64,000 bases of DNA from Pseudeuparius sepicola (Eukaryota; Arthropoda; Insecta; Coleoptera; Anthribidae), in contig OY987298.1 of the NCBI GenBank assembly GCA_963920635.1, positions 37,541,787 through 37,605,786 on the forward strand, read 5' to 3'. Below, piece by piece: positions 1 to 64,000 of this stretch (positions are counted from its first letter, which is position 1; each line of letters opens with the position of its first letter). The notes below the pieces were generated by a model. It made no database searches, was not told the DNA's origin, and saw only the letters and a program-made list of their open reading frames with translations. The position numbers and the translations under genes were made by a program.

Positions 1-1210
1 GTCTTGCAATCTTTGGTAGGATAAAAAATGTGGTTGCCATGGCAATCAACTTAGTTTTTTTAAATGGCAACGTATGATTATTTTGGTGAAAATGAATAAA
101 TTGAATCTTTCTAAATACGATACAATACAATTTTAAAGGGGTCACATAAGAAAAAAATACAATAAATTTAACATTTCTACCTGTTAGTTCAGTATAAATA
201 CAAATTGTGGAATATTGCTCATATTTTGTAAAATATTCGTAATTTAAAAAAAATGTTTTAACGAAAGCTTTTGACATTATTTCCCATTTATCGACGTCTT
301 GTACTTCGTGTCATTAAAAATGTGATTATCATGGTAACTAACTTAATTATTTTAAATAACACCGTATACATTTTTGATGAAAATTAATAAATTAAATCTT
401 TCTAAATAAGACACAATACAATTTTAATGGGGTCACGTAAGGAAAAATGAAATAATTACTTTTTCAATACTTAAAATTAAACAAAAAACTAAGTTTGATT
501 AATAAAACTGTAAAAGTATACCTACACAATCATAAGCAACTGACAGTCAGTGACAGTTTCACGTTGTTCTGATTTTGGTTCATTATAAGCTTAATAGCTT
601 AATAACCACAAAAATTTGAATTTATTTTATTTTTTCCTCATGTCACCCCATTAAAATAGTATTGTGTTATATTTAGAAATAATCGGTTTATTCATTTTCA
701 TCAAAAAAATTATATGGTGCAATTTAAAAAAAATAAGTTGATTACCATGGCAACCACATTTTTTGATGATGATGCGAAAGATTTAAAAACATCGCTAAAT
801 GGAAAAAAAATTCTGCGAAACTTTTTTTAAAACAATATTTTGATATTATGAATATTTGAAAAATTATTGGCAATATTCCACAATTTGTATTTACACTAAA
901 CTGATAACTATAAAATTTGAATTAACTGTATTTCTTTCTTATGTGACCCCATTAAAACTGTATTGTGTCGTAATTAGAATGATTCAGTTTATTCATTTTC
1001 ACCAAAAAAAGTAGGTATATGGTGCCATTTAAAAAAATTAAGTTGGTTATCATAGCAACTACATTTTTTTATGGTACGAAAGTTTGCAAGAGATCATAAA
1101 ACGGCAAATATTTTCTAACTATTTTCTAACTAAAGCATTTTTTAAAATTAAAGAATATTTAAAAAATAGGAGCAATATTCCACAATTTGTATCCACACTG
1201 TATAAAGTTT
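1..1210. repeat. Composite inverted repeat, AT-rich
   Basis: No gene is visible. A block containing TTGAATCTTTCTAAATACGA followed by a GGGGTCAC motif occurs near 60-150 and again near 345-440. It recurs in inverted orientation near 640-770 and 940-1070, so the stretch can fold on itself with two units per arm. A phrase like CAAATTGTGGAATATTGCTC near 200 recurs inverted near 880 and 1175. It looks like a palindromic non-autonomous element, possibly cut by the left edge of the window. Confidence 0.6.
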
Positions 1211-1354
1211 CTTCAAAAAATTGCCTCAGCTATACGGCCTCTTAAAATATCTACATGTTGTTGGAAAACCCGACATTTTGAACTTTATAATTTATTTAAT
1301 TTTTTCTTATTTAAGCGTTCTGTGGGAAAAAACTAAACCATTTGTAGAGCAACT

Positions 1355-1382
1355 TTCCTGAAACGAAACGAAACGAAACGTA
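1355..1382. repeat. Short (GAAAC)n microsatellite
   Basis: About four tandem copies of the pentamer GAAAC lie between two palindromic elements. A separate hairpin follows near 1436-1505, whose arms share ACAAAAAGAAAAGTTAACG. No gene is seen here. Confidence 0.6.
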
Positions 1383-1574
1383 ACGTAATGGTAACGTAGC
1401 TATCGAGATGTTTATAATTCATGCATGCTATGATTTACAAAAAAGAAAAGTTAACGGCTTTACGGAATTAGATATGGGACGTTAACTTTTCTTTTTGTAA
1501 AATCTATCGGGGTCGTGAAATTGTATCATCTTTTTTATTATGTTTTACGTTAAAGTTGGCGCAAGCGAGACATA

Positions 1575-2466
1575 CAGGGTGTTTCATTAAGGGCGAAGAG
1601 GTACCATATCTCAGGAATTAATAGTCCTGGAGCTTTGGGAAAAAAATCTTCTTAAGTAATGTGGTCACGAAAAATCGCTGGAAATTATTTTTAAGTTCGT
1701 AGGTCGGCCGCTAGGGGAATAAACGGAATAAATAGTGAGAAAAATAGCATTTTACGAAAAATTCAAGTAGATTTTTATTTATTTCATGGCATGCTTGACC
1801 ACGTAAATATTTGACAACTAATACCTACCTTTTTCTTTCAAATAACATGTTAACAATTATTATTCTTTTGGCGATAACTCCGAAACTAATGAATATATCC
1901 ATTTGAACCTTCGGTATTTTTTGTTGTAAATTTAATCTACTTTTCGATTATAACAGAATAAATATGTTATTGCATTTATAATTTCGGAGAAAATTGTAAT
2001 AAAAGGTATTTCAAATTGCGCCCTCTAGTGGTGACCACGAAATTCGAAATGACCTTACTGGACAATAATTTGATAGAAGAAGGAAAGCTCTCTTCAACAA
2101 GCCCAAATTCGACCAATTCGGTTAGGCCAAACCGGAGTTACAGGCATTTTTTCAAGTCAAGGTTTATCTGCCCGTTTCACCTCTATTTAAATAGCTAGAG
2201 CAAAATATCCTTAACAAAAATTGTTCAGAATTTGCTGAGGAGTGCAATAAAAGTATTTTTGATATACCTTTATTAGTAATTTTTTTGAGAAAATTCATTT
2301 TTTAAATTTACTGTTTCGAATACGCCCCCTGGCGGGCGACCTACGAACTTAAACATAATTTCCAGCAATTTTTCGTGACCACATTGCTTAAGAAGATTTT
2401 TTTCCCAATGCTCAAGGACTATTATTTCCTGAGAAATGGTACCTCTTCACCCTTAATGACACCCTG
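1575..2466. mobile_element. Palindromic element, CAGGGTG ends, TA duplication
   Basis: The left end CAGGGTGTTTCATTAAGGG is matched by the inverted right end, which finishes in CACCCTG. Both ends are flanked by TA. The arms continue inward: the phrase about a 'gaccacga-aaatt' stretch is repeated inverted near 1660 and 2370. The 60-codon reading frame inside has no protein-like features. This is a non-autonomous Tc1/mariner-type fold-back element. Confidence 0.7.
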
Positions 2467-3016
2467 TATTTGTAACCCTGGTGACATCGGCTGTTTTTAA
2501 CGGAGAGTTAGTAACTTTCAACTTCTAGATTGCACAGAACCGGCCTTAACAAACCAGTTCCAATTTTTCTTACGAGGAAATAGATTAGCTGTTTTCTGTT
2601 TATGTTCGTCCTATTCACAAAATATGAAAGTTAGATCCGAAATGGTTCGGGAAGAGAGCACTTTGCTTTATCGATAATAATCCAATGTCTTCATTGGTCG
2701 AATGTAAGAACGTTAAGGAACTTGTTACGTAAACGTTAGCAGATAGAAACCAAAACTTAACCTCGCTTCTTTTTTTAGGGTAAATATTAGGAGGTTTCAG
2801 AGTGCTTGTATATCTGCTATGGATGCTCTAAAACTATTTATTTTGTAATCTAAGTTGAAAGTTGGTTTAGTTTATGGGATAAGTTTCGGTTTCTTATACA
2901 GATTTCGGCAAAGTCGTTTAATGGGAACCATTTATAGAACGCTGACTACCAATATTTCATCTCTGCCAATTAGTTTGACATTTCATGTGGTGAAAATATA
3001 TGGCTTTGGCAAAATA

Positions 3017-4539
3017 CACACATCAAAAATTCTAATGCACAAGGATAAAAATTATGAAATAAACACAATTTTCTGCCATATATATTTTTTTATTATATCT
3101 GTACTCTAAAATAGACATATACTTATATGTAATATGTGTCAAAATTCACAAAAGAATTGAGAAATTCTTCAAATTTACATACCTATACTTAGTTTCCAGA
3201 AAAAAAATTATGCATGTTTTTGCAACACATAATTAAAAACAATAAAGCAACATTAATAAATAATAATCAATACAGAGGATTACCACCACGACTGTTAACA
3301 ACCGCTCTACATCTACGAGGCATACTCAGAATTAGGTTGTCAATGTTATGTTGTTCGATGGCGTTCGATTCATTTGAAAGGCACTCGAATAGTTGTTGGT
3401 CAGTTTGAAATACAATATTTTGCACCAAAAGTCTTCGTCCGCGCACATCTCATAAGTGCTCGATGGGATTAAAGTCAGAGGATTGAGAAGGCCAAGGCAA
3501 AACATTCATTTCATTGTAATGCATTGTAATGCAGAAATTCGCGCACGTCACTTGCCGCATGGGGACGCGCATATTGTCGTTCTGTCGTTCATATAGTTGA
3601 AAGTTTGGTCCAATTCTCTCTTGATAATCATTGGAATTCAGGTACCGCTCCATAACAAAACGAGACTAGTTCTACCGCCGATGTTGATATCGCCCCACGT
3701 GTGATCGTCCTCGACCATCCTCGAAAGGTGTGAACCGCTCGAACAGCTAACAGCAACAAGGCGTTCTGCATTTACAGGACAACTCCACACGCGATGCCTT
3801 CTTGAATCTGCCCGAAATCCAAATCGGGGCTTATCAGAAAAGAAAATTGGAGTCCATTCCTGCTGGTGCAAATTTAAATATGTAACACTGTAAACTGGTT
3901 GTGCGATTTTCTCGTGATAATGCTGGAACTCTTCCAGGCCGGCGGCCATTAATGTGATCTTCGTGGAACCTGTTTCGGGCAGTTTGGTCACTAACCCGTA
4001 CATTGTGAGTATTTTGTAGCTGAATAACCAATTGCGTAGCAGTGATACTGCGCTCTCGCAAGGCTAGCAATCTTAGAAATGAATCCTATATTGGGGTAGT
4101 TGTAGTTACCCTTGTACTTCCTGTATGCTGTTCACTGACGTCTCCTGTTTCTTGGTATCTTATCCATAAACGATTAATAACACTCTTGGATGTGTTAAGA
4201 GTTTCTGCGACATCATTTTGCGAAATTCCAGCCTCCAACATGCCAATAGTACTTAACATCGTTTCACGTTCCAAATGATGTCTCTGCATCATAAAATGTT
4301 TAAAATCAAACTAAACTTGCCCACCACCGAATGACAAAAAGGTATGTACCTATTAAATTAAGAAGCTTTTTCGTTTGAATTTTAAAAAATTCTGCTATGT
4401 TTTTTTTTAAATGTTTAAATGTACTATCAGTTGCTAGAACTGCTCAGAGTCGTACTAATTTTTTAAAATATTTAAATATGAAATAATTAAGAAAATATGC
4501 GCATTTTTGTATTTGTCCCTTAGATTCTTTTGATGTGTG
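3017..4539 (-). mobile_element. Degenerate Tc1-like transposon with terminal inverted repeats
   Basis: The ends begin CACACATCAAAA on the left and mirror it on the right (TTTTGATGTGTG), with about 36 bp of imperfect inverted repeat and TA on both sides (3015-3016 and 4540-4541). The interior carries broken transposase on the minus strand. Size of about 1.5 kb fits Tc1/mariner. It lies just upstream of the OBP terminal exon at 5136. Confidence 0.8.
3430..4292 (-). pseudogene. Broken Tc1-like transposase
   Basis: Minus-strand fragments in several frames together read as a Tc1-type transposase. An N-terminal helix-turn-helix with SQNDVAETLNTSKSVINR-type sequence lies at 4292-4086. A second DNA-binding helix region is near 4070-3840, and the catalytic core ends in SDFNPIEHL near 3460. 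Frames shift around 4070, 3840 and 3650, and a stop replaces the residue after the NPIEHL motif. It is therefore inactive. The family assignment rests on the paired HTH and the final DDE-type motif. Confidence 0.75.
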
Positions 4540-5135
4540 TATCAGCAAAAGTCAGTTTTTTGCCGCATCTTTCAAATAACACTATCACCGTTGAGTGAAA
4601 ACTTCGGCCAGAAAGTATAATAATATACATGGTGTCCGGCCGGATGAAGGTGGATACGTCTGGGAAGCTGATGCCCAAAAATCATAAAAAATGCCACAAG
4701 TTCATGTTCATACACAATTTCAGTTGTTCCTTTGTAACTTATTTCTCATACCAAACTAATTTATGGGTTACTGTAACTGGTTAAGCTATATTAGAAATGC
4801 TTAATTTATTGATTCCTGCTTATTTCTTAAGAGCGCTCCAGAACCAAATTTCTAAACTCAAATCGTTTTGAATAAGACTTTTGCAGAATTTAATAACATG
4901 TTTTAGATTAACTGCTTATGTTTAAGAAAAATATACTCTTGTTTGAATTCCATAAAATCAATAATAATAAATATATAGGATCAATAAAATATGTATAGAG
5001 CAGGTCCCTGTACAGGTTGATCCAGATTTCCTGCTCTCGGCTTATTTTGGTAAAAAAAATGGAAACAAATATTCTGCTTTATGCCCACCAAATTGGCCAT
5101 AGATACCTATAATATAATATTTATATATTTTTTAG

Positions 5136-5314
5136 GGATTCAAAATGAAGCTGGAGATATCCAGAAGGATGAAGTTAGAGGCTATTTGGTAAAGATGAAG
5201 GTCGATGAATCCAAAGTGGACGAAATCATTGAAAACTGCGCCGTACAAAAGGAAACTCCTCAGGAAACCGCTTTTCAAGGAATGAGCTGTGTTGCTAAAT
5301 ACATGGTTAAATAA
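5136..5314 (+). CDS. Terminal exon of a Minus-C odorant-binding protein
   Basis: This is the C-terminal half of a small helical carrier of the PBP/GOBP family. It begins after a TATATTTTTTAG acceptor with a split (phase 1) codon and reads GIQNEAGDIQKDEV, then ENCAVQKETPQETAF and MSCVAKYMVK before the stop. The two cysteines correspond to C4 and C6 of classical OBPs. C5 is absent, as in Minus-C members. It aligns closely with the C-terminal halves of the five other OBP units in the window, for example LNEAGEIQREV in the fourth exon of the large gene. The earlier exons, with signal peptide and first half-domain, are not found between 1 and 5135 and probably lie to the left. Unlike the other units, this one is split by an intron inside the domain. 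The ligand is unknown. Confidence 0.85.
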
Positions 5315-5367
5315 AAATCGTTGCCCTTTGATACGCGGTCAGTTTAATTTATAGGATGTCTTTAGAC

Positions 5368-5373
5368 AATAAA
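5368..5373 (+). terminator. Poly(A) signal AATAAA of the first OBP
   Basis: AATAAA lies about 55 bases after the OBP stop codon, the usual place for a cleavage and polyadenylation signal. Confidence 0.7.
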
Positions 5374-5379
5374 TAAGAA

Positions 5380-6236
5380 TGAAGCAATTTTTTTCATTTA
5401 ACTGATATTAACCCGACACTTATAAGTAACACTAAATTTAAAAAAAATATTTTAATATCATTAGTTCCAAAACTTCAAAAAACTCTAAGGTGTTCCAGGG
5501 TGCCTTAAGGAGCTACTTAAAAATTGATACTTCAATACTACAGGGCTTCACACATAATGCAATTGACACAAATCCTTAAAAATAGCGAAATAATAAAGCT
5601 AGCAACTCTCTTTATAAGGGGCTTTATTTAGACAGGGTGGCCCTAGCTCCGCAAGACAAAAATTTTCCAAGGAAAATCCTTTAAATTTTACGCGAATAAT
5701 TCCTGGCAGAGCTATGCGTATATATTAGATCACCCTGTATAAGCAAGTTAAAGGCTATCCTTATTTTTTTGTTAAAATTTCATGTAATTGATAGAAAAGA
5801 GGGTTGCACAGGGGCACCAAGTAACAAATTTCTTTGATCTTTGAAAAACTAACTTCACTTGATAAACCACTTTTGACATATCTATATGCTTTGGAGGCAT
5901 CTACGAATTTGTAACATCTGTGGCTTGGCTAATAGAAGTAGGCACATCCAATCATGACAATAATTGTTAAATAAGGAAGTTATGGAGATTTTTCTGATAA
6001 AAAAATATGAGCAAGCAAACCAGTATAATTATGAAGACATTAATGTGTCCTTTGAAATAAGATTATTTAGAGATATATTTTGCTATTTAATTTATTTTGA
6101 TAAAATGAAAAAGTATGCATTCAGACCAGACAGAAGGGTAGCTCAAGCTGGCCGAAAAGTATTTTCTAAAGGAAATATACACCAAAACATGTCATGAATA
6201 CTTCGTAAAAAGAAATACTTTTCTGCAACGTGCATT
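5380..6236. other. Intergenic, no gene recognised
   Basis: There is no convincing coding sequence. A short element-like piece sits near 5633-5739, with CAGGGTGG on the left and CACCCTGTATA on the right. The 77-codon frame at 5964-6197 has no domain-like pattern. Confidence 0.5.
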
Positions 6237-6244
6237 TACCCACG

Positions 6245-7176
6245 CAGTGGCGTATCCAGGATTAACGTCTGGGGGGGGGGGGGCAATCAATTACAAATAA
6301 CAAAACTCTGTCGATAATTTTAATGAATAAAAACAGAACAAAAACATATTTTCTTAAATAAATAAATACAGGATGTCTGGAAATAAATGCACCAACTTGA
6401 AAAATTAAAAAAGAAAAATGGAAAATATGACGAAAAGTTCATATGAACACGGGTCCACAGATTGTTCAAATTGAAATTTTATTTTCGATTTTTTAAGTAA
6501 CTTTTTGAGACTACAAAATTTTCATGCAAAATTTGGTGGCTTGGGTTTTTTTGGGAAGAGAAGTCATAATTTGGTATTATTTTTGGTGCAATCCGTAGAG
6601 GGCGCTGCGTACGCTATCATTATTTAATTTAATTTGACCTAACTTTTTTAACAGCAAACTCTTACATTTTGTGAATGTATCCTTTTCTCACACGTTTTCT
6701 AAGCAAAAAAAGGTAGGTATACTTGGTGAATAACGCCAAAGGTGACCGTTTTCGATAAATTTTTAATTGTTGTTGTTGTTTTTGCAAGAAAATTTTGTCG
6801 TCTCAAAAAGTTACTTAAAAAAAATCGAAAATAAAATTTCAATTTCAACACACGCAATCTCGAAAACCAAACATCTGCGGACCTATGTTCATATGAACTT
6901 TTTGTCATATTTTCCATTTTTCTTTTTAATTTTTCAAGTTATTATCGGACACCCTGTATAACATAAAAATAATTCTTCTTTCAACCATTAAAATCTATAT
7001 CACAAAATCAAGTATTATTTTTTTGGTCTTGAGCTCGTCAAATATCTCCTCTGAAGATATGGGTATTAAATTTTGGTATTATTAATTTTGATATCACAAA
7101 TCTCGTTTATCTCGACAGCTCTGGGGGGGGGGGACAATTGCCCCCTTCGCCCCCCCCCCCCCTGAATACGCCACTG
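6245..7176. mobile_element. Non-autonomous hAT element, 8-bp target duplication
   Basis: The left end CAGTGGCGTATCC and the right end, which finishes ATACGCCACTG, are inverted copies. They are flanked by the exact 8-bp duplication TACCCACG at 6237-6244 and 7177-7184. CAGTGGCG ends and 8-bp duplications are the hAT signature. Long G and C homopolymers lie just inside both ends. There is no transposase. A second, palindromic element sits inside it. Confidence 0.85.
6369..6956. mobile_element. Palindromic TA element nested in the hAT element
   Basis: The ends CAGGATGTCTGG and CGGACACCCTG are inverted and flanked by TA. The arms extend more than 100 bp: GGAAAATATGACGAAAAGTT on the left has its inverse near 6890-6915. 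The overlapping frames at 6699-6961 are by-products of the palindrome. Confidence 0.75.
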
Positions 7177-7184
7177 TACCCACG

Positions 7185-7610
7185 CATTTTGCAAGAGGTG
7201 AGGACAAGGATCTCCCCCTTGTTTCATAGCTCTCACACCTCTAGAAAAACTATATACGCCTTATCTTCGTCTCCAAACGCAAATCGTACCTACCCAACGA
7301 GACATCAAGCCGTTATTAAAGCATTACCATATTTTTTGTTGCTCAGCTCGGGCTGACTGGCAGGAACTGGTTACATTAACGAACTAATCTCTGGGATCTC
7401 TCCCGTAGTGCTCCGGCTTGGCACGGCCCGATCAGTTCAGTCACCTCGCGTGGAAGGACGAGGATAAAAACAAAAAATGAAAATGAAATGGGTGACTGTG
7501 GAACCTGAAGGCAAATAACGTCCCATACCTAAGTTTATTATGTTTTTGCTTTACGTATAACAATTAATTTTACTTTTTTTTTTATTAAAAACCGCTTTTA
7601 TTTCAGGCAG
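7185..7610. other. Intergenic, no feature recognised
   Basis: A slightly GC-richer patch near 7340-7470 has no open frame, splice pattern or repeat partner that I could find. Confidence 0.4.
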
Positions 7611-7611
7611 G

Positions 7612-8914
7612 TACACAAAAAAGTTTAACATGGAAATTGTTTGCAAGAATTGTCAGAATGGAAACATTATCTCAGTTTTCAATTATTAGATATGGCTAAA
7701 TGTGGGCTCTCTTGGGATCAAAAATTAAATTACCTTTAAATAATTTTAATGATGCATTTTTTATAAAGCGAAATATTCCAATTAATTTGATGTGTTATTA
7801 CATTTGACCGTTTGTTCTCTATTTGCAATAAAAAATTGAGAAAAATAATAATTGGTAATATTTGTGATTGACATAAGATCTAGTTACCCATAGAAATAAA
7901 TTATCAATTACGACGTTAAATTAAAGTATAAATAATAATAATAAAGAAAATTAGAAACTCCTAGATCATCTTGGTTTTGAAGAAAATAAATTAATAGCAT
8001 GTTATACACTTAGGTTGAGAAGTGAGCCATTATATACCGAGCTTTTTTATATCCTGAGGCGCGTAGCGCCGGAGGATATAATATGCGAGGTAAATAATGG
8101 CCTTCTCAACCGAAGTGTATATGGAATTTTTTTTCTACTAACATTGAAATATTGCCATATTTTAGTTTATTTTAGTCATTTCTCGCTTTTTTCAAATACT
8201 TCGAAATATCAAGTAGCCTGGGAGTTCAGTTGTAAAGCTGATAAAATGACACTGATCTTTAAATGTCATATAGAAAATTTTTCATTATTTACCTAGGTAT
8301 TTTTTTATTATCATTATTTACCTAGGGTGGGAAAAATTACTTCTCATTAGATGAATGAGGTAAATAATGGTGATTTCTCAGGTTAGTAGTAAAAATATAT
8401 ATTTAGGTACCTACATAATATTTTCAATTTAACGAAACACATTGCAATTATCTTAAAACTGACAATAATAAAATATCGTTATGATAAATGCTCAGTGAAC
8501 ACCCCATTCTTCAAAATTTCATCTTTTCAGCTTCAGCATTTCAGCTTACTTCAAGTATTCTAATTTTTTAGTCCACATTTTGAATAAACTTTCCTATTTA
8601 GGTAACCTCATATGAAAAATTCCATTGGGATGTTATCAGTAACGTCATAATAACGTCATCATATAATTGCACATTATTTATCTCCATGTTTAATTTCTGT
8701 TGTATATACAGAACAGAGGGAAGTGTGCCACATCAAATTGAATGGGACATTCTGTTTTACAACACATAATTAAAACTTTTCACAGATAATCCTATTTCCG
8801 TGCCCAAAAGATAGTCAAAATCTTACGATAATCCATAAAACAAAACTAATGTCATACATAAATTCTGTCGGTTCTTTCCTTGCAAACAATTTCCATGTTA
8901 AACTTTTTTTGTAT
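7612..8914. mobile_element. Palindromic element (family A, copy 1)
   Basis: The left arm reads AAGTTTAACATGGAAATTGT and then TTGCAAGAA. The right arm is its inverse near 8876-8914. An internal phrase containing GGGCTCTCTTGGGATCAAAA recurs in the copy at 46340-47240. No coding sequence is seen. Confidence 0.65.
8005..8121. repeat. Small hairpin element inside the palindrome
   Basis: TACACTTAGGTTGAGAAG at the left pairs with CTTCTCAACCGAAGTGTA at the right. A GC-rich inner hairpin lies around GGCGCGTAGCGCC. It looks like a 0.1-kb MITE inserted in the larger palindrome. Confidence 0.65.
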
Positions 8915-9225
8915 GACAAAAATAAAAAGTTACATTTGTTCTAAAATTTGTATTGTTTTTTTTTTTGGATTTTTGGTTATAGTTTTCGTACGGCCATGGG
9001 CAACAACTTTCATTATTACAAAAGAAGGCTGCCCGGAACAGCTATCCTAAATTTATACTCATAAATTGACGTGAACATTTTCGCTATATGGTTTTTTGGG
9101 GCATATCGGTGTAAACTATATAACACACGGCTTCAGTGCCTCTGCAAAAATAATTTATTGTTTCAAATGCGGAAGTCCTTAGGTACACTAAAGTCTGGAA
9201 TACCTACCTAGACCTACACTGTATA

Positions 9226-9963
9226 CAGTGTGTCCCAATTTGATACTGGACACCGCAGAAATATATGAAGGGCAAAGGAAACAAATGGTCTCTATTTTTT
9301 TATTGGTAGTCCCAAGGGAGAGTATCTTGTAGGCGGTGGCATTTGGATGCGTGGTAATTATTTGATGGGCTGCTATGATTTATTAAAATAGCAAATTTTC
9401 AAGAAACCCTTTTAGGGATTTTTTACGACAAAATGTTATTAAGAAGACTTGTTCAGAATAAAAAATTTAGTAGATTTGAAAAATTTCAAAAGTCTAGGCC
9501 TACTTTGATTTTTAGCTTTTTTGTCATTTTCTCTCACTTTTTTCTTAGAAATGTGTTCTTTCTGGAGCTTTCTCGTAAAAACATTATTAAGGAAACTTGT
9601 TCACCGTGAAAAAATAAAATTTTGATGTGAATGCTTCAGAAAGGACACTTTTCTAAGAAAAAAAGTCGGAGATAAATCTAAAAATCAAAGTAGGCCTAGA
9701 CTTTTGAAATTTTGCGAATACACTCAGTTTCTAGTTCTGAACAAGTTTCCTTAATAACATTTTGTCGTAAAAAAATCTTTAATAGGGTTTCTTGAAAATT
9801 TGCTATATTAACAATTAGCAGCCCATGAAATAATTACCCCATCCAAATACCACCGCCCATGAGATACTCTCCCTTGGGACTACCAAAAAAAATAGAGACC
9901 ATTTGTTTTCCTTGCCGTTCATATATTTCTGAGGTGCCCATAGTATCAAATTGGGACACACTG
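9226..9963. mobile_element. Palindromic element, CAGTGTGTCCC ends (family B, copy 1)
   Basis: CAGTGTGTCCCAATTTGATA on the left is matched inverted at the right end, with TA on both sides. The two arms are nearly symmetric through to the centre near 9595, so a transcript would form a hairpin of several hundred base pairs. A second copy lies at 61180-61822. It ends about 240 bp upstream of the TATA box of the large OBP gene. Confidence 0.8.
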
Positions 9964-10200
9964 TAAGTATAATATTTTACTTTTCAACTGCTAAGATCCA
10001 TTCGGCGTTCAGTCTCGCAGATTTTCCGATCGAACTGGTTTGGCGGGACTAGAAAAAAACCTCTAATACGGCTAATTATTCTTCCTATTCATCGTGATCC
10101 CGTTAGCAGAAGTGAAGCCCTAATGGACGTTCGCCAATTTTTTCCTCCTCCAAGCTCTTCGAGCCGAAGGCCTGAGATGTCGCCCGGCAGGTGGCGCGAC

Positions 10201-10208
10201 TATATAAA
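10201..10208 (+). promoter_or_regulatory. TATA box of the four-domain OBP gene
   Basis: TATATAAA lies 47 bases before the ATG at 10255. A CAACAGTT initiator-like stretch about 30 bases downstream implies a very short 5' UTR. The 150 bases upstream are GC-richer than the surroundings. Confidence 0.75.
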
Positions 10209-10254
10209 GGCGAATTTTTTCCTCGCCGTCAACAGTTGAACTTCCGAAAGAGTC

Positions 10255-10305
10255 ATGAAGACGATCGTTGGAGTTTTGCTGGTGCTGGGCTGTCTGGGAG
10301 CGCAG
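10255..10305 (+). CDS. Exon 1: signal peptide of the four-domain OBP
   Basis: It encodes MKTIVGVLLVLGCLGAQ, a lysine followed by a hydrophobic core, so a classical secretion signal. The exon ends in CAG at the strong donor GTGAGT. The frame is complete (phase 0) and joins directly to exon 2, so the junction reads GAQ|GAPLSLEER. The ATG is the first after the TATA box. Cleavage is expected near the exon junction. Confidence 0.85.
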
Positions 10306-13300
10306 GTGAGTGAACTTTTGTTTTCGCCAGGTTTCACATAACAGGTGAGATTAATTATTAGAGGTCAAGTTCGGATTTGTTTTGTTAAAGTTTACGGCGC
10401 ATATACAGTGTATTCCAAATAGTTGGCAACAAATGGATTTTTTTATTGTTGAGATATTAAAAAAGTATTCTGTGGAATCTTTTCTGCATGTTCAATAACC
10501 TAAGAATCGATTTTGACATAATATGTCAAATCACCACCAATATGGCGGAAATTTAAAAAAACTACTCTCAAGTTAAGAAAAGTGAGTTTAAATGACGAGG
10601 TGTTACAAAAAGTTATTTGAAACAGTAGTTGTATAGAATGTAATTTTAGACCTTTGTGGTAGTTGCCCAAAATAATTGAAAAAAAAAATGTTTTCAGAAA
10701 TATTTGTCCTTATTCAGAAAATTTTTTATTTTTTCCAATTAAATAGAACCGGAAGGCTATTCCTAATGTATTTTTATATATGCAAAAATATGTACTAGAA
10801 TTTGAATACAGTCGTGACGTATTAAGTGTAGATATTTGTGGAAAACCAGAAAAATCCTTTTTTGCGATAAACACATTAGGAATAGCCTTCTGGTTAAATT
10901 TAATTAAAAAAAAAATGTTCTGAAGAAGGAAAACATAGTAATTTTCAATTGTTTTTGGTAACTACATTAAATGTTGCACAAACATCTAAAATTACATTCA
11001 AAACAACTTTTTTAAATAAGTTTTATTAACTTAATGGTAGTTTCTTTGAAGTTGCCCCTATATTGGTGGTGATGTGACATAATATGTCAAAATAGATTCT
11101 TAGGTTCTTGGATATGCAGAGAAGATTCCCCAAAATACTTTTTTATATTTATATACAATAAAAAATTTCCAATTTGTTGCGAACTTTTTGGACTACACTG
11201 TATATGGTGGCGCAGAGTGCAATTCCTAAATGATATTGACCGCGCACGTAGAAAGGACGTAGATATCACTTGAATATTATATTAGCTATGTAGACTAGGC
11301 GATAAAACTGAGCTACGTATTTAGGAAATTGATGTGGGTTAGTGTGCAAAATACTAATAGTAGCATCGCTTTTCTCAGAAACTACTCCTGTGAAAAATGT
11401 GCCATTATTTTGGTCTCAAGGCACTGACAAAACTTTTAGCTTTGTATCTCTATTTTCAGTAAAGGTAGGTTTCTAAATTCAAACTTCTATTAACTATGGA
11501 TGTGCTATTTGTTGCTTTTAAGTTGCTATATACGCCCTTCTATCTTAAGAAGAAAAAAATTCAAATTTAGGTGGGAAGTACCTATACACTCAAAATGTGG
11601 TTGTTTTGACGCAATCAACTTTGACATTGCTCATTGACGTGGAAATACCTGTGTGGAAAATTGGGGTTGATTTCTCAAAAAATAGGTATTAGATATTTTC
11701 TATAAAAAATGTATTTTAGATTCGTACTCAGCATCACCAAAAACCCCATGTTATACCAAACTTGAACAAAATATAATATAAAATATAATTTCATTGATTT
11801 ATTGAGATCGAGCACTCATTTTTTAAATAAAATATTTTAAAAGTGCTGCCTCCTTTCTTCATTTCTTCTATATATTTTTTAAAAAACCAACCCCAAATTG
11901 CCACACAGGATTGAATGCCAACGAGCAATATCAATGTTGATCGAGTCAAATTAATCACATTTTGAGTATTGTATATTTCCCAATTAAATTTGAAATTAAT
12001 GTGTTTTTTTACATACACAGTGTATAACACCTTCTTAAATAAATATCGAGATGTACAATTTTTCTCTGATTTTTCTGGTTGCTCAAGAAATACGAATACT
12101 TAGATACTCTTTCTATGGTTCATACTTTCCTTCTCTAAAAATTGACTCATTCAAGCTGACTCGTGATTTGAGGTACCTACCTATATAATTATCAAAATTG
12201 ACATTCTTTCGAGTTTTTGGTAGATATTTGACAAATAATTGTTTCCTTTTGTCAGAATATTTACTAGTTATGGGAATTGTTAAAGAAAATCTACCTACCC
12301 TTTTTTCTATTTTATTTATTCTTTTGAAGGAAAGTATATTTTGACGATTAGTCCTAACCTAGTAAATATCTAATTAATAAATTTAAAAAAGGTTACTCGA
12401 TACAGTGTGTCCCCAGAACGAAACAAGTGAAACGACTCTTGAAGTTGAAGCTGTATATTCTGCTCGCTTCGAAATTAATTTGTGACATTCTTTTAGTTAA
12501 AAAACCTGCTTTTAAATACAGTGCCTTTTTATGTGAGATATGTCAAAATTTATAAGGAAAAGTTGTTCAGAATGAGATAATATGCCCTAATACCAATAAA
12601 AAGATTTTGACAAACTTTGTTGTGTGATTTTCTCAGGATATACATATTAATTAATCTTAAAAAATTGCCATAATAACAGGTTCGATAAAAAAAAACAGGA
12701 AAATCAATTACAAAAGCAAAATTTTCCATATTCTATGAAATTTGGAACCAAGGAACAGTTTTTGATTGTGAACAATTTTTCCTCCTTCAGAAGTGACACT
12801 TTGCTGGCGGAAGTAACAAGATTTTTCTTAGCTTCCATGGAATATCCACTTGATTTTTCGAAACTTAACTTTTGGCATAAACTCGGGCATAAATTAAGCA
12901 GGCTGAATTCCAGATCAAAAGAGTCGTTTCACTTAACCTGGGACACACTGTATACGATATAGTGTGTTTGACTTATATATTCGAGACAATTCAGTATTTT
13001 TCGAAAGTTGGACTTTCAAAAAAAAATTTCAACCTGTAGTAGTACTCGAAGAGCTCTACATTTTGGATTATAATTTTTTGAGACGGGTATATTTCTCGGC
13101 CTACTGTTATTAAAAAAAGACCCTCAAAAATCACAAAACCATTTAGGCATTTTTTAAAGACTAAAATGGATAGTGCCATTAAATTGGCCGTAGCTCAAAA
13201 CCCTTGGCACACAATTTCAATACTCTAAGTTATACAGAGCTTTCTCCATATGGGGCCAATGTTCGAAAAAATTGGGTTTTCGGGAGTACCATATGTATAA

Positions 13301-16300
13301 ACACAGACCTACATAGCTAGCGAAGCTATATAGGTCTGTGGTACAAGCCACCGGGCATATTTTGATGATCTGGTTTGAGAATCGATTAAGCCTTGCCTAA
13401 GGTATTATCTTACGTAGTATAGCCAATGTAGCCCACACAGGGCGTGAAAAATCAATTAAAGAAACAAATCGAGATTTTACGTTAGGCGCTAGGTACCTAG
13501 GTAACTGTTAACTATATGTAGACGATACCGTTTTTGTTTTCATGGCATTCATGGCACGCCTGATTTGATTGACATGCTTCAACTTCTTGAATAAAGCAGA
13601 ATAAATTAAGGGTGGATGATGATGCCTGTAATTTGTAAAGAAATGTTAAAAGAAATACCTATATCCAAGGGAGACTTAATAGAATACAGTGAAAGCCCAA
13701 ATTATTTATTTTAATATATTTCTTAAAATAATAGATTTTATCATAAAATTTTATGTATGAGCTAGGCTAGATATTCCCGTACGAATAAAAAGAAAGCAAA
13801 TACTCACGAGCATGAGCAAAGGTCGGAGCATGAGCATCTACTCCAATTTGTATGAATAATGATTTGCATTTTGGATTATGGATTATGGATGCATTTGGAT
13901 TTGCTTAAACAAAATAAGCATCTGCTCATGGCGTGATTGTCAAACCTGTCGAAAGTCACATAAATTAGTGCAAACTCGTGTTGAATCTGCATTAATTTGG
14001 CCGCATTGTGACTGTAAGTGTAATTAAAACTAGTGGAATTATGAAGAAAAGGGTACCAATCTGTTTATAGGGTCGCCACCACATTTCTAATTTTAAATTC
14101 CCTGACCTATCCCAGTTTTCCCTGAACAAATACAGTGCGTCCCCCTGCATAAACAAACAAAGAAGTGTAAAAGACAAAAAAAAGCCAGTTGAAATTTCAT
14201 CATTTGGAAATAAGACCTGCTTGATTTTAGAAACTAATTGGTGACATAATTTTAGTTTCGCAAATCAAGTATGCCTTGGGAATTTTGAAAAAACTGAACT
14301 TTCCCACCTGCAAAGGGCTGTTTCTGTAGGTTTTACGACAAAATGATATTAAGGAAACTTATTCAGAATAACACACTGAGTAATTGTGTAAAATTTCAAA
14401 ATCTCTGACTTACTTTGATTACTTTTTAATGTTATTCTAGAAAAAACAAAATAGGTGGATGGTTTTTAAACTTCCTAGGGGACCCTAATTTTGCATCCTG
14501 AACAATTTTTCTTAGTAACATTTTGTGATGGAAAACGAGGGAAAACTTGAAAAGAAATCAAAGTAGGCCTAGGATTTTGAAATTTCACACACTTACTCAA
14601 TATTTATTTAAATTTAATTAAATTACTGCTTAAAACGCTTTGTTTTTATTGTGTTGTAAATTGAGGGAGTTGAGGAAGTCGAGATAACGTTAGTTTTACC
14701 CGAATTTCAAGTGTTTTGAGCTAAACCTAAAAAAACGCCGACGAGAATATTTCTCTATCAGAAGTCATAAATAAGTGCAAATTTCATAACAAAAAGCAGA
14801 TTAAAGTTTCCTGACGTATGTTCAAAACATTTTATTACAGGTGAAACATGAATTTTTTTTCTAGAAATCATGCTGGCCTTCATTTACTTTGGGCAGTGAC
14901 TATAGAAAGAATTTCTAGAAATCATGCGGCCTTCATTTACTTTGGGCAGTGACTATATATTCTTTCTATAGTCACTGCTTTGGGCAACGTTGACGGAAAT
15001 TTGATCCACAAATGGGCCTTTTGAATTTTTTCATAACAGATGAAATCGTTTCTTGAAACAGTGTATACTGATCATTCGCAGCTCATCTGCAACTCCCGTC
15101 TGAAATCCCGGATTTGCCATTACTGCAAGAAAACTTTCATGATTTTCTCCCAAAAAGTAGGTTTCCATCCAAATTGCATTTTCTTCTTTAAATCGGTAAA
15201 GATATTTAAAATCTCGACTATTAGCTCCTCATCGTACTTTGTATTGCTTCCGTGCACGTAAATTCCCGAACTCCGCCATTTTATGACCAGCTCATGGCAA
15301 GGTGCATCTAATGCTAACAAGATGCAAAAATTTTAGAGCAAATGCTCAAAGTAGTAAGCAATACCTTCATTTTATTCATGACAAGTTGAGGAAATACTTA
15401 AATGTGAGTGGATGCTCATGCTTATAATACACTTTTGAGCAAAACCTTTTACTTACAATTTTATTCATAAAATATATAGCATATGCTTCAAGTTTTGCGA
15501 GTAAAAGGTTTTGCTCACTTTTATTCATACGGCCCGTAAACAATACCTTAGGCAAAGCTTAATTGATTCGGATTAAAGCCGGCACTCCGGAAAACCCAAT
15601 TTTTTTGAAATTTATAGTATTGAAATTTTATACCAAGGATTTTGAACTATGGTCAATTCGATGGCACTATCCATTTTATTTTTAAAAAATGGCTAACATA
15701 TAGTTTTTTGGGTGACTTCTTTTAATAATAGTAGGGCATGGCATATGACTATTTAATAAAATATAATCAAAAATGTAGGGCTCTTCGAGTACTATAGGTT
15801 AAAAAAGGCCTTTTGAAAATCGGCCCATGTTTCGAAAAATACGAAATTGTCTGGACTCAAAGTGAAACATACTATAAATGTGACTCAAAAATCTGCCAAA
15901 AATTTGTTAAACAAACGGTGTATCTCCAGGTAGGTGAAACTACTCTTGTAAAATGCAAAAATGTTTCGAGTTGAAATTTGAGTTTCAGGGGTTCAGTCTT
16001 GCTTGTTTTAAAATTAATTTGTAAATATCTTTAGTTACGAAAAAGTACGTGTGACTTGGAAATATTGAAAAAAACTAATTTTTCAAACCAGTAAAGTTCC
16101 CTTTTTGTAGGTTTTACGTTTTCAATTTGTTTTACGTTTTACGACAAAATGTTATGTTCAAAATAATACAGGCATTATTTTTGGAGATGCCTATGTAAAT
16201 AGTAGATACGAAAGTTTCGTAGATGTTGTATTGTAGAAGTTCAAATCTAAAAAAAGATGCTACGATTTTTAGTTTTAAAAATAAATTTTCATAATAATTA

Positions 16301-19300
16301 TTTAAAATTTCCCCAAAAAAAAAAACACCCCTTATATCATCAGAGAAGCATTATACGCTTTTATGGATATACGATTCGTCCATGATATATTTTTTCGCCA
16401 TTTAATTAATCGAATTTACACCAAAATAAAACTAACTCGGAAAATAGCAAAATTAATTTAAATTCTGTAGGGTAACTTTATCATTTCATTGCTATACTAT
16501 TAGCTTTAAAAGTACTTGTTTGAATTATTATGTCATTCGTAACCTGAAAAGTAGTTTTTTTTTAAGTCTAATGCTCCATTTTCTTCTAGGGTGCACCCCT
16601 TTCTCTAGAAGAAAGATACAAGCTATCTGCCTACCACAAAGAATGTCTGGCCAAGACCGGCGTAGAAGAGAACCTCGTCGATGGGGCTAAAAGAGGAGAA
16701 TTTTCCGAAAATGCCAAATTCAAGGACTACCTGTTCTGCATCTCGCAAAAGATCGGCATCCAAAATGAAAACGGCGAACTGCAACAGGAAGTCTTGAAGC
16801 AGAAGCTGGCAAACTTCATTCGCGACTTCGACGAGGCTTCTAGATTGGTGGACAAATGTGCAGTGCAGCAGAGGTCTCCTCAAGATACCGCTTACCATGT
16901 TATCAAGTGCTACTTTGACAGTAGTCCGGAACATGTCATTATTTTCACCGTAAGCATTGATTAAAGGACACAGAGAGTGCAATCATCGCGAAGGAAACGC
17001 TTGCAAGCAGCTTGATATATCTCTGTCTATATTTTATACGTAGAAAAGTTGAAACAGCGCTACTGACTGATAGCAAGCGCATGCATGCGTTTTGATGACG
17101 GTAGATACAGCCATGGTAGATATAGCAGCAAGATTAAGAAGACATAGACAGTCAGAATCATTGTTGAAAGCGTCCGCAATATATCCCACTACACCAATTT
17201 TAAAACTGTAATTTTGGAGCGAAAACAAATTAAAAAAATATAAATTGTAATATTTATAACAACTCTTAGGACACTATACTAAGTTTAGGTATAGGTATTT
17301 TAATTTAGATATTAGTTTTTAAAAAAAATTTTATGCGAAATATTTGGTGGACTTCTCGGAAATTACAACAATGGTTCTCACAGTCTATCTGTAGCAGCTT
17401 TGTCTATGGTGTAAGCATAATACCTAACGTTTCTTTATACACTGGCTCTAAATATCTATGCTACATAATATTACTAACATAAAAGTTTCCAGGTTCATTC
17501 AGGCAGCTTAAACAAATACTCGTCAATATTTTTTTTATTTAAAAGATATCTATGGATATCTTTATATTTTAAATATGGTCCTTATAATTTAAAAAAACTG
17601 TACCGATACATCTTACATTTCTAAAAATAGCCAGTTAATAATTTCAATACATTTTTACAGGATGTAGTTTTGTCAGAAGAAAAGTCCCAAATGCTTCTCT
17701 CATATCACAGAGACTGCATTGCTCAATCAGGAGTAGAGGAAAAGGTTGTCATCAACGCAAAGAAGAGAGGAGAATTCTCCCAAGACCCTAAGTTCAAGGA
17801 ATACCTTCTATGTCTCTCCAAGAGGACCGGCTTCCAAAATGAGGAAGGAGAAATCCAAATGAACGTTCTCAAGGAGAAAGTAACCGAGGTCACCAAAGAC
17901 GAGAAACTCGCAAAGGAACTTATTGAGAAGTGCGCAAAGAAGCAAGACTCTCCACAGAATACCGCTTACTTCGTTATCAAGTGTTACTATGATAATACGC
18001 CTTTTGTTGTGCAACTATTTCCGGAAAGAAAAGTAAGTATAGCATATTTTTAACATATTTTTGAAGAAAATAGGTCAATAACAGATTTCATGCAACTAAA
18101 TGTGATATAATAAGACCATGTCTTTTGCTAACCTATCAAACTTAATACTTAATATCTAATTATTCTAGATTGTCCGGCTACCTGGAGAGAAGGCGGAGAT
18201 TCTTATAAAATACCACAAAGAGTGCGTTGCTGAAACCGGAGTAAACGAATACCTGATAAAAAAAGCCAGGAAGGGCGACTACAGCATCGACGACCCCAAG
18301 CTAAGGGAATACGCTTTCTGTATGTCGAAGAAAGTAGGCATCCTGAACGAAGCCGGCGAAATCCAAAGGGAAGTACTGAAGAAGAAGATGGCCATCTTGA
18401 TCGAAGATCCAATTATGGCTGACAAGCTGCTGGAGATGTGCGCCGTGCAGAAGGACAGTCCCCAAGATACTGCGTTCTATGCGATGAAGTGTTATTATGA
18501 AAATAGCTCGACTAGAATTAGCGTTTTGGAGGTAAATCATACATTATAGAGTAATAATGTACACCTTTCTCGATTTTAATATGGGGTGTTATAATTTAAC
18601 AGTATATTGTGCAGGAAGGTATTGAGAAAATGTACAAAGGGGTGTCCTGCTGCAAGTTTTTCTAGAATCACATCAGACTCAAATTGGCAGTAACGTTGTA
18701 AAGGTTAGATTGATTTCAATATCTTAGAGGTTTATTAAAAATAATTCAGTGGCGTGGCATAATTATAAAAGTTTCGGAGCTGTATAAAAATGAAACTCTT
18801 CATGGAATATATAAGACAAGAATAGCGTTAGCTTATAAAGTAGATACAAAACTATTAAGAAAGTAGTTTCTCACTATAGAAATTGATTAAACTAAAATGA
18901 ACACAATCAAGTTTTGCAATACAAAACTTGATTGTTTTGATGTTAAGTAAGTTGAGTACAACTACTAACTACTTCAACAAAGAAAGTAGTTTCACTACTA
19001 ACTACTTAGTAGTTCCTATAAACATGGCTTCAAAAATGCTTCCTACAAGGGGGCTATAGCCCCCGAAATAGACAGTTTTGCAAACGGTTCTTTCTAAATA
19101 TTCCCAAAATGAGCAAAGATAAAATTTTAAAATTTGAGATTTGACATTCACGCAGGTCGAGATAGTTTGACATTCTTCATCATAGGCGTTCCAAATGGGG
19201 GTCAAGGGGTTAAAAATACCCGAAATTTTTTTGTTTGCCTTTTTCATGACTTCTTCTCCCAGGTATATCATGTATATCACATACCAAATCTCAAACTTTC

Positions 19301-22300
19301 ACCTTTCGCTTTTCAGTTAGGTAGTTAATTAGATTACTGGAAAGTAGTTAGATTACTGGAAAGTAGTTAGATTACTGTAAAGTGGTTAGATTACTTTAAG
19401 TAGTTTTTAGGTGGTAGTTAACTACTTCTTCAACAAAAGTATTTTATGGAATTAAAAATGAGTGTAACTACTAATATCAAAAAAGTAGTTTGAGTACAAC
19501 TACTTTTCCTGACAAGTAATTAACTACGTAGTTAACTACTCTCTCAATACTTTAATAAACCTCTGCGATATTGAAATCAATCTACCCTTTACAACGTTAC
19601 TGCCAGTTGGAGTCTCGTGTGCTTCTAGAAATACTTGCAGCAGGACAACCCCTTTTACGTTGTCATTAAATTGCTGCACAATATAGTGCGCACTTCAAAT
19701 CACCCAAACTGTCAGCTAAGGCAAAATAGCCAACATTGTGGGATTTCAAAGAATAGTTTCGATTCTTTGCGATATTTTGGGAACGGTTGACTTATAATTG
19801 ACTTGAAAATTTCAGTGGTTTTTGTTCCCGATTTTTTTATTTTTGGGTATTAACAATTATGACTCCAAATAATTACATCATGGTCAGTAATAAATAGTAT
19901 AACCATAAGTTGAAATACGGGTATTTTAGTTAAAAAAAATAGTAAAAGAACATTTTATGAACTAAGTACCTACTTACCTATAATGCCGCATACCCAGATA
20001 GAATGTACTAAACATACAAAACTTAAAAGATATTTCATGTAAAACTAAAAACTATCCTACATTGCAAAAACATATTTTCTATACATCTATCAATCAATCA
20101 ATAAAATTCAATTTATTATTAACTAAATGCAAAAATACATAAACATATTCGCCAGAGTTGCACACCTAAGCAAAGTGCATTACTGCTTGTGTGTGTACAT
20201 TCAGTACTAAATAATAGAAAATAAACTCCTATAAATTAGTCAAACATGCCCTTAAAACATGGCCTGAATTCGCCTTACTGTTTCATTAATAATGCGTTTT
20301 TGCTGAAAATGCATAAATCAGTTAGTATAACTCCAAATTTAAAAAAATAAAAAAAACAGCAAAACAGAATAAATGCATCTGTGTCAACACTAATGCCGTG
20401 TAGGCCCTGCTCTACTTCTTATCACTGCATTCATGCTCCAAGGCATGTTTGATATAAAATGTTCAACAAACGCTTGCGGAATATTCTCCCATTCTTCAAT
20501 AGTGACCTGTATGAGTTGGTTGTGATTAGCAGTCTACGATTTCGAATCTTTTTTTGAGATGGTCCCTTAGACATAGATGCTCTATAGGATTCATGTCAGG
20601 ACTGTTTGGTGGCCACTGTAATAAAGGGATATTAACCCATTTAATTTTTAATTGGGTTTTTCTTTGAGAAAGGAGGAAGATTTATTCTCCGAGAAGTTAT
20701 TTTTTGAGTTACACGTTTAAAGTTACGTTCATTCACTGTTAAGAATAAATTAATTTTCCAGGCAATTTGAAAAAGTTGTCTTTCGATCAGTGTGGTGGCG
20801 AAAAGCCCAATTAAAAATTAAATGGATCTGTTTGCGCCACAAATAAATTTTAGAAAATATAAAGGGATATTAACATTAACATCATTAACCTGTCTAGACA
20901 CATGGGGATGAGAGTTGTCCTGCACGAATAAAAAATTTGGTCCAACAAACGGAGCAATAATGTTGTCTAAGTAATATTGGACATTCATAGACCTCGTACG
21001 TATAGGGACCAACTCCGCACGAGCATCGAAGCAAATTCCCACCGAAACATTTTAGAGCCACCACCAAAAGGTACTTTATTAGAGATATTGCATCTGGAAA
21101 ACCTCTCCTCGCCTTCGCTCGTCGCCAGACACGCTCACGTCCATCTGGAGCTTTAAGGCTAACTCTAGTTTCATCGGAGACCATAACTTGTTTCCAATCA
21201 TTGATGGTCCAATTCTGATGTAGTCTTGTAAAATTCATTCTCTGAACTTTGTGTTCTCTGGTAAGCAGTGGTTTTTGGCCGGTCTTCTGTTGCTTAATCC
21301 TGCTTAATGTAAACGTCTTCTAACCGTTCGGGACGATATAGAGATACTTCGAACATCTGCTAATTCATATTTTTGCAGATTGCTAGTGACTCTCCTTTCT
21401 CCGAGAGCACGTTGTCTCAAAAAAAAAAAAAACTATCAATCTGATTAGTGCAACGTTTTCGCCCTTGCCCTGGTCTTTGATGGTACGAGCCCGTTTCATT
21501 ATGTCTTCCAAACAAACCAGCAACATATCGCATTGAATATCCCTCATTCGGGAGGGTCGATGTTCCCACTGCATCCTCAATTTCTTTGGCGGTTCATTTT
21601 CCTTTCTTGAATCACTCGCAAATGAACTCCCCAACATGCATGTGATAAAAACAATCACATTCGAAAGCTTTCTTTTTACAGACACTTTAATCAGCACTTT
21701 TTAAGAAAATTTTAACACCGTTTTAGTCTAAAACAAGGTTTAATACAAATTACTGTCGAAACAAGGTTATGTAATACTATAGCTATAGCTTAAATAACAA
21801 CTGTCACTGTCAAAAAAGATCCATGGCCTACTTGTCGAGAAGAAATTATGAAAATATAAAAACTATCGAGAAAAATATGAGCGGTGCGTTAATTTTGTCC
21901 AGGAGTTTATATTCACAAACTATAGCCCATAAAAAAATATAATTTATAATTTACAACTTCACAAAATCACCTGGCTTTAGAAGTCTGTTAAAAATAACAT
22001 TTAAAAAATCATTTAAAATGGCCTTATTTGTTGAAATTTCAAAAAAATTTTAATATACTAATCCATAACATTTTTATTTATGGAGATAAACGCCTGAACA
22101 AATTTTGTTCGAAAGGCCTTAATAATTCAAGCACTAGGGAGATTACTAGTGAAAATACCACACTCGTGGTATTATCCCTGAAATCGTCACCTGATTGGTT
22201 AATATATCATTTTATTGGTTCATATTGGTGGTTCATATTGGCAGGCGTTGAATTCTTGTAATATGTTTTACGATATATCCAAACAAACCCGATTTTTACC

Positions 22301-25300
22301 ACTTTTTATTTGTAACGATCGCCTGGAGATGTATACCCAAAACATGGACAACGTGGCCCGAAATCATATTTTCAAAGAGTATAATAATAAAATGTTTTAC
22401 TATTTGTTGCAAACATTTTGAATAGCAAATAATAAAGTGGTAGGTATACATATTTATTTTTATTTATTTTCATTTTCAAAATAATAAGTCAATAATGTAT
22501 AGTTTTAGTTTTAGTTTTTCTACTCCTATGCTAGTAAGTGACTGTTTAGGTTATAAGTAAGTCCATTGTTATGAACACTGACACGTAATGACTGACACGT
22601 AATAAGAAAATTGCGTATTTGTTCTTAATTAAAACGCAATTATCACGGGTGCCTTGTTAGCGCGGCATCCGCGTCACCATAGCAACTAACCAACACACTA
22701 ATAATTGTTGCCTGTCAAATAATCAGAAGTATAGTAGTTTATCTATTATAATAGTTTCTCTTTCGTCGAAGAAAAATTATTATATCTACTACAAAACTGG
22801 AGTTGTAAGCTTATTACATACTCGTGGAATTACAGCACTCGCCGTTGCGCGGCTCGTGCGCAACTTTTCCACTCATACGTAATAAGCTGTTTACAACTCT
22901 CGCTATGTAATATACTATTACGTATCTATTACCAAAATTCGACACTTTTTACAGAACAAATTGCTTTTTAGTACTTATTTTATTTTTGGATTTTAGCTTG
23001 TAACGCTGTAATAAGTGGTGAATATTGGTAAAATATATGCATAAATGTGTGTGAACTACTTGAAAAATTTTTACTTGAAAACTATTATTACTCCGGCCAT
23101 CTCAATAGGCGAGGAAAACGTTAATTTATTTTCTTTCGTACTTAAGCCACAATCTTTGACCGCAACTAACAAGAACAATTATTTCTCACTTTGTAAATTT
23201 TCACGAAAAGTAGACAAAAATGTAAGAATCTGTCGAACTAAATATCGGTCGACTTTCTCACATTAAAGTATATACAAGCTAAAAATATATTTGGCAGTAA
23301 TCCATCAGCTAGGTATCCATATACCAAATGAATAATTCTGCAAAACGAAAATACCAAGCTTAAAACTTCCCGATAAAAATGAAACTTAAGGCGCTACGAT
23401 ACCCCCCATTTTCAAGGGTTTCGTAGTTTACATCTCCTACTTGCATTTCTTAATATTTTCACTTGATTTTTTTTTGTGGCTTAGATAAAACTACGAAGAA
23501 TCGTCGTTGTGTATCACGAACTGTGCAGGACTAATGCGACACTGTGAAAAAAAATGCCAAACATACCCGAAATTCGACTATATTCGGTTAAGAATTTCGA
23601 GTATTTCCACCACTCAAAAATAATTCGAAGGACACAACGACGATTGAGGCATTCTGTAACATTATTTTAAGACTACTTTCAAGTCGATACGTTTGTTCGT
23701 TTGGCTATGATTTGAAAACTACGAACCCATTGCCCGGCAATAAAATGATCCGTGAATTGGCCATTCGAGCAGGAATTAGACGTACGGAGATAGGCGGGCG
23801 GGCGGGCGTTCGCTGGAACTCGTGGTTCCCCTACTTCCCCCTACTTCGGCGTACCTCACCGGGCTCGGAAACCACGTCAGGAGAACTTTCAATCGATATC
23901 AGATGGTTCATTTTTCATTTTATTAGTCTCAGTCTCCCTTATTTGTGTTTCGCTTGTTTTGAATGTTAGTATGTTAGCAAATATTTATATTTCCGAGTAC
24001 CCGAAGAAAATATTTTCTACCGCGACATTATGTATGTCGACTGGCATATAATAATACTCATTATTATTATTCCTCCAGGAATTATAAATAAATAATTATT
24101 AATCCATTACGCCACAAATAAATTTTAGAAAATAAATAATTATTATTCACAAAGTACCTACTTTTTGCTTTTGTGTAAAATGGTTTAATCCCTAGAGCAT
24201 AAAATGGCCTGGTCGTGCAAAAAGAGTAAATTTAAATTCTAGACCAAATTGTGCGCTTGATTTTTACTTTAAAAATGTGATAGGTACAAGTAATAATTTT
24301 GCCAAATAAATGGGTCATGTGAAGCATTTTTTGAAAACGAATTCCTATGTAAATCGCTGCATGATAAAAGCTAATTTATATACTTTCCAGAGGGAACGAT
24401 AATAATTCTGACATCCAGTCAGTTTTAGAAACTTCTTCGTTAGAAGATTGTTCGAAAGTCATTGGAGTTGAAAATCGGGCAAAATAAAAATAGTACATTT
24501 TATTGTTCCAGTCTGTCTAATTTATGACATTTTAATACATTTTCTAGGATGTTCGATAATTCAGATTTGTCAGAATAAGGTTCTGAAACTGAACCGCAGT
24601 CAGGGCAAGAATACCTATAATGTTTGATAATGATGTCACAACAGTCACATGTAGTGAAACCAATAGGAGTAATTTGTGGGCTTGAGTGCTTTTATTCCCG
24701 TAGGTACCTAATATGGTTTCCAGAATTTGAGAGAGGGGTACCTACATATTTTGAATTTTGCACACTTATTCGGATTTAGGTATAAGTAGTACTGCAGGTG
24801 CATAGGGTTTGGGAAACAAACTTTCTGGGAAAAACAGGGCTTTGAATGGAACATTTACAAGGGATTAGAAATTAATAGCTCCTATTATCTCACAACTATT
24901 ACTTTATTTAAAAAGGGAGACCAGTTTCGTAACTCTATAAATTAGTCCTTGAGGATGTAATTTTATAGATTAACGAAACCGTTGTGATATAATATGGCCT
25001 ATTCACTCTAATCCCTCTAAAGTGAACTCTTACAGTGTAGAAAGTTTTTAGTTAGATTTATTTATTATTACACAAATGTAAATATGGAATACCTACTAGT
25101 TATATAAAACATTTTGAAGAAGTAGACTTTAGACGCACTTTTTTAGTCGTAGCAACACTATTATGCAGAACAATTATCCAATCAAACATTAATAGATGTT
25201 CAACTGACCCTAATGTGGTTCAAGAAGAATTCGGTAATCGAATCGTTAATTTAGATTTTATAATTGAGCAATTACAAGTTTTTTTTATACACGAACCCTT

Positions 25301-28300
25301 CATAGCATGCACCTTTGCTGATATGAAAAATAATAGTAAAATTGCTTCGACGCCAAAAAGCTATGCAGTGTGTTGCCAACGAAAAGTGAACGCCCTGAAA
25401 AATATCATTTTTGCAATAAAGCAAACAGGCCACCGCCGTTTTTTAAATATATATTCCCGCTTCTTCGTCGGCATCGGCGAGACTCGTGTGACCCCGGCGG
25501 CCGTCGGCGGCGGCCGGCACGAGTTATTATTTCATATTATCTACACGTCTACACAGGAAAAAAAGACTGTTGTGATTTTAGTGAGTTCGTGTATATAGTC
25601 ACTTTTCCATTACCTACTTTAAATATACAAGCAAATCCATGTGGTCCCAACAATATAATCTATACTTTTGACGTAATTGCAGATGAACCAATAAGTTTAA
25701 AATAGTTTGAATTTCCGTTAAGAAGACGTATTGTCACTTCGATACTAAAATTGGCATACTACAATGAAAGCATAACCTCGGTTTTAAAATATCTTATGTT
25801 TTATTTAAACAATTAAATTTATTTTATTTGAATAATAATAATTCTCACCCTCAGACTACTCCAAACTATATAAGAGTACCCCAGAAGCAACTGAAAAAAC
25901 ATTATAATTCATTGGATGAACAAAAAACTTAATTGCAACTTTTATATTCATCAATGTAAGTAATCATAGTCCAAGCAAATTGTCATTTTTTTATAGAGGT
26001 AGAAAAAAAAATGATTCTTAACAGGTAGATATTTTCAGGGTTGGTTGTGGGTAGCGTCCTGAGTATAACCCCAAAAAATCACCGTCGAAGTCGTGTTACG
26101 AACCTCGCAATAGGAGTGGTTTTGCAAACATTTTTTTGCAATTTTTTTTCTTCTCATGTGTACAATTTTTTTTCTTCTTATGTATACATTATTACGTTCT
26201 CTACAACTTTCTCTCATGAAGTTTTTTTTAACTTCAATACTTCACGAGATATAGGTAAAAGATCACCACTATCTAAAGTGCTTTATAAGGGTAAAAAAAA
26301 ATTCTTTAAAACAAGCTGATTTTTTCAGGGTTAACTGGGGGTTAACTTAGGAGTGCACACAGTGATCGCAAATTAAAGGTTTTGAATCAACCCTACACTC
26401 TATATCGTTCGTAGTCATAATGAACACTGCAAGTGAATGGCTATAATTGATATTAGTACCCACAATTAAGTATTACAAATCCAGCAAAAATTCAGTGACA
26501 ATAGTTGTAATTTCAGTATAATGAACAGTTAAATGTATCCCTATTCAATTCAACACCATGAAACGTTATGTTGTTCTGACAAAAGAATGTGCTTAGAAAA
26601 GAAGTATTATAGAATCAATTCCAGAACACGCTATTTATTGAAATAAAATATTACATTTAAATTATTCATTAGAATTCAATATCAATTGTAATTGAATTGA
26701 TTATTGTTAGTTACAAAAAAGCTTCTGCTTGAGTTTGAGGAATAATGTCTCATATTGAATTAAACAGGGTTTTTTTACAAAGTGACAGAGTTTTCTCAGT
26801 GTAGTACCCACGGCCGGCCTGCCCCTCAATCGTAGCACTATGAAGGGGCAAGCTGGAGTGGGGAGTCGTGGGGACCAGAGGAAGGAAAAGGATAGGCATA
26901 TCTAATCGAGCGACGTTTGTCCTGAATTGAGTCGGGCATTTCGGGCGGATTTCATAAGTATCGTAGCCTCTTAAAGCACAACGGTGTAACTGATAACGCT
27001 TCCATTTCGTTCAGTGGCGGTCAGAAGGGGGATATTATTGCATCAAATAATAATAAAAACAGCAATGTAATATTCAATATTCCATCATGTGATAAGTTGT
27101 GATTTTTTTCTTTTTCTCTTTTTTTTCAAAAAGGAGGAGGTTATCAATTCGGTTGTATGTTTTTTTTTATGTTTGTTACCTCAGAACTCCGTCATTTATA
27201 AACCGATTTGGACAATTCTTTTTTTATTTGAAAGGGTATACCTACAGATTGGTCCCATTTAAATTTGAAGAAAAAATTTCACCCATAAGGGTGGAAAAAT
27301 AGGGGATGAAATTTCATATTGGACCGATTTCGATGATTCTCTTTTTATTAGAAAGGGATTACTTTAGGAGTGGCCCCATTTAAATTTAAAGAAAAAATTC
27401 CACCACAAGGGTGGACAAATAGGGGATGAAATTTTTATTGAACCGATTTCGATGATTCTTTCTTTATTAGAAAGGGGTTACCTTAGGGGTGGTCCCATTT
27501 AAATTTAAAGAAAAAAATTCCACCTCTAAGGGTAGATAAATAGGGGATGAAAGTTCATATTGGACCGATTTGGATGATTCTTATTTTATTAGAAAGGGGT
27601 TACCTTAGGGGTGGTCACATTTAAATTTGAAGAGAAATTAAATTTGACAAGAAAAATTTCAATCCTAAGGATGGACAAATAGAGGATGGAATTTTATATT
27701 GGACTGATTTCGATAATTCTTAATAGTTCACTAAAAAATAAGAAATAAAAAATTGTAACAAAAAAATTAAAACCGACCTCAAAAATTTGCCCGTATGCAC
27801 ATGCACACTCCACTAAAAATTAAAAAAAAAATTAACAAAAAATAACACCAACTTCACAAATTTGCCCGTATGCACATTTCAACTAAAGTTTTAGAAATAT
27901 TTTTCTCTTTTTAAATTGAGTTATCTTTGGAGTCGGTCACAGTAAGGTACGATGTATGTAGGATATGATGTATTCATATCTAAATAGATTTAAATTCCTT
28001 GCCTTGACTGTCACCATATCCAAAGATAACTCAGTTTAGAAAGGGAAAAATATTTCTAAAATTTTAGTTGAAATGTGCATACGGGCAAATTTGTGAAGTA
28101 GGTGTTATTTTTTGATATATTTTTTTAATTTTTAATGGAGTGTGCATACGGGCAAAATTTTGAAGTCGGTTTTAATTTTTTTGTTAAATTTTTTTTATTT
28201 TGCTGTTTTTATTTTGTTAAGAGTAGGTACCTACCTAATAAATAGGTTGTCAACCATGGCTCAGTGTTTTCATTAAAAAAATTAAATTTGCCCCCCCCCC

Positions 28301-28748
28301 CCTCTTAAACTTGTGTAACTGATCATTGATCGTCGGCCCCCCCATGTTAAAATCCTAGGACCGCCACTGATTTCGTTCATTGCAGGCTGTGTCCATTAGC
28401 GACGATCGAAAAGAGAAATACAAGGCGGCCTGCAGGGCTTGCGCCATCGAAACCGGCGTCAAGAGGGAATTGGTAAACAACGCCAAGAAAGGACAGTTCT
28501 CGGAGGACCCCACCTTCAAGGAGTACATCTTCTGCATCACCAAGAAGTTCGGTTACCTCAGCGAAAACGGAGAATTCCAGAGGGACGTTGCCAAGGACAG
28601 CCTCACCGAAAAGTTGAAGGATGACGAGTTGGTAGCTACGGTTCTGGATAAATGTTTGGTGACGAGGGATACGCCTCAAAATACTGCCTTTGAATCTTTC
28701 AAGTGCCTTTATGAGACTGTGCCGAAACGTTGCCGTTTTGAATTTTAA
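10255..28748 (+). CDS. Four-domain Minus-C odorant-binding protein (spliced, 5 exons)
   Basis: Exons are 10255-10305, 16590-16949, 17661-18032, 18169-18531 and 28386-28748. Together they read as one frame of about 502 residues: a secretion signal, then four complete PBP/GOBP domains of 120-124 residues. All four introns are phase 0. Donors are CAG|GTGAGT, ACC|GTAAGC, AAA|GTAAGT and GAG|GTAAAT. Acceptors are TTCTTCTAG, ATTTTTACAG, TATTCTAG and CATTGCAG. Each domain keeps the four Minus-C cysteines, a TG(V) turn after C1, an FC or LC plus K-G segment, and a [ST]PQ[DN]TA motif before the last cysteine. OBPs are secreted carriers of small hydrophobic ligands in sensillar lymph or haemolymph. A typical family member has a single domain; two-domain members are known. 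The alternative reading is several isoforms sharing one signal exon. The gene structure is read directly; the full-length transcript is inference. Confidence 0.75.
10406..11200. mobile_element. Palindromic TA element in intron 1 (family C, copy 1)
   Basis: CAGTGTATTCCAAATAGTTG at the left mirrors the right end, which finishes in GGACTACACTG, with TA on both sides. The arms include AATGTTCAATAACC-type and GACATAATATGTCAAA blocks in both orientations. A related copy is at 43872-44290. It lies 100 bases after the donor of exon 1. Confidence 0.75.
11205..12400. other. Intron 1 sequence, faint inverted repeat only
   Basis: There are no exons. Phrases around 11600-11760 (AATTGGGGTTG, TTGACATTGCTC) recur inverted near 11880-11990. 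This suggests an old palindromic element of about 0.4 kb. Confidence 0.4.
12403..12950. mobile_element. Palindromic TA element in intron 1
   Basis: The left end is CAGTGTGTCCCCAGAACG and the right end mirrors CAGTGTGTCCCAGG, with TA duplications. GTGAAACGACTCTT occurs in both arms. Confidence 0.7.
12960..15875. mobile_element. Large composite inverted repeat in intron 1
   Basis: The outer arms are about 12960-13412 and 15541-15875. They share, inverted, a GACAATT-CAGTATTTTTCGAAA-like end, a CTCGAAGAGCTCTACATTTT block and a CCTAAGG-GATTC block. Between them is a further element, about 13778-15536, whose ends read CGTACGAATAAAA and its inverse. Inside that are pieces related to the CAGTGTGTCCC family near 14130-14640. 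A half copy of the outer arm occurs at 29990-30365. A 40-bp hairpin (ACAGACCTACATAGCTAGCG) sits at about 13305-13342. Confidence 0.65.
16590..16949 (+). CDS. Exon 2: OBP domain 1
   Basis: This exon encodes 120 residues, a whole OBP domain without an internal intron. It starts GAPLSLEERYKLSAYHKEC (C1), then KTGVEENL, DYLFCISQKIG (C3), QNENGELQQEVLKQKL, LVDKCAVQQRSPQDTAY (C4) and VIKCYFD (C6). It ends in a hydrophobic tail, EHVIIFT. C2 and C5 are missing, which defines the Minus-C type. The donor GTAAGC follows ACC at 16950. If it is not used, translation adds four residues (VSID) and stops at 16962-16964, giving a single-domain protein. No AATAAA follows closely. Confidence 0.85.
17661..18032 (+). 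CDS. Exon 3: OBP domain 2
   Basis: This exon encodes 124 residues in phase 0. It runs from DVVLSEEKSQMLLSYHRDC (C1) through QSGVEEKVV, YLLCLSKRTG (C3), QNEEGEIQMNVLKEKV and LIEKCAKKQDSPQNTAY (C4) to VIKCYYD (C6), with tail FVVQLFPERK. It is the most lysine- and glutamate-rich of the domains. The donor AAA|GTAAGT is strong. Reading through it gives VSIAYF and a stop at about 18051-18053. The short 136-base intron to exon 4 shows that these two exons belong to one transcription unit. Confidence 0.87.
18169..18531 (+). CDS. Exon 4: OBP domain 3
   Basis: This exon encodes 121 residues in phase 0, from IVRLPGEKAEILIKYHKEC (C1) through ETGVNEYL, YAFCMSKKVG (C3), LNEAGEIQREVLKKKM and LLEMCAVQKDSPQDTAF (C4) to AMKCYYE (C6), with tail TRISVLE. 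The donor is GAG|GTAAAT. Reading through it adds VNHTL and a stop at 18547-18549. It is the closest of the four to the orphan exon at 5136 in the central stretch. Confidence 0.87.
18603..19690. mobile_element. Palindromic element in intron 4
   Basis: AGTATATTGTGCAG at the left, then GGGGTGTCCTGCTGCAAG and GGCAGTAACGTTGTAAAGG, all recur inverted between about 19555 and 19690. The centre contains repeated AAGTAGTTAGATTACTG units near 19335-19400. No coding sequence is seen. Confidence 0.7.
19340..19405. repeat. Tandem GGAAAGTAGTTAGATTACT units
   Basis: Three to four near-copies of a roughly 19-base unit lie in the centre of the surrounding palindrome. An AACTACT motif is frequent on both sides. 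Confidence 0.6.
20405..21690 (-). pseudogene. Broken Tc1-like transposase with retroelement insertion
   Basis: The minus-strand fragments include the core WKQVMVSDETRVSLKAPDGR (first D), then FVQDNSHPHVSRQV (second D) near 20915. The final NSPDMNPIEHL motif (E) lies near 20590-20615, on the other side of the inserted retroelement. Frameshifts separate the pieces. The spacing and motifs are typical of Tc1 transposases, and it cannot be active. Confidence 0.75.
20637..20858 (+). mobile_element. 5'-truncated retroelement copy with inverted 5' end
   Basis: It is flanked by the duplication ATAAAGGGATATTAAC at 20621-20636 and 20859-20874. It ends in CGCCACAAATAAATTTTAG, like the copies at 28906-29437 and 24101-24130. 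The first 26 bases are the reverse complement of a segment near its own 3' end, the pattern of twin priming. Confidence 0.8.
22611..22930. repeat. Hairpin repeats in intron 4
   Basis: A hairpin with AATTGCGT and ACGCAATT arms lies at about 22611-22641. A larger one lies near 22800-22890, where CTTATTACATACTCGTGG is mirrored by CCACTCATACGTAATAAG around a GC-rich centre. No gene is seen. Confidence 0.6.
22935..27000. other. Intron 4 sequence without recognised exons
   Basis: No OBP-like or other domain is visible. GC-richer patches occur near 23740-23880, 25430-25530 and 26810-26960, all without splice-bounded frames that I trust. A CAGGGTT-containing sequence occurs near 26030 and again near 26325. 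One very short retroelement copy lies at 24101-24130. Confidence 0.5.
24101..24130 (+). mobile_element. Extremely short retroelement 3' end
   Basis: CGCCACAAATAAATTTTAG, the 3' end of the retroelement at 28906-29437, is present here with only about 28 bases. It is flanked on both sides by AATAAATAATTATTA. It looks like an insertion truncated almost to nothing. Confidence 0.6.
27195..27725. repeat. About 120-bp tandem repeat, 4-5 copies
   Basis: Units containing AGGGGATGAAATTTCATATT and ACCGATTTCGATGATTCT start near 27181, 27301, 27421, 27541 and 27682. They lie entirely inside the hAT element. Confidence 0.8.
27748..28215. repeat. Palindrome inside the hAT element
   Basis: AAATTTGCCCGTATGCACAT occurs twice on the left and inverted twice on the right. 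The arms meet around a GATATGATGTATTCATATC centre near 27960-27980. Confidence 0.75.
28386..28748 (+). CDS. Exon 5: OBP domain 4, terminal
   Basis: This exon encodes 120 residues and a TAA stop. It starts AVSISDDRKEKYKAACRAC and continues ETGVKREL, EYIFCITKKFG (C3), LSENGEFQRDVAKDSL, VLDKCLVTRDTPQNTAF (C4) and SFKCLYE (C6), ending PKRCRFEF. It has two cysteines more than the other domains: one three residues before C1 and one near the C-terminus. These might form an extra disulfide tying the ends together. The frame is in phase 0 with exon 4. Base composition is GC-richer than the other exons. Its acceptor lies next to a hAT insertion. Confidence 0.85.
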   Translation, partial: AVSISDDRKEKYKAACRACAIETGVKRELVNNAKKGQFSEDPTFKEYIFCITKKFGYLSENGEFQRDVAKDSLTEKLKDDELVATVLDKCLVTRDTPQNTAFESFKCLYETVPKRCRFEF

Positions 28749-28796
28749 GTTAGGTATATAGGTTATATAAGAGATAATACGTGATAATTTATTTTA

Positions 28797-28802
28797 ATAA
28801 AA
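28797..28802 (+). terminator. Poly(A) signal AATAAA of the four-domain OBP gene
   Basis: AATAAA lies 49 bases after the TAA stop of exon 5, within an AT-rich 3' UTR. No comparable signal follows the read-through stops of exons 2-4 closely. Confidence 0.75.
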
Positions 28803-28905
28803 GGTCCTAAGTACGTTTTGTGTTTAGTTATTAGGTAAATCCAAAATTCATTGATTATCAAGTCAAAGTCATAAAAAGTGCCGAAGTTACATAATATGAT
28901 TCACT

Positions 28906-29437
28906 TAAGTCAAAAATATGTGAACATTCCTTTAATAACAATCATAGGATATTGTGGGATAGTTCCAAACCAATTCTAAAAGAAGAAGTAGGAAATAGAC
29001 GAAAAATTAAAGAATCTGCATTTATTCTAGGAAATACGGGCAACTGTGTTGCTGAATGTTCAGTGGAATTCAGTAAAATATTATTGCCACTTATTCAAAG
29101 AGAAGTTAGTATAGATAATTAGATAAAACACAGGGTACAATATGAGACAGGTGGATAGGTTATTGTTTCTGTTGTCATGACATTTTAATCTGTCACTTCA
29201 CTTTGACGTGACATGATCTTTGAGAAAGGAGGAAGATTTATCCTCCGAAAGCTCAGAAAACAAATTTGTTGAAGTTATTTTTTGAGTTACACGTTTAAAG
29301 TTTCGTTCATTTAGTGTTAAGAATTTATGAATTTTCGAGGCAACTTGAAAAAGTTGTCTTTCAATCAGTTTGGTGGCGAAAAACCCAATTAAAAATTAAA
29401 TGGATCTGTTTGCGCCACAAATAAATTTTAGAAAATA
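28906..29437 (+). mobile_element. 5'-truncated LINE or Penelope-like retroelement
   Basis: AATATGATTCACTT occurs at both borders (about 28892-28905 and 29436-29449) as a target-site duplication. The frame ending at 29122 reads RKIKESAFI and then FSKILLPLIQREV, resembling the last residues of Penelope-like endonuclease domains. A 3' UTR of about 300 bases follows and ends CGCCACAAATAAATTTTAG. That UTR is shared with 20637-20858. Confidence 0.6.
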
Positions 29438-29571
29438 TGATTCACTTTATAGGTACCTATTTGGAAGATAATGTGTGTTGTGTACCATGTGTACGCGTAC
29501 TTACTCCCCTTATAAAGTGTTAAGTAGTATTAATTTGCTCCAAAGAGAATATGTATATATATACTCCAAGG

Positions 29572-30903
29572 CAGAGCTGGGCAGGGCTTGAGTGCTTTGT
29601 GCTTGCAAAAGTGCTTCAAGCTCTTTGAGGGCTTGAAAGCCCTGTGCTCGAAGCTCTTTCTTATTTCTGTAATCGGGACTTGGTAATCGAATTACTTCAT
29701 AAAAATGCTTGGTAATTTGTAATTGAAAAAAAGGAATTTAAGCCCTTTCAATGTGTTTCAATTACTTTTTAATTTCTACAAGGGCTTGCAAGCACAAAAA
29801 AAGAGCTTCGAGAACTTTTTAAGTGCTTCGAGCCCTCCCAAATATTTACGAGCCCTTTTAAAAAATTATAGCATTATTGAAAAAACGTGTCCAGTGTCCA
29901 GTAACCAGCGCCGTAAAATTTGAATTTTTTTCAAGAACACCTTGTATAAGCTAGACCGGCTATACTATGGAAAATAATTCCTTAGGAAAAGCTTAATCGA
30001 ATTCTGAAAAAATATCACAAAAATATAATCTGTGCTTGATAGCGGGTGCACCGGAAAATCCAATTTTTTTCTAACTTTTCGCCATTTTGTGAACTTAGAG
30101 TATTGAAATTTTGTACAAAGGTACTGAGCTATGGCCAATTCGACGGCACCATCTATTTTATTATATACCTAAAATACCTAATATGATTTTGTGATTTTTG
30201 GAGGTTTTCTTTTAATAATGGCAGGCCATGGAATAAGCCCATTTCAAAAAATTATACCCTGAAATGTGGAGCTCTTCGAGTACTATAGGTTGAAGAAAAA
30301 AAATTGCGGCCAATCTTTCGAAAAATACGGAATTGTCTCGACTCAAAGTGAAACACACTGTATATGGGTCTATTTATATTTTAACGTTAAGACCAAGGAA
30401 CTGTGTAACTGAGGTTAATTCAATCAAACTTGCCCTCTGCTTTTTCAATCTTACTTTTAATTTTAAAGTATACAGAATATAACATAACTATATAACGATA
30501 TACCCATACACATCATAACCATATCACATCATAAGTATCCCGTTTTCATTATAAATAAGAAAACAAGTTACTTAAGTCCTTTGGCTCTTTGATGTCCTTT
30601 AAAGTTCTTTCATTTTCATTGTGCTTTAAGCCCTTTCAATGTGCTTCAAGCCCTTTCAATGTGCTTTAAGCTCTCTCATTGTGCTTTAAGCCCTTTCACT
30701 TTGCTTTAAGCGCTCTTATTATACTCAAGTCCTTTTTAGCAGGGCTTTGTGCTTGGAGTTCAATTACTTTATAAGAGTAATTGGTAATTTCAAGTTCTTT
30801 CAAAAAGTTAATTGTAATTTGTGCTTGAAGATTGAAGCACATTAAGCAAGGACTTAGGGCTTAGTGTTTCAAGCACATTTACAAAGTGCTTTGCTCAGCT
30901 CTG
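29572..30903. mobile_element. Non-autonomous hAT element, CAGAGCTG ends
   Basis: CAGAGCTGGGCAG at the left mirrors the right end TTGCTCAGCTCTG. The exact 8-bp duplication CTCCAAGG lies at 29564-29571 and 30904-30911. The interior has many AAGCCCTTTCAATGTGCTT-type units, in both orientations on the two sides. It also contains a half copy of the 12960-15875 palindrome at 29990-30365. Confidence 0.8.
30590..30730. repeat. Tandem GTGCTTTAAGCCCTTTCAAT units
   Basis: Five or so near-copies of a roughly 20-base unit lie in the right half of the hAT element. Related inverted units occur near 29600-29860. Confidence 0.7.
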
Positions 30904-30911
30904 CTCCAAGG

Positions 30912-31840
30912 CAAGAATTATATTAGGTCACCCATTCCGAAGATATCAATAATTTTAACCATGCAGTGCAGCTGCTTGTACAACTGCGCACAAATTTAAA
31001 GATTACAAAAATTCTCCCTGTTCTGTCACACCGCCTACTTCCAGCTGTCATATATGCTCGCGAATATAATTATTCATTTTTTGTGCTCGACTGCACTAGG
31101 GTTCCTTGGAACCCTAGACTGCACAACATCGTTCACACACCGTTCACTAATTTACAACCTGATGTAGGCCCCAGGAGTAATCAGTCTTGTTACTAAGACT
31201 CTTATGAGCAAGACTTGCAATATTTATTACGAGCAAAGTTTATCGATAGAAGTTGATACAGCTCTGCAGAGCCACGGTGCAGCAGGTTGATGATTTATTT
31301 TTTACTGACATTGTTATTTTTTTGTTATTATTGGTATATCTTTTTTGTATTTTAAGAATAATTTTGTTTTAATGTTTTCATGATTTTCAATTCCCATTAC
31401 CTCGTAAGTCGAAGACTTTCCTTTCTGTTATTTTGGAGTCTGAGGCTTTCGATATGTCTGGACAAAAATTGCGAAACCCACTCTATGTCACATTAGTCTT
31501 AAACAAAACAAAGTATTAGGAAGTCTAATAAACCCGAGAAACAGCTAATCTAGGTAGTCATTTGAGTATTTTAGCAAAAATACAGCTAAAGCAAACTTAT
31601 AAAAAATAAATTAATCCACTGTAGTAGTAGTGTTTATTTGGATTTATAAGAATTAAAATTAGAATGAATGATTTTGTTTGTCGGGAGTCGGGAAGTATAC
31701 ATTTCCTTCCGTGAAAGCGGCGTAATACGTCAATTCTCAATTTCTGAGATGCGAGGTCTCTGAATTTTTTTGTTTATTATGCAGGATCATAATCATTTTT
31801 GCATTATACAAGAACACCCCTACACAAAAGTGATAACAAG
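30912..31840. other. Intergenic, no gene recognised
   Basis: The frame at 30966-31196 shows no domain or splice support. No repeat structure is evident. Confidence 0.4.
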
Positions 31841-31849
31841 ATTATGTTT

Positions 31850-32031
31850 TATGTTGAAAATTCTCAGGGATAGGACATAAATAAATAAATGCAACCTTTT
31901 AAAACAATTGCCGACGTTTCGTCAATATATTTTGACTTTTTCAAGGCAAGTATATATTGACGAAACGTCGGCAATCGTTTTAAAAGGTTGCATTTATTTG
32001 GTTATGTCCTATCCCTGAGAATTTTCAACAT
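31850..32031. repeat. Strong hairpin containing GACGAAACGTCGG
   Basis: TTGAAAATTCTCAGGGATAG and about 60 further bases of the left arm are matched almost perfectly by the right arm, around a short centre near 31945. Both arms contain GACGAAACGTCGGCAAT. On the minus strand a CTTGAAAA-stem-GAAAC-GTC order resembles a decayed hammerhead motif. Confidence 0.7.
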
Positions 32032-32398
32032 GAACACTGAAGGACGTGAAACAACTAACAATTATGTTTAATTTTTGATTTTTAACTAACACAAAAATTG
32101 ACTTATTATCAATAACAACACTGAACAGTCTGAACACTCCTTAGTGATATGGAAGTAAAAATAAGTTAGTGCTCATAAAATTTATCATATTATTTTAAAT
32201 TTCAGATTCGTATTAAGCAATTTTTTCACCTATACAGTTAATTTTTTTACATCATGACTAAATCACCCTGTATTTTAGTTGAACACATAATTTTTTTGGC
32301 CCATTTTGAAAACAATTCTAAACTTTTATGCAATCATTTGCTCTGTCCACATTCTTCACAGCGTCACAAACATACGGAAGTTTCAGAGCAGGGTTGAT

Positions 32399-32640
32399 AT
32401 TGTCTGTAAGAAAAACAGTGCGATAACTCACCGAGCTTCTTTGATCCCGGCCAGTTCGATGTCTCAATTCGATATGGCAACCGGAAGTGCTCACCAGCGA
32501 GTGAGAAGTAGCGACCTGAAATAAAAACGGACAATCAATAAAGCTTTCCTTGGTGCGGAGGGGAGAACAAAAGAGGATGAACCTGGGACATAACGCGTCG
32601 GGCATAGGATTAAAATTAAATATCCTGGAGTGGCGTAACA
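32399..32640 (+). repeat. Possible retroviral-type LTR (weak)
   Basis: The segment starts TGT and ends ACA. It has a TATA-like AATAAAAAC near 32519 and AATAAA near 32537. It is followed by TTTGGCGGGAACCCAGAA, which could be a primer-binding site. No partner LTR or gag-pol sequence is in the window, so this is only a suggestion. Confidence 0.25.
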
Positions 32641-33779
32641 ATTTTGGCGGGAACCCAGAACACATACAGCACTGACTCGCCCTCACTCTAAATTCCATTT
32701 ATAACAGGTCGGGTACAGGTTGATATGGGGGCATATTATAAATGCCGCGGTAAATCTCAGATTGGGGATTTAATGGATCGTTGAATTGGGACAAGTTACC
32801 ATTTTATTCGACATGTAGACTGTAGGGCGGTTACTTGGGAGAATATTTCTCGGTGCGCTATTTGAAACTGTTGTTGAAATTTTTGAATGCCCGACACCCA
32901 CTTTTTTTTCATATGCAGTGAGATCCAGAGATTCGTTTTTTTATGGGATCCCAAATACTGTTTTTTTAATAAATTGATTTAAAAAAACCTTTATTAGTAC
33001 AAAGTACACAAAACTAATTAATTTAACATTATTATTTTTCACGAGAAAGGGATGCAATTTTTTGAAAGCAATTAGGTATAGTTATATTTTTTCTAAATTT
33101 GTTGGTATCAAAATATGTACAGGGTGGTTCATTATAAATTGACACCCCCCCTTAACTTGTTAGTTTTTGAGGTTAGAAAAAAAAGTTTTTGACAAAAGTT
33201 TTAGATACTAATACAAAGTTTTTTTGTGATGCTATTGGACAGTGTACAGTGTGTTCTAGAAAGCCGTGGCAGACATAACTTATGTTTTTTAAAATGGAAC
33301 ACCCTATATATTTTTGCAATTTTGAAATCTGCTCATCAAGGCGATTAAAATGATATTAAACTTTGTGGCATTATCTTTTTCCGTTTTTGAAAAATTCCGT
33401 ATTCAAATTTTAGACTAAATTTATTTAACTCGAATTTGTGGATCTCGTGATAAAGATAGACGATCAATGTAATAACAAAAAATATTTGTTTTAAACAAGA
33501 CAGTAACATAGTGAAACTCCAAAATGTTTAGGAGCTTTTACGATTTTCCTGAAATTATTTATTTCGAGAATATAATCAGTAAACTTTGAGAAGGCCCCTA
33601 AACATTTTGGAGTTTCACTATATTACTCTCTTGTTTAAAACAAATATTTTTTGTTAATACATCGATCATCTATCTTTATCACGAGATCCACAAATTCGAG
33701 TTAAATAAACTTAGTATAAAATTTGAAAACGGAATTTTTCAAAAACGGAAAAAGATAATGCCACAAAGTTTCATTTTAA

Positions 33780-35091
33780 CTCGTTCACTACCGGCGTGCT
33801 ATAACTGTTCACATGTGATAAACCACGTACGATAACTTTTGAACCGTTCAACATTTTTGAGTTATTCTTGTAGCTAACTAATTAACGTCACGTTCTGAGC
33901 AAGATTCCGCCATTTTGTTTCAAGGCCACTGAAGTGGCCATTGGTCTGAGAGTAGTAACAGACATTGTAATAGACCGACGACCACTATAGTGGCCTTGAA
34001 AGAATAAAATAAAACTATATCTTCTCAAAATTGTAATGTCAAAAATAACAAAATATAAATGCAGATATACTAAAATTAACGATTTTTTCTTGAAATCGGC
34101 AGTGAAGTGTCCCAAAGTCGTCATTAAATGCTCAGAAATCGGCACTGGAGTAACCCATTATTGTACGATTTTTTCAATAAGTGGGCCTTGGCGAGATGTA
34201 AACATCAAACGTCAGACGCGGAGCCATCGCCCGTCAAAAGTGATTAAATATTCAAAACCCTGCCGATAAAGGCCCATTTAACTATTCGTACACATTGCGA
34301 AATTGTTACCTATAGCAGCCCAATCTATCAGTATAAATATTTTAGTAGGTTTGAATATCAATAGATTTGTTATGGAGGCTGCACAACAAGCAGCAGTTTG
34401 GTTTTTCGTCAAAGTCAAGCAACGCCGCGCGTAGTCGATTCATGGACGGGTGATCCCTTATTATTATTTTCTTGCCTAATAAAACATTTTTTTCCGATTT
34501 AAAAAATATATATACCTAATATGTACCTCGGCACTGAAGTTCTTTTTATGACTCATGTAGTTTATTTGCCTCGGCCAGAGGCCTCGGCAACTAAATTCCA
34601 CATGAGTCATAAAAAGTGGAACTTCAGTGCCTTGATACATAAATAACTATTATATTTTTATTAATCCGCATTTAGATTGAGGTGCCATTCTCTAACACAT
34701 AATCCAGGCTGATCCTCACATTGCGGACAATGATACATTGATCGTTTCGGTATATTTTTTTCGAGCAACACTGATGAATAATAATAATTTTAACACACAA
34801 AAAATACACTAAAATTAAATACTTTCTCTTAAAAATAATTTACACCGTCATAAGAAATGCACGTCTGCGACTGTAAACGAAGTTAGATAAAATGAACCAG
34901 AAGCCAGTAAACTGGCCGTGCGCGCGCAGATAACTTCCTCATAGACCGAAAACATAATACATACTACCATTTGTGTACCGACTAAATTTATATTGCGTCG
35001 AAATACCCTTGAATTGCCGACCAGTATAGTGGCCGCGGTTCACGGTGGGCGCCCCCAATGGCCACTATAGTGGCCGCCGGTAGTGAACGTG
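33780..35091. mobile_element. piggyBac-like non-autonomous element (TTAA)
   Basis: TTAA lies at 33776-33779 and 35092-35095. Inside it, CTCGTTCACTACCGGC is mirrored by GCCGGTAGTGAACGTG. Near both ends are CACTATAGTGGCC palindromes. The interior holds a copy of the 5S-like repeat and a hairpin of CATGAGTCATAAAAAG. There is no transposase. Confidence 0.75.
34406..34457 (+). repeat. 5S-rRNA-like Pol III control region (copy 1)
   Basis: AAAGTCAAGCAACGCCGCGC corresponds to the A-box part of insect 5S rRNA. ATTCATGGACGGGTGATCC corresponds to its C-box. T-rich sequence follows. It lies inside the repeat that runs roughly 34080-34640, itself inside the piggyBac-like element. Confidence 0.55.
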
Positions 35092-36039
35092 TTAATTACC
35101 TTGATGAGCAGATTTCAAAAATGCAAAAATATATAGGGTGTTCCATTTAAAAAAAAAAACATAAGTTATGTCTGCTACGGCTTTCTAGAACACACTGTAC
35201 ACGGTCCAATAGCGTCACAAAAAACTTTGTATTAGTATCTAAAAATTTTGTAAAAAACGTTTTTTCTAACCTCAAAAACAAGCAAGTTAAGGGGGTGTCA
35301 ATTTATCATGAACCACCCTGTACCTACTACCAATAGAAATTGACCTGTATCGGAATTTTGATAAAAAAATACCTATATTGTTTTTTTAGTGAATTCATTC
35401 TGGTCGAAGTTACTTCTTCACCTTATAATAATAGTCTAGACTATACAGGGTGATTCAGTTCCGGTGCTCAACATGGGGATCTCGGAAACCGTAACAGATA
35501 CGAAGTCGGCAAACTTAAAATATTTTCATGGGTTGCTAAGATATTTAAGAAAAACCGAATTTTTGAAATTTAGATTTTATTTTCTTCTGGCGCCATTTGC
35601 GTTAATATTGAAAAATATATTATACTTTTTCATTGCAACTTTTTCTGGACTACGTCATAGTATTTTAAGATTTTCGGGGCGACGTTTCTTTTTTGAGATA
35701 GAGGGATCATCTTCATTTTTTTAAATACGCACCTGGATTTTTTATTGCATATTTCGAAATGAATCGTTGCCCTGAGTACAACGATGTATGACACATACAT
35801 ATTTTTTCTCGTTTTAGCCGCAAAAATGCACATTTACTAAGAAAAAAATTAATACGGTCCTGGGCTATGCATTTTTCTCTCTTTTCTTTTCAAAGCCATT
35901 CCGATTATAACAGGTGAACATTATTTTAATACCTACTGGATTAATTATTCTCCATGTTTGTCATATTTTGAAATACTTTTTTTATACTTTAGGTAAAATC
36001 GAGGGGTCAACAACTGTGGATTTCTGGTGCGTACACCCC

Positions 36040-36170
36040 TGTGGATGCCCTTGGATTTCCGTGGATTTCTGTGGATGTCGGTGGATGTCTGTGGATGTCT
36101 TTGGATGTCTACGGATTTCTGTGGATTTCTGTAGATTTCTGTGGATTTCCGTAGATTTCTGTGGATGTCG
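36040..36170. repeat. 10-bp tandem repeat GTGGATTTCT
   Basis: About 13 copies of GTGGATKTCT lie in the left arm of the 4.9-kb element. A matching array is at 39557-39670. The frames covering these arrays are repeat artefacts. Confidence 0.9.
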
Positions 36171-36411
36171 TAGTAGTAAATGCGCATGCGCAAATGCGCG
36201 CGCACTCTGCTTCGTCCCGTTTCTGTCTATGTTTATATTTGACTTATCTTGTGTACGTACGGGTATACGTGAATGAGTAAAAAATAATTACCAGGTAAGT
36301 AACTAGCGATACTCGTATAGTTGCTACCACGAATGTAAAGTGATGCATCACAGTGGTAATTTTAATCTGACACGTGGAATATGGGTTACGTGTGTATCCA
36401 CCTAATATGTA

Positions 36412-39171
36412 CAGGGTGATCATTTTTAGAAGTTTGTTTGTTGGTAGAAAACGGGCCAAATATATTGAGATGTTATATATGGGAGATGATATAGGGTGTA
36501 TAAAGGAATAAATTGGCCCATTTAGCGACTGTTTGCAAATACGACGCTAGGCGTCGCGACCCCAAGAAATATTTTGTTCGCACCAACATACCACTCTTTT
36601 TACATCGTTCGAAATCCCTAATTTTTCTAAACATTTTTCATTAATGCCACTTTTCTTTATTCTCTTCCGTTAAAAATTTATTATTCATTAATGCATTAAA
36701 ATATTAATTTTTGTTAATCGCCATTCCCGGGGATGACGTAGCGTTTTCAATGATTTTATTTTTGGAGATACTCCCCTGATCTTTTATTTGTTTGAAAAAT
36801 ATTTAAACTGCGTCTATTGACATTCTTACTGTTGTCAACATGTAAACCCAGGACTGGCTATGATTTTTTATACCCCCAATTTTCACTTAATGCATTTAGC
36901 GATTTTATGTTTAAAATCGGGGACTACAGCGTTAATCAGGACACCACAGAACCCCTATACAGGGTGGTCCAAACTTTATCAGCAATACTTTAAAAACTGC
37001 TAGAAAATTGCAAAAAATTAGATTTTTTCATATAAACATGTATCGAAATCCTAGCGGTTTTTGATATACAGGGCGTCAAAGTTCAATTTTTTTTTCAAGT
37101 TTTCTTTTATTTTTCCTAAAGGAAGACAGTTAAGGCAAACATATTTGGTACAGTTTAGACACTCATTAAATACTATAAATTGAAAATAATTCAGTTCATC
37201 TACTTCCACCAGTGCCGGAAAGACGGGGTCAACCATCATATTTTTTAATAAAAAAATGGTACAGCACTGGAAAAGTATTTTTTTGCCTTCACTAAGTTTT
37301 CCAATTAATTATAAGAAAAAAACTATTGTTGACTTTTTTCCGAAATGTACCGTTTGTGAAAAATTCACTTTTGTGCTTTTAATAATTACTTTAGCAGAAG
37401 ACAATCAAAGTAAGTCTAAGCTTTCGAAATTTTGCACACCTACTGAATTTTTAATTCCGAACAATTTTCCTTAATAACATTTTGCCGTAAGACCTGCCTG
37501 AAGCCCACTTTACTGGTGCGATAAATTAGATTTTTTTAAATTCCCAGGACACATGATTTTTCGAATCTAGAAACCTTTTTGTAGGTTTTAGGACCAAATG
37601 TTATTAAGGAAAGTTATTCGGAATTGAAAACTCAGTATGCGTGCAAAATTTCGGGAGCCTAGACCTACCCTGATTTTCTTCTGCTAAAAAATTAAAACAA
37701 CTTAAAATGAATTTTTCAATTACGGTACATTTTTCGAAAAAAAGTCAAGAATAGTTTTTCTTAGAATTTCTTGGAAAATTTAGTGAAGGCAAAAAATATT
37801 ACTTTTTCAGTGGCGTACCATTTTTTTATAAAAAAAAAAATGAGGGTTGACCCCCGTCTCTCCGACACTTGTGGAAGTAGATGGGCTGATTTATTTTTCT
37901 TTATAGTATTTAATGAGTGTCGAAACTGTACCAAATATGTTTGCCTTAGCTGTCTTCTTTTAGGAGAAATAAAAGATAATTTGGAAAAAAATGAACTTTG
38001 ACGAAAACCGTTAGGATTTCCATACATGTTTATAGGAAAAAAATCTCCTTTTTTGAAATTTTCTAGCAGTTTTTAAAGTATTGCTGATAAAGTTTGGACC
38101 ACCCTGTATACCAAATTTGAACAAAAAAAATATACAGGGAGTTGTATTCTACAGGGTGAACAAATTTAGCAAAAGAGGAAGTTTAAAGGAATCTGGCGGG
38201 TCAAGAGTCAAGTATGCCATGGAATTACCTCAAAACAGTTGAATGGTCAACAGGACCACACAGGGTATTGGAGATCCAATAACAAATATACAGGTTACGT
38301 TTTTCTCTGTGCCGACTCAAAGTGCTAATTTCTTTTAACTTTACCTATACGGATCAAGAGCGATAAAAATCGATTAGGTGTATCAAAACCACCGCAGCAA
38401 TTATAAACGTACTACATATAACATTTACACAAGCCTTCCAATCAGTAAAATGAATTCTATTTTCATTTATTAATTCATTTTCAACAATTTATAATAATTC
38501 TAGGGTGCATTTCACCCGTACAAAGTTTTAAAAAATTCAGCACATTGAGCTGGCACAGAGACAATCAACTTGTATATTAATTTCTTATCGGATCTTCTCA
38601 CACCAGGTAATTCCATGTCATACTTGACTCTTGACTTGTCAGATAATTTGGTATAACGCTGTGTCAGATTTTAAACAAAAAAATCGCTAAATGCATTTAG
38701 TGAATATTGGGGTATACAAAATCATAGCCGGACCTGGATTTGCATGTTGACAACGGTAAGAAGGTCAAAAGACACGGTTTGAAGAACTCTCAAACAAATA
38801 AAAAGTAAGGGGAATATCTCCAAAAATAAAAGTATTGAGAAACGCTACATCATCCCTGGAAATAGCGATTAACAAAAATTAATATTTTAATGTGTTTTTG
38901 ACGAATAACTTTTTAATGGAAAAGGTTAAAGAAAAATGGAATTGATGAAAAATGTTTAGAAAAATTAGGGCTTTCGAACTATGTAACAAAAGTGGTATGT
39001 TGATGGAAAAAAAATTCTTGGCATCGCGACGCCTAGCGTCTTATTTACAAAGAGTCGCTAAATGGGCCAATTTATTCCTTTATACACTCTGTATCATCTC
39101 CCTTATAATATCTCCATAACTTTGACCGTTTTCCACCAACAAAGGCTGGGCGTCTAAAAATGATCACCCTG
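36412..39171. mobile_element. Palindromic element nested at second level
   Basis: CAGGGTGATCATTTTTAGA at the left mirrors the right end TCTAAAAATGATCACCCTG in outline, next to TA. The inner arms share GACGCTAGGCGTCGCGA and AATTAATATTTTAATG. It carries the element 36960-38106 at its centre. Confidence 0.8.
36960..38106. mobile_element. Palindromic element nested at third level
   Basis: CAGGGTGGTCCAAACTTTAT at the left mirrors the right end GTTTGGACCACCCTG, next to TA. The arms share AAAACTGCTAGAAAATT and TTTAATGAGTGT inverted. The uninterrupted host sequence, with one TA, is seen at about 55383-55400. Confidence 0.85.
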
Positions 39172-39173
39172 TA

Positions 39174-39387
39174 CAGGGGTATTCAGTTATGATTACCCGC
39201 CTTTAACTTTTTTATTTTTTTCCGTATCGAAAAATGGTAAATAGAAAAGTTTTAGGAAAAGTTCTTCTCATTTCTGTGCACTTATCAGTAAAACAATTGA
39301 ATATCGCGTTTGGGAGATGTGTAAGGTGTAAGGTAAAAAATAAAAAAGTTAAAGGGGGAGGGGGGTAATCATAACTAAATACCCCTG
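39174..39387. mobile_element. Small MITE, CAGGGGTATT ends
   Basis: CAGGGGTATTCAGTTATGAT is mirrored by ATCATAACTAAATACCCCTG, with TA on both sides, in 214 bases. It directly abuts the element ending at 39171, sharing the TA. Confidence 0.8.
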
Positions 39388-39556
39388 TATGTATTTAGCA
39401 GGGTATTTAGTAAACCTACCTAAGAAAATGCACACTCGTGCACAGAGGACATGCATATTTTTTTTATTAACTAATAGGTAACTTTTTTTAACCGTAACGA
39501 TTAAAAAATCCATGTTTAATTAGAGCGCTAAATGCAGTTTCGGCGAATTTGAATTT

Positions 39557-39670
39557 TGTGGATTTCCGTAGATGTCTGTGGATTTCCGTGGATTTCTGTG
39601 AATGTCCGTGGATTTCTGTGGATGTCCTTGGATTTCTGTGGATTTTTTGGATTTTCGTGGATTTATTGAT
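39557..39670. repeat. 10-bp tandem repeat GTGGATTTCC
   Basis: About 11 copies lie in the right arm of the 4.9-kb element. They run in the same direction as the array at 36040-36170, although the surrounding arms are inverted. Confidence 0.85.
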
Positions 39671-40319
39671 TTCTGGTGTACTGATTTTAGTCAGCTGTTG
39701 ACCCCTCGGGTAAAATGTATCTCACTATTGTTAGTAATTATTGTTGTTATTTACCTAAAGTATAGAAAAACTTCAAAATATGACAAACATGTAGTATCAT
39801 TAATCCAGTAGGTATTAAAATAATGATCACCTGTTATAATCGGAATAGCTTTGAAAAAACCGTATTAATTTTATTCTTAGTAAATGTGCATTTTAGCAGC
39901 TAAAACAAGAAAAAATATGTAAGTGTCATACATCGTTGTACTCATTACAACGATTCATTTCGAAATATGCAATAAAAAATCCAGGTCCGTGATTAAAAAA
40001 ATGAAGATGATCCCTCGATCTCAACAACGAAACGTCGCTCCGAAAATCTAAAAATACTATGACGTAGTCCAGAAAAAGTTGCAATGAAAAAGTATAATTT
40101 ATTTTTCAATATTAACGCAAATGGCGCCAGAAAAAAATCTAAATTTCAAAAATTCGGTTTTTCTCAAATATCTCAGCAACCCATGAAAATATTTTAACTT
40201 TCTCAACGGCAAAATTGTTAGGCGCCCAAAGGCGCAAGTTTGCCTCCATTTGACCGACTTCGTATCTATTACGGTTTCCGAGATCCCCATGTTGAGCACC
40301 GGAACTGAATCACCCTGTA

Positions 40320-40860
40320 TACAGGGTGATCCACATAACATTTTACCACCTCTTAACTTCTTTATTTTTCGCGTTAGAGAAAAAATTATAGAGACGAAAG
40401 TTTTAGGATTTTTGGTGGGCGTTTCCGCGGTTTTGTTGAAATTGATACAGGGTGTCCCGTAAATTCGGTACAAACCAAACTTATGTTTTTTTTTAAGGAA
40501 CGCCCTGTATATTATCGAATTTTCGGAATTTACACTACATCCCGATTCCAGCGATATTTATATGTCGTATGTTTGCTCTAGCCGTTTTTACAATACAGGG
40601 CATTCAAATTTCATTTTTTCATATTTTGACATCCTGTATCTAGGCTGCTGTAACTCGTATGAAGAGATATGCAGAGGAAACCCAGGAACGAACAGCACAA
40701 ATGATAAATGCATCCAAAACAAATTTAAGGCAGGCAGCACAAGCAGCAATGACCAACGGCTCTTAGGAAAACAATAAAAATACGGTGAAATCAAATTGAT
40801 GCTCCTTCACCCGCTCCACATAAAAATCGCATGTAGCATTTTTTCAAATGGGACACTCAG
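40320..40860. repeat. Half copy of a palindromic element
   Basis: CAGGGTGATCCACATAACAT starts at 40322, directly after the giant element. The following 250 bases match the left arm of the element at 47583-48180 (CCTCTTAACTTCTTTATTTTTC, shared in part). No inverted right arm is visible here. Confidence 0.6.
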
Positions 40861-40869
40861 TATAGAATA

Positions 40870-41795
40870 TTCTCAATCGATATTAAATTGAATTCTGAAC
40901 AATAACTGACCTACCTTTTATCATAAAATCAAAACTGACAAAGCAATAATTATTATTGATGATTTTTCAAATTGTTTTTAGTTGTCGTAACTTTACCTTA
41001 CCATAAAATAGAAAATAAGAGGAATATCCATGATGTGAAACAGTATTGTTTATTTTAAATTATTCTATAAACTTCAACATGAAAATATAAATTGAAAAAC
41101 ACAAACTTTAAACAGTACTGTTTATTTTAAATTAGTCTATAAACTTCAACACGGAAATCTAAGTTCAAAAACACAAACTAGCAAAGCTTTAATTCAACAT
41201 TTTAATCTTGATGGTATTTATAAAACAAACGAATGTTTATGAAAATAACAGCCCCTTTCACGAATTTGAAAAATCATGGATTGAGTATATTGTATAATGT
41301 CCCATTTGAAAAAAAAATTGAATTGTTTGACGTAAGTTGCGAATGCGACCTTCAATTTTTATTCACCATCGTAATGAGAGGAAAAATACTACTAGTTTGC
41401 CTATTTAACTAACTTTGTATCATTTTTCACAGTTATGCTAGATTATCTCTTACTTTAGAAAATAAAAAGAATAACGAAATGGCAATAAATATTTAATATT
41501 CATAATTTTTACTTTTTCGTCTAACCATGTTAGCTATAGGAAGGTAGGAAAAATTTTCATGTTTATTGCCATTTTATTATTATCTTGATCTCAGAAATAA
41601 TCTACTATAACTATTAAAAATGCGCCTTAATTTCATGGCTAAGTGCGACCTTTAATTATTAAAAGCAAAAAGAAATATTTTATTCCGCTTTTACGATACC
41701 CCTGTATAATCCGCAAGCTTACCTTTCTAAAACCAGATAGTTAGGTACCTTGCAACCTTTCGATTAAACTTTTTTCTCTCTCTGCAAAAATTAGA
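40870..41795. other. Intergenic, no gene recognised
   Basis: A phrase of about 50 bases containing AACAGTATTGTTTATTTTAA is directly repeated near 41038 and 41110. Otherwise the stretch is simple AT-rich sequence. Confidence 0.5.
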
Positions 41796-41799
41796 GAAA

Positions 41800-42510
41800 T
41801 AATAAAGGAAGGAACAACCTCACCCTAACTCTATACGTTTTTGAGATAAAAAAATATCTTCAAACAAAAGTTTTAGTATATTAAACCGTTTTTTGTGACC
41901 TATACACTATTTATGCAGTTATGTAACCAAAACCAAATGAAATGCACATTGAAATTCTAGGATGTGAGGTGCCATTTTAGTGAGAATTATTATTATTATT
42001 ATTTTAGATATTATTGAAATTCATAAATAAAATATTTTTTATTATCTCGAGAGATACCCTGTGTGGGTTATCCATATTAGAAAATTAAAAAAAAAAAGGA
42101 AATTGTGGGATACAGGTAAATTTTTTATTATTTATTATTTCTTATTATTACATTGGCTTTTTATCTTTATAACACGATCCACAAATCCAAGTTAAATAGA
42201 TTTAGTATAAAATTTGAAAATTAAATATTTCGGTAATAGAGAATAGCATATAGTTTTATACCGTTTTAATCATAATTTTCAAAAATCAAGAAAATGGAAA
42301 ATATACTGGGTGTTCCGTTAAAAAACGTATGTTTAGTTTGTCCCGCTTTTAAGAAACGTTCAGTATAATTATAGTATTATGTCACAAAAAACTGCTTGCA
42401 ACAAATATGCTACAACTTCAATTTGAAAGGTTTTTTTGTATCTCCTCCGAAACTTTTAAAGGATTAAGGAGGGGTGGGATTGTTCCTTGAGACACCCTGT
42501 ACTTACATTT
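41800..42510. repeat. Palindromic element, left end worn
   Basis: The right end finishes GAGACACCCTGTA. GGAACAACCTCACC near 41810 is mirrored by GGGGTGGGATTGTTCC near 42470. An internal CTGGGTGTTCCGTTAAAAAA piece resembles other element ends. Confidence 0.5.
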
Positions 42511-42514
42511 TTAA

Positions 42515-43865
42515 ATTAAGTAACCTTAAGATATTTTTTGCGAGATAATATTTTTAACTTATAGTTTATAATAGTTTTTATCTCCACTCTTTAAATATAT
42601 TTATCCATAGGTCATCGCTAAAACGGGCTGGTTGTGCGACGATATTTTTGTTGATTTGAACACATATTTTATAATTATTACGAACAACCTATAGGCAATA
42701 AAAAAAGTTGAGATGACCTAAAACTTTTTTGATATTTATTCGGCAAGTGAATTGATAAAATTCTTCATTTTTAAAAATATATATAATTGTTTTAATATTT
42801 AAGTAAAATTTATAGTAACTTCGTGTAAGAAATTTACTTGAATTTTTTAATATAATTTACAGTAACCAATTTATGTAGCTCACTCGAAACACCTCAGATC
42901 ATTTTTTGTGGACGAATGTTTAAAGAATGTCGACTTTCACTATTGTATTGTCATTGTCACTGTCAAAAAATCACAGTATGTATAGTAGTATTCAGTTATA
43001 TAGACAAGGAAAGAGAGAAGACGCTTAACAACAGCGTTCGCGGCCATGTTACCGACTGCCACATCACACGACAGGCCAGTGGCGTAGCATGAAACCCGTT
43101 CTTAGCCAATATCACAAAAATGTTAAAAATGTAAGGGTAGTTAATTTTGACTTACATGTAATTTGAAATGTAAAGCTAGTGTCAGGTGCTGTAATACATT
43201 TATTTGTGGCGATTTCAAATCAATCAAAATAAAATAAATAATGCACCTCCATGGAAACCAGCCGATATTTTATGAAACTATCATAATCAATTAAGAAATT
43301 TTCAATAAAAACGATGTTAAAAGAATAATTATATTGGTTCTATTTACAAACAAAACAATGCACTTTATCAAACTAAAAGGTAGAATGAATTTCAAGAAGT
43401 TCCATTGATAAAAAAAAAATTTAGGGCATCCTTCACAGGTATCTTGTTAAATATTTACCTGTGAAACGAAATCCCGGGCTCTTGCTTCTCACTTCTGCTT
43501 TTGCAACCAAACGCTGAACAATTCATCATCGTAAGAGTATAGTTTCCGCTTAATCACTGGTACTTTTAATTCAAAAATTCACGAAATTAACTCACAACGT
43601 ACTCGCTTTGTCTGCCACATATAAAATGACCGCCGTTCAAAAGGACGAAATAAAATCCATACACGGCAGGGTAGGCCCGCGCGGTGCCCTCTCTTTTTCC
43701 TCGTCTAAGAGTATTCCATATAAACAAAGAAGAACAGAATAAACTAATGAAACATGCCAAATAATTTCTAATTTTTGTGGAAATATTTTTACAAATATTG
43801 ATGAATTTATACTAAAACTATATAATGTACTTTGCACATAATTGTTACATTTTCAAAATTGACTT
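42515..43865. other. Intergenic, possible element, no gene recognised
   Basis: AGACAAGGAAAGAGAG near 42999 is roughly mirrored by CTCTCTTTTTCCTCGTCT near 43690-43710. This suggests an old inverted-repeat element of about 0.7 kb. A GC-richer patch near 43010-43090 contains CAGTGGCG but no partner end. No coding sequence is seen. Confidence 0.4.
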
Positions 43866-43871
43866 CATTTA

Positions 43872-44290
43872 CAATGTGGTCCAAACAGTTCGCAACAAAT
43901 GAGAAAATTGTTTATTGTTGAGATATTAAAAAAACATTTTGTGGAATCTTCTCTGTATCTGTACCTATAAGAATCGATTTTGACATAATCTGTCACATCA
44001 CCACCAATTTTTTGGGTAACTATCTCAAATTTTTAACAAACGTCTAAAATTTACTTCTATTAAACAATTTTTTCTAATAACTTTTCGTGATACCGCTTTA
44101 CTTAACCCCACTTTTCCGAACTTAGTGGTAGTTTTTTTTTAAATTACCGCCATATTAGTGGTGATTTGACATATTATTAAAATCGAGTCTTAGGTTATTG
44201 AGAATGCAGAAAAAATTCCCCGGAATACTTTTTTAATTTCTCGACAACAAAAAATTTTCCTATTTCTTGCAAACTCTTTGGATCACACTG
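43872..44290. mobile_element. Palindromic TA element (family C, copy 2)
   Basis: CAATGTGGTCCAAACAGTTC at the left mirrors the right end GGATCACACTG, flanked by TA. The arms share GACATAAT and AAATTACCGCC-type blocks with the copy at 10406-11200. Confidence 0.75.
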
Positions 44291-45012
44291 TATAAATGTA
44301 AGCACTCAACTTAATTATATAACATATAATTACAAATTGGAGTATTTGGTGTTGGGAGCCAAAATATAAACAAATCAAACATGAATTGCGAAACCCTGAA
44401 AAACAAAGCGATAAATTATTTCGCAGGTCATTTCGGTTTCAATCTCTGTTAATAAAATGAAACAATGGAAATTGCACACTGAATTTTTTTAATGAGGCAT
44501 AGAAATCTGGCACCAAAGCACTAACATCTACCTGAACTATGGTGAGAAAAATTAAACGATATAAAACAAAAATCAATAATCTTTAGTTAGGTACCATAAC
44601 TAACCAAAGGACGGATATTTGACAAATCAACTAAAATTTTGATTAATAGTAATGTAGTGCAAGAAAATGCTTGTTTGATTTTCTACCTTATTCTCTACGA
44701 CCGAGAATAAAATTTGAATTGAAGAACCAAATTCTTTACCAATAAATTATTGATATTTCCCCGAAAACAGAATGGATACCTTCTTAGGTCAACACATACT
44801 TGTAGTAATACAATAAAGGGCATGATTTGACTTTGTTTGGCATATTAACAATTTAAAAAAGAGTTACAAATTATAAGTAAATCTTGCTATAATCTTGATT
44901 GATTTTGGAATCGAAGAGTTTTATCGAGGTCTGCCAGATTTATTGTTTTACTTGAAGACGCTTAATTTATCGTTGCAACAGTTTTACTGCTTTCCCTGAA
45001 ACTTTATTGCTG

Positions 45013-45019
45013 TATATAA
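45013..45019 (+). promoter_or_regulatory. TATA box of the small secreted peptide gene
   Basis: TATATAA lies 59 bases before the ATG at 45078. TTCAGTA near 45059 could act as an initiator. Confidence 0.6.
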
Positions 45020-45077
45020 CAAGGAACGGAGTTTTATTGGTTTGTTTCAATTTGTTTGTTCAGTACCTACAGCCAAA

Positions 45078-45140
45078 ATGAAGCTGATAGTGGCAATTTT
45101 GGTTTTTTCATTGGCCCTAATTTTTATATCGCAATGTCAG
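45078..45140 (+). CDS. Signal-peptide exon of the small basic peptide
   Basis: It encodes MKLIVAILVFSLALIFISQC and Q, followed by the donor GTAAGT. AGCCAAAATG gives a good insect start context, and a TATA box lies upstream. The exon has the same layout as exon 1 of the OBP genes (signal peptide, phase-0 donor). The downstream partner exon is less certain than this one. Confidence 0.7.
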
Positions 45141-48100
45141 GTAAGTTATTTTTGTTTGGATATTAATGCAAATGCCTTGACTATACAACTACATGGTACG
45201 ATTAAATTTTTTACAAAGAAATATATAATGCCGAATTTTATTGGGCCCTTCTATAGTGTTAAGAAGCAAACAAGGACACAATGTATACATATTTTATATA
45301 AATCTTGCAGAATCTTGTAAATTTGTAAACTTTTCTATTTGTAGTCTTTGTAATTTTGTAAAATAAACATGTATTGATTATGGCGTTTGACAGCCGAAAA
45401 CGCTTTATCCGTGATTTTAATAAAGAATAATGTGCATAACTAACGAGGTTCTATAGTTTTGGGGAAATTTTCAAGCACAAAATATTTAAGCTAAATTAGG
45501 TACAATAAATGAACAAAATATTATTGCTTTGAAGTTTTTATATTTATGGATAATGTGAAAACAACCAATATGGTAATGCTTCATTTTAATATATTTTTCT
45601 TGAAATCGGCAGTGAAGTGTCTCAAAATCGTCATTAAAAGCTCATAAATCGGCACTGAAGTATTGTACGATTTTTTCAATAAGTAAATAAATAAATATTC
45701 ATAACCCGACCAATAAAGGCCCATTCAACTTTTTGTACACATTGCAAAATTGTTACCTACAGCAGCGCAATCTTTCATTATAAATATTTTAGTAGGTTTG
45801 ACTATGAATCTATTTTACATAGAGGCTGCACAATAGGCAGCAGTTTGGATTTTCCGTCAGAAAGTGCTGTGTCTCGTCATACTTGACCTAGGTAAGCAAT
45901 CGCCAAAGTCAAGCAACTCCGCGCGCAGTCGGTTCATGGACGGATGATCCCTTATGATTATATTTTTGCCCAATAAAACATTTTTTTTTTCCGATTTCAA
46001 AAAAACATGTAATATGTTCCTCGGCACTGAAGCAAAGTCTTTTTATGACTCATGTGGAATTTAGTTGCCGAGGCCTCTGGCCGAGGCAAATAAACCAATT
46101 GAACTTCAGAACTTACATTAAGCATTATACACATTTTACCGAAACTCTCGTTCCATACGTTAGTACAAAAATTGTCTTTTAAAAGTATTCTAGTCTAATA
46201 CATTGTTTGTTTTCACAATTTTGCAAAATTATGGCACTATAGAAGAAAGTGAACTTCTGGCAATAAACAGCTAAAGGACATAGCACTGGAATATGGGTAA
46301 TCCTGGCTTTCAGCAGATTTTGCTGATTTTTTTATATGTAAATAACAAATTGTTTGCAAGGACTTACGGAATTAAAAATTATATGAGTTGTGAAATATTA
46401 GATATGACTAATTTGGGCTCTCTTACGATCAAAAATTAAGTTATTTGGAAAACATTTTATTGCCGCATTTTTTATAAAGCGAAATATCATATTTAATTCG
46501 ATATGTCGCACTTGCCAATTTGTTCTGAATTTACTATAAATATTTGAGTAAAAATATTGGTGATATTTTTTGTGATTGATTTATAAGATAAAATATCTAG
46601 TTACCCATGAAAACAAAAAATCAATTATGAGGTTAAATTACTATACGTAGCAGGCTTTCAAAGTGTGACAAAATAAAGTGGTTTACATGCACTTAATGGA
46701 ATGTCTAATAGCTTATTCAGAAATGTTATTTTAAAAATAAAAATATGAAAAACTCGTAAACATTGTTTCCTGTTATGAAAATAAATTTTTAATCTAACCT
46801 AACACTTTTCAAAGGTTTTTCCATAGCAATTACGTTAAAAATGGCAATAACAAAATATTGTACTATTAGAATAATAGATGCTCCGTGAACATCTAGTAGT
46901 TACACCTACTTTTCCAACAAACAACACCACATACTTCAAAACATTATTATTGCACATTTATTTCCATGGGTAACTAGATCTTATAAAAACCATTTAATAA
47001 TATTATTAATATTGCCAATATTGTTTATTAAATTTTTGTAGTAAATACAGAACGAACTGGCAAGTGACATTTTGCTTTACAAAATACACATAATTAAACA
47101 TTTTTACAAATAATTTCATTTTCGAGCCCAAGACCGCCCAAGAGAGTCCAAATTTTTCGGTAAACCACACAACAAAAATGATATCATATATAAATAATTT
47201 TGTCGGTTCTTGCAAACAAATTTCATCTTAAACTTTTTGCCGTGTGGCCAAAAATAAAAAAATCACAGCTTTTAAAAATTTCGAATTTTTCCGATTTTTT
47301 GCCATCGTTTTGTAGGTGACCATGGACGGCTGCTGACAAAAGACGGTTGCCAGGAAAAGGTATCAATCACACCCTCCACCGATTTTTTCTGTCAAAAAAT
47401 GTTCAAGACATTTTGAGTTATATAAGACACCCTTTATACAGGGCACTAAGTGTCATATTTATACCAGACTCTGATTATACAAATATTAATTTTGCTTTGC
47501 CATCGCTTTGGGGTGTTCCAATAATAAGTAACAGGCACTTTCATTTTTGTTAACAATAGTATAATAACATTATATAGTCTTAGAAAATAATATGCACAAT
47601 ACATTTTAACCCCCTCCCTTAACTTCTTTATTTTTCGAGTTAAAGAAAACAATGTAGAGACAAAAACTTTAGAATTTTTGGTGGGATTTTCCATGGCCTT
47701 GTTGAAATTGTTACAGGGTGTTCCTTAAAACTGTACAAACTTAACCTTCGTTTTTGAAAAAGAACATCCTGTATATTATAGAATTTTCGCAATCCCAACG
47801 ATGTACCTATATACGTTATATATTTGCTCCAGCCTTTTTTACAATACAGAATACAGAAAGTCCAAACCTATTTTTTTCATGTTTTCACTCCCCGTATCTC
47901 GCAAACAAAACGTTTGCAGGTAAATTGAGTAGCAGAAAAAAATGTTGAAAATAATGCCCCCGAAACGTTCATAGTCAAGGATGTAAAAATTTGAGAAGAA
48001 TTGGGTTTGAACGTCCTCTATTCTAAAAACGGCTCAGGTAAACATAATATAAAATATTTACATCGTTGGGATGAAGCGTGGTAAATTTTGTCTCTACATT

Positions 48101-48849
48101 GTTTTCTTTAACATGAACAATAAAGATGTAAGTAATGGAGGGAGGTTAAATGTTCTGTGGATCACCCTGCACATTATTTTCTAAAAAAAGGGGCACTACT
48201 GACTATTATATTATTAAAAATGAAAATACCTGTTAATTATTGTTGAAAGACACCAAAGTGACGGTAGAAATAAAATTAATAGGTGTGTAATCAGATTCTG
48301 ATATCACAGAAAATATACTACGAATATATTTTCCGTGCTGATATGAACAAGGAACAAGACAGAATCCTGTATATATTTTAAGAACAATTAAAGAAACGTT
48401 TTTGCACGATCTGTTTCCCTTTTTGATGGTCAAAGCCTACAATAGCTTTTAATAAAAGTGACCGATTTGGGCAACCTTTTCTTCAACTTTGGACCTCATT
48501 TCTGGATTAGGTACCCAGTATACCCACACAAAATTCTTCGAATCTTTATGTTTCTTTTAAGGCACCTAAGTAACAACATATAAAAATCAGCAAAACATAT
48601 CGAAAATCAGGATTATCATTATTAGAGTGCCTTGTCCTTAAAGATAAAATTATGTTGTAGGTTTCCAGTGCTGAAGAAGTACATGAACTACAACACGGCA
48701 AACCACGAGGTCTCCAAAATGCAGCCCAGACAGCAGAGTCGAAGCTGAAGCCACAGCAGAGAAAGAAGGAATTGAAATCAGAAAGGAGCGGGAGGAAGCC
48801 GTCCAGGAAACGTCCAGCCAAAAAAACATTAATTATTGACCCTTTATGA
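45078..48849 (+). CDS. Predicted small basic secreted peptide (spliced, 2 exons)
   Basis: Exons 45078-45140 and 48661-48849 join in phase 0 to give 83 residues. The first exon is a classical signal peptide. The second encodes about 62 residues that are hydrophilic, without cysteine, and very rich in lysine and arginine, with basic clusters QQRKKE, SGRKPSRKRPAKK and a short hydrophobic end TLIIDPL. No known family is recognised. It could be a cationic immune peptide, a hormone precursor (dibasic sites are present) or a disordered secreted protein. The donor GTAAGT is strong, but the acceptor AATTATGTTGTAG has a poor pyrimidine tract. The exon pairing is therefore a prediction. The only AATAAA nearby is about 315 bases past the stop. 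Its position between OBP genes does not by itself suggest a function. Confidence 0.5.
45596..46095 (+). repeat. 5S-like repeat (copy 2), in the peptide gene intron
   Basis: This repeat of about 500 bases starts near AATCGGCAGTGAAGTGTC. It contains the 5S-like block CAAAGTCAAGCAACTCCGCG ... GGTTCATGGACGGATGATCC (about 45870-45951), then a T-rich stretch. It ends in the GCCGAGGCCTCTGGCCGAGGC palindrome. The other copies lie at about 34080-34640 and 61966-62460. Confidence 0.65.
46340..47240. mobile_element. Palindromic element (family A, copy 2)
   Basis: ACAAATTGTTTGCAAG near 46345 is mirrored near 47208-47225. The interior matches the element at 7612-8914, including TTTTTTATAAAGCGAAATAT. Confidence 0.65.
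47583..48180. mobile_element. Palindromic element in the peptide gene intron
   Basis: The left arm CTTAACTTCTTTATTTTTCG and AAAGAAAACAATGTAGAGAC are matched inverted at 48085-48150, and AAAATAATATGCAC matches GTGCACATTATTTT in outline at the right end. An internal CAGGGTGTTCC piece is present. Confidence 0.65.
48661..48849 (+). CDS. Second exon of the small basic peptide
   Basis: It encodes VSSAEEVHELQHGKPRGLQ, then a Q/K-rich stretch and SGRKPSRKRPAKK, ending at TGA. It has no cysteine or tryptophan. Coding is supported only by the phase-0 acceptor and the coherent composition. An overlapping minus-strand frame exists but has no splice or motif support. Confidence 0.5.
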   Translation, partial: VSSAEEVHELQHGKPRGLQNAAQTAESKLKPQQRKKELKSERSGRKPSRKRPAKKTLIIDPL

Positions 48850-48944
48850 AATTACTTTGTAAGTGGATAGAGAGGCAACCAATATAACTCAACACAGCAT
48901 TAATGGCATTGACTTATTGAACCATTTTTCAGTATTATAGATGA

Positions 48945-50158
48945 CGTAGTATGAGAGCGGGCCGCATGATTTCAACTCTCATAAGATTATAGAATAAGAT
49001 GTTATGTAAAATGTAGACAGTATATTTCTTTACTAGAAGGGAGTAGATTTCCCCAATTAATATGGGCCCGATCATTGTTATTTAAAGAAATTGTGGTTAA
49101 TTTTTAGGCAAATCTACTCTCATATGATTATAGAACAAAATAGGAAAGAAGGCCCATGGAGCAACAATAAAAAAAGGTCCCTTGGTCCTTTAGAAATCTG
49201 ATATTTTCGGGGCCTCGAAAATCCTCCGCTGTTAAATACGGCGCGAAAGACGAGCGCAAATCTGGACCTCGGGGACGCGAGTTGTGTGCGAAGTCCCGCT
49301 ATAGGTATAGCCATTGCCATATACCGTTTGACGTCCAGAAAAAAAATTCAAACGCGGAACGGGTCAACATAACGAATCTTTTTCATGTAACTTATTTCCC
49401 GTTTTCGAGTTATTAAGGATTTTCGGCGAAAAAAGAAACGACCAACGCAGGTGGGATGCATCTTTTTTACGTGATTAATTTCCCGTCACCTAAAAGCCAA
49501 AGTCCGAAAACTGTCAGAAATTGCCCTTTTCCCCCGAGCTACAGCTAAGTTATTTGGGCTCGGGGCTCTGAGATCGGAAGTCTTCAGGTGAGGTGCAGAT
49601 GCTTCCGGTGCCCCAGAAAATCAAGAAATGAGAAAAAACACGCAATTTCTAAGAGCGGTTCCTCAGGATTTCCCGTCAGTTTCGATAATTCTATTTTCGA
49701 GGTTTCCTTCGGTACTGAAGGAAAGTACAAGACCCAATTAAGAAATTTACCACCTCCTTCGATTTTTAGAACGGCACTTTTCAAACTTTTGCGAAAAAGT
49801 AGTAAATATGTTCGTGGGGCGGGTTGTACCTATTAAAAAATTAAAAATTAACCATAACTTCTTTAAATAACAATCATCGGGCCCATATTGTCTGAGGCAA
49901 CCTATTCGCTTCAAGTAAAGAAATACACCGTTGACTGAAGTATTAATAAGACTTCTCACTGCTAAGCTTCATATTCTGAAAAGTAGATGGCGCCTATGAT
50001 CAACAATGTATTTTGTCTCCGGGAAGCGCATGGTGAGCCACAGAACTGTCAGCCGTGAGTAGTCTTTATTAATACGTTAGTCAACGAATATACCGTCCAA
50101 ATTTTACATAACATCTTATTCTATAATCTTCTGAGAGTTGAAATCAAGCGGCCAGCTC
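48945..50158. mobile_element. Inverted-repeat element with GC-richer core
   Basis: The left arm contains GATTTCAACTCTCATAAGAT and a GGGCCCGATCATTGTTATTT block. Both are mirrored in the right arm (49845-50155). Frames in the 49120-49840 core (GGGGCCTCGAAAATCCTCCG) show no domain. It lies directly downstream of the peptide gene and may supply its AATAAA. Confidence 0.6.
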
Positions 50159-50159
50159 T

Positions 50160-51350
50160 TGGACTATTGGATCTAGTTCAAATATTTGCTAGGATGGAGG
50201 GCTATACCTACGGTTGCCAAATCTGACAATTATTGTCATTCTGATCTGAGCCCTTAATGTCACACAATATGTAGTTCCTTACACCCATACGTATAATATA
50301 ATTCATAATATCCATAGAATTAACGAGCAGGTTGCCCTATAAATTAGAAAACGAAGATAATGGAAAAACAATTATATAATCAATAACAAAATGATAAATA
50401 AACGAGACATCTTTTAGATATATCTGTCAGTCAGCTTGAAAAGAGAACCGAGAAAGATTGTCTTCGAGGAACGTTGAGGACAACTAAAAAACCATAGGTA
50501 AATTTTTTCTGCTTATAGACCACGGGCCAATAATTATAATATTTGGATATTAATTTTTGGGACAATGAAACGCTACTCCGATACTCAGGATCATTCATCT
50601 TTATTTTAAACTCCCTGTTGAAGATACCTACTTATTTATGTTTAAATTGTCGTCAGTTTGAAATACCCCAACTGCATTAAATTTATATTTTCACTTGCAT
50701 GTGACATGTGACTTTATGTACCTACTATTTTTATGGTCCAAATATAATTCCCTATAATAACCACGGACAATTGAGGGTATAGCTAAGCTGGTTTATTTTA
50801 AAAGTTAGGAAAATCGGTTAGATATTTGGGATAAAATTAATTTCTTTTAACATGACAATTTATACCTATTTAAAATTCCTCCCAGGCCTATACTGTAAAT
50901 TTTGCATGCTCAAATATGCCAATGTTTTAGAATGTTTAAATTTAAATTATTGTTGATATACCTATCATATAGGGTGGTCATGTTACATGGATCACATCCA
51001 ATAACTTTTTTTATTTTTGTAGCTACGAAAAAAAATAAACAGAAAAGTGGTAAGGTACCTTCAGGACTATTGAAATCAGTGAACTCTATATCTACTGTTC
51101 AAATAGAGTTCACTGATTGAAATGCAGAAAAATAATTAAACAGGAACAGAGATGTCCGCAATGAGAGTTAATAAAAAGGACAACTTTTTTAATTTTGGAG
51201 AAACTTAACATTTCATCTACGGGGTGTTTAGAAAAAAATATATGAAGATGTCTTAGGAATAAACTACCTTTATTTTTAATCTATAGAAAAAGTGCAATCA
51301 CTAGGAGTAGTTGTTCCCATGAATTGTTCAGAATTCCCATATATGTATGT
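50160..51350. other. Intergenic; one strong hairpin
   Basis: No gene is recognised. AATCAGTGAACTCTAT and its inverse form a near-perfect hairpin at about 51072-51118, between an AGGGTGGTCATG piece near 50971 and a GGGGTGTTTAG piece near 51220. Confidence 0.5.
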
Positions 51351-51356
51351 TGACTA

Positions 51357-52082
51357 AGGTGCCTTCGGGTAGTATCGCCCAGTCTGAAATATCGCCCACT
51401 TTTAAAATTGGCGCTTTGTGGAAGTTTTTCTACTAACCAATGAGGTTAGTCCTTTTTAATAGCGTGTTTTGAACAGCCAATAGCAACAACGCATTTAAAT
51501 CTAAATAACCAACCCCCACAGTCTGTAATAAACTGCGTGAGAGGGCAAGACGTACATTTCTTATAAGATTAATAGATACCTATCATATAATAACGTATCC
51601 AGCAAAGTACCGTCATTTAAAAGGTAACTACAAATAACATGGGCGATATTTAAGCCTTTTATTTTAATACGTCAAATATGATATGAGACAATGTGTGAAA
51701 TGCAAGAATTGGGTGCATGAAAATTGTGTCGGACTCACAGAAGAAGATTTAGAGGCCTTTGAGTGTCCAGAATGTTCGCCATAGTGGTATTTATATTTCG
51801 GGCGATATTTCAAACCAAAGTGGGCGAAATTTCAGCAACGGGCAAAAATATCGTCCATCTACGGCGTTTTTAAAAATCGTTATTTTTTTTTGCTAAAAAT
51901 TGATGTATTTTATTTTTGTCAAATAGTTAATAAAGAATATGGCTTTACTGGTCCAAAATGTGTATTGTTGTTATTTTTAATATAAACCATTGACTAAGGT
52001 ACGAATTCCTTATTCAATGTATAAACCTAAGGATTTTAAGAAGTGGAATGTCTTAGGAGGGCGATATTACCAGAAGGCACCT
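51357..52082. mobile_element. Pogo/Tigger-like remnant with zinc-finger fragment
   Basis: AGGTGCCTTCGGGTAGTATC and CGCCC at the left are mirrored by GGGCGATATTACCAGAAGGC and ACCT at the right, with TA on both sides. The interior encodes a PHD-type finger at 51668-51784. No DDE core remains. Confidence 0.65.
51668..51784 (+). pseudogene. PHD-like zinc finger, C-terminal piece of a transposase
   Basis: It reads MRQCVKCKNWVHENCVGL and then FECPECSP before the stop. The C-x2-C, W-V-H-x2-C and C-x2-C spacing is the second half of a PHD finger. Such fingers occur at the C-terminus of some insect pogo-like transposases. The rest of the protein is absent. Confidence 0.6.
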
Positions 52083-52089
52083 TATTAGA

Positions 52090-53080
52090 AGAGGTTAGAT
52101 GAAGCCATAAATAATTCCTTGTTCGCCTTCAAATTTGTGTTATCGTTGGTGCAGGAGTGTTTGATTCGAGTAATGTTTTATTATTTTACTTTTTACTAAA
52201 AAACTTTTTACTACCTACGCTCTTTAAAATATTGCAATGAAAAATGCCTCTAAAGTTATTATATCATCTTGTTTTATCTGTAGAGCTTTCATCAGTTTCT
52301 AGAAATTTGCTAGAACTTCGATTTGTGCATCTGTAATTGGCCAGGAATATTCTAGAGTAGTTTTCAGGCTTCCATTTGAAAATATAAGCCCTGGTAATTG
52401 GGCCTGAGGGAAGTTGAAGGTTATAACGCGATTTTAGTGCGATTTTTCTTGGTCTTGGTCAGTAGTATCTGACAAGTTTATTTGTGATTTGTGAAGGTTA
52501 AACGATAAATGTGGTAACCAAGGCAACGAGTTTGGACTGTGATTGTTGAAATACAGTACAATATCCCTCTTATTCATTCGTACCGTGGACATCAATTTTT
52601 GTAAATAGTAAAAGTGGAACTATTATCTTGCAACAAATGAGAATTCTTTCGTAACCTTTAATTCCAAACAACTATTAATAGTGATAGTGACACCTTCTCA
52701 AATGATTAAAAATAAAGATCATTGAAATGTTAAGTTTCTCCAATATTTGTAAGCATAATTTTTTATCAAATATACTTTTTATCTTCACATCTGATAAATA
52801 TTCGAGGGCATAAAAACCCTTTTGGACAGGAATCAGAGCCCTCTTCTTTTCACTTTTATTTTTAAAGGTCCAGAAAGCACATCATTATTTAAATTGATTG
52901 GAGGTGTAAAAGTGCATGAATAATTCTTGTCAAACAATTCCATACATATTTAATTCCCATGAAAATATTATTTAGCGGTTTTTGATTGAACTAATTCTCC
53001 CAATAGAGAAGAGGAATCCTACTTGAATCCCGTCATCTCATCGACAGATAATATAGGTAACACTCCCACCAGCGACTATA
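52090..53080. other. Intergenic, no feature recognised
   Basis: AT-rich sequence without domain-like frames, clear palindromes or element ends. Confidence 0.5.
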
Positions 53081-53082
53081 TA

Positions 53083-54245
53083 CAGGGTGAGTCATTAGTA
53101 ATGGCACATAGCGCAACCGCATATGTTTTGGGCCAAAATATTACGATTGAGGCTAATATGCCTTATAGAAATGTTGTTTGTTCAAGAAATACAGGGCGTT
53201 ATAGTTCATTTTTTGAAATTGAATTATGGCTACATCTTCCAAAATAATCAAGCGGCTGAACTGAAATTTGGCACTGCTGTGTTCTCTGGGATGGAGAATA
53301 AGCTGAAAATGTCAATTTCTACGTATCTCACAGAGGGCGCCACTTGAGCTGTTTTTGGATCGTGTTTCTACTCCTAACTGTTTTGAGGTTATCTTTTTGG
53401 CCCTGCAGGTCCGTCATTTTAGTGCATCTTTTCATTCTGCAACAAAAAGGTACCTATTCTTGTTTCATAACGACCAAATCAACCATTTGCGTTAAAATTG
53501 CCAAAACGTGCCCCAAAAGACCTGTTGATTTCAGTATTCTAAAAATAAAATGTTCTCCTCCTACTTTTAATTGTTACAGATCAAATGTACGAAGAAAAAA
53601 ATGCCAAATGAACATTGGTCGAAACACATTTCTTTTCTTGAAATAGGGTGTCCAAATTTTGTCGAGTTTCAATCCGTTCCATTTTAAAAGTGAACATTTT
53701 TTGAGACATTGTTCATATGGAGTTTTTTCTCGCTTTAAATGGTACAGACGTTGTGCAATATTTGAAAGCAGTGTAGATGAATATTTTATTTTTCGAATCT
53801 TGAAGTCGACAGGTCTTTCGGGGCACGTTTTGGCAATTTCAACGCAAACGGTTGATTTAACCGTTATAAAACAAGAGTACCTTTTTGTTGCAGAATGAAA
53901 AGATGTACTAAAATGATGAACCTGCAGGACCAAAAAGATAACCTTAAAAAAGTTACGGTAAAGCACCATCTAAAAACAGACCAAGTGGCGCCCTCTGTAA
54001 GATACCTAAAAATTGGCATTTTCAGTTTATTCTCCATCCACAAAAATATAGCAGTGCCAAATTTCAGTTCAGCAGCTTGATTATTTCGGGAGATGTAGCC
54101 ATAATTCAATTTCAAAAAATGATCTTTAACGCCCTGTATCTTTTAAACAAACAACATTTCTATGAGGCATATTAGCCTAAATCGTAATATTTTGGCCCAA
54201 AATATATGCGGTTGCACTATGTGACATTACTAATGACTCACCCTG
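53083..54245. mobile_element. Palindromic TA element, CAGGGTGAGTCATTAG ends
   Basis: CAGGGTGAGTCATTAGTAAT at the left is mirrored by ATTACTAATGACTCACCCTG at the right, next to TA. The arms are nearly symmetric around 53660. The paired frames on both strands (53344-54115) are a consequence of that symmetry. Confidence 0.85.
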
Positions 54246-54477
54246 TATATTCATTATATGTAAGCACGCCTAAAATGATAAAATGTGGCAAAAATATATA
54301 GTAAAAAAAATTAAATTCCCAAAATGAAATGAGGGCATAGGTCATCTTCAGCAGTTTGGATCAGATGATCTGTTAATTGCTATTAACTGGCTTAAGAGAT
54401 TACGAAACATAATCAAATACAAATACCTACCAAATACTTTCGATCTTTACAAAAGCAGTGATTACTTTTTATAGAAC

Positions 54478-54483
54478 TTTATT
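54478..54483 (-). terminator. Poly(A) signal AATAAA of the minus-strand OBP
   Basis: TTTATT on the plus strand reads AATAAA on the minus strand, about 60 bases after the stop codon. Confidence 0.75.
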
Positions 54484-54542
54484 TCGAACAATACGTAAGA
54501 AAAAATATTCACAGTTTTACAACCTAACACTAACAAAAATGC

Positions 54543-54899
54543 TTAGAAAAGACTAATAGGAGTCGGTGAGTTTTTGAAGTAACATTTGACGGTGTCGACG
54601 GCCGTGTCTTGGGGCGACTCCTTCTGTATGGAGCACTTGTCGACCAGCTTGGCGGCCTCCTCTGGGTTGTCCATGAGATCGCCCAGCTTCTTCTTCAGAA
54701 CGTCGATCTGGAGGACGCCGGCGTCGTTCTGGAAGCCCGACTTCTTGGACATGCAGAAGATGTGCTCCCTGAGTTTGGGGTCATCGGCTATCTCGCCTTT
54801 TCTTGACTTCACGACGACTGCCTCGTCCACTCCGGATTCTGTGCGGCAATCTTTCGAACGCTGGGCCACAAGCGCTTTTTGCTCGTCTGTCAGTTTGGC
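54543..54899 (-). CDS. OBP domain exon (minus strand)
   Basis: It encodes 118 residues and a stop. It follows the acceptor ATTTTTCAG and begins AKLTDEQKALVAQRSKDC. The whole domain lies in one exon, as in exons 2-5 of the four-domain gene. The plus-strand frames of about 105 and 65 codons over it are antisense shadows. Confidence 0.9.
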   Translation of the reverse strand, partial: AKLTDEQKALVAQRSKDCRTESGVDEAVVVKSRKGEIADDPKLREHIFCMSKKSGFQNDAGVLQIDVLKKKLGDLMDNPEEAAKLVDKCSIQKESPQDTAVDTVKCYFKNSPTPISLF

Positions 54900-57800
54900 C
54901 TGAAAAATGACAACGGGTAAGTGAAGACATGTCCAGGTAACACTGCTTTCACTGATACTTTTGTACTATATTTTCATATTTTTTACTCGAAGAAACTAAA
55001 TTTTCCGAAAACGCATTCAGATAATCAATTAAACATCAAATTACAGGGGTTATGGGTGTTTTTATTATAAAGACTCTGTATATCTGTTTTTTTTTTAATC
55101 TATGCTTCATCCCTATATTGCAACGATATACCTACATATGTATATCGTGTGGCCCGTTTGGAATGGAGACACCTCGGTAAAGTTCTTATTCTTAATGTAA
55201 TTTTCGCCGGTTTTTTTTCTAAAAATAGGCCACAAAAAACTCTACGTTAGTGCAAAATTTCAGGTCTTATTCTTAATTTTCAAGGCCCAGTACGATATTT
55301 TTTTCTAGTAAAAAAAAAGACAAAAATTATTTATCAATTTTTTTTATTTAAAATCTGACACAACAACGTTAATCAGGGCACCCCAGAACCCCCATATACC
55401 AAATTTCAACAAAAAATATACAGGGAGTTTCATTCTGCAAGGTGTCAAAGTTGAGCAAAATAGGAAATTTAAAGGCATCTGGCGAGTCAAGTGAGCCATG
55501 GAATTACTTCGAATCAGTTGAATGATGAAGAGAACCACTGACATTGTTGATGGGAAAAGATTCAATAAACAATATACAAGGTGTTTTTCTCTGTGCCCAT
55601 TCAAAATGCTGAATTTTTTAAACTTTATAGAGTCACAAATCGAGTATATAAAATCCATCCCAGCCATTATAAACGAACTAAGTCTAAAAAATACAGAAGC
55701 CAGCCAGTCAGTAAGTCCGTGTGAGTTAAGGTAGCTGGTGTGCCACAACAGGAAACACGCCAAAAATGTATCCTTTGTTAAGTTACAATAATGTAAATTG
55801 TTTTTATTTGTTGGTTGGCATTTTGTAGAAAAATAAATTAATTTTTTGTTCATTGATTTTTTTTCAATGATTCCAGAGCGCTCCTGACCAGTGTAAAGTT
55901 TTATAAAAATTCAGGATTTTAAGATGGCCCAGAGAAAAAGACCCTGTATATTTTTGTATTGAATCATTCAACTGTTTTGAGGGGATTCCACGACACACTT
56001 GACTCGCTATTTGCCTATAAAATTCATATTTTGCTCAAGTTGGACACCTTGCAGAATGAAACTCACTGTACATTTTTTGTTCAAATTTGGTATGTGGGGG
56101 TTTTGGGGTGTCCTGATTAACGCTGTGGTGTCAGATTTGAAATTAAGACGTGAAATTTTGCACTAACGTAAAAAAAAGAGTTTTTGAGGCCTATTTTTAG
56201 AAAAAAAAAACGGCTAAAATCGGATGAAGAATAAAAATTTTACAGAGGTGTGTCCATTCCAAACGGGCCACACTGTATGTCATACTAATTTGGGATCAGG
56301 AATCTTTGGCACTTAGAAAATACTTCTTTTCCTTAACTCCACACACCAGAACTTTGTTTTTGCACTCGACGCGCGTTTCGCTAACCATGTTAGCATCATC
56401 AGGAGATGCTTAAGTCTACTTAATCTGATTGATTGAGTGTACTTCATCTTAATGGTGTGTGGAGTTAATGTTTGTGTGAGTTTATGTCATATGTTTGTAC
56501 CGACCGCTAGGAAGATACACTTTCGAAATTTTCACTTGTAAAATAGGATTAAAATATGTCTTCAGATTAACATAACTAAAATCATTTTTTTTATTAGGAT
56601 GTTGTAGGTAACAAATCCGCAATGAGATTAAAAAATATATATTGGCCGGGTTTCCAATATCTGGCCATGTTTGACGGGCGACGGACCTGTCTAACGATTG
56701 GTATCTAAAAAAATAAGAGAGAATAAACATACCTAACTCTCCCCTTGTAAAAAATGCCCTCCCTCTTGATACGCCTATGTTGGCTCTGACCAGTTGGAGG
56801 CTTTCAGTAGAAACAAACCCACAGTTGTAGATAATAAAGGGGAAAGAATTTATGAGGATAAAAATATACAATATGATATTGTAATGATACTTTATAAACA
56901 AAAAGTGGTCTATTTTCTTTATCTGGTAAAAATTCTAAGTGTAACACTTTCTTCAAGTTGTTTTCCCATTATTGCTACTATTTTAGATATAAAAAGTCCA
57001 AAGACTTAATCGTTCATATCTTCCAAACGATCCGAACAAACATTGACTGAAATATTTAAAAATAGGTTTTAAAAATTTAAATATCGAATCACCGATATAG
57101 CATATTTGTATCGTTTTAATCGAAAAGAAGCGTGCATTTCGAAAAATAAAAGTATGCACGGTCTTATCATAATAAAAACGAGCTTATCGTCTGAATATTT
57201 GATATTGTTCTGATTACATATGTGGAAAATTTACAGGCACAATTATATTTTTTCTGATAAAAAATATAAAAAATATAAAGAAATAAGAGGAGTGTTACTC
57301 TTGGATGCATCACCCATACAATTAGATGATAGATGTTACTAGAATGCCAAAACCAACGAACCGAAACGCTAAAGTAAATAAAAAATAACTTGATTAACCT
57401 TATTCATTTGAAAATCGTGGTACGATTCAATTAAACTAATTTGTATACATATAAAAAAACAAAATAATTAGCATATTTATTGCTATTTGCATTTTTTGTT
57501 ACCTACCGAATCAAGTGAAATGCATTGCTAAACATAAATATTTATAACCTACTTCAAAATTTAGCCACTCTTATCTTATGTATAAATGCATGACAAATAC
57601 TATTATTTCGTCTCTATTGCCATTCTAGTTCTAATTTATAATCTACTTTAATGTAGCTCATATGATATGAGATGATTTTTTAGGACTACCACCTACCACC
57701 GCGATTTTTACAAGCTTTTATTTACTGTGTGTCTGGTCAAATCTTGCAACTACCGAACTAAATTTGAAATCAGTTCCACCCAACCAATTGAGCTGAAATT

Positions 57801-60425
57801 TTGCACACACTTTTGGCGGTGATGACAATAGAGTCTAGCATACTCGCAATATTGTAATTTTTTTCAAAATGGCCGCCGCTCCAAAATGGCGGATTAATTA
57901 TTTCTTCACAACCTCCATGACATCAAATGAAAGAGTTTAACGAGTACAAAGCGATAAGGTGAGTGGCGTAATACTAAATCCATATGGCGGCCACAACATC
58001 CTTAACATGGGTATCAAATGAAAGGGTCCGACGAGTAAAAAAACGGTAAGATGGGTGACGTCATACTAAATCCAATGGCGGTTGTCCCAAGATGACGGAC
58101 TAAATTTCTTTACCACCCTCGTGACATGGGAAGCACATAAAATAAAATAAAAAATAAAAAACCTTTTTAAAAGGAAGATTTTATTGAAGCCACCTACTAA
58201 AACGAATAAAACAAAGTTTTTGTTAAGGTAGGTAATTATGTTAATGCCAAATTGCGAAAAGCTTTTTGAAATCAAAATGAAAAAGCTTGTCGCGCGAATT
58301 GTAAACCCAATAGTTATTTTTGTTACAAGTATCTAAAATGAAGTTGTTCAGGACGAACCATTGCTGTTTTCGGATGAGGCGTTAGCCGAGTCCGGAATAG
58401 CAGATGAGTCCTGAGAAACTTCATTCAACTTCAGCAAGTAGTTGTTTATTAACCAATCACCGTACAATAAAATTAATTGATACCTACATTTATGAACATA
58501 TCACATATCGCGCGGTTGATTTCAAGAAGCTTGTTACAATTTGTCGAGTTACGAAAAACTAAATTTATTTTATTCGTTTTAGTGCGTGGATTATAAAAGT
58601 TTGTTTTTAAAAAGGTTTATTTTTTATTTTTATGTCTTCCTTTTGTTGGGCCCTACCGAAAAACGTAAGAACGTGGCAGCCTTGGATAGGTAGGAAATCC
58701 ATGGCCAATTTGTCGCGCAATATGAAAAAAATTAAATTGGACAAAACTATTACTAGCAACGGTTTATTATACAAGAAGAAGAAACTTTTATATGGAAAAT
58801 AAAAAAACTGAAATCTTCAAAAATTGTCGTGGCCACAACAGAGCCGAAGACCCTGGGTGATTTTCTGTAATTGCATGAGCACACGGTTGCATAAAAATCC
58901 GTGTCATCAATTTTAAAAATAAAAGTTTTCTTTTATCTCTTAGGTACAATAAGCATGCTACGACGATAGTTTGGCTCAATATGAGTGTTTTTATACTGCC
59001 CGAAAAGTTGGTTATAATTTGAGGGGTGCAAAATAAGCCAGAAAATCGCGGTGGTATACCCAAAAAATCAAAAATGAAAAGAAAAACTCATTCAAACTAG
59101 TGAAAAATATATATGTTATCCCATTTAGAAAACAAAAGTGGCATATTTTTCTATATACTTTGTAAATCCCTTTTATTCAATGTCATACCTATAACTAAAA
59201 GATAATGCCTATGCCTGAAAATCTACAACTTGGGTTTCGGGTTATTTTTTCGTGTCTTTAAAAATAAAGGCTGCATAGGAAAGGGTAAGGCAGGACTTAA
59301 TGCTACTCCCAGTTACTATTTTTGTACTGGTCAAATAATCTTGAATCTTCGCTGAAGTGGAGAGTTCAATATTGGGATTAGGTACTTTTAAAATCAAATT
59401 TACTTAAAAATTCAGACTCACTTTTCTAACATTTGTTGTCGGAATAGGTGTAAATAAATAACAAAAATATTGGAGTTGGATCTTGATATTTTGGAAATCA
59501 CTGGTTCATGGTCTCATAATGATACGTACCTAAGCAAGATAAGCTGAATTAATCAATATTTAGGGCGTTTTGGAGGTAAATTCGGAAATATGCCCAAGAG
59601 TAAACAACAGTACAGATATGAAAACGTTTTATAAGACAAAAACTTTGATTATTTTCTCTTTTCGTTGTTGATAACAATAATAATAGTTATCGATAATAGT
59701 CCTTATTTTCAAATAATTCTTGTCTAGAAACTGTCTAGAATTGGAAGATGTGTCTGAATGCACTTTTTTGGCCATCGATTTAGTTTTAACTGAAAGATAA
59801 AAATAAAAAATATCGCACAAATAATCAAGGTACCTAGGCCGGGCCGCCTCAATTCTGGCATAACTCCTTATTCCAAATAACCTTTCCTTACAAAAGTTTT
59901 TCATATCTTTGAAAATAATAATTGTAGTTTACTCATGGGCATATTTTTAAATTTAACTAAAAAACACCCTGTTTATTGATTAATTCGGTTTATTTTCATT
60001 ACGTCTCATTATGAGACCATACGGGAGTGATTTCCAAAATATCATAATCTCCAACGTTTTTTGTTAGTTTCACCTATTCCGACAACCGTCCAGGGACAAA
60101 CTGTAAGTATACCTAACATTAAGAGAGAATTAAAATTCCAAATGGAAATTTGTTTACTTATTTCATATTTACACCGTATCAAAACACGATCTATAGCAGT
60201 GCGCTATTATAAATAGGTATAGAGGGTTTATTTTTATTGTTTATATTATTTTTTTTTGACAACCTAACGAAAGAAAAAAATGTAAAATTGAACTTTAAAA
60301 AAAAAATTCCGGCTTCCTCAATATCCAGAAGTAAAATGTTTCGTATATAATTGGGTGGTGGACCTACTCACCTCAGTTATCACGGCAACAACGAGGACGA
60401 TGGCGGCCACTACGAACGCCTTCAT
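54543..60425 (-). CDS. Single-domain Minus-C odorant-binding protein (spliced, 2 exons)
   Basis: Exons 60425-60372 and 54899-54543 join in phase 0 to give 136 residues: an 18-residue signal, then one PBP/GOBP domain. Four cysteines lie in SKDC, HIFC, VDKC and TVKC. C2 and C5 are absent, as in Minus-C OBPs and Tenebrio THP12. Conserved elements are ESGV after C1, DDPKLREHIFCMSKKSGF, and KESPQDTAV before C6. The C-terminal tail PTPISLF ends exactly where domains 1-3 of the large gene run into their splice donors. OBPs bind small hydrophobic molecules outside cells; the ligand and tissue are unknown. Signal exon, one phase-0 intron and whole-domain exon match the design of the large gene, suggesting the ancestral unit. 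It points towards that gene from 26 kb away. The intron (5.5 kb) contains two palindromic elements and a ribozyme-like motif. Confidence 0.9.
55145..56275. mobile_element. Palindromic element in the OBP intron
   Basis: CGTGTGGCCCGTTTGGAATG at the left mirrors the right end, which finishes CCAAACGGGCCACACTG. The arms share GTTAATCAGGGCACCCCAGA and a GTCAAG-GAGCCATGGAATTA block. Its core resembles the host sequence around the element at 36960-38106. The 169-codon minus-strand frame inside it has no recognisable domain. Confidence 0.75.
56333..56468 (-). mobile_element. Mini-element bearing a hammerhead-like motif
   Basis: TTAACTCCACACACCA at 56333-56348 and its exact inverse at 56453-56468 enclose the hammerhead-like fold. 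The unit of about 136 bases starts and ends with TTAA. Confidence 0.55.
56361..56410 (-). ncRNA. Hammerhead-ribozyme-like motif
   Basis: On the minus strand CTGATGA (56402-56396) is followed by T, the stem GCTAAC-ATG-GTTAGC, GAAA (56379-56376), CGCGCG and TC. This is the order of a hammerhead core. The predicted cleavage point is after the C at 56368. Stem I can form between GCATCTC before the core and GAGTGC after it, with one bulge. Stem III is a bare palindrome, as in the minimal hammerheads of Penelope-like elements, which act as dimers. One extra T sits between CTGATGA and stem II, so the copy may be impaired. Confidence 0.6.
56470..57880. other. OBP intron sequence, no feature recognised
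   Basis: Frames at 56482-56901 and 56794-57009 have no domain pattern. I see no palindrome or exon here. Confidence 0.45.
57885..58125. repeat. Two to three tandem copies of a roughly 95-bp unit
   Basis: Units containing ATGGCGG, then ATCAAATGAAAG and ACGAGTA, then GTACTAAATCCA-like sequence follow each other near 57890, 57985 and 58075. Confidence 0.6.
58130..58645. mobile_element. Inverted-repeat element in the OBP intron
   Basis: AAATAAAAAACCTTTTTAAA at the left is mirrored by TTTAAAAAGGTTTATTTTTT at the right, and ACTAAAACGAATAAAA by TTTTATTCGTTTTAGT. The centre has a GGATGAGGCGTTAGCCGAGTCC hairpin, written here only to its first 22 bases in two halves (GGATGAGGCG and TTAGCCGAGTCC). Confidence 0.65.
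59430..60092. mobile_element. Inverted-repeat element in the OBP intron
   Basis: TTGTTGTCGGAATAGG on the left is mirrored by CCTATTCCGACAACC on the right. The arms also share ATTTTGGAAATCACT and ATGGTCTCATAATGA. It ends 280 bases from the first exon. Confidence 0.65.
60372..60425 (-). CDS. Signal-peptide exon of the minus-strand OBP
   Basis: It encodes MKAFVVAAIVLVVAVITE, a typical secretion signal, and ends at the donor GAG|GTGAGT. Phase 0 is maintained. The ATG context CGAAAATG is favourable, and the TATA box lies about 100 bases upstream. Confidence 0.87.
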
Positions 60426-60521
60426 TTTCGAAGATGGGGACAAAACTGCGTTGTATGGAGATACAAAAAAGGAACGATCGACCGGTGGCGATGGACTACG
60501 GGTTCACCCGGCCGGCGTCTT

Positions 60522-60530
60522 CTTTTTATA
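60522..60530 (-). promoter_or_regulatory. TATA box of the minus-strand OBP
   Basis: The minus strand reads TATAAAAAG about 97 bases before the ATG at 60425. The surrounding 150 bases are GC-rich compared with the rest, as at the four-domain gene promoter. Confidence 0.75.
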
Positions 60531-60659
60531 CAAACTCCCAGTGCGGGTTGACGGGACGGCGTCGCCGTATTATTACCGGCACCTTTCCCGCGACCGTCCA
60601 AAGTCCAGGCTCGGCGCGCTCGGGGTATTCTAACCTTGGGATCGCTGAGAACTAATCGA

Positions 60660-61175
60660 CAATTAACAGAGATAACGTCTGGACCTCAAATGATGTGTTT
60701 TTATGTTAGAGAAGACAACAAAGGGAGTTCTAGGAAAATCGATCGGTCGAATCGCAAATGCTTTTTTTTTCAGAAATTTCGAAGATCTTATGTAACACTG
60801 TGGTTGTACCGGGGGGCTGACGTGGAAAAGGAAGTTCCCAATAATAACAATTTTTCTTTAACAACCTTGCTATATTATTTGCCCATATACCTACCTAAAT
60901 CTTGTGTTGTTCGATTTCAGAAAATTTTGATGTGAAATTGCAGAAAATGAAAATATTTCTCAAAATTAAAAAATGTATAGAAAAGTTGTTCTTCATTCAA
61001 TTACAGACAGTTATACTAGATCTCGGACCTCTAGAAATCTATTTTTTTTTCTAAACAACGCAACATATTTCGTTCAAATGAATTTTAGTAAACCTAGAAC
61101 CTAGATAAAATCATTGAATTTTACTACATACTTTTTCACTAAAAAGACAACTTCCCAACTTAAAATTCGTCAAAT
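60660..61175. other. Upstream region of the minus-strand OBP, no gene seen
   Basis: No repeat or coding sequence is recognised. It may hold upstream regulatory sites, but none is identifiable by eye. Confidence 0.4.
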
Positions 61176-61179
61176 TTGA

Positions 61180-61822
61180 TGCAAAGTGCAATTTGATACT
61201 GGACACGCCAGAACTATATGAAGGACAAGGGAGAGTAGATATCTCATAGGCGGTGGTATATATTTGGATGGGGTAATTATTTCATGGGCTGCTATGATTT
61301 CTTAAAGTAGCTAATTTTCAAGAAACCTTATTAGGGAAATCTTGTTAAGAGTGAAAAACTGAGTAGAATTGCAAAATTTCAAAAGTCTAGGCCTACTTTG
61401 ATTTTTAGCTTTTTCGCCTTTTTCTCCCACTTTTTTCTTAGAAATGTGTCCTTTCTGGAGCTTTCACGTCAAAATATTATTAAGAAAACTTGATCGTCGC
61501 GAAAAAATAAAATTTTGACGTGAAACTTTTCTAAGAAAAAAGTGGGAGATAAATCTAAAAATCAAAGTAGGCCTAGCCTTTTAAAATTTTGCGAGTCTAC
61601 TCAGTTTTACATTCTGAACAAGTTTTCTTAATAACATTTTGTGATAAAAAAAATCCCTAGTGGGGTTACTTGAAAATTTGCCATTTTAAAAAATCATAGC
61701 AGGCCATGAAATAATTACCCCATCCAAATAATACCGCCTATGAGATACTCTCCCTTGGTACTACCAATATCCTTGCCCTTCATATATTTGTGAGGTGTCC
61801 AGTATCAAATTGGGACACACTG
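61180..61822. mobile_element. Palindromic element (family B, copy 2)
   Basis: The right end finishes CAAATTGGGACACACTG. The left end is worn but keeps CAATTTGATACTGGACAC. The arms match the copy at 9226-9963, for example GTCTAGGCCTACTTTGATTT. Both copies lie upstream of an OBP gene promoter. Confidence 0.75.
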
Positions 61823-61965
61823 TAGTTTAGATACCTCTCTCCAAAACTTGCATTATTTAAAAATATTTCGTGAAGTAAGAAAACTCGTGACTACATTCGC
61901 AACAAAAGATAACATTAAAATATCCGCCATTACTTTATAAAAAAATATTTGTTTTTTTTTTTAAA

Positions 61966-62460
61966 TCGGCAGCACAGAAAACCAGCAAGCTTGCTATTTT
62001 TCTGTGTCGGCAGTGAAGTGTCTCGTCATTAAAAGCTCAGAAATCGGCACTGAAGTAGCCTATTATTGAACGATTTTTTTCAATAAGTAGGCCTTGGCGA
62101 GATGTAAACATCAAACGTCAGACGCGGAGCCATCGCCCATCAAAATTGACCAAATATTCAAAACCCGGCCAATAAAGGCCCATTTAACTTTTCGTACATA
62201 CTGCGAAATTGTTACCTATATAGCAGCGGAATCGTTCAACAGGCAGCAGTTTGGAGTTTCTGTTGGGAAGCGCCGTTCCTCGTCCTGGGTACATCGATCG
62301 TCAAAGTCAAGCAACGCCGCGCGCAGTTGGTTCATGGACGGGTGATCCTTTATGATTATTTTTTTGCCTAATTTTTTCCGATTTCAGAAACAATATAATA
62401 TGTTTATTATATGTTTGTTTGCCTCGGTCAGAGGCCTCGGCTACTAAACTCCACACAACG
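61966..62460 (+). repeat. 5S-like repeat (copy 3)
   Basis: It begins near ATCGGCAGCACAG and runs through GGCAGTGAAGTGTCTCGTC to the CAGAGGCCTCGG palindrome. Its 5S-like block (about 62271-62349) is the best preserved: CGTTCCTCGTCC, then AAAGTCAAGCAACGCCGCGC and GGTTCATGGACGGGTGATCC, followed by a run of T. Confidence 0.65.
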
Positions 62461-62785
62461 ACTGACTGTGTCCATAGAAGAATCTAGATTCTTATATGCT
62501 GTGTCACAGAAAAACTAAGAAGAAGAGGGAAGACACAAAGCTGGCCTATCAAAAAGGTAATGTTTTATTTAAAGTTCTCCGAAAATGCATATTTGTCAAG
62601 ATATTCTCGAGTAGCCCTCCATCAAAAGACACCTTGTATACAGTAAACGCAGTAAAATTGAATGATTTTATGTAGGTTACTAAAATTCATTTGAATGCGT
62701 AGAATAAAATTAAAAAACCAAGTATTTTCTAGAGGTCTCAAATCTAGCATATCGGTATAAAGTTGAAAGTCAAGTAACTTTTCTA

Positions 62786-63507
62786 CAGATTGTCTCACTT
62801 AATAGTGAAACACCTTAATTCATTTTTAACCGACCAGAACGAAATTTTTAGCAAAGGTAGATGGTATTGTTGCCTATATTTATTTCCAAAAAATTAGTTG
62901 CCTACTAAAAATTCAAAGCCACCTGCGTTGCCACAATCGAGGCTAAAAATCCGAAAATCATATTAGGCATTTTTCCTTCAAACAAATTTACTAGAAAAAG
63001 TTGTTCAGAATCGATCCGGAACCTTAAATCAAAAATTTTGTCAAAGTAAAAAAATATGAAAAAGTCCAAAAATAGCAATTTAATTTTTTCCTGTGTTTAG
63101 AAAAGTGTGCCATGGAAGTTTTGAAGGCAATAAATGACAATAAACATGATAGCAAACAACTTGTTTTCAAAACATTCATGGAACACTTTTCTAAATGCAG
63201 GAAATTATAAAATCGCTATTTTTGGACTTTATTTTCTTTATTTAATATTTTTTTGATTTTGACAAAATTTCTGGATCGATTCTGAACAACTATTTTTAGT
63301 AAATATTTTTGAAAAAAAAAAGCCTAATATGGCTTTACGATTTTTAGCCTCAATTGTGGCATCGTAGGTGGCTTTGACTTTGGAGTAGGCAACTAATTTT
63401 ATGGAAATAAGTAAGTAACAATGCCATCTACCGTAGGTAATAGTTTCGTTCTGGTCGGTTAAAAACTAAATTTATAAGGTTGTTTCACCATTAAGTGAGA
63501 CACTCTG
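62786..63507. mobile_element. Palindromic TA element, CAGATTGTCTCACTTAAT ends
   Basis: CAGATTGTCTCACTTAATAG at the left mirrors the right end TTAAGTGAGACACTCTG, next to TA. The arms share AACCGACCAGAACGAAA and AGGTAGATGGTATTGTT. The centre is near 63145. Confidence 0.75.
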
Positions 63508-63509
63508 TA

Positions 63510-64000
63510 TCTATAAAACATTTTTCTAGATTTTGAGAAATAATAAAAGCGTCTTGACATATAGAGAAAGTGATGTGATTGCTTTTTATTACCTATGTAA
63601 TTTGTCATCATATTTTAACCAAAAACAACTGACAACACAGAAATTTACTTAAACAGAAATTCTGGAAATATTTTATTTTTAGGTACCCTCACAATTAGGG
63701 TGCTAATGGAAGTAAGTGGAGGTTTTGGTGTATTGAATTATCTGCATTTCCATCAGTTTTCTATAATATTTCGAACCCTTATTCTTAAGTAAAATACAAG
63801 TTCTTAATATTTTGCATATAGTCGGTACGCTGTGGGGTGGGGCCCTATTGAGTTTGAGGTTGATATATCTTTTCGTTCCGAAGGTAAAAGAATAAAATAT
63901 GAAAATAATTACTTTTTTAATCGATCTGCGTATCTCGAACACTAATGTTTATACATGAAAGTTTAGAGCAACCGTTTATCCTAAATTGACCTTTTCTGCC
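63510..64000. other. Right end of window, no feature recognised
   Basis: Only an 79-codon minus-strand frame without domain pattern is present. No repeat partner is seen within the window. Confidence 0.4.

Follow-up and report, generated by a model that had tools for sequence, protein, structure and literature searches.

A beetle gene predicted to encode four tandem odorant-binding-protein domains in one secreted protein

One gene in the window (the whole 64 kb stretch of DNA that was analysed) very probably makes one secreted four-domain protein, a tetramer of the DponObp4 kind, with a TATA promoter, a signal exon and an AATAAA that each occur singly. A sequence-only reading had proposed that a single gene here encodes four tandem odorant-binding-protein (OBP) domains, and this proposal is well supported by the sequence and by a four-domain relative from Aromia moschata. 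One chain is favoured by the single signal exon, the pattern of poly(A) signals and the Aromia moschata protein, while the weak donors of exons 2–4 and the 9.9 kb last intron count against it.

The five exons lie on the + strand at the positions named beforehand, with AG acceptors and GT donors bounding four GT..AG introns, all in phase 0. Two overlapping matches to a TATA box (at 10201 and 10203; 10201–10209, +) occur 52–54 bases upstream of the start codon. Exon 1 (10255–10305, +) holds the start codon and the signal peptide MKTIVGVLLVLGCLGAQ, 17 hydrophobic residues that qualified as a signal peptide in a simple scan rather than in a dedicated signal-peptide predictor, and ends in the phase-0 donor CAG/GTGAGT. 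After intron 1 (10306–16589, +; 6284 bases) come exon 2 with OBP domain 1 (16590–16949, +; 120 residues), intron 2 (16950–17660, +; 711 bases), exon 3 with domain 2 (17661–18032, +; 124 residues), intron 3 (18033–18168, +; 136 bases), exon 4 with domain 3 (18169–18531, +; 121 residues), intron 4 (18532–28385, +; 9854 bases) and exon 5 with domain 4 (28386–28748, +; 120 residues and the stop). The poly(A) signal AATAAA (28796–28801, +) lies 50 bases past the start of the stop codon. When joined, the five exons form a frame of 502 codons plus a stop that is open throughout, so that the splice sites, the uniform phase 0 and the roughly 502 residues free of stops were all found as the sequence-only reading had described them. 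GC content at third codon positions of the exons was 0.48–0.71, and the four introns, over all their bases, had a GC content of 0.24–0.34.

Intron 4 contains sequence that by eye resembles mobile elements, and no OBP remnant was detected in it by tblastn (E up to 1). Broken frames at 3453–4310 (−) and 20821–21319 (−) look by eye like remnants of Tc1/mariner-type transposases; Pfam named a transposase in none of the five pieces of mobile-element-like frames, one of which gave only a sub-threshold helix-turn-helix or paired-box match. Rfam returned nothing at gathering scores.

Each domain exon taken alone scored 75–77 bits against PF01395 (PBP_GOBP; Pfam cut-off, 22 bits), and the joined protein scored 267 bits over four stretches. 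Identity between the domains was 40–51% in local alignments, and a multiple alignment gave 36–38% for domain 4 against domains 1–3, values low enough to indicate that the copies are old and have diverged, rather than being a duplicate created in assembly. Applied to the cysteines, the Minus-C pattern (C1, C3, C4 and C6 present; C2 and C5 absent) was found in domains 1–3, which have four cysteines only, and fits domain 4 only in part, as this domain has the four (Cys 19, 50, 90 and 107) together with two more at residues 16 and 116 (codons 28431–28433 and 28731–28733). The idea that each exon is a whole Minus-C domain thus holds for domains 1–3 and has to be amended for domain 4. Cys16 is placed three residues ahead of the first conserved cysteine and Cys116 nine past the last; as a guess from these positions, the two could form a third, non-canonical disulfide. 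Domain 4, the only domain that was folded, was modelled with a pLDDT of 91 and six helices, as in the six-helix OBP fold. A fold search with this model gave 131 PDB matches, 24 of them at E ≤ 0.001, and the best 36 of the 131 were all OBPs or the THP12 carrier. THP12, a single-domain carrier of Tenebrio (PDB 1c3y; 38% identity to domain 4 in the fold match), was also the best PDB match by sequence, over residues 392–492 (domain 4; E 1e-18).

Other parts of OBP genes are present in the window. Segments at 54899–54543 (−) and 60425–60372 (−), the second being a signal exon MKAFVVAAIVLVVAVITE, were paired as an ordinary single-domain Minus-C OBP gene with a 5.5 kb phase-0 intron, one domain exon and an AATAAA after it. 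Another OBP is represented at about 5135–5313 (+) by its second half, which carries a stop and an AATAAA; an intron falls inside its domain, unlike in the other OBPs here. A tblastn search of the 5.1 kb that the window contains upstream of it did not detect the first half, so the other exons of this OBP lie outside the window or have been lost. A further signal-peptide exon, MKLIVAILVFSLALIFISQCQ (45078–45140, +), ends in a strong phase-0 donor and is preceded at 65 bases by a TATA-like site, and no OBP exon was found downstream of it by tblastn on the + strand within the window.

Signal exons were scanned for across both strands of the 64 kb as a start codon with a hydrophobic core and a good phase-0 donor, the donors being scored with a matrix whose frequencies were set by hand; the exon at 60425 (−) served as a positive control through its pairing with the 54.5 kb exon of the single-domain OBP. 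The strict scan gave three hits, at 10255 (+), 45078 (+) and 60425 (−). Relaxed thresholds (donor at least 1.3, core at least 2.0) raised the number to 11 over both strands, and 10255 was alone on the + strand in 10255–28385, leaving no further signal exon on the + strand of 10306–28385 at these thresholds. Lowering the donor threshold to at least 0 gave 16 hits, with one more in 10255–28385 (24633) that was not signal-like by eye. These scans speak against separate adjoining single-domain genes, in which, for example, domain 4 or domains 1–3 would have a signal exon that the scans missed. Such an arrangement would match the tandem arrays described for most Hypothenemus OBP genes, the presence in the window of a second OBP gene and a partial third one, and the room in the 9.9 kb gap ahead of domain 4; a three-domain Coccinella model, P0001, moreover looks like merged genes by its internal signal peptide. 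The 136-base intron ahead of domain 3 is hardly long enough for a promoter and a signal exon, and together with the scans it makes separate genes extremely improbable.

The poly(A) signals and donors bear on a second alternative, that alternative splicing links the one signal exon to a single domain exon at a time, yielding up to four single-domain OBPs with either no tetramer or both forms. All acceptors are in phase 0, so the signal exon is in frame with any of them, and signal exon plus domain 4 would make an ordinary single-domain OBP. Read without splicing, domains 1, 2 and 3 reach a stop 4, 6 and 5 codons beyond their donors. These donors scored 1.3, 3.7 and 3.4 bits, compared with 9.1 bits for that of the signal exon (hand-set matrix), and are weak enough for exon skipping or early ends to be possible. 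The variant ATTAAA occurs at 16960, overlapping the read-through stop of domain 1, at 17229, 267 bases after that stop, and 187 bases after the read-through stop of domain 3; OBP signal exons are, further, described as alternatively spliced in Dendroctonus ponderosae (PMC6720082). Against this, all three exons that terminate OBP genes (that of domain 4, the one at 5.3 kb and that of the 54.5 kb gene) have AATAAA 50, 56 and 62 bases past the start of the stop codon, but none of the three read-through stops of domains 1–3 is followed by one within 300 bases. Phase-0 donors are also found 13–16 residues beyond the last conserved cysteine in three of three of these domains; a random phase-0 GT of at least 1.3 bits in a nine-codon stretch occurred in 2.7% of 20,000 draws from the window, so donors in three of three are unlikely by chance, with the proviso that duplication as the source of the exons would make the three interdependent. 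A tetramer is, moreover, described with transcript support in D. ponderosae (PMC6720082) and another from an Ips transcriptome (PMC11395090). Overall, single-domain products as the output of alternative splicing are improbable in place of, or on a par with, the tetramer, though minor single-domain isoforms beside it are possible.

A chain made whole might also be cut into single OBPs after secretion. A basic pair is present at one of the three junctions (RK, residues 260–261, between domains 2 and 3), but junctions 1/2 and 3/4 have none and no R-x-K/R-R site was found in the whole protein; the absence of a furin-type site and the basic pair at only one junction make such cutting unlikely, and we regard a polyprotein as very improbable. 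For the single four-domain chain, transcription would start from the TATA promoter ahead of 10255 and the signal exon would be spliced to the four domain exons; that all four enter one mRNA we infer. The mature product would be of about 56 kDa, with 485 residues and four OBP domains in a row. As to origin, the domain exons, all starting at the same point just past the signal sequence, were probably duplicated or fused.

A profile built from the 54.5 kb OBP together with the four window domains matched 17 proteins: 11 carry the name of a beetle, one is from a thrips, and five have no species name. The 11 come from Tenebrio, Zophobas, Xylotrechus, Harmonia, Dendroctonus, Euwallacea, Pagiophloeus, Monochamus and Holotrichia, all beetle genera. 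A full-length search returned P0001 alone (1 among 7995 scored, the candidates being those that share most words). This protein (Coccinella septempunctata LOC123307181) was not counted as a three-domain precedent, since by eye a signal peptide lies inside it and its second domain is truncated, and is probably the product of neighbouring genes merged by annotation. One relative with four PBP_GOBP domains was found in the protein database, Aromia moschata P0019. It surfaced only with words from domain 3 combined with limits on whole-protein length (1 among 75 candidates), and since the full-length search missed it, absence from that database says little.

P0019 (hypothetical protein NQ318_008550; 484 residues) has four PF01395 stretches in Pfam and 47% identity over 98% of the query. 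It aligns over its full length with the spliced reading of the window gene, save for residues absent at its domain 2/3 junction; against that reading, a single gap is needed at junction 1/2 and none at junction 3/4. The P0019 gene model may be an imperfect prediction that lacks residues at junction 2/3. Its domain 4 has only four cysteines, in contrast to the six of window domain 4, and its domain 2 has a cysteine three residues ahead of the first conserved one, like Cys16 of window domain 4. The literature searched held no title on Aromia, a name that was not itself a search term.

In a domain tree that included Aromia (22 rows, 200 bootstrap trees), window domain 1 paired with Aromia domain 1 at 98/90, and the support for window domain 3 pairing with Aromia domain 3 was not strong (83/74). 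Window domain 2 joined the pair of domain 1 and Aromia domain 1 (89/72) and not Aromia domain 2, and window domain 4 had no resolved partner. The AU test spoke against a constraint that joins domain 4 to Aromia domain 4 (p = 0.027); it gave p = 0.20 for domain 2 with Aromia domain 2 and p = 0.356 for window domain 4 with Aromia domain 2. The eight domains of both proteins formed one group in 0% of the 200 bootstrap trees. An earlier tree without Aromia (25 rows) had joined domains 1 and 2 (90/85) and did not resolve domains 3 and 4 and the 54.5 kb OBP. From the layout and domain 1, a tetramer common to the window gene and Aromia is likely, and one-to-one orthology of the domains appears supported for domain 1, moderately so for domain 3 and not for domains 2 and 4, with no support for a single origin of all domains within the gene. 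It is conceivable, though we consider it unlikely, that an old beetle tetramer gene had its domain exons reshuffled or replaced, in which case domain 4 would not be the counterpart of Aromia domain 4 (it may match Aromia domain 2) and would have gained a Cys16–Cys116 disulfide tying the tail to the first helix.

Four-domain OBPs have been described before. Andersson et al. (2019, PMC6720082) reported DponObp4 of D. ponderosae as a Minus-C OBP “tetramer” of 500 residues, in which a short signal exon precedes four exons that resemble one another and all bear the Minus-C motif. According to that description, its introns measure about 60 bases between the first three domain exons and 1.26 kb ahead of the last, and support for the gene comes from transcriptomes as well as from Tomicus yunnanensis and Rhynchophorus ferrugineus transcripts. 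The same layout, a signal exon and four whole-OBP exons with about 500 residues in all, was found in the window gene, which by comparison with the description resembles DponObp4 in its length (502 versus 500 residues), its exons and its longest inter-domain intron coming last, and differs in the lengths of these introns (711, 136 and 9854 bases versus about 60 bases and 1.26 kb). Other proteins can be likened to it by name only, being called a tetramer OBP or a DponOBP4 homologue in their papers: IdupOBP27 of Ips duplicatus, from an antennal transcriptome (PMC11395090), SvelOBP10 of Sympiezomias velatus, recovered from an antennal transcriptome as an incomplete 493-residue frame in a paper that also mentions Dendroctonus adjunctus (PMC9193972), and DvirOBP128 of Diabrotica (PMC9840275). 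The suggestion that the architecture is new therefore has to be given up, as the same layout has been on record in DponObp4 since 2019 (PMC6720082) and in later tetramers (PMC9193972, PMC9840275, PMC11395090); the window gene is a genuine additional case of a known kind of four-domain OBP from weevils, bark beetles and a leaf beetle. The double-domain OBPs of Nasonia and the Drosophila dimers Obp83cd/83ef are likewise tandem fusions of OBP domains, but with two domains instead of four and with other cysteine patterns, and the fused OBPs of wasps, flies and mosquitoes are there viewed as having independent origins (PMC3428353).

The published tetramer descriptions, as far as they were available, report no function. 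A secreted carrier with four hydrophobic pockets is suggested by the domain 4 model, the THP12 match and the expression of Minus-C OBPs in Tribolium, of which 5 of 21 are given as raised in chemosensory tissue (PMC4377858). By analogy with these, the protein may serve as a four-pocket carrier of hydrophobic molecules mainly outside the antenna (in haemolymph, glands or reproductive fluids), a proposal for and against which we see an even balance. Several ligands might be bound at once, as the sequence-only reading suggested. DponObp4 is described as having no expression in adult antennae (PMC6720082), and the derivation of the Ips and Sympiezomias tetramers from antennal transcriptomes weakens the case for a non-antennal site.

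The four-domain OBPs named to date form a small set, from weevils, bark beetles and Diabrotica, to which the gene adds one more beetle. Along with the Aromia protein, it provides material for dating the origin of the gene and for asking whether domain order is kept. If the domain exons have indeed been reshuffled, the gene would present binding modules swapped in a natural series behind an unchanging signal exon.
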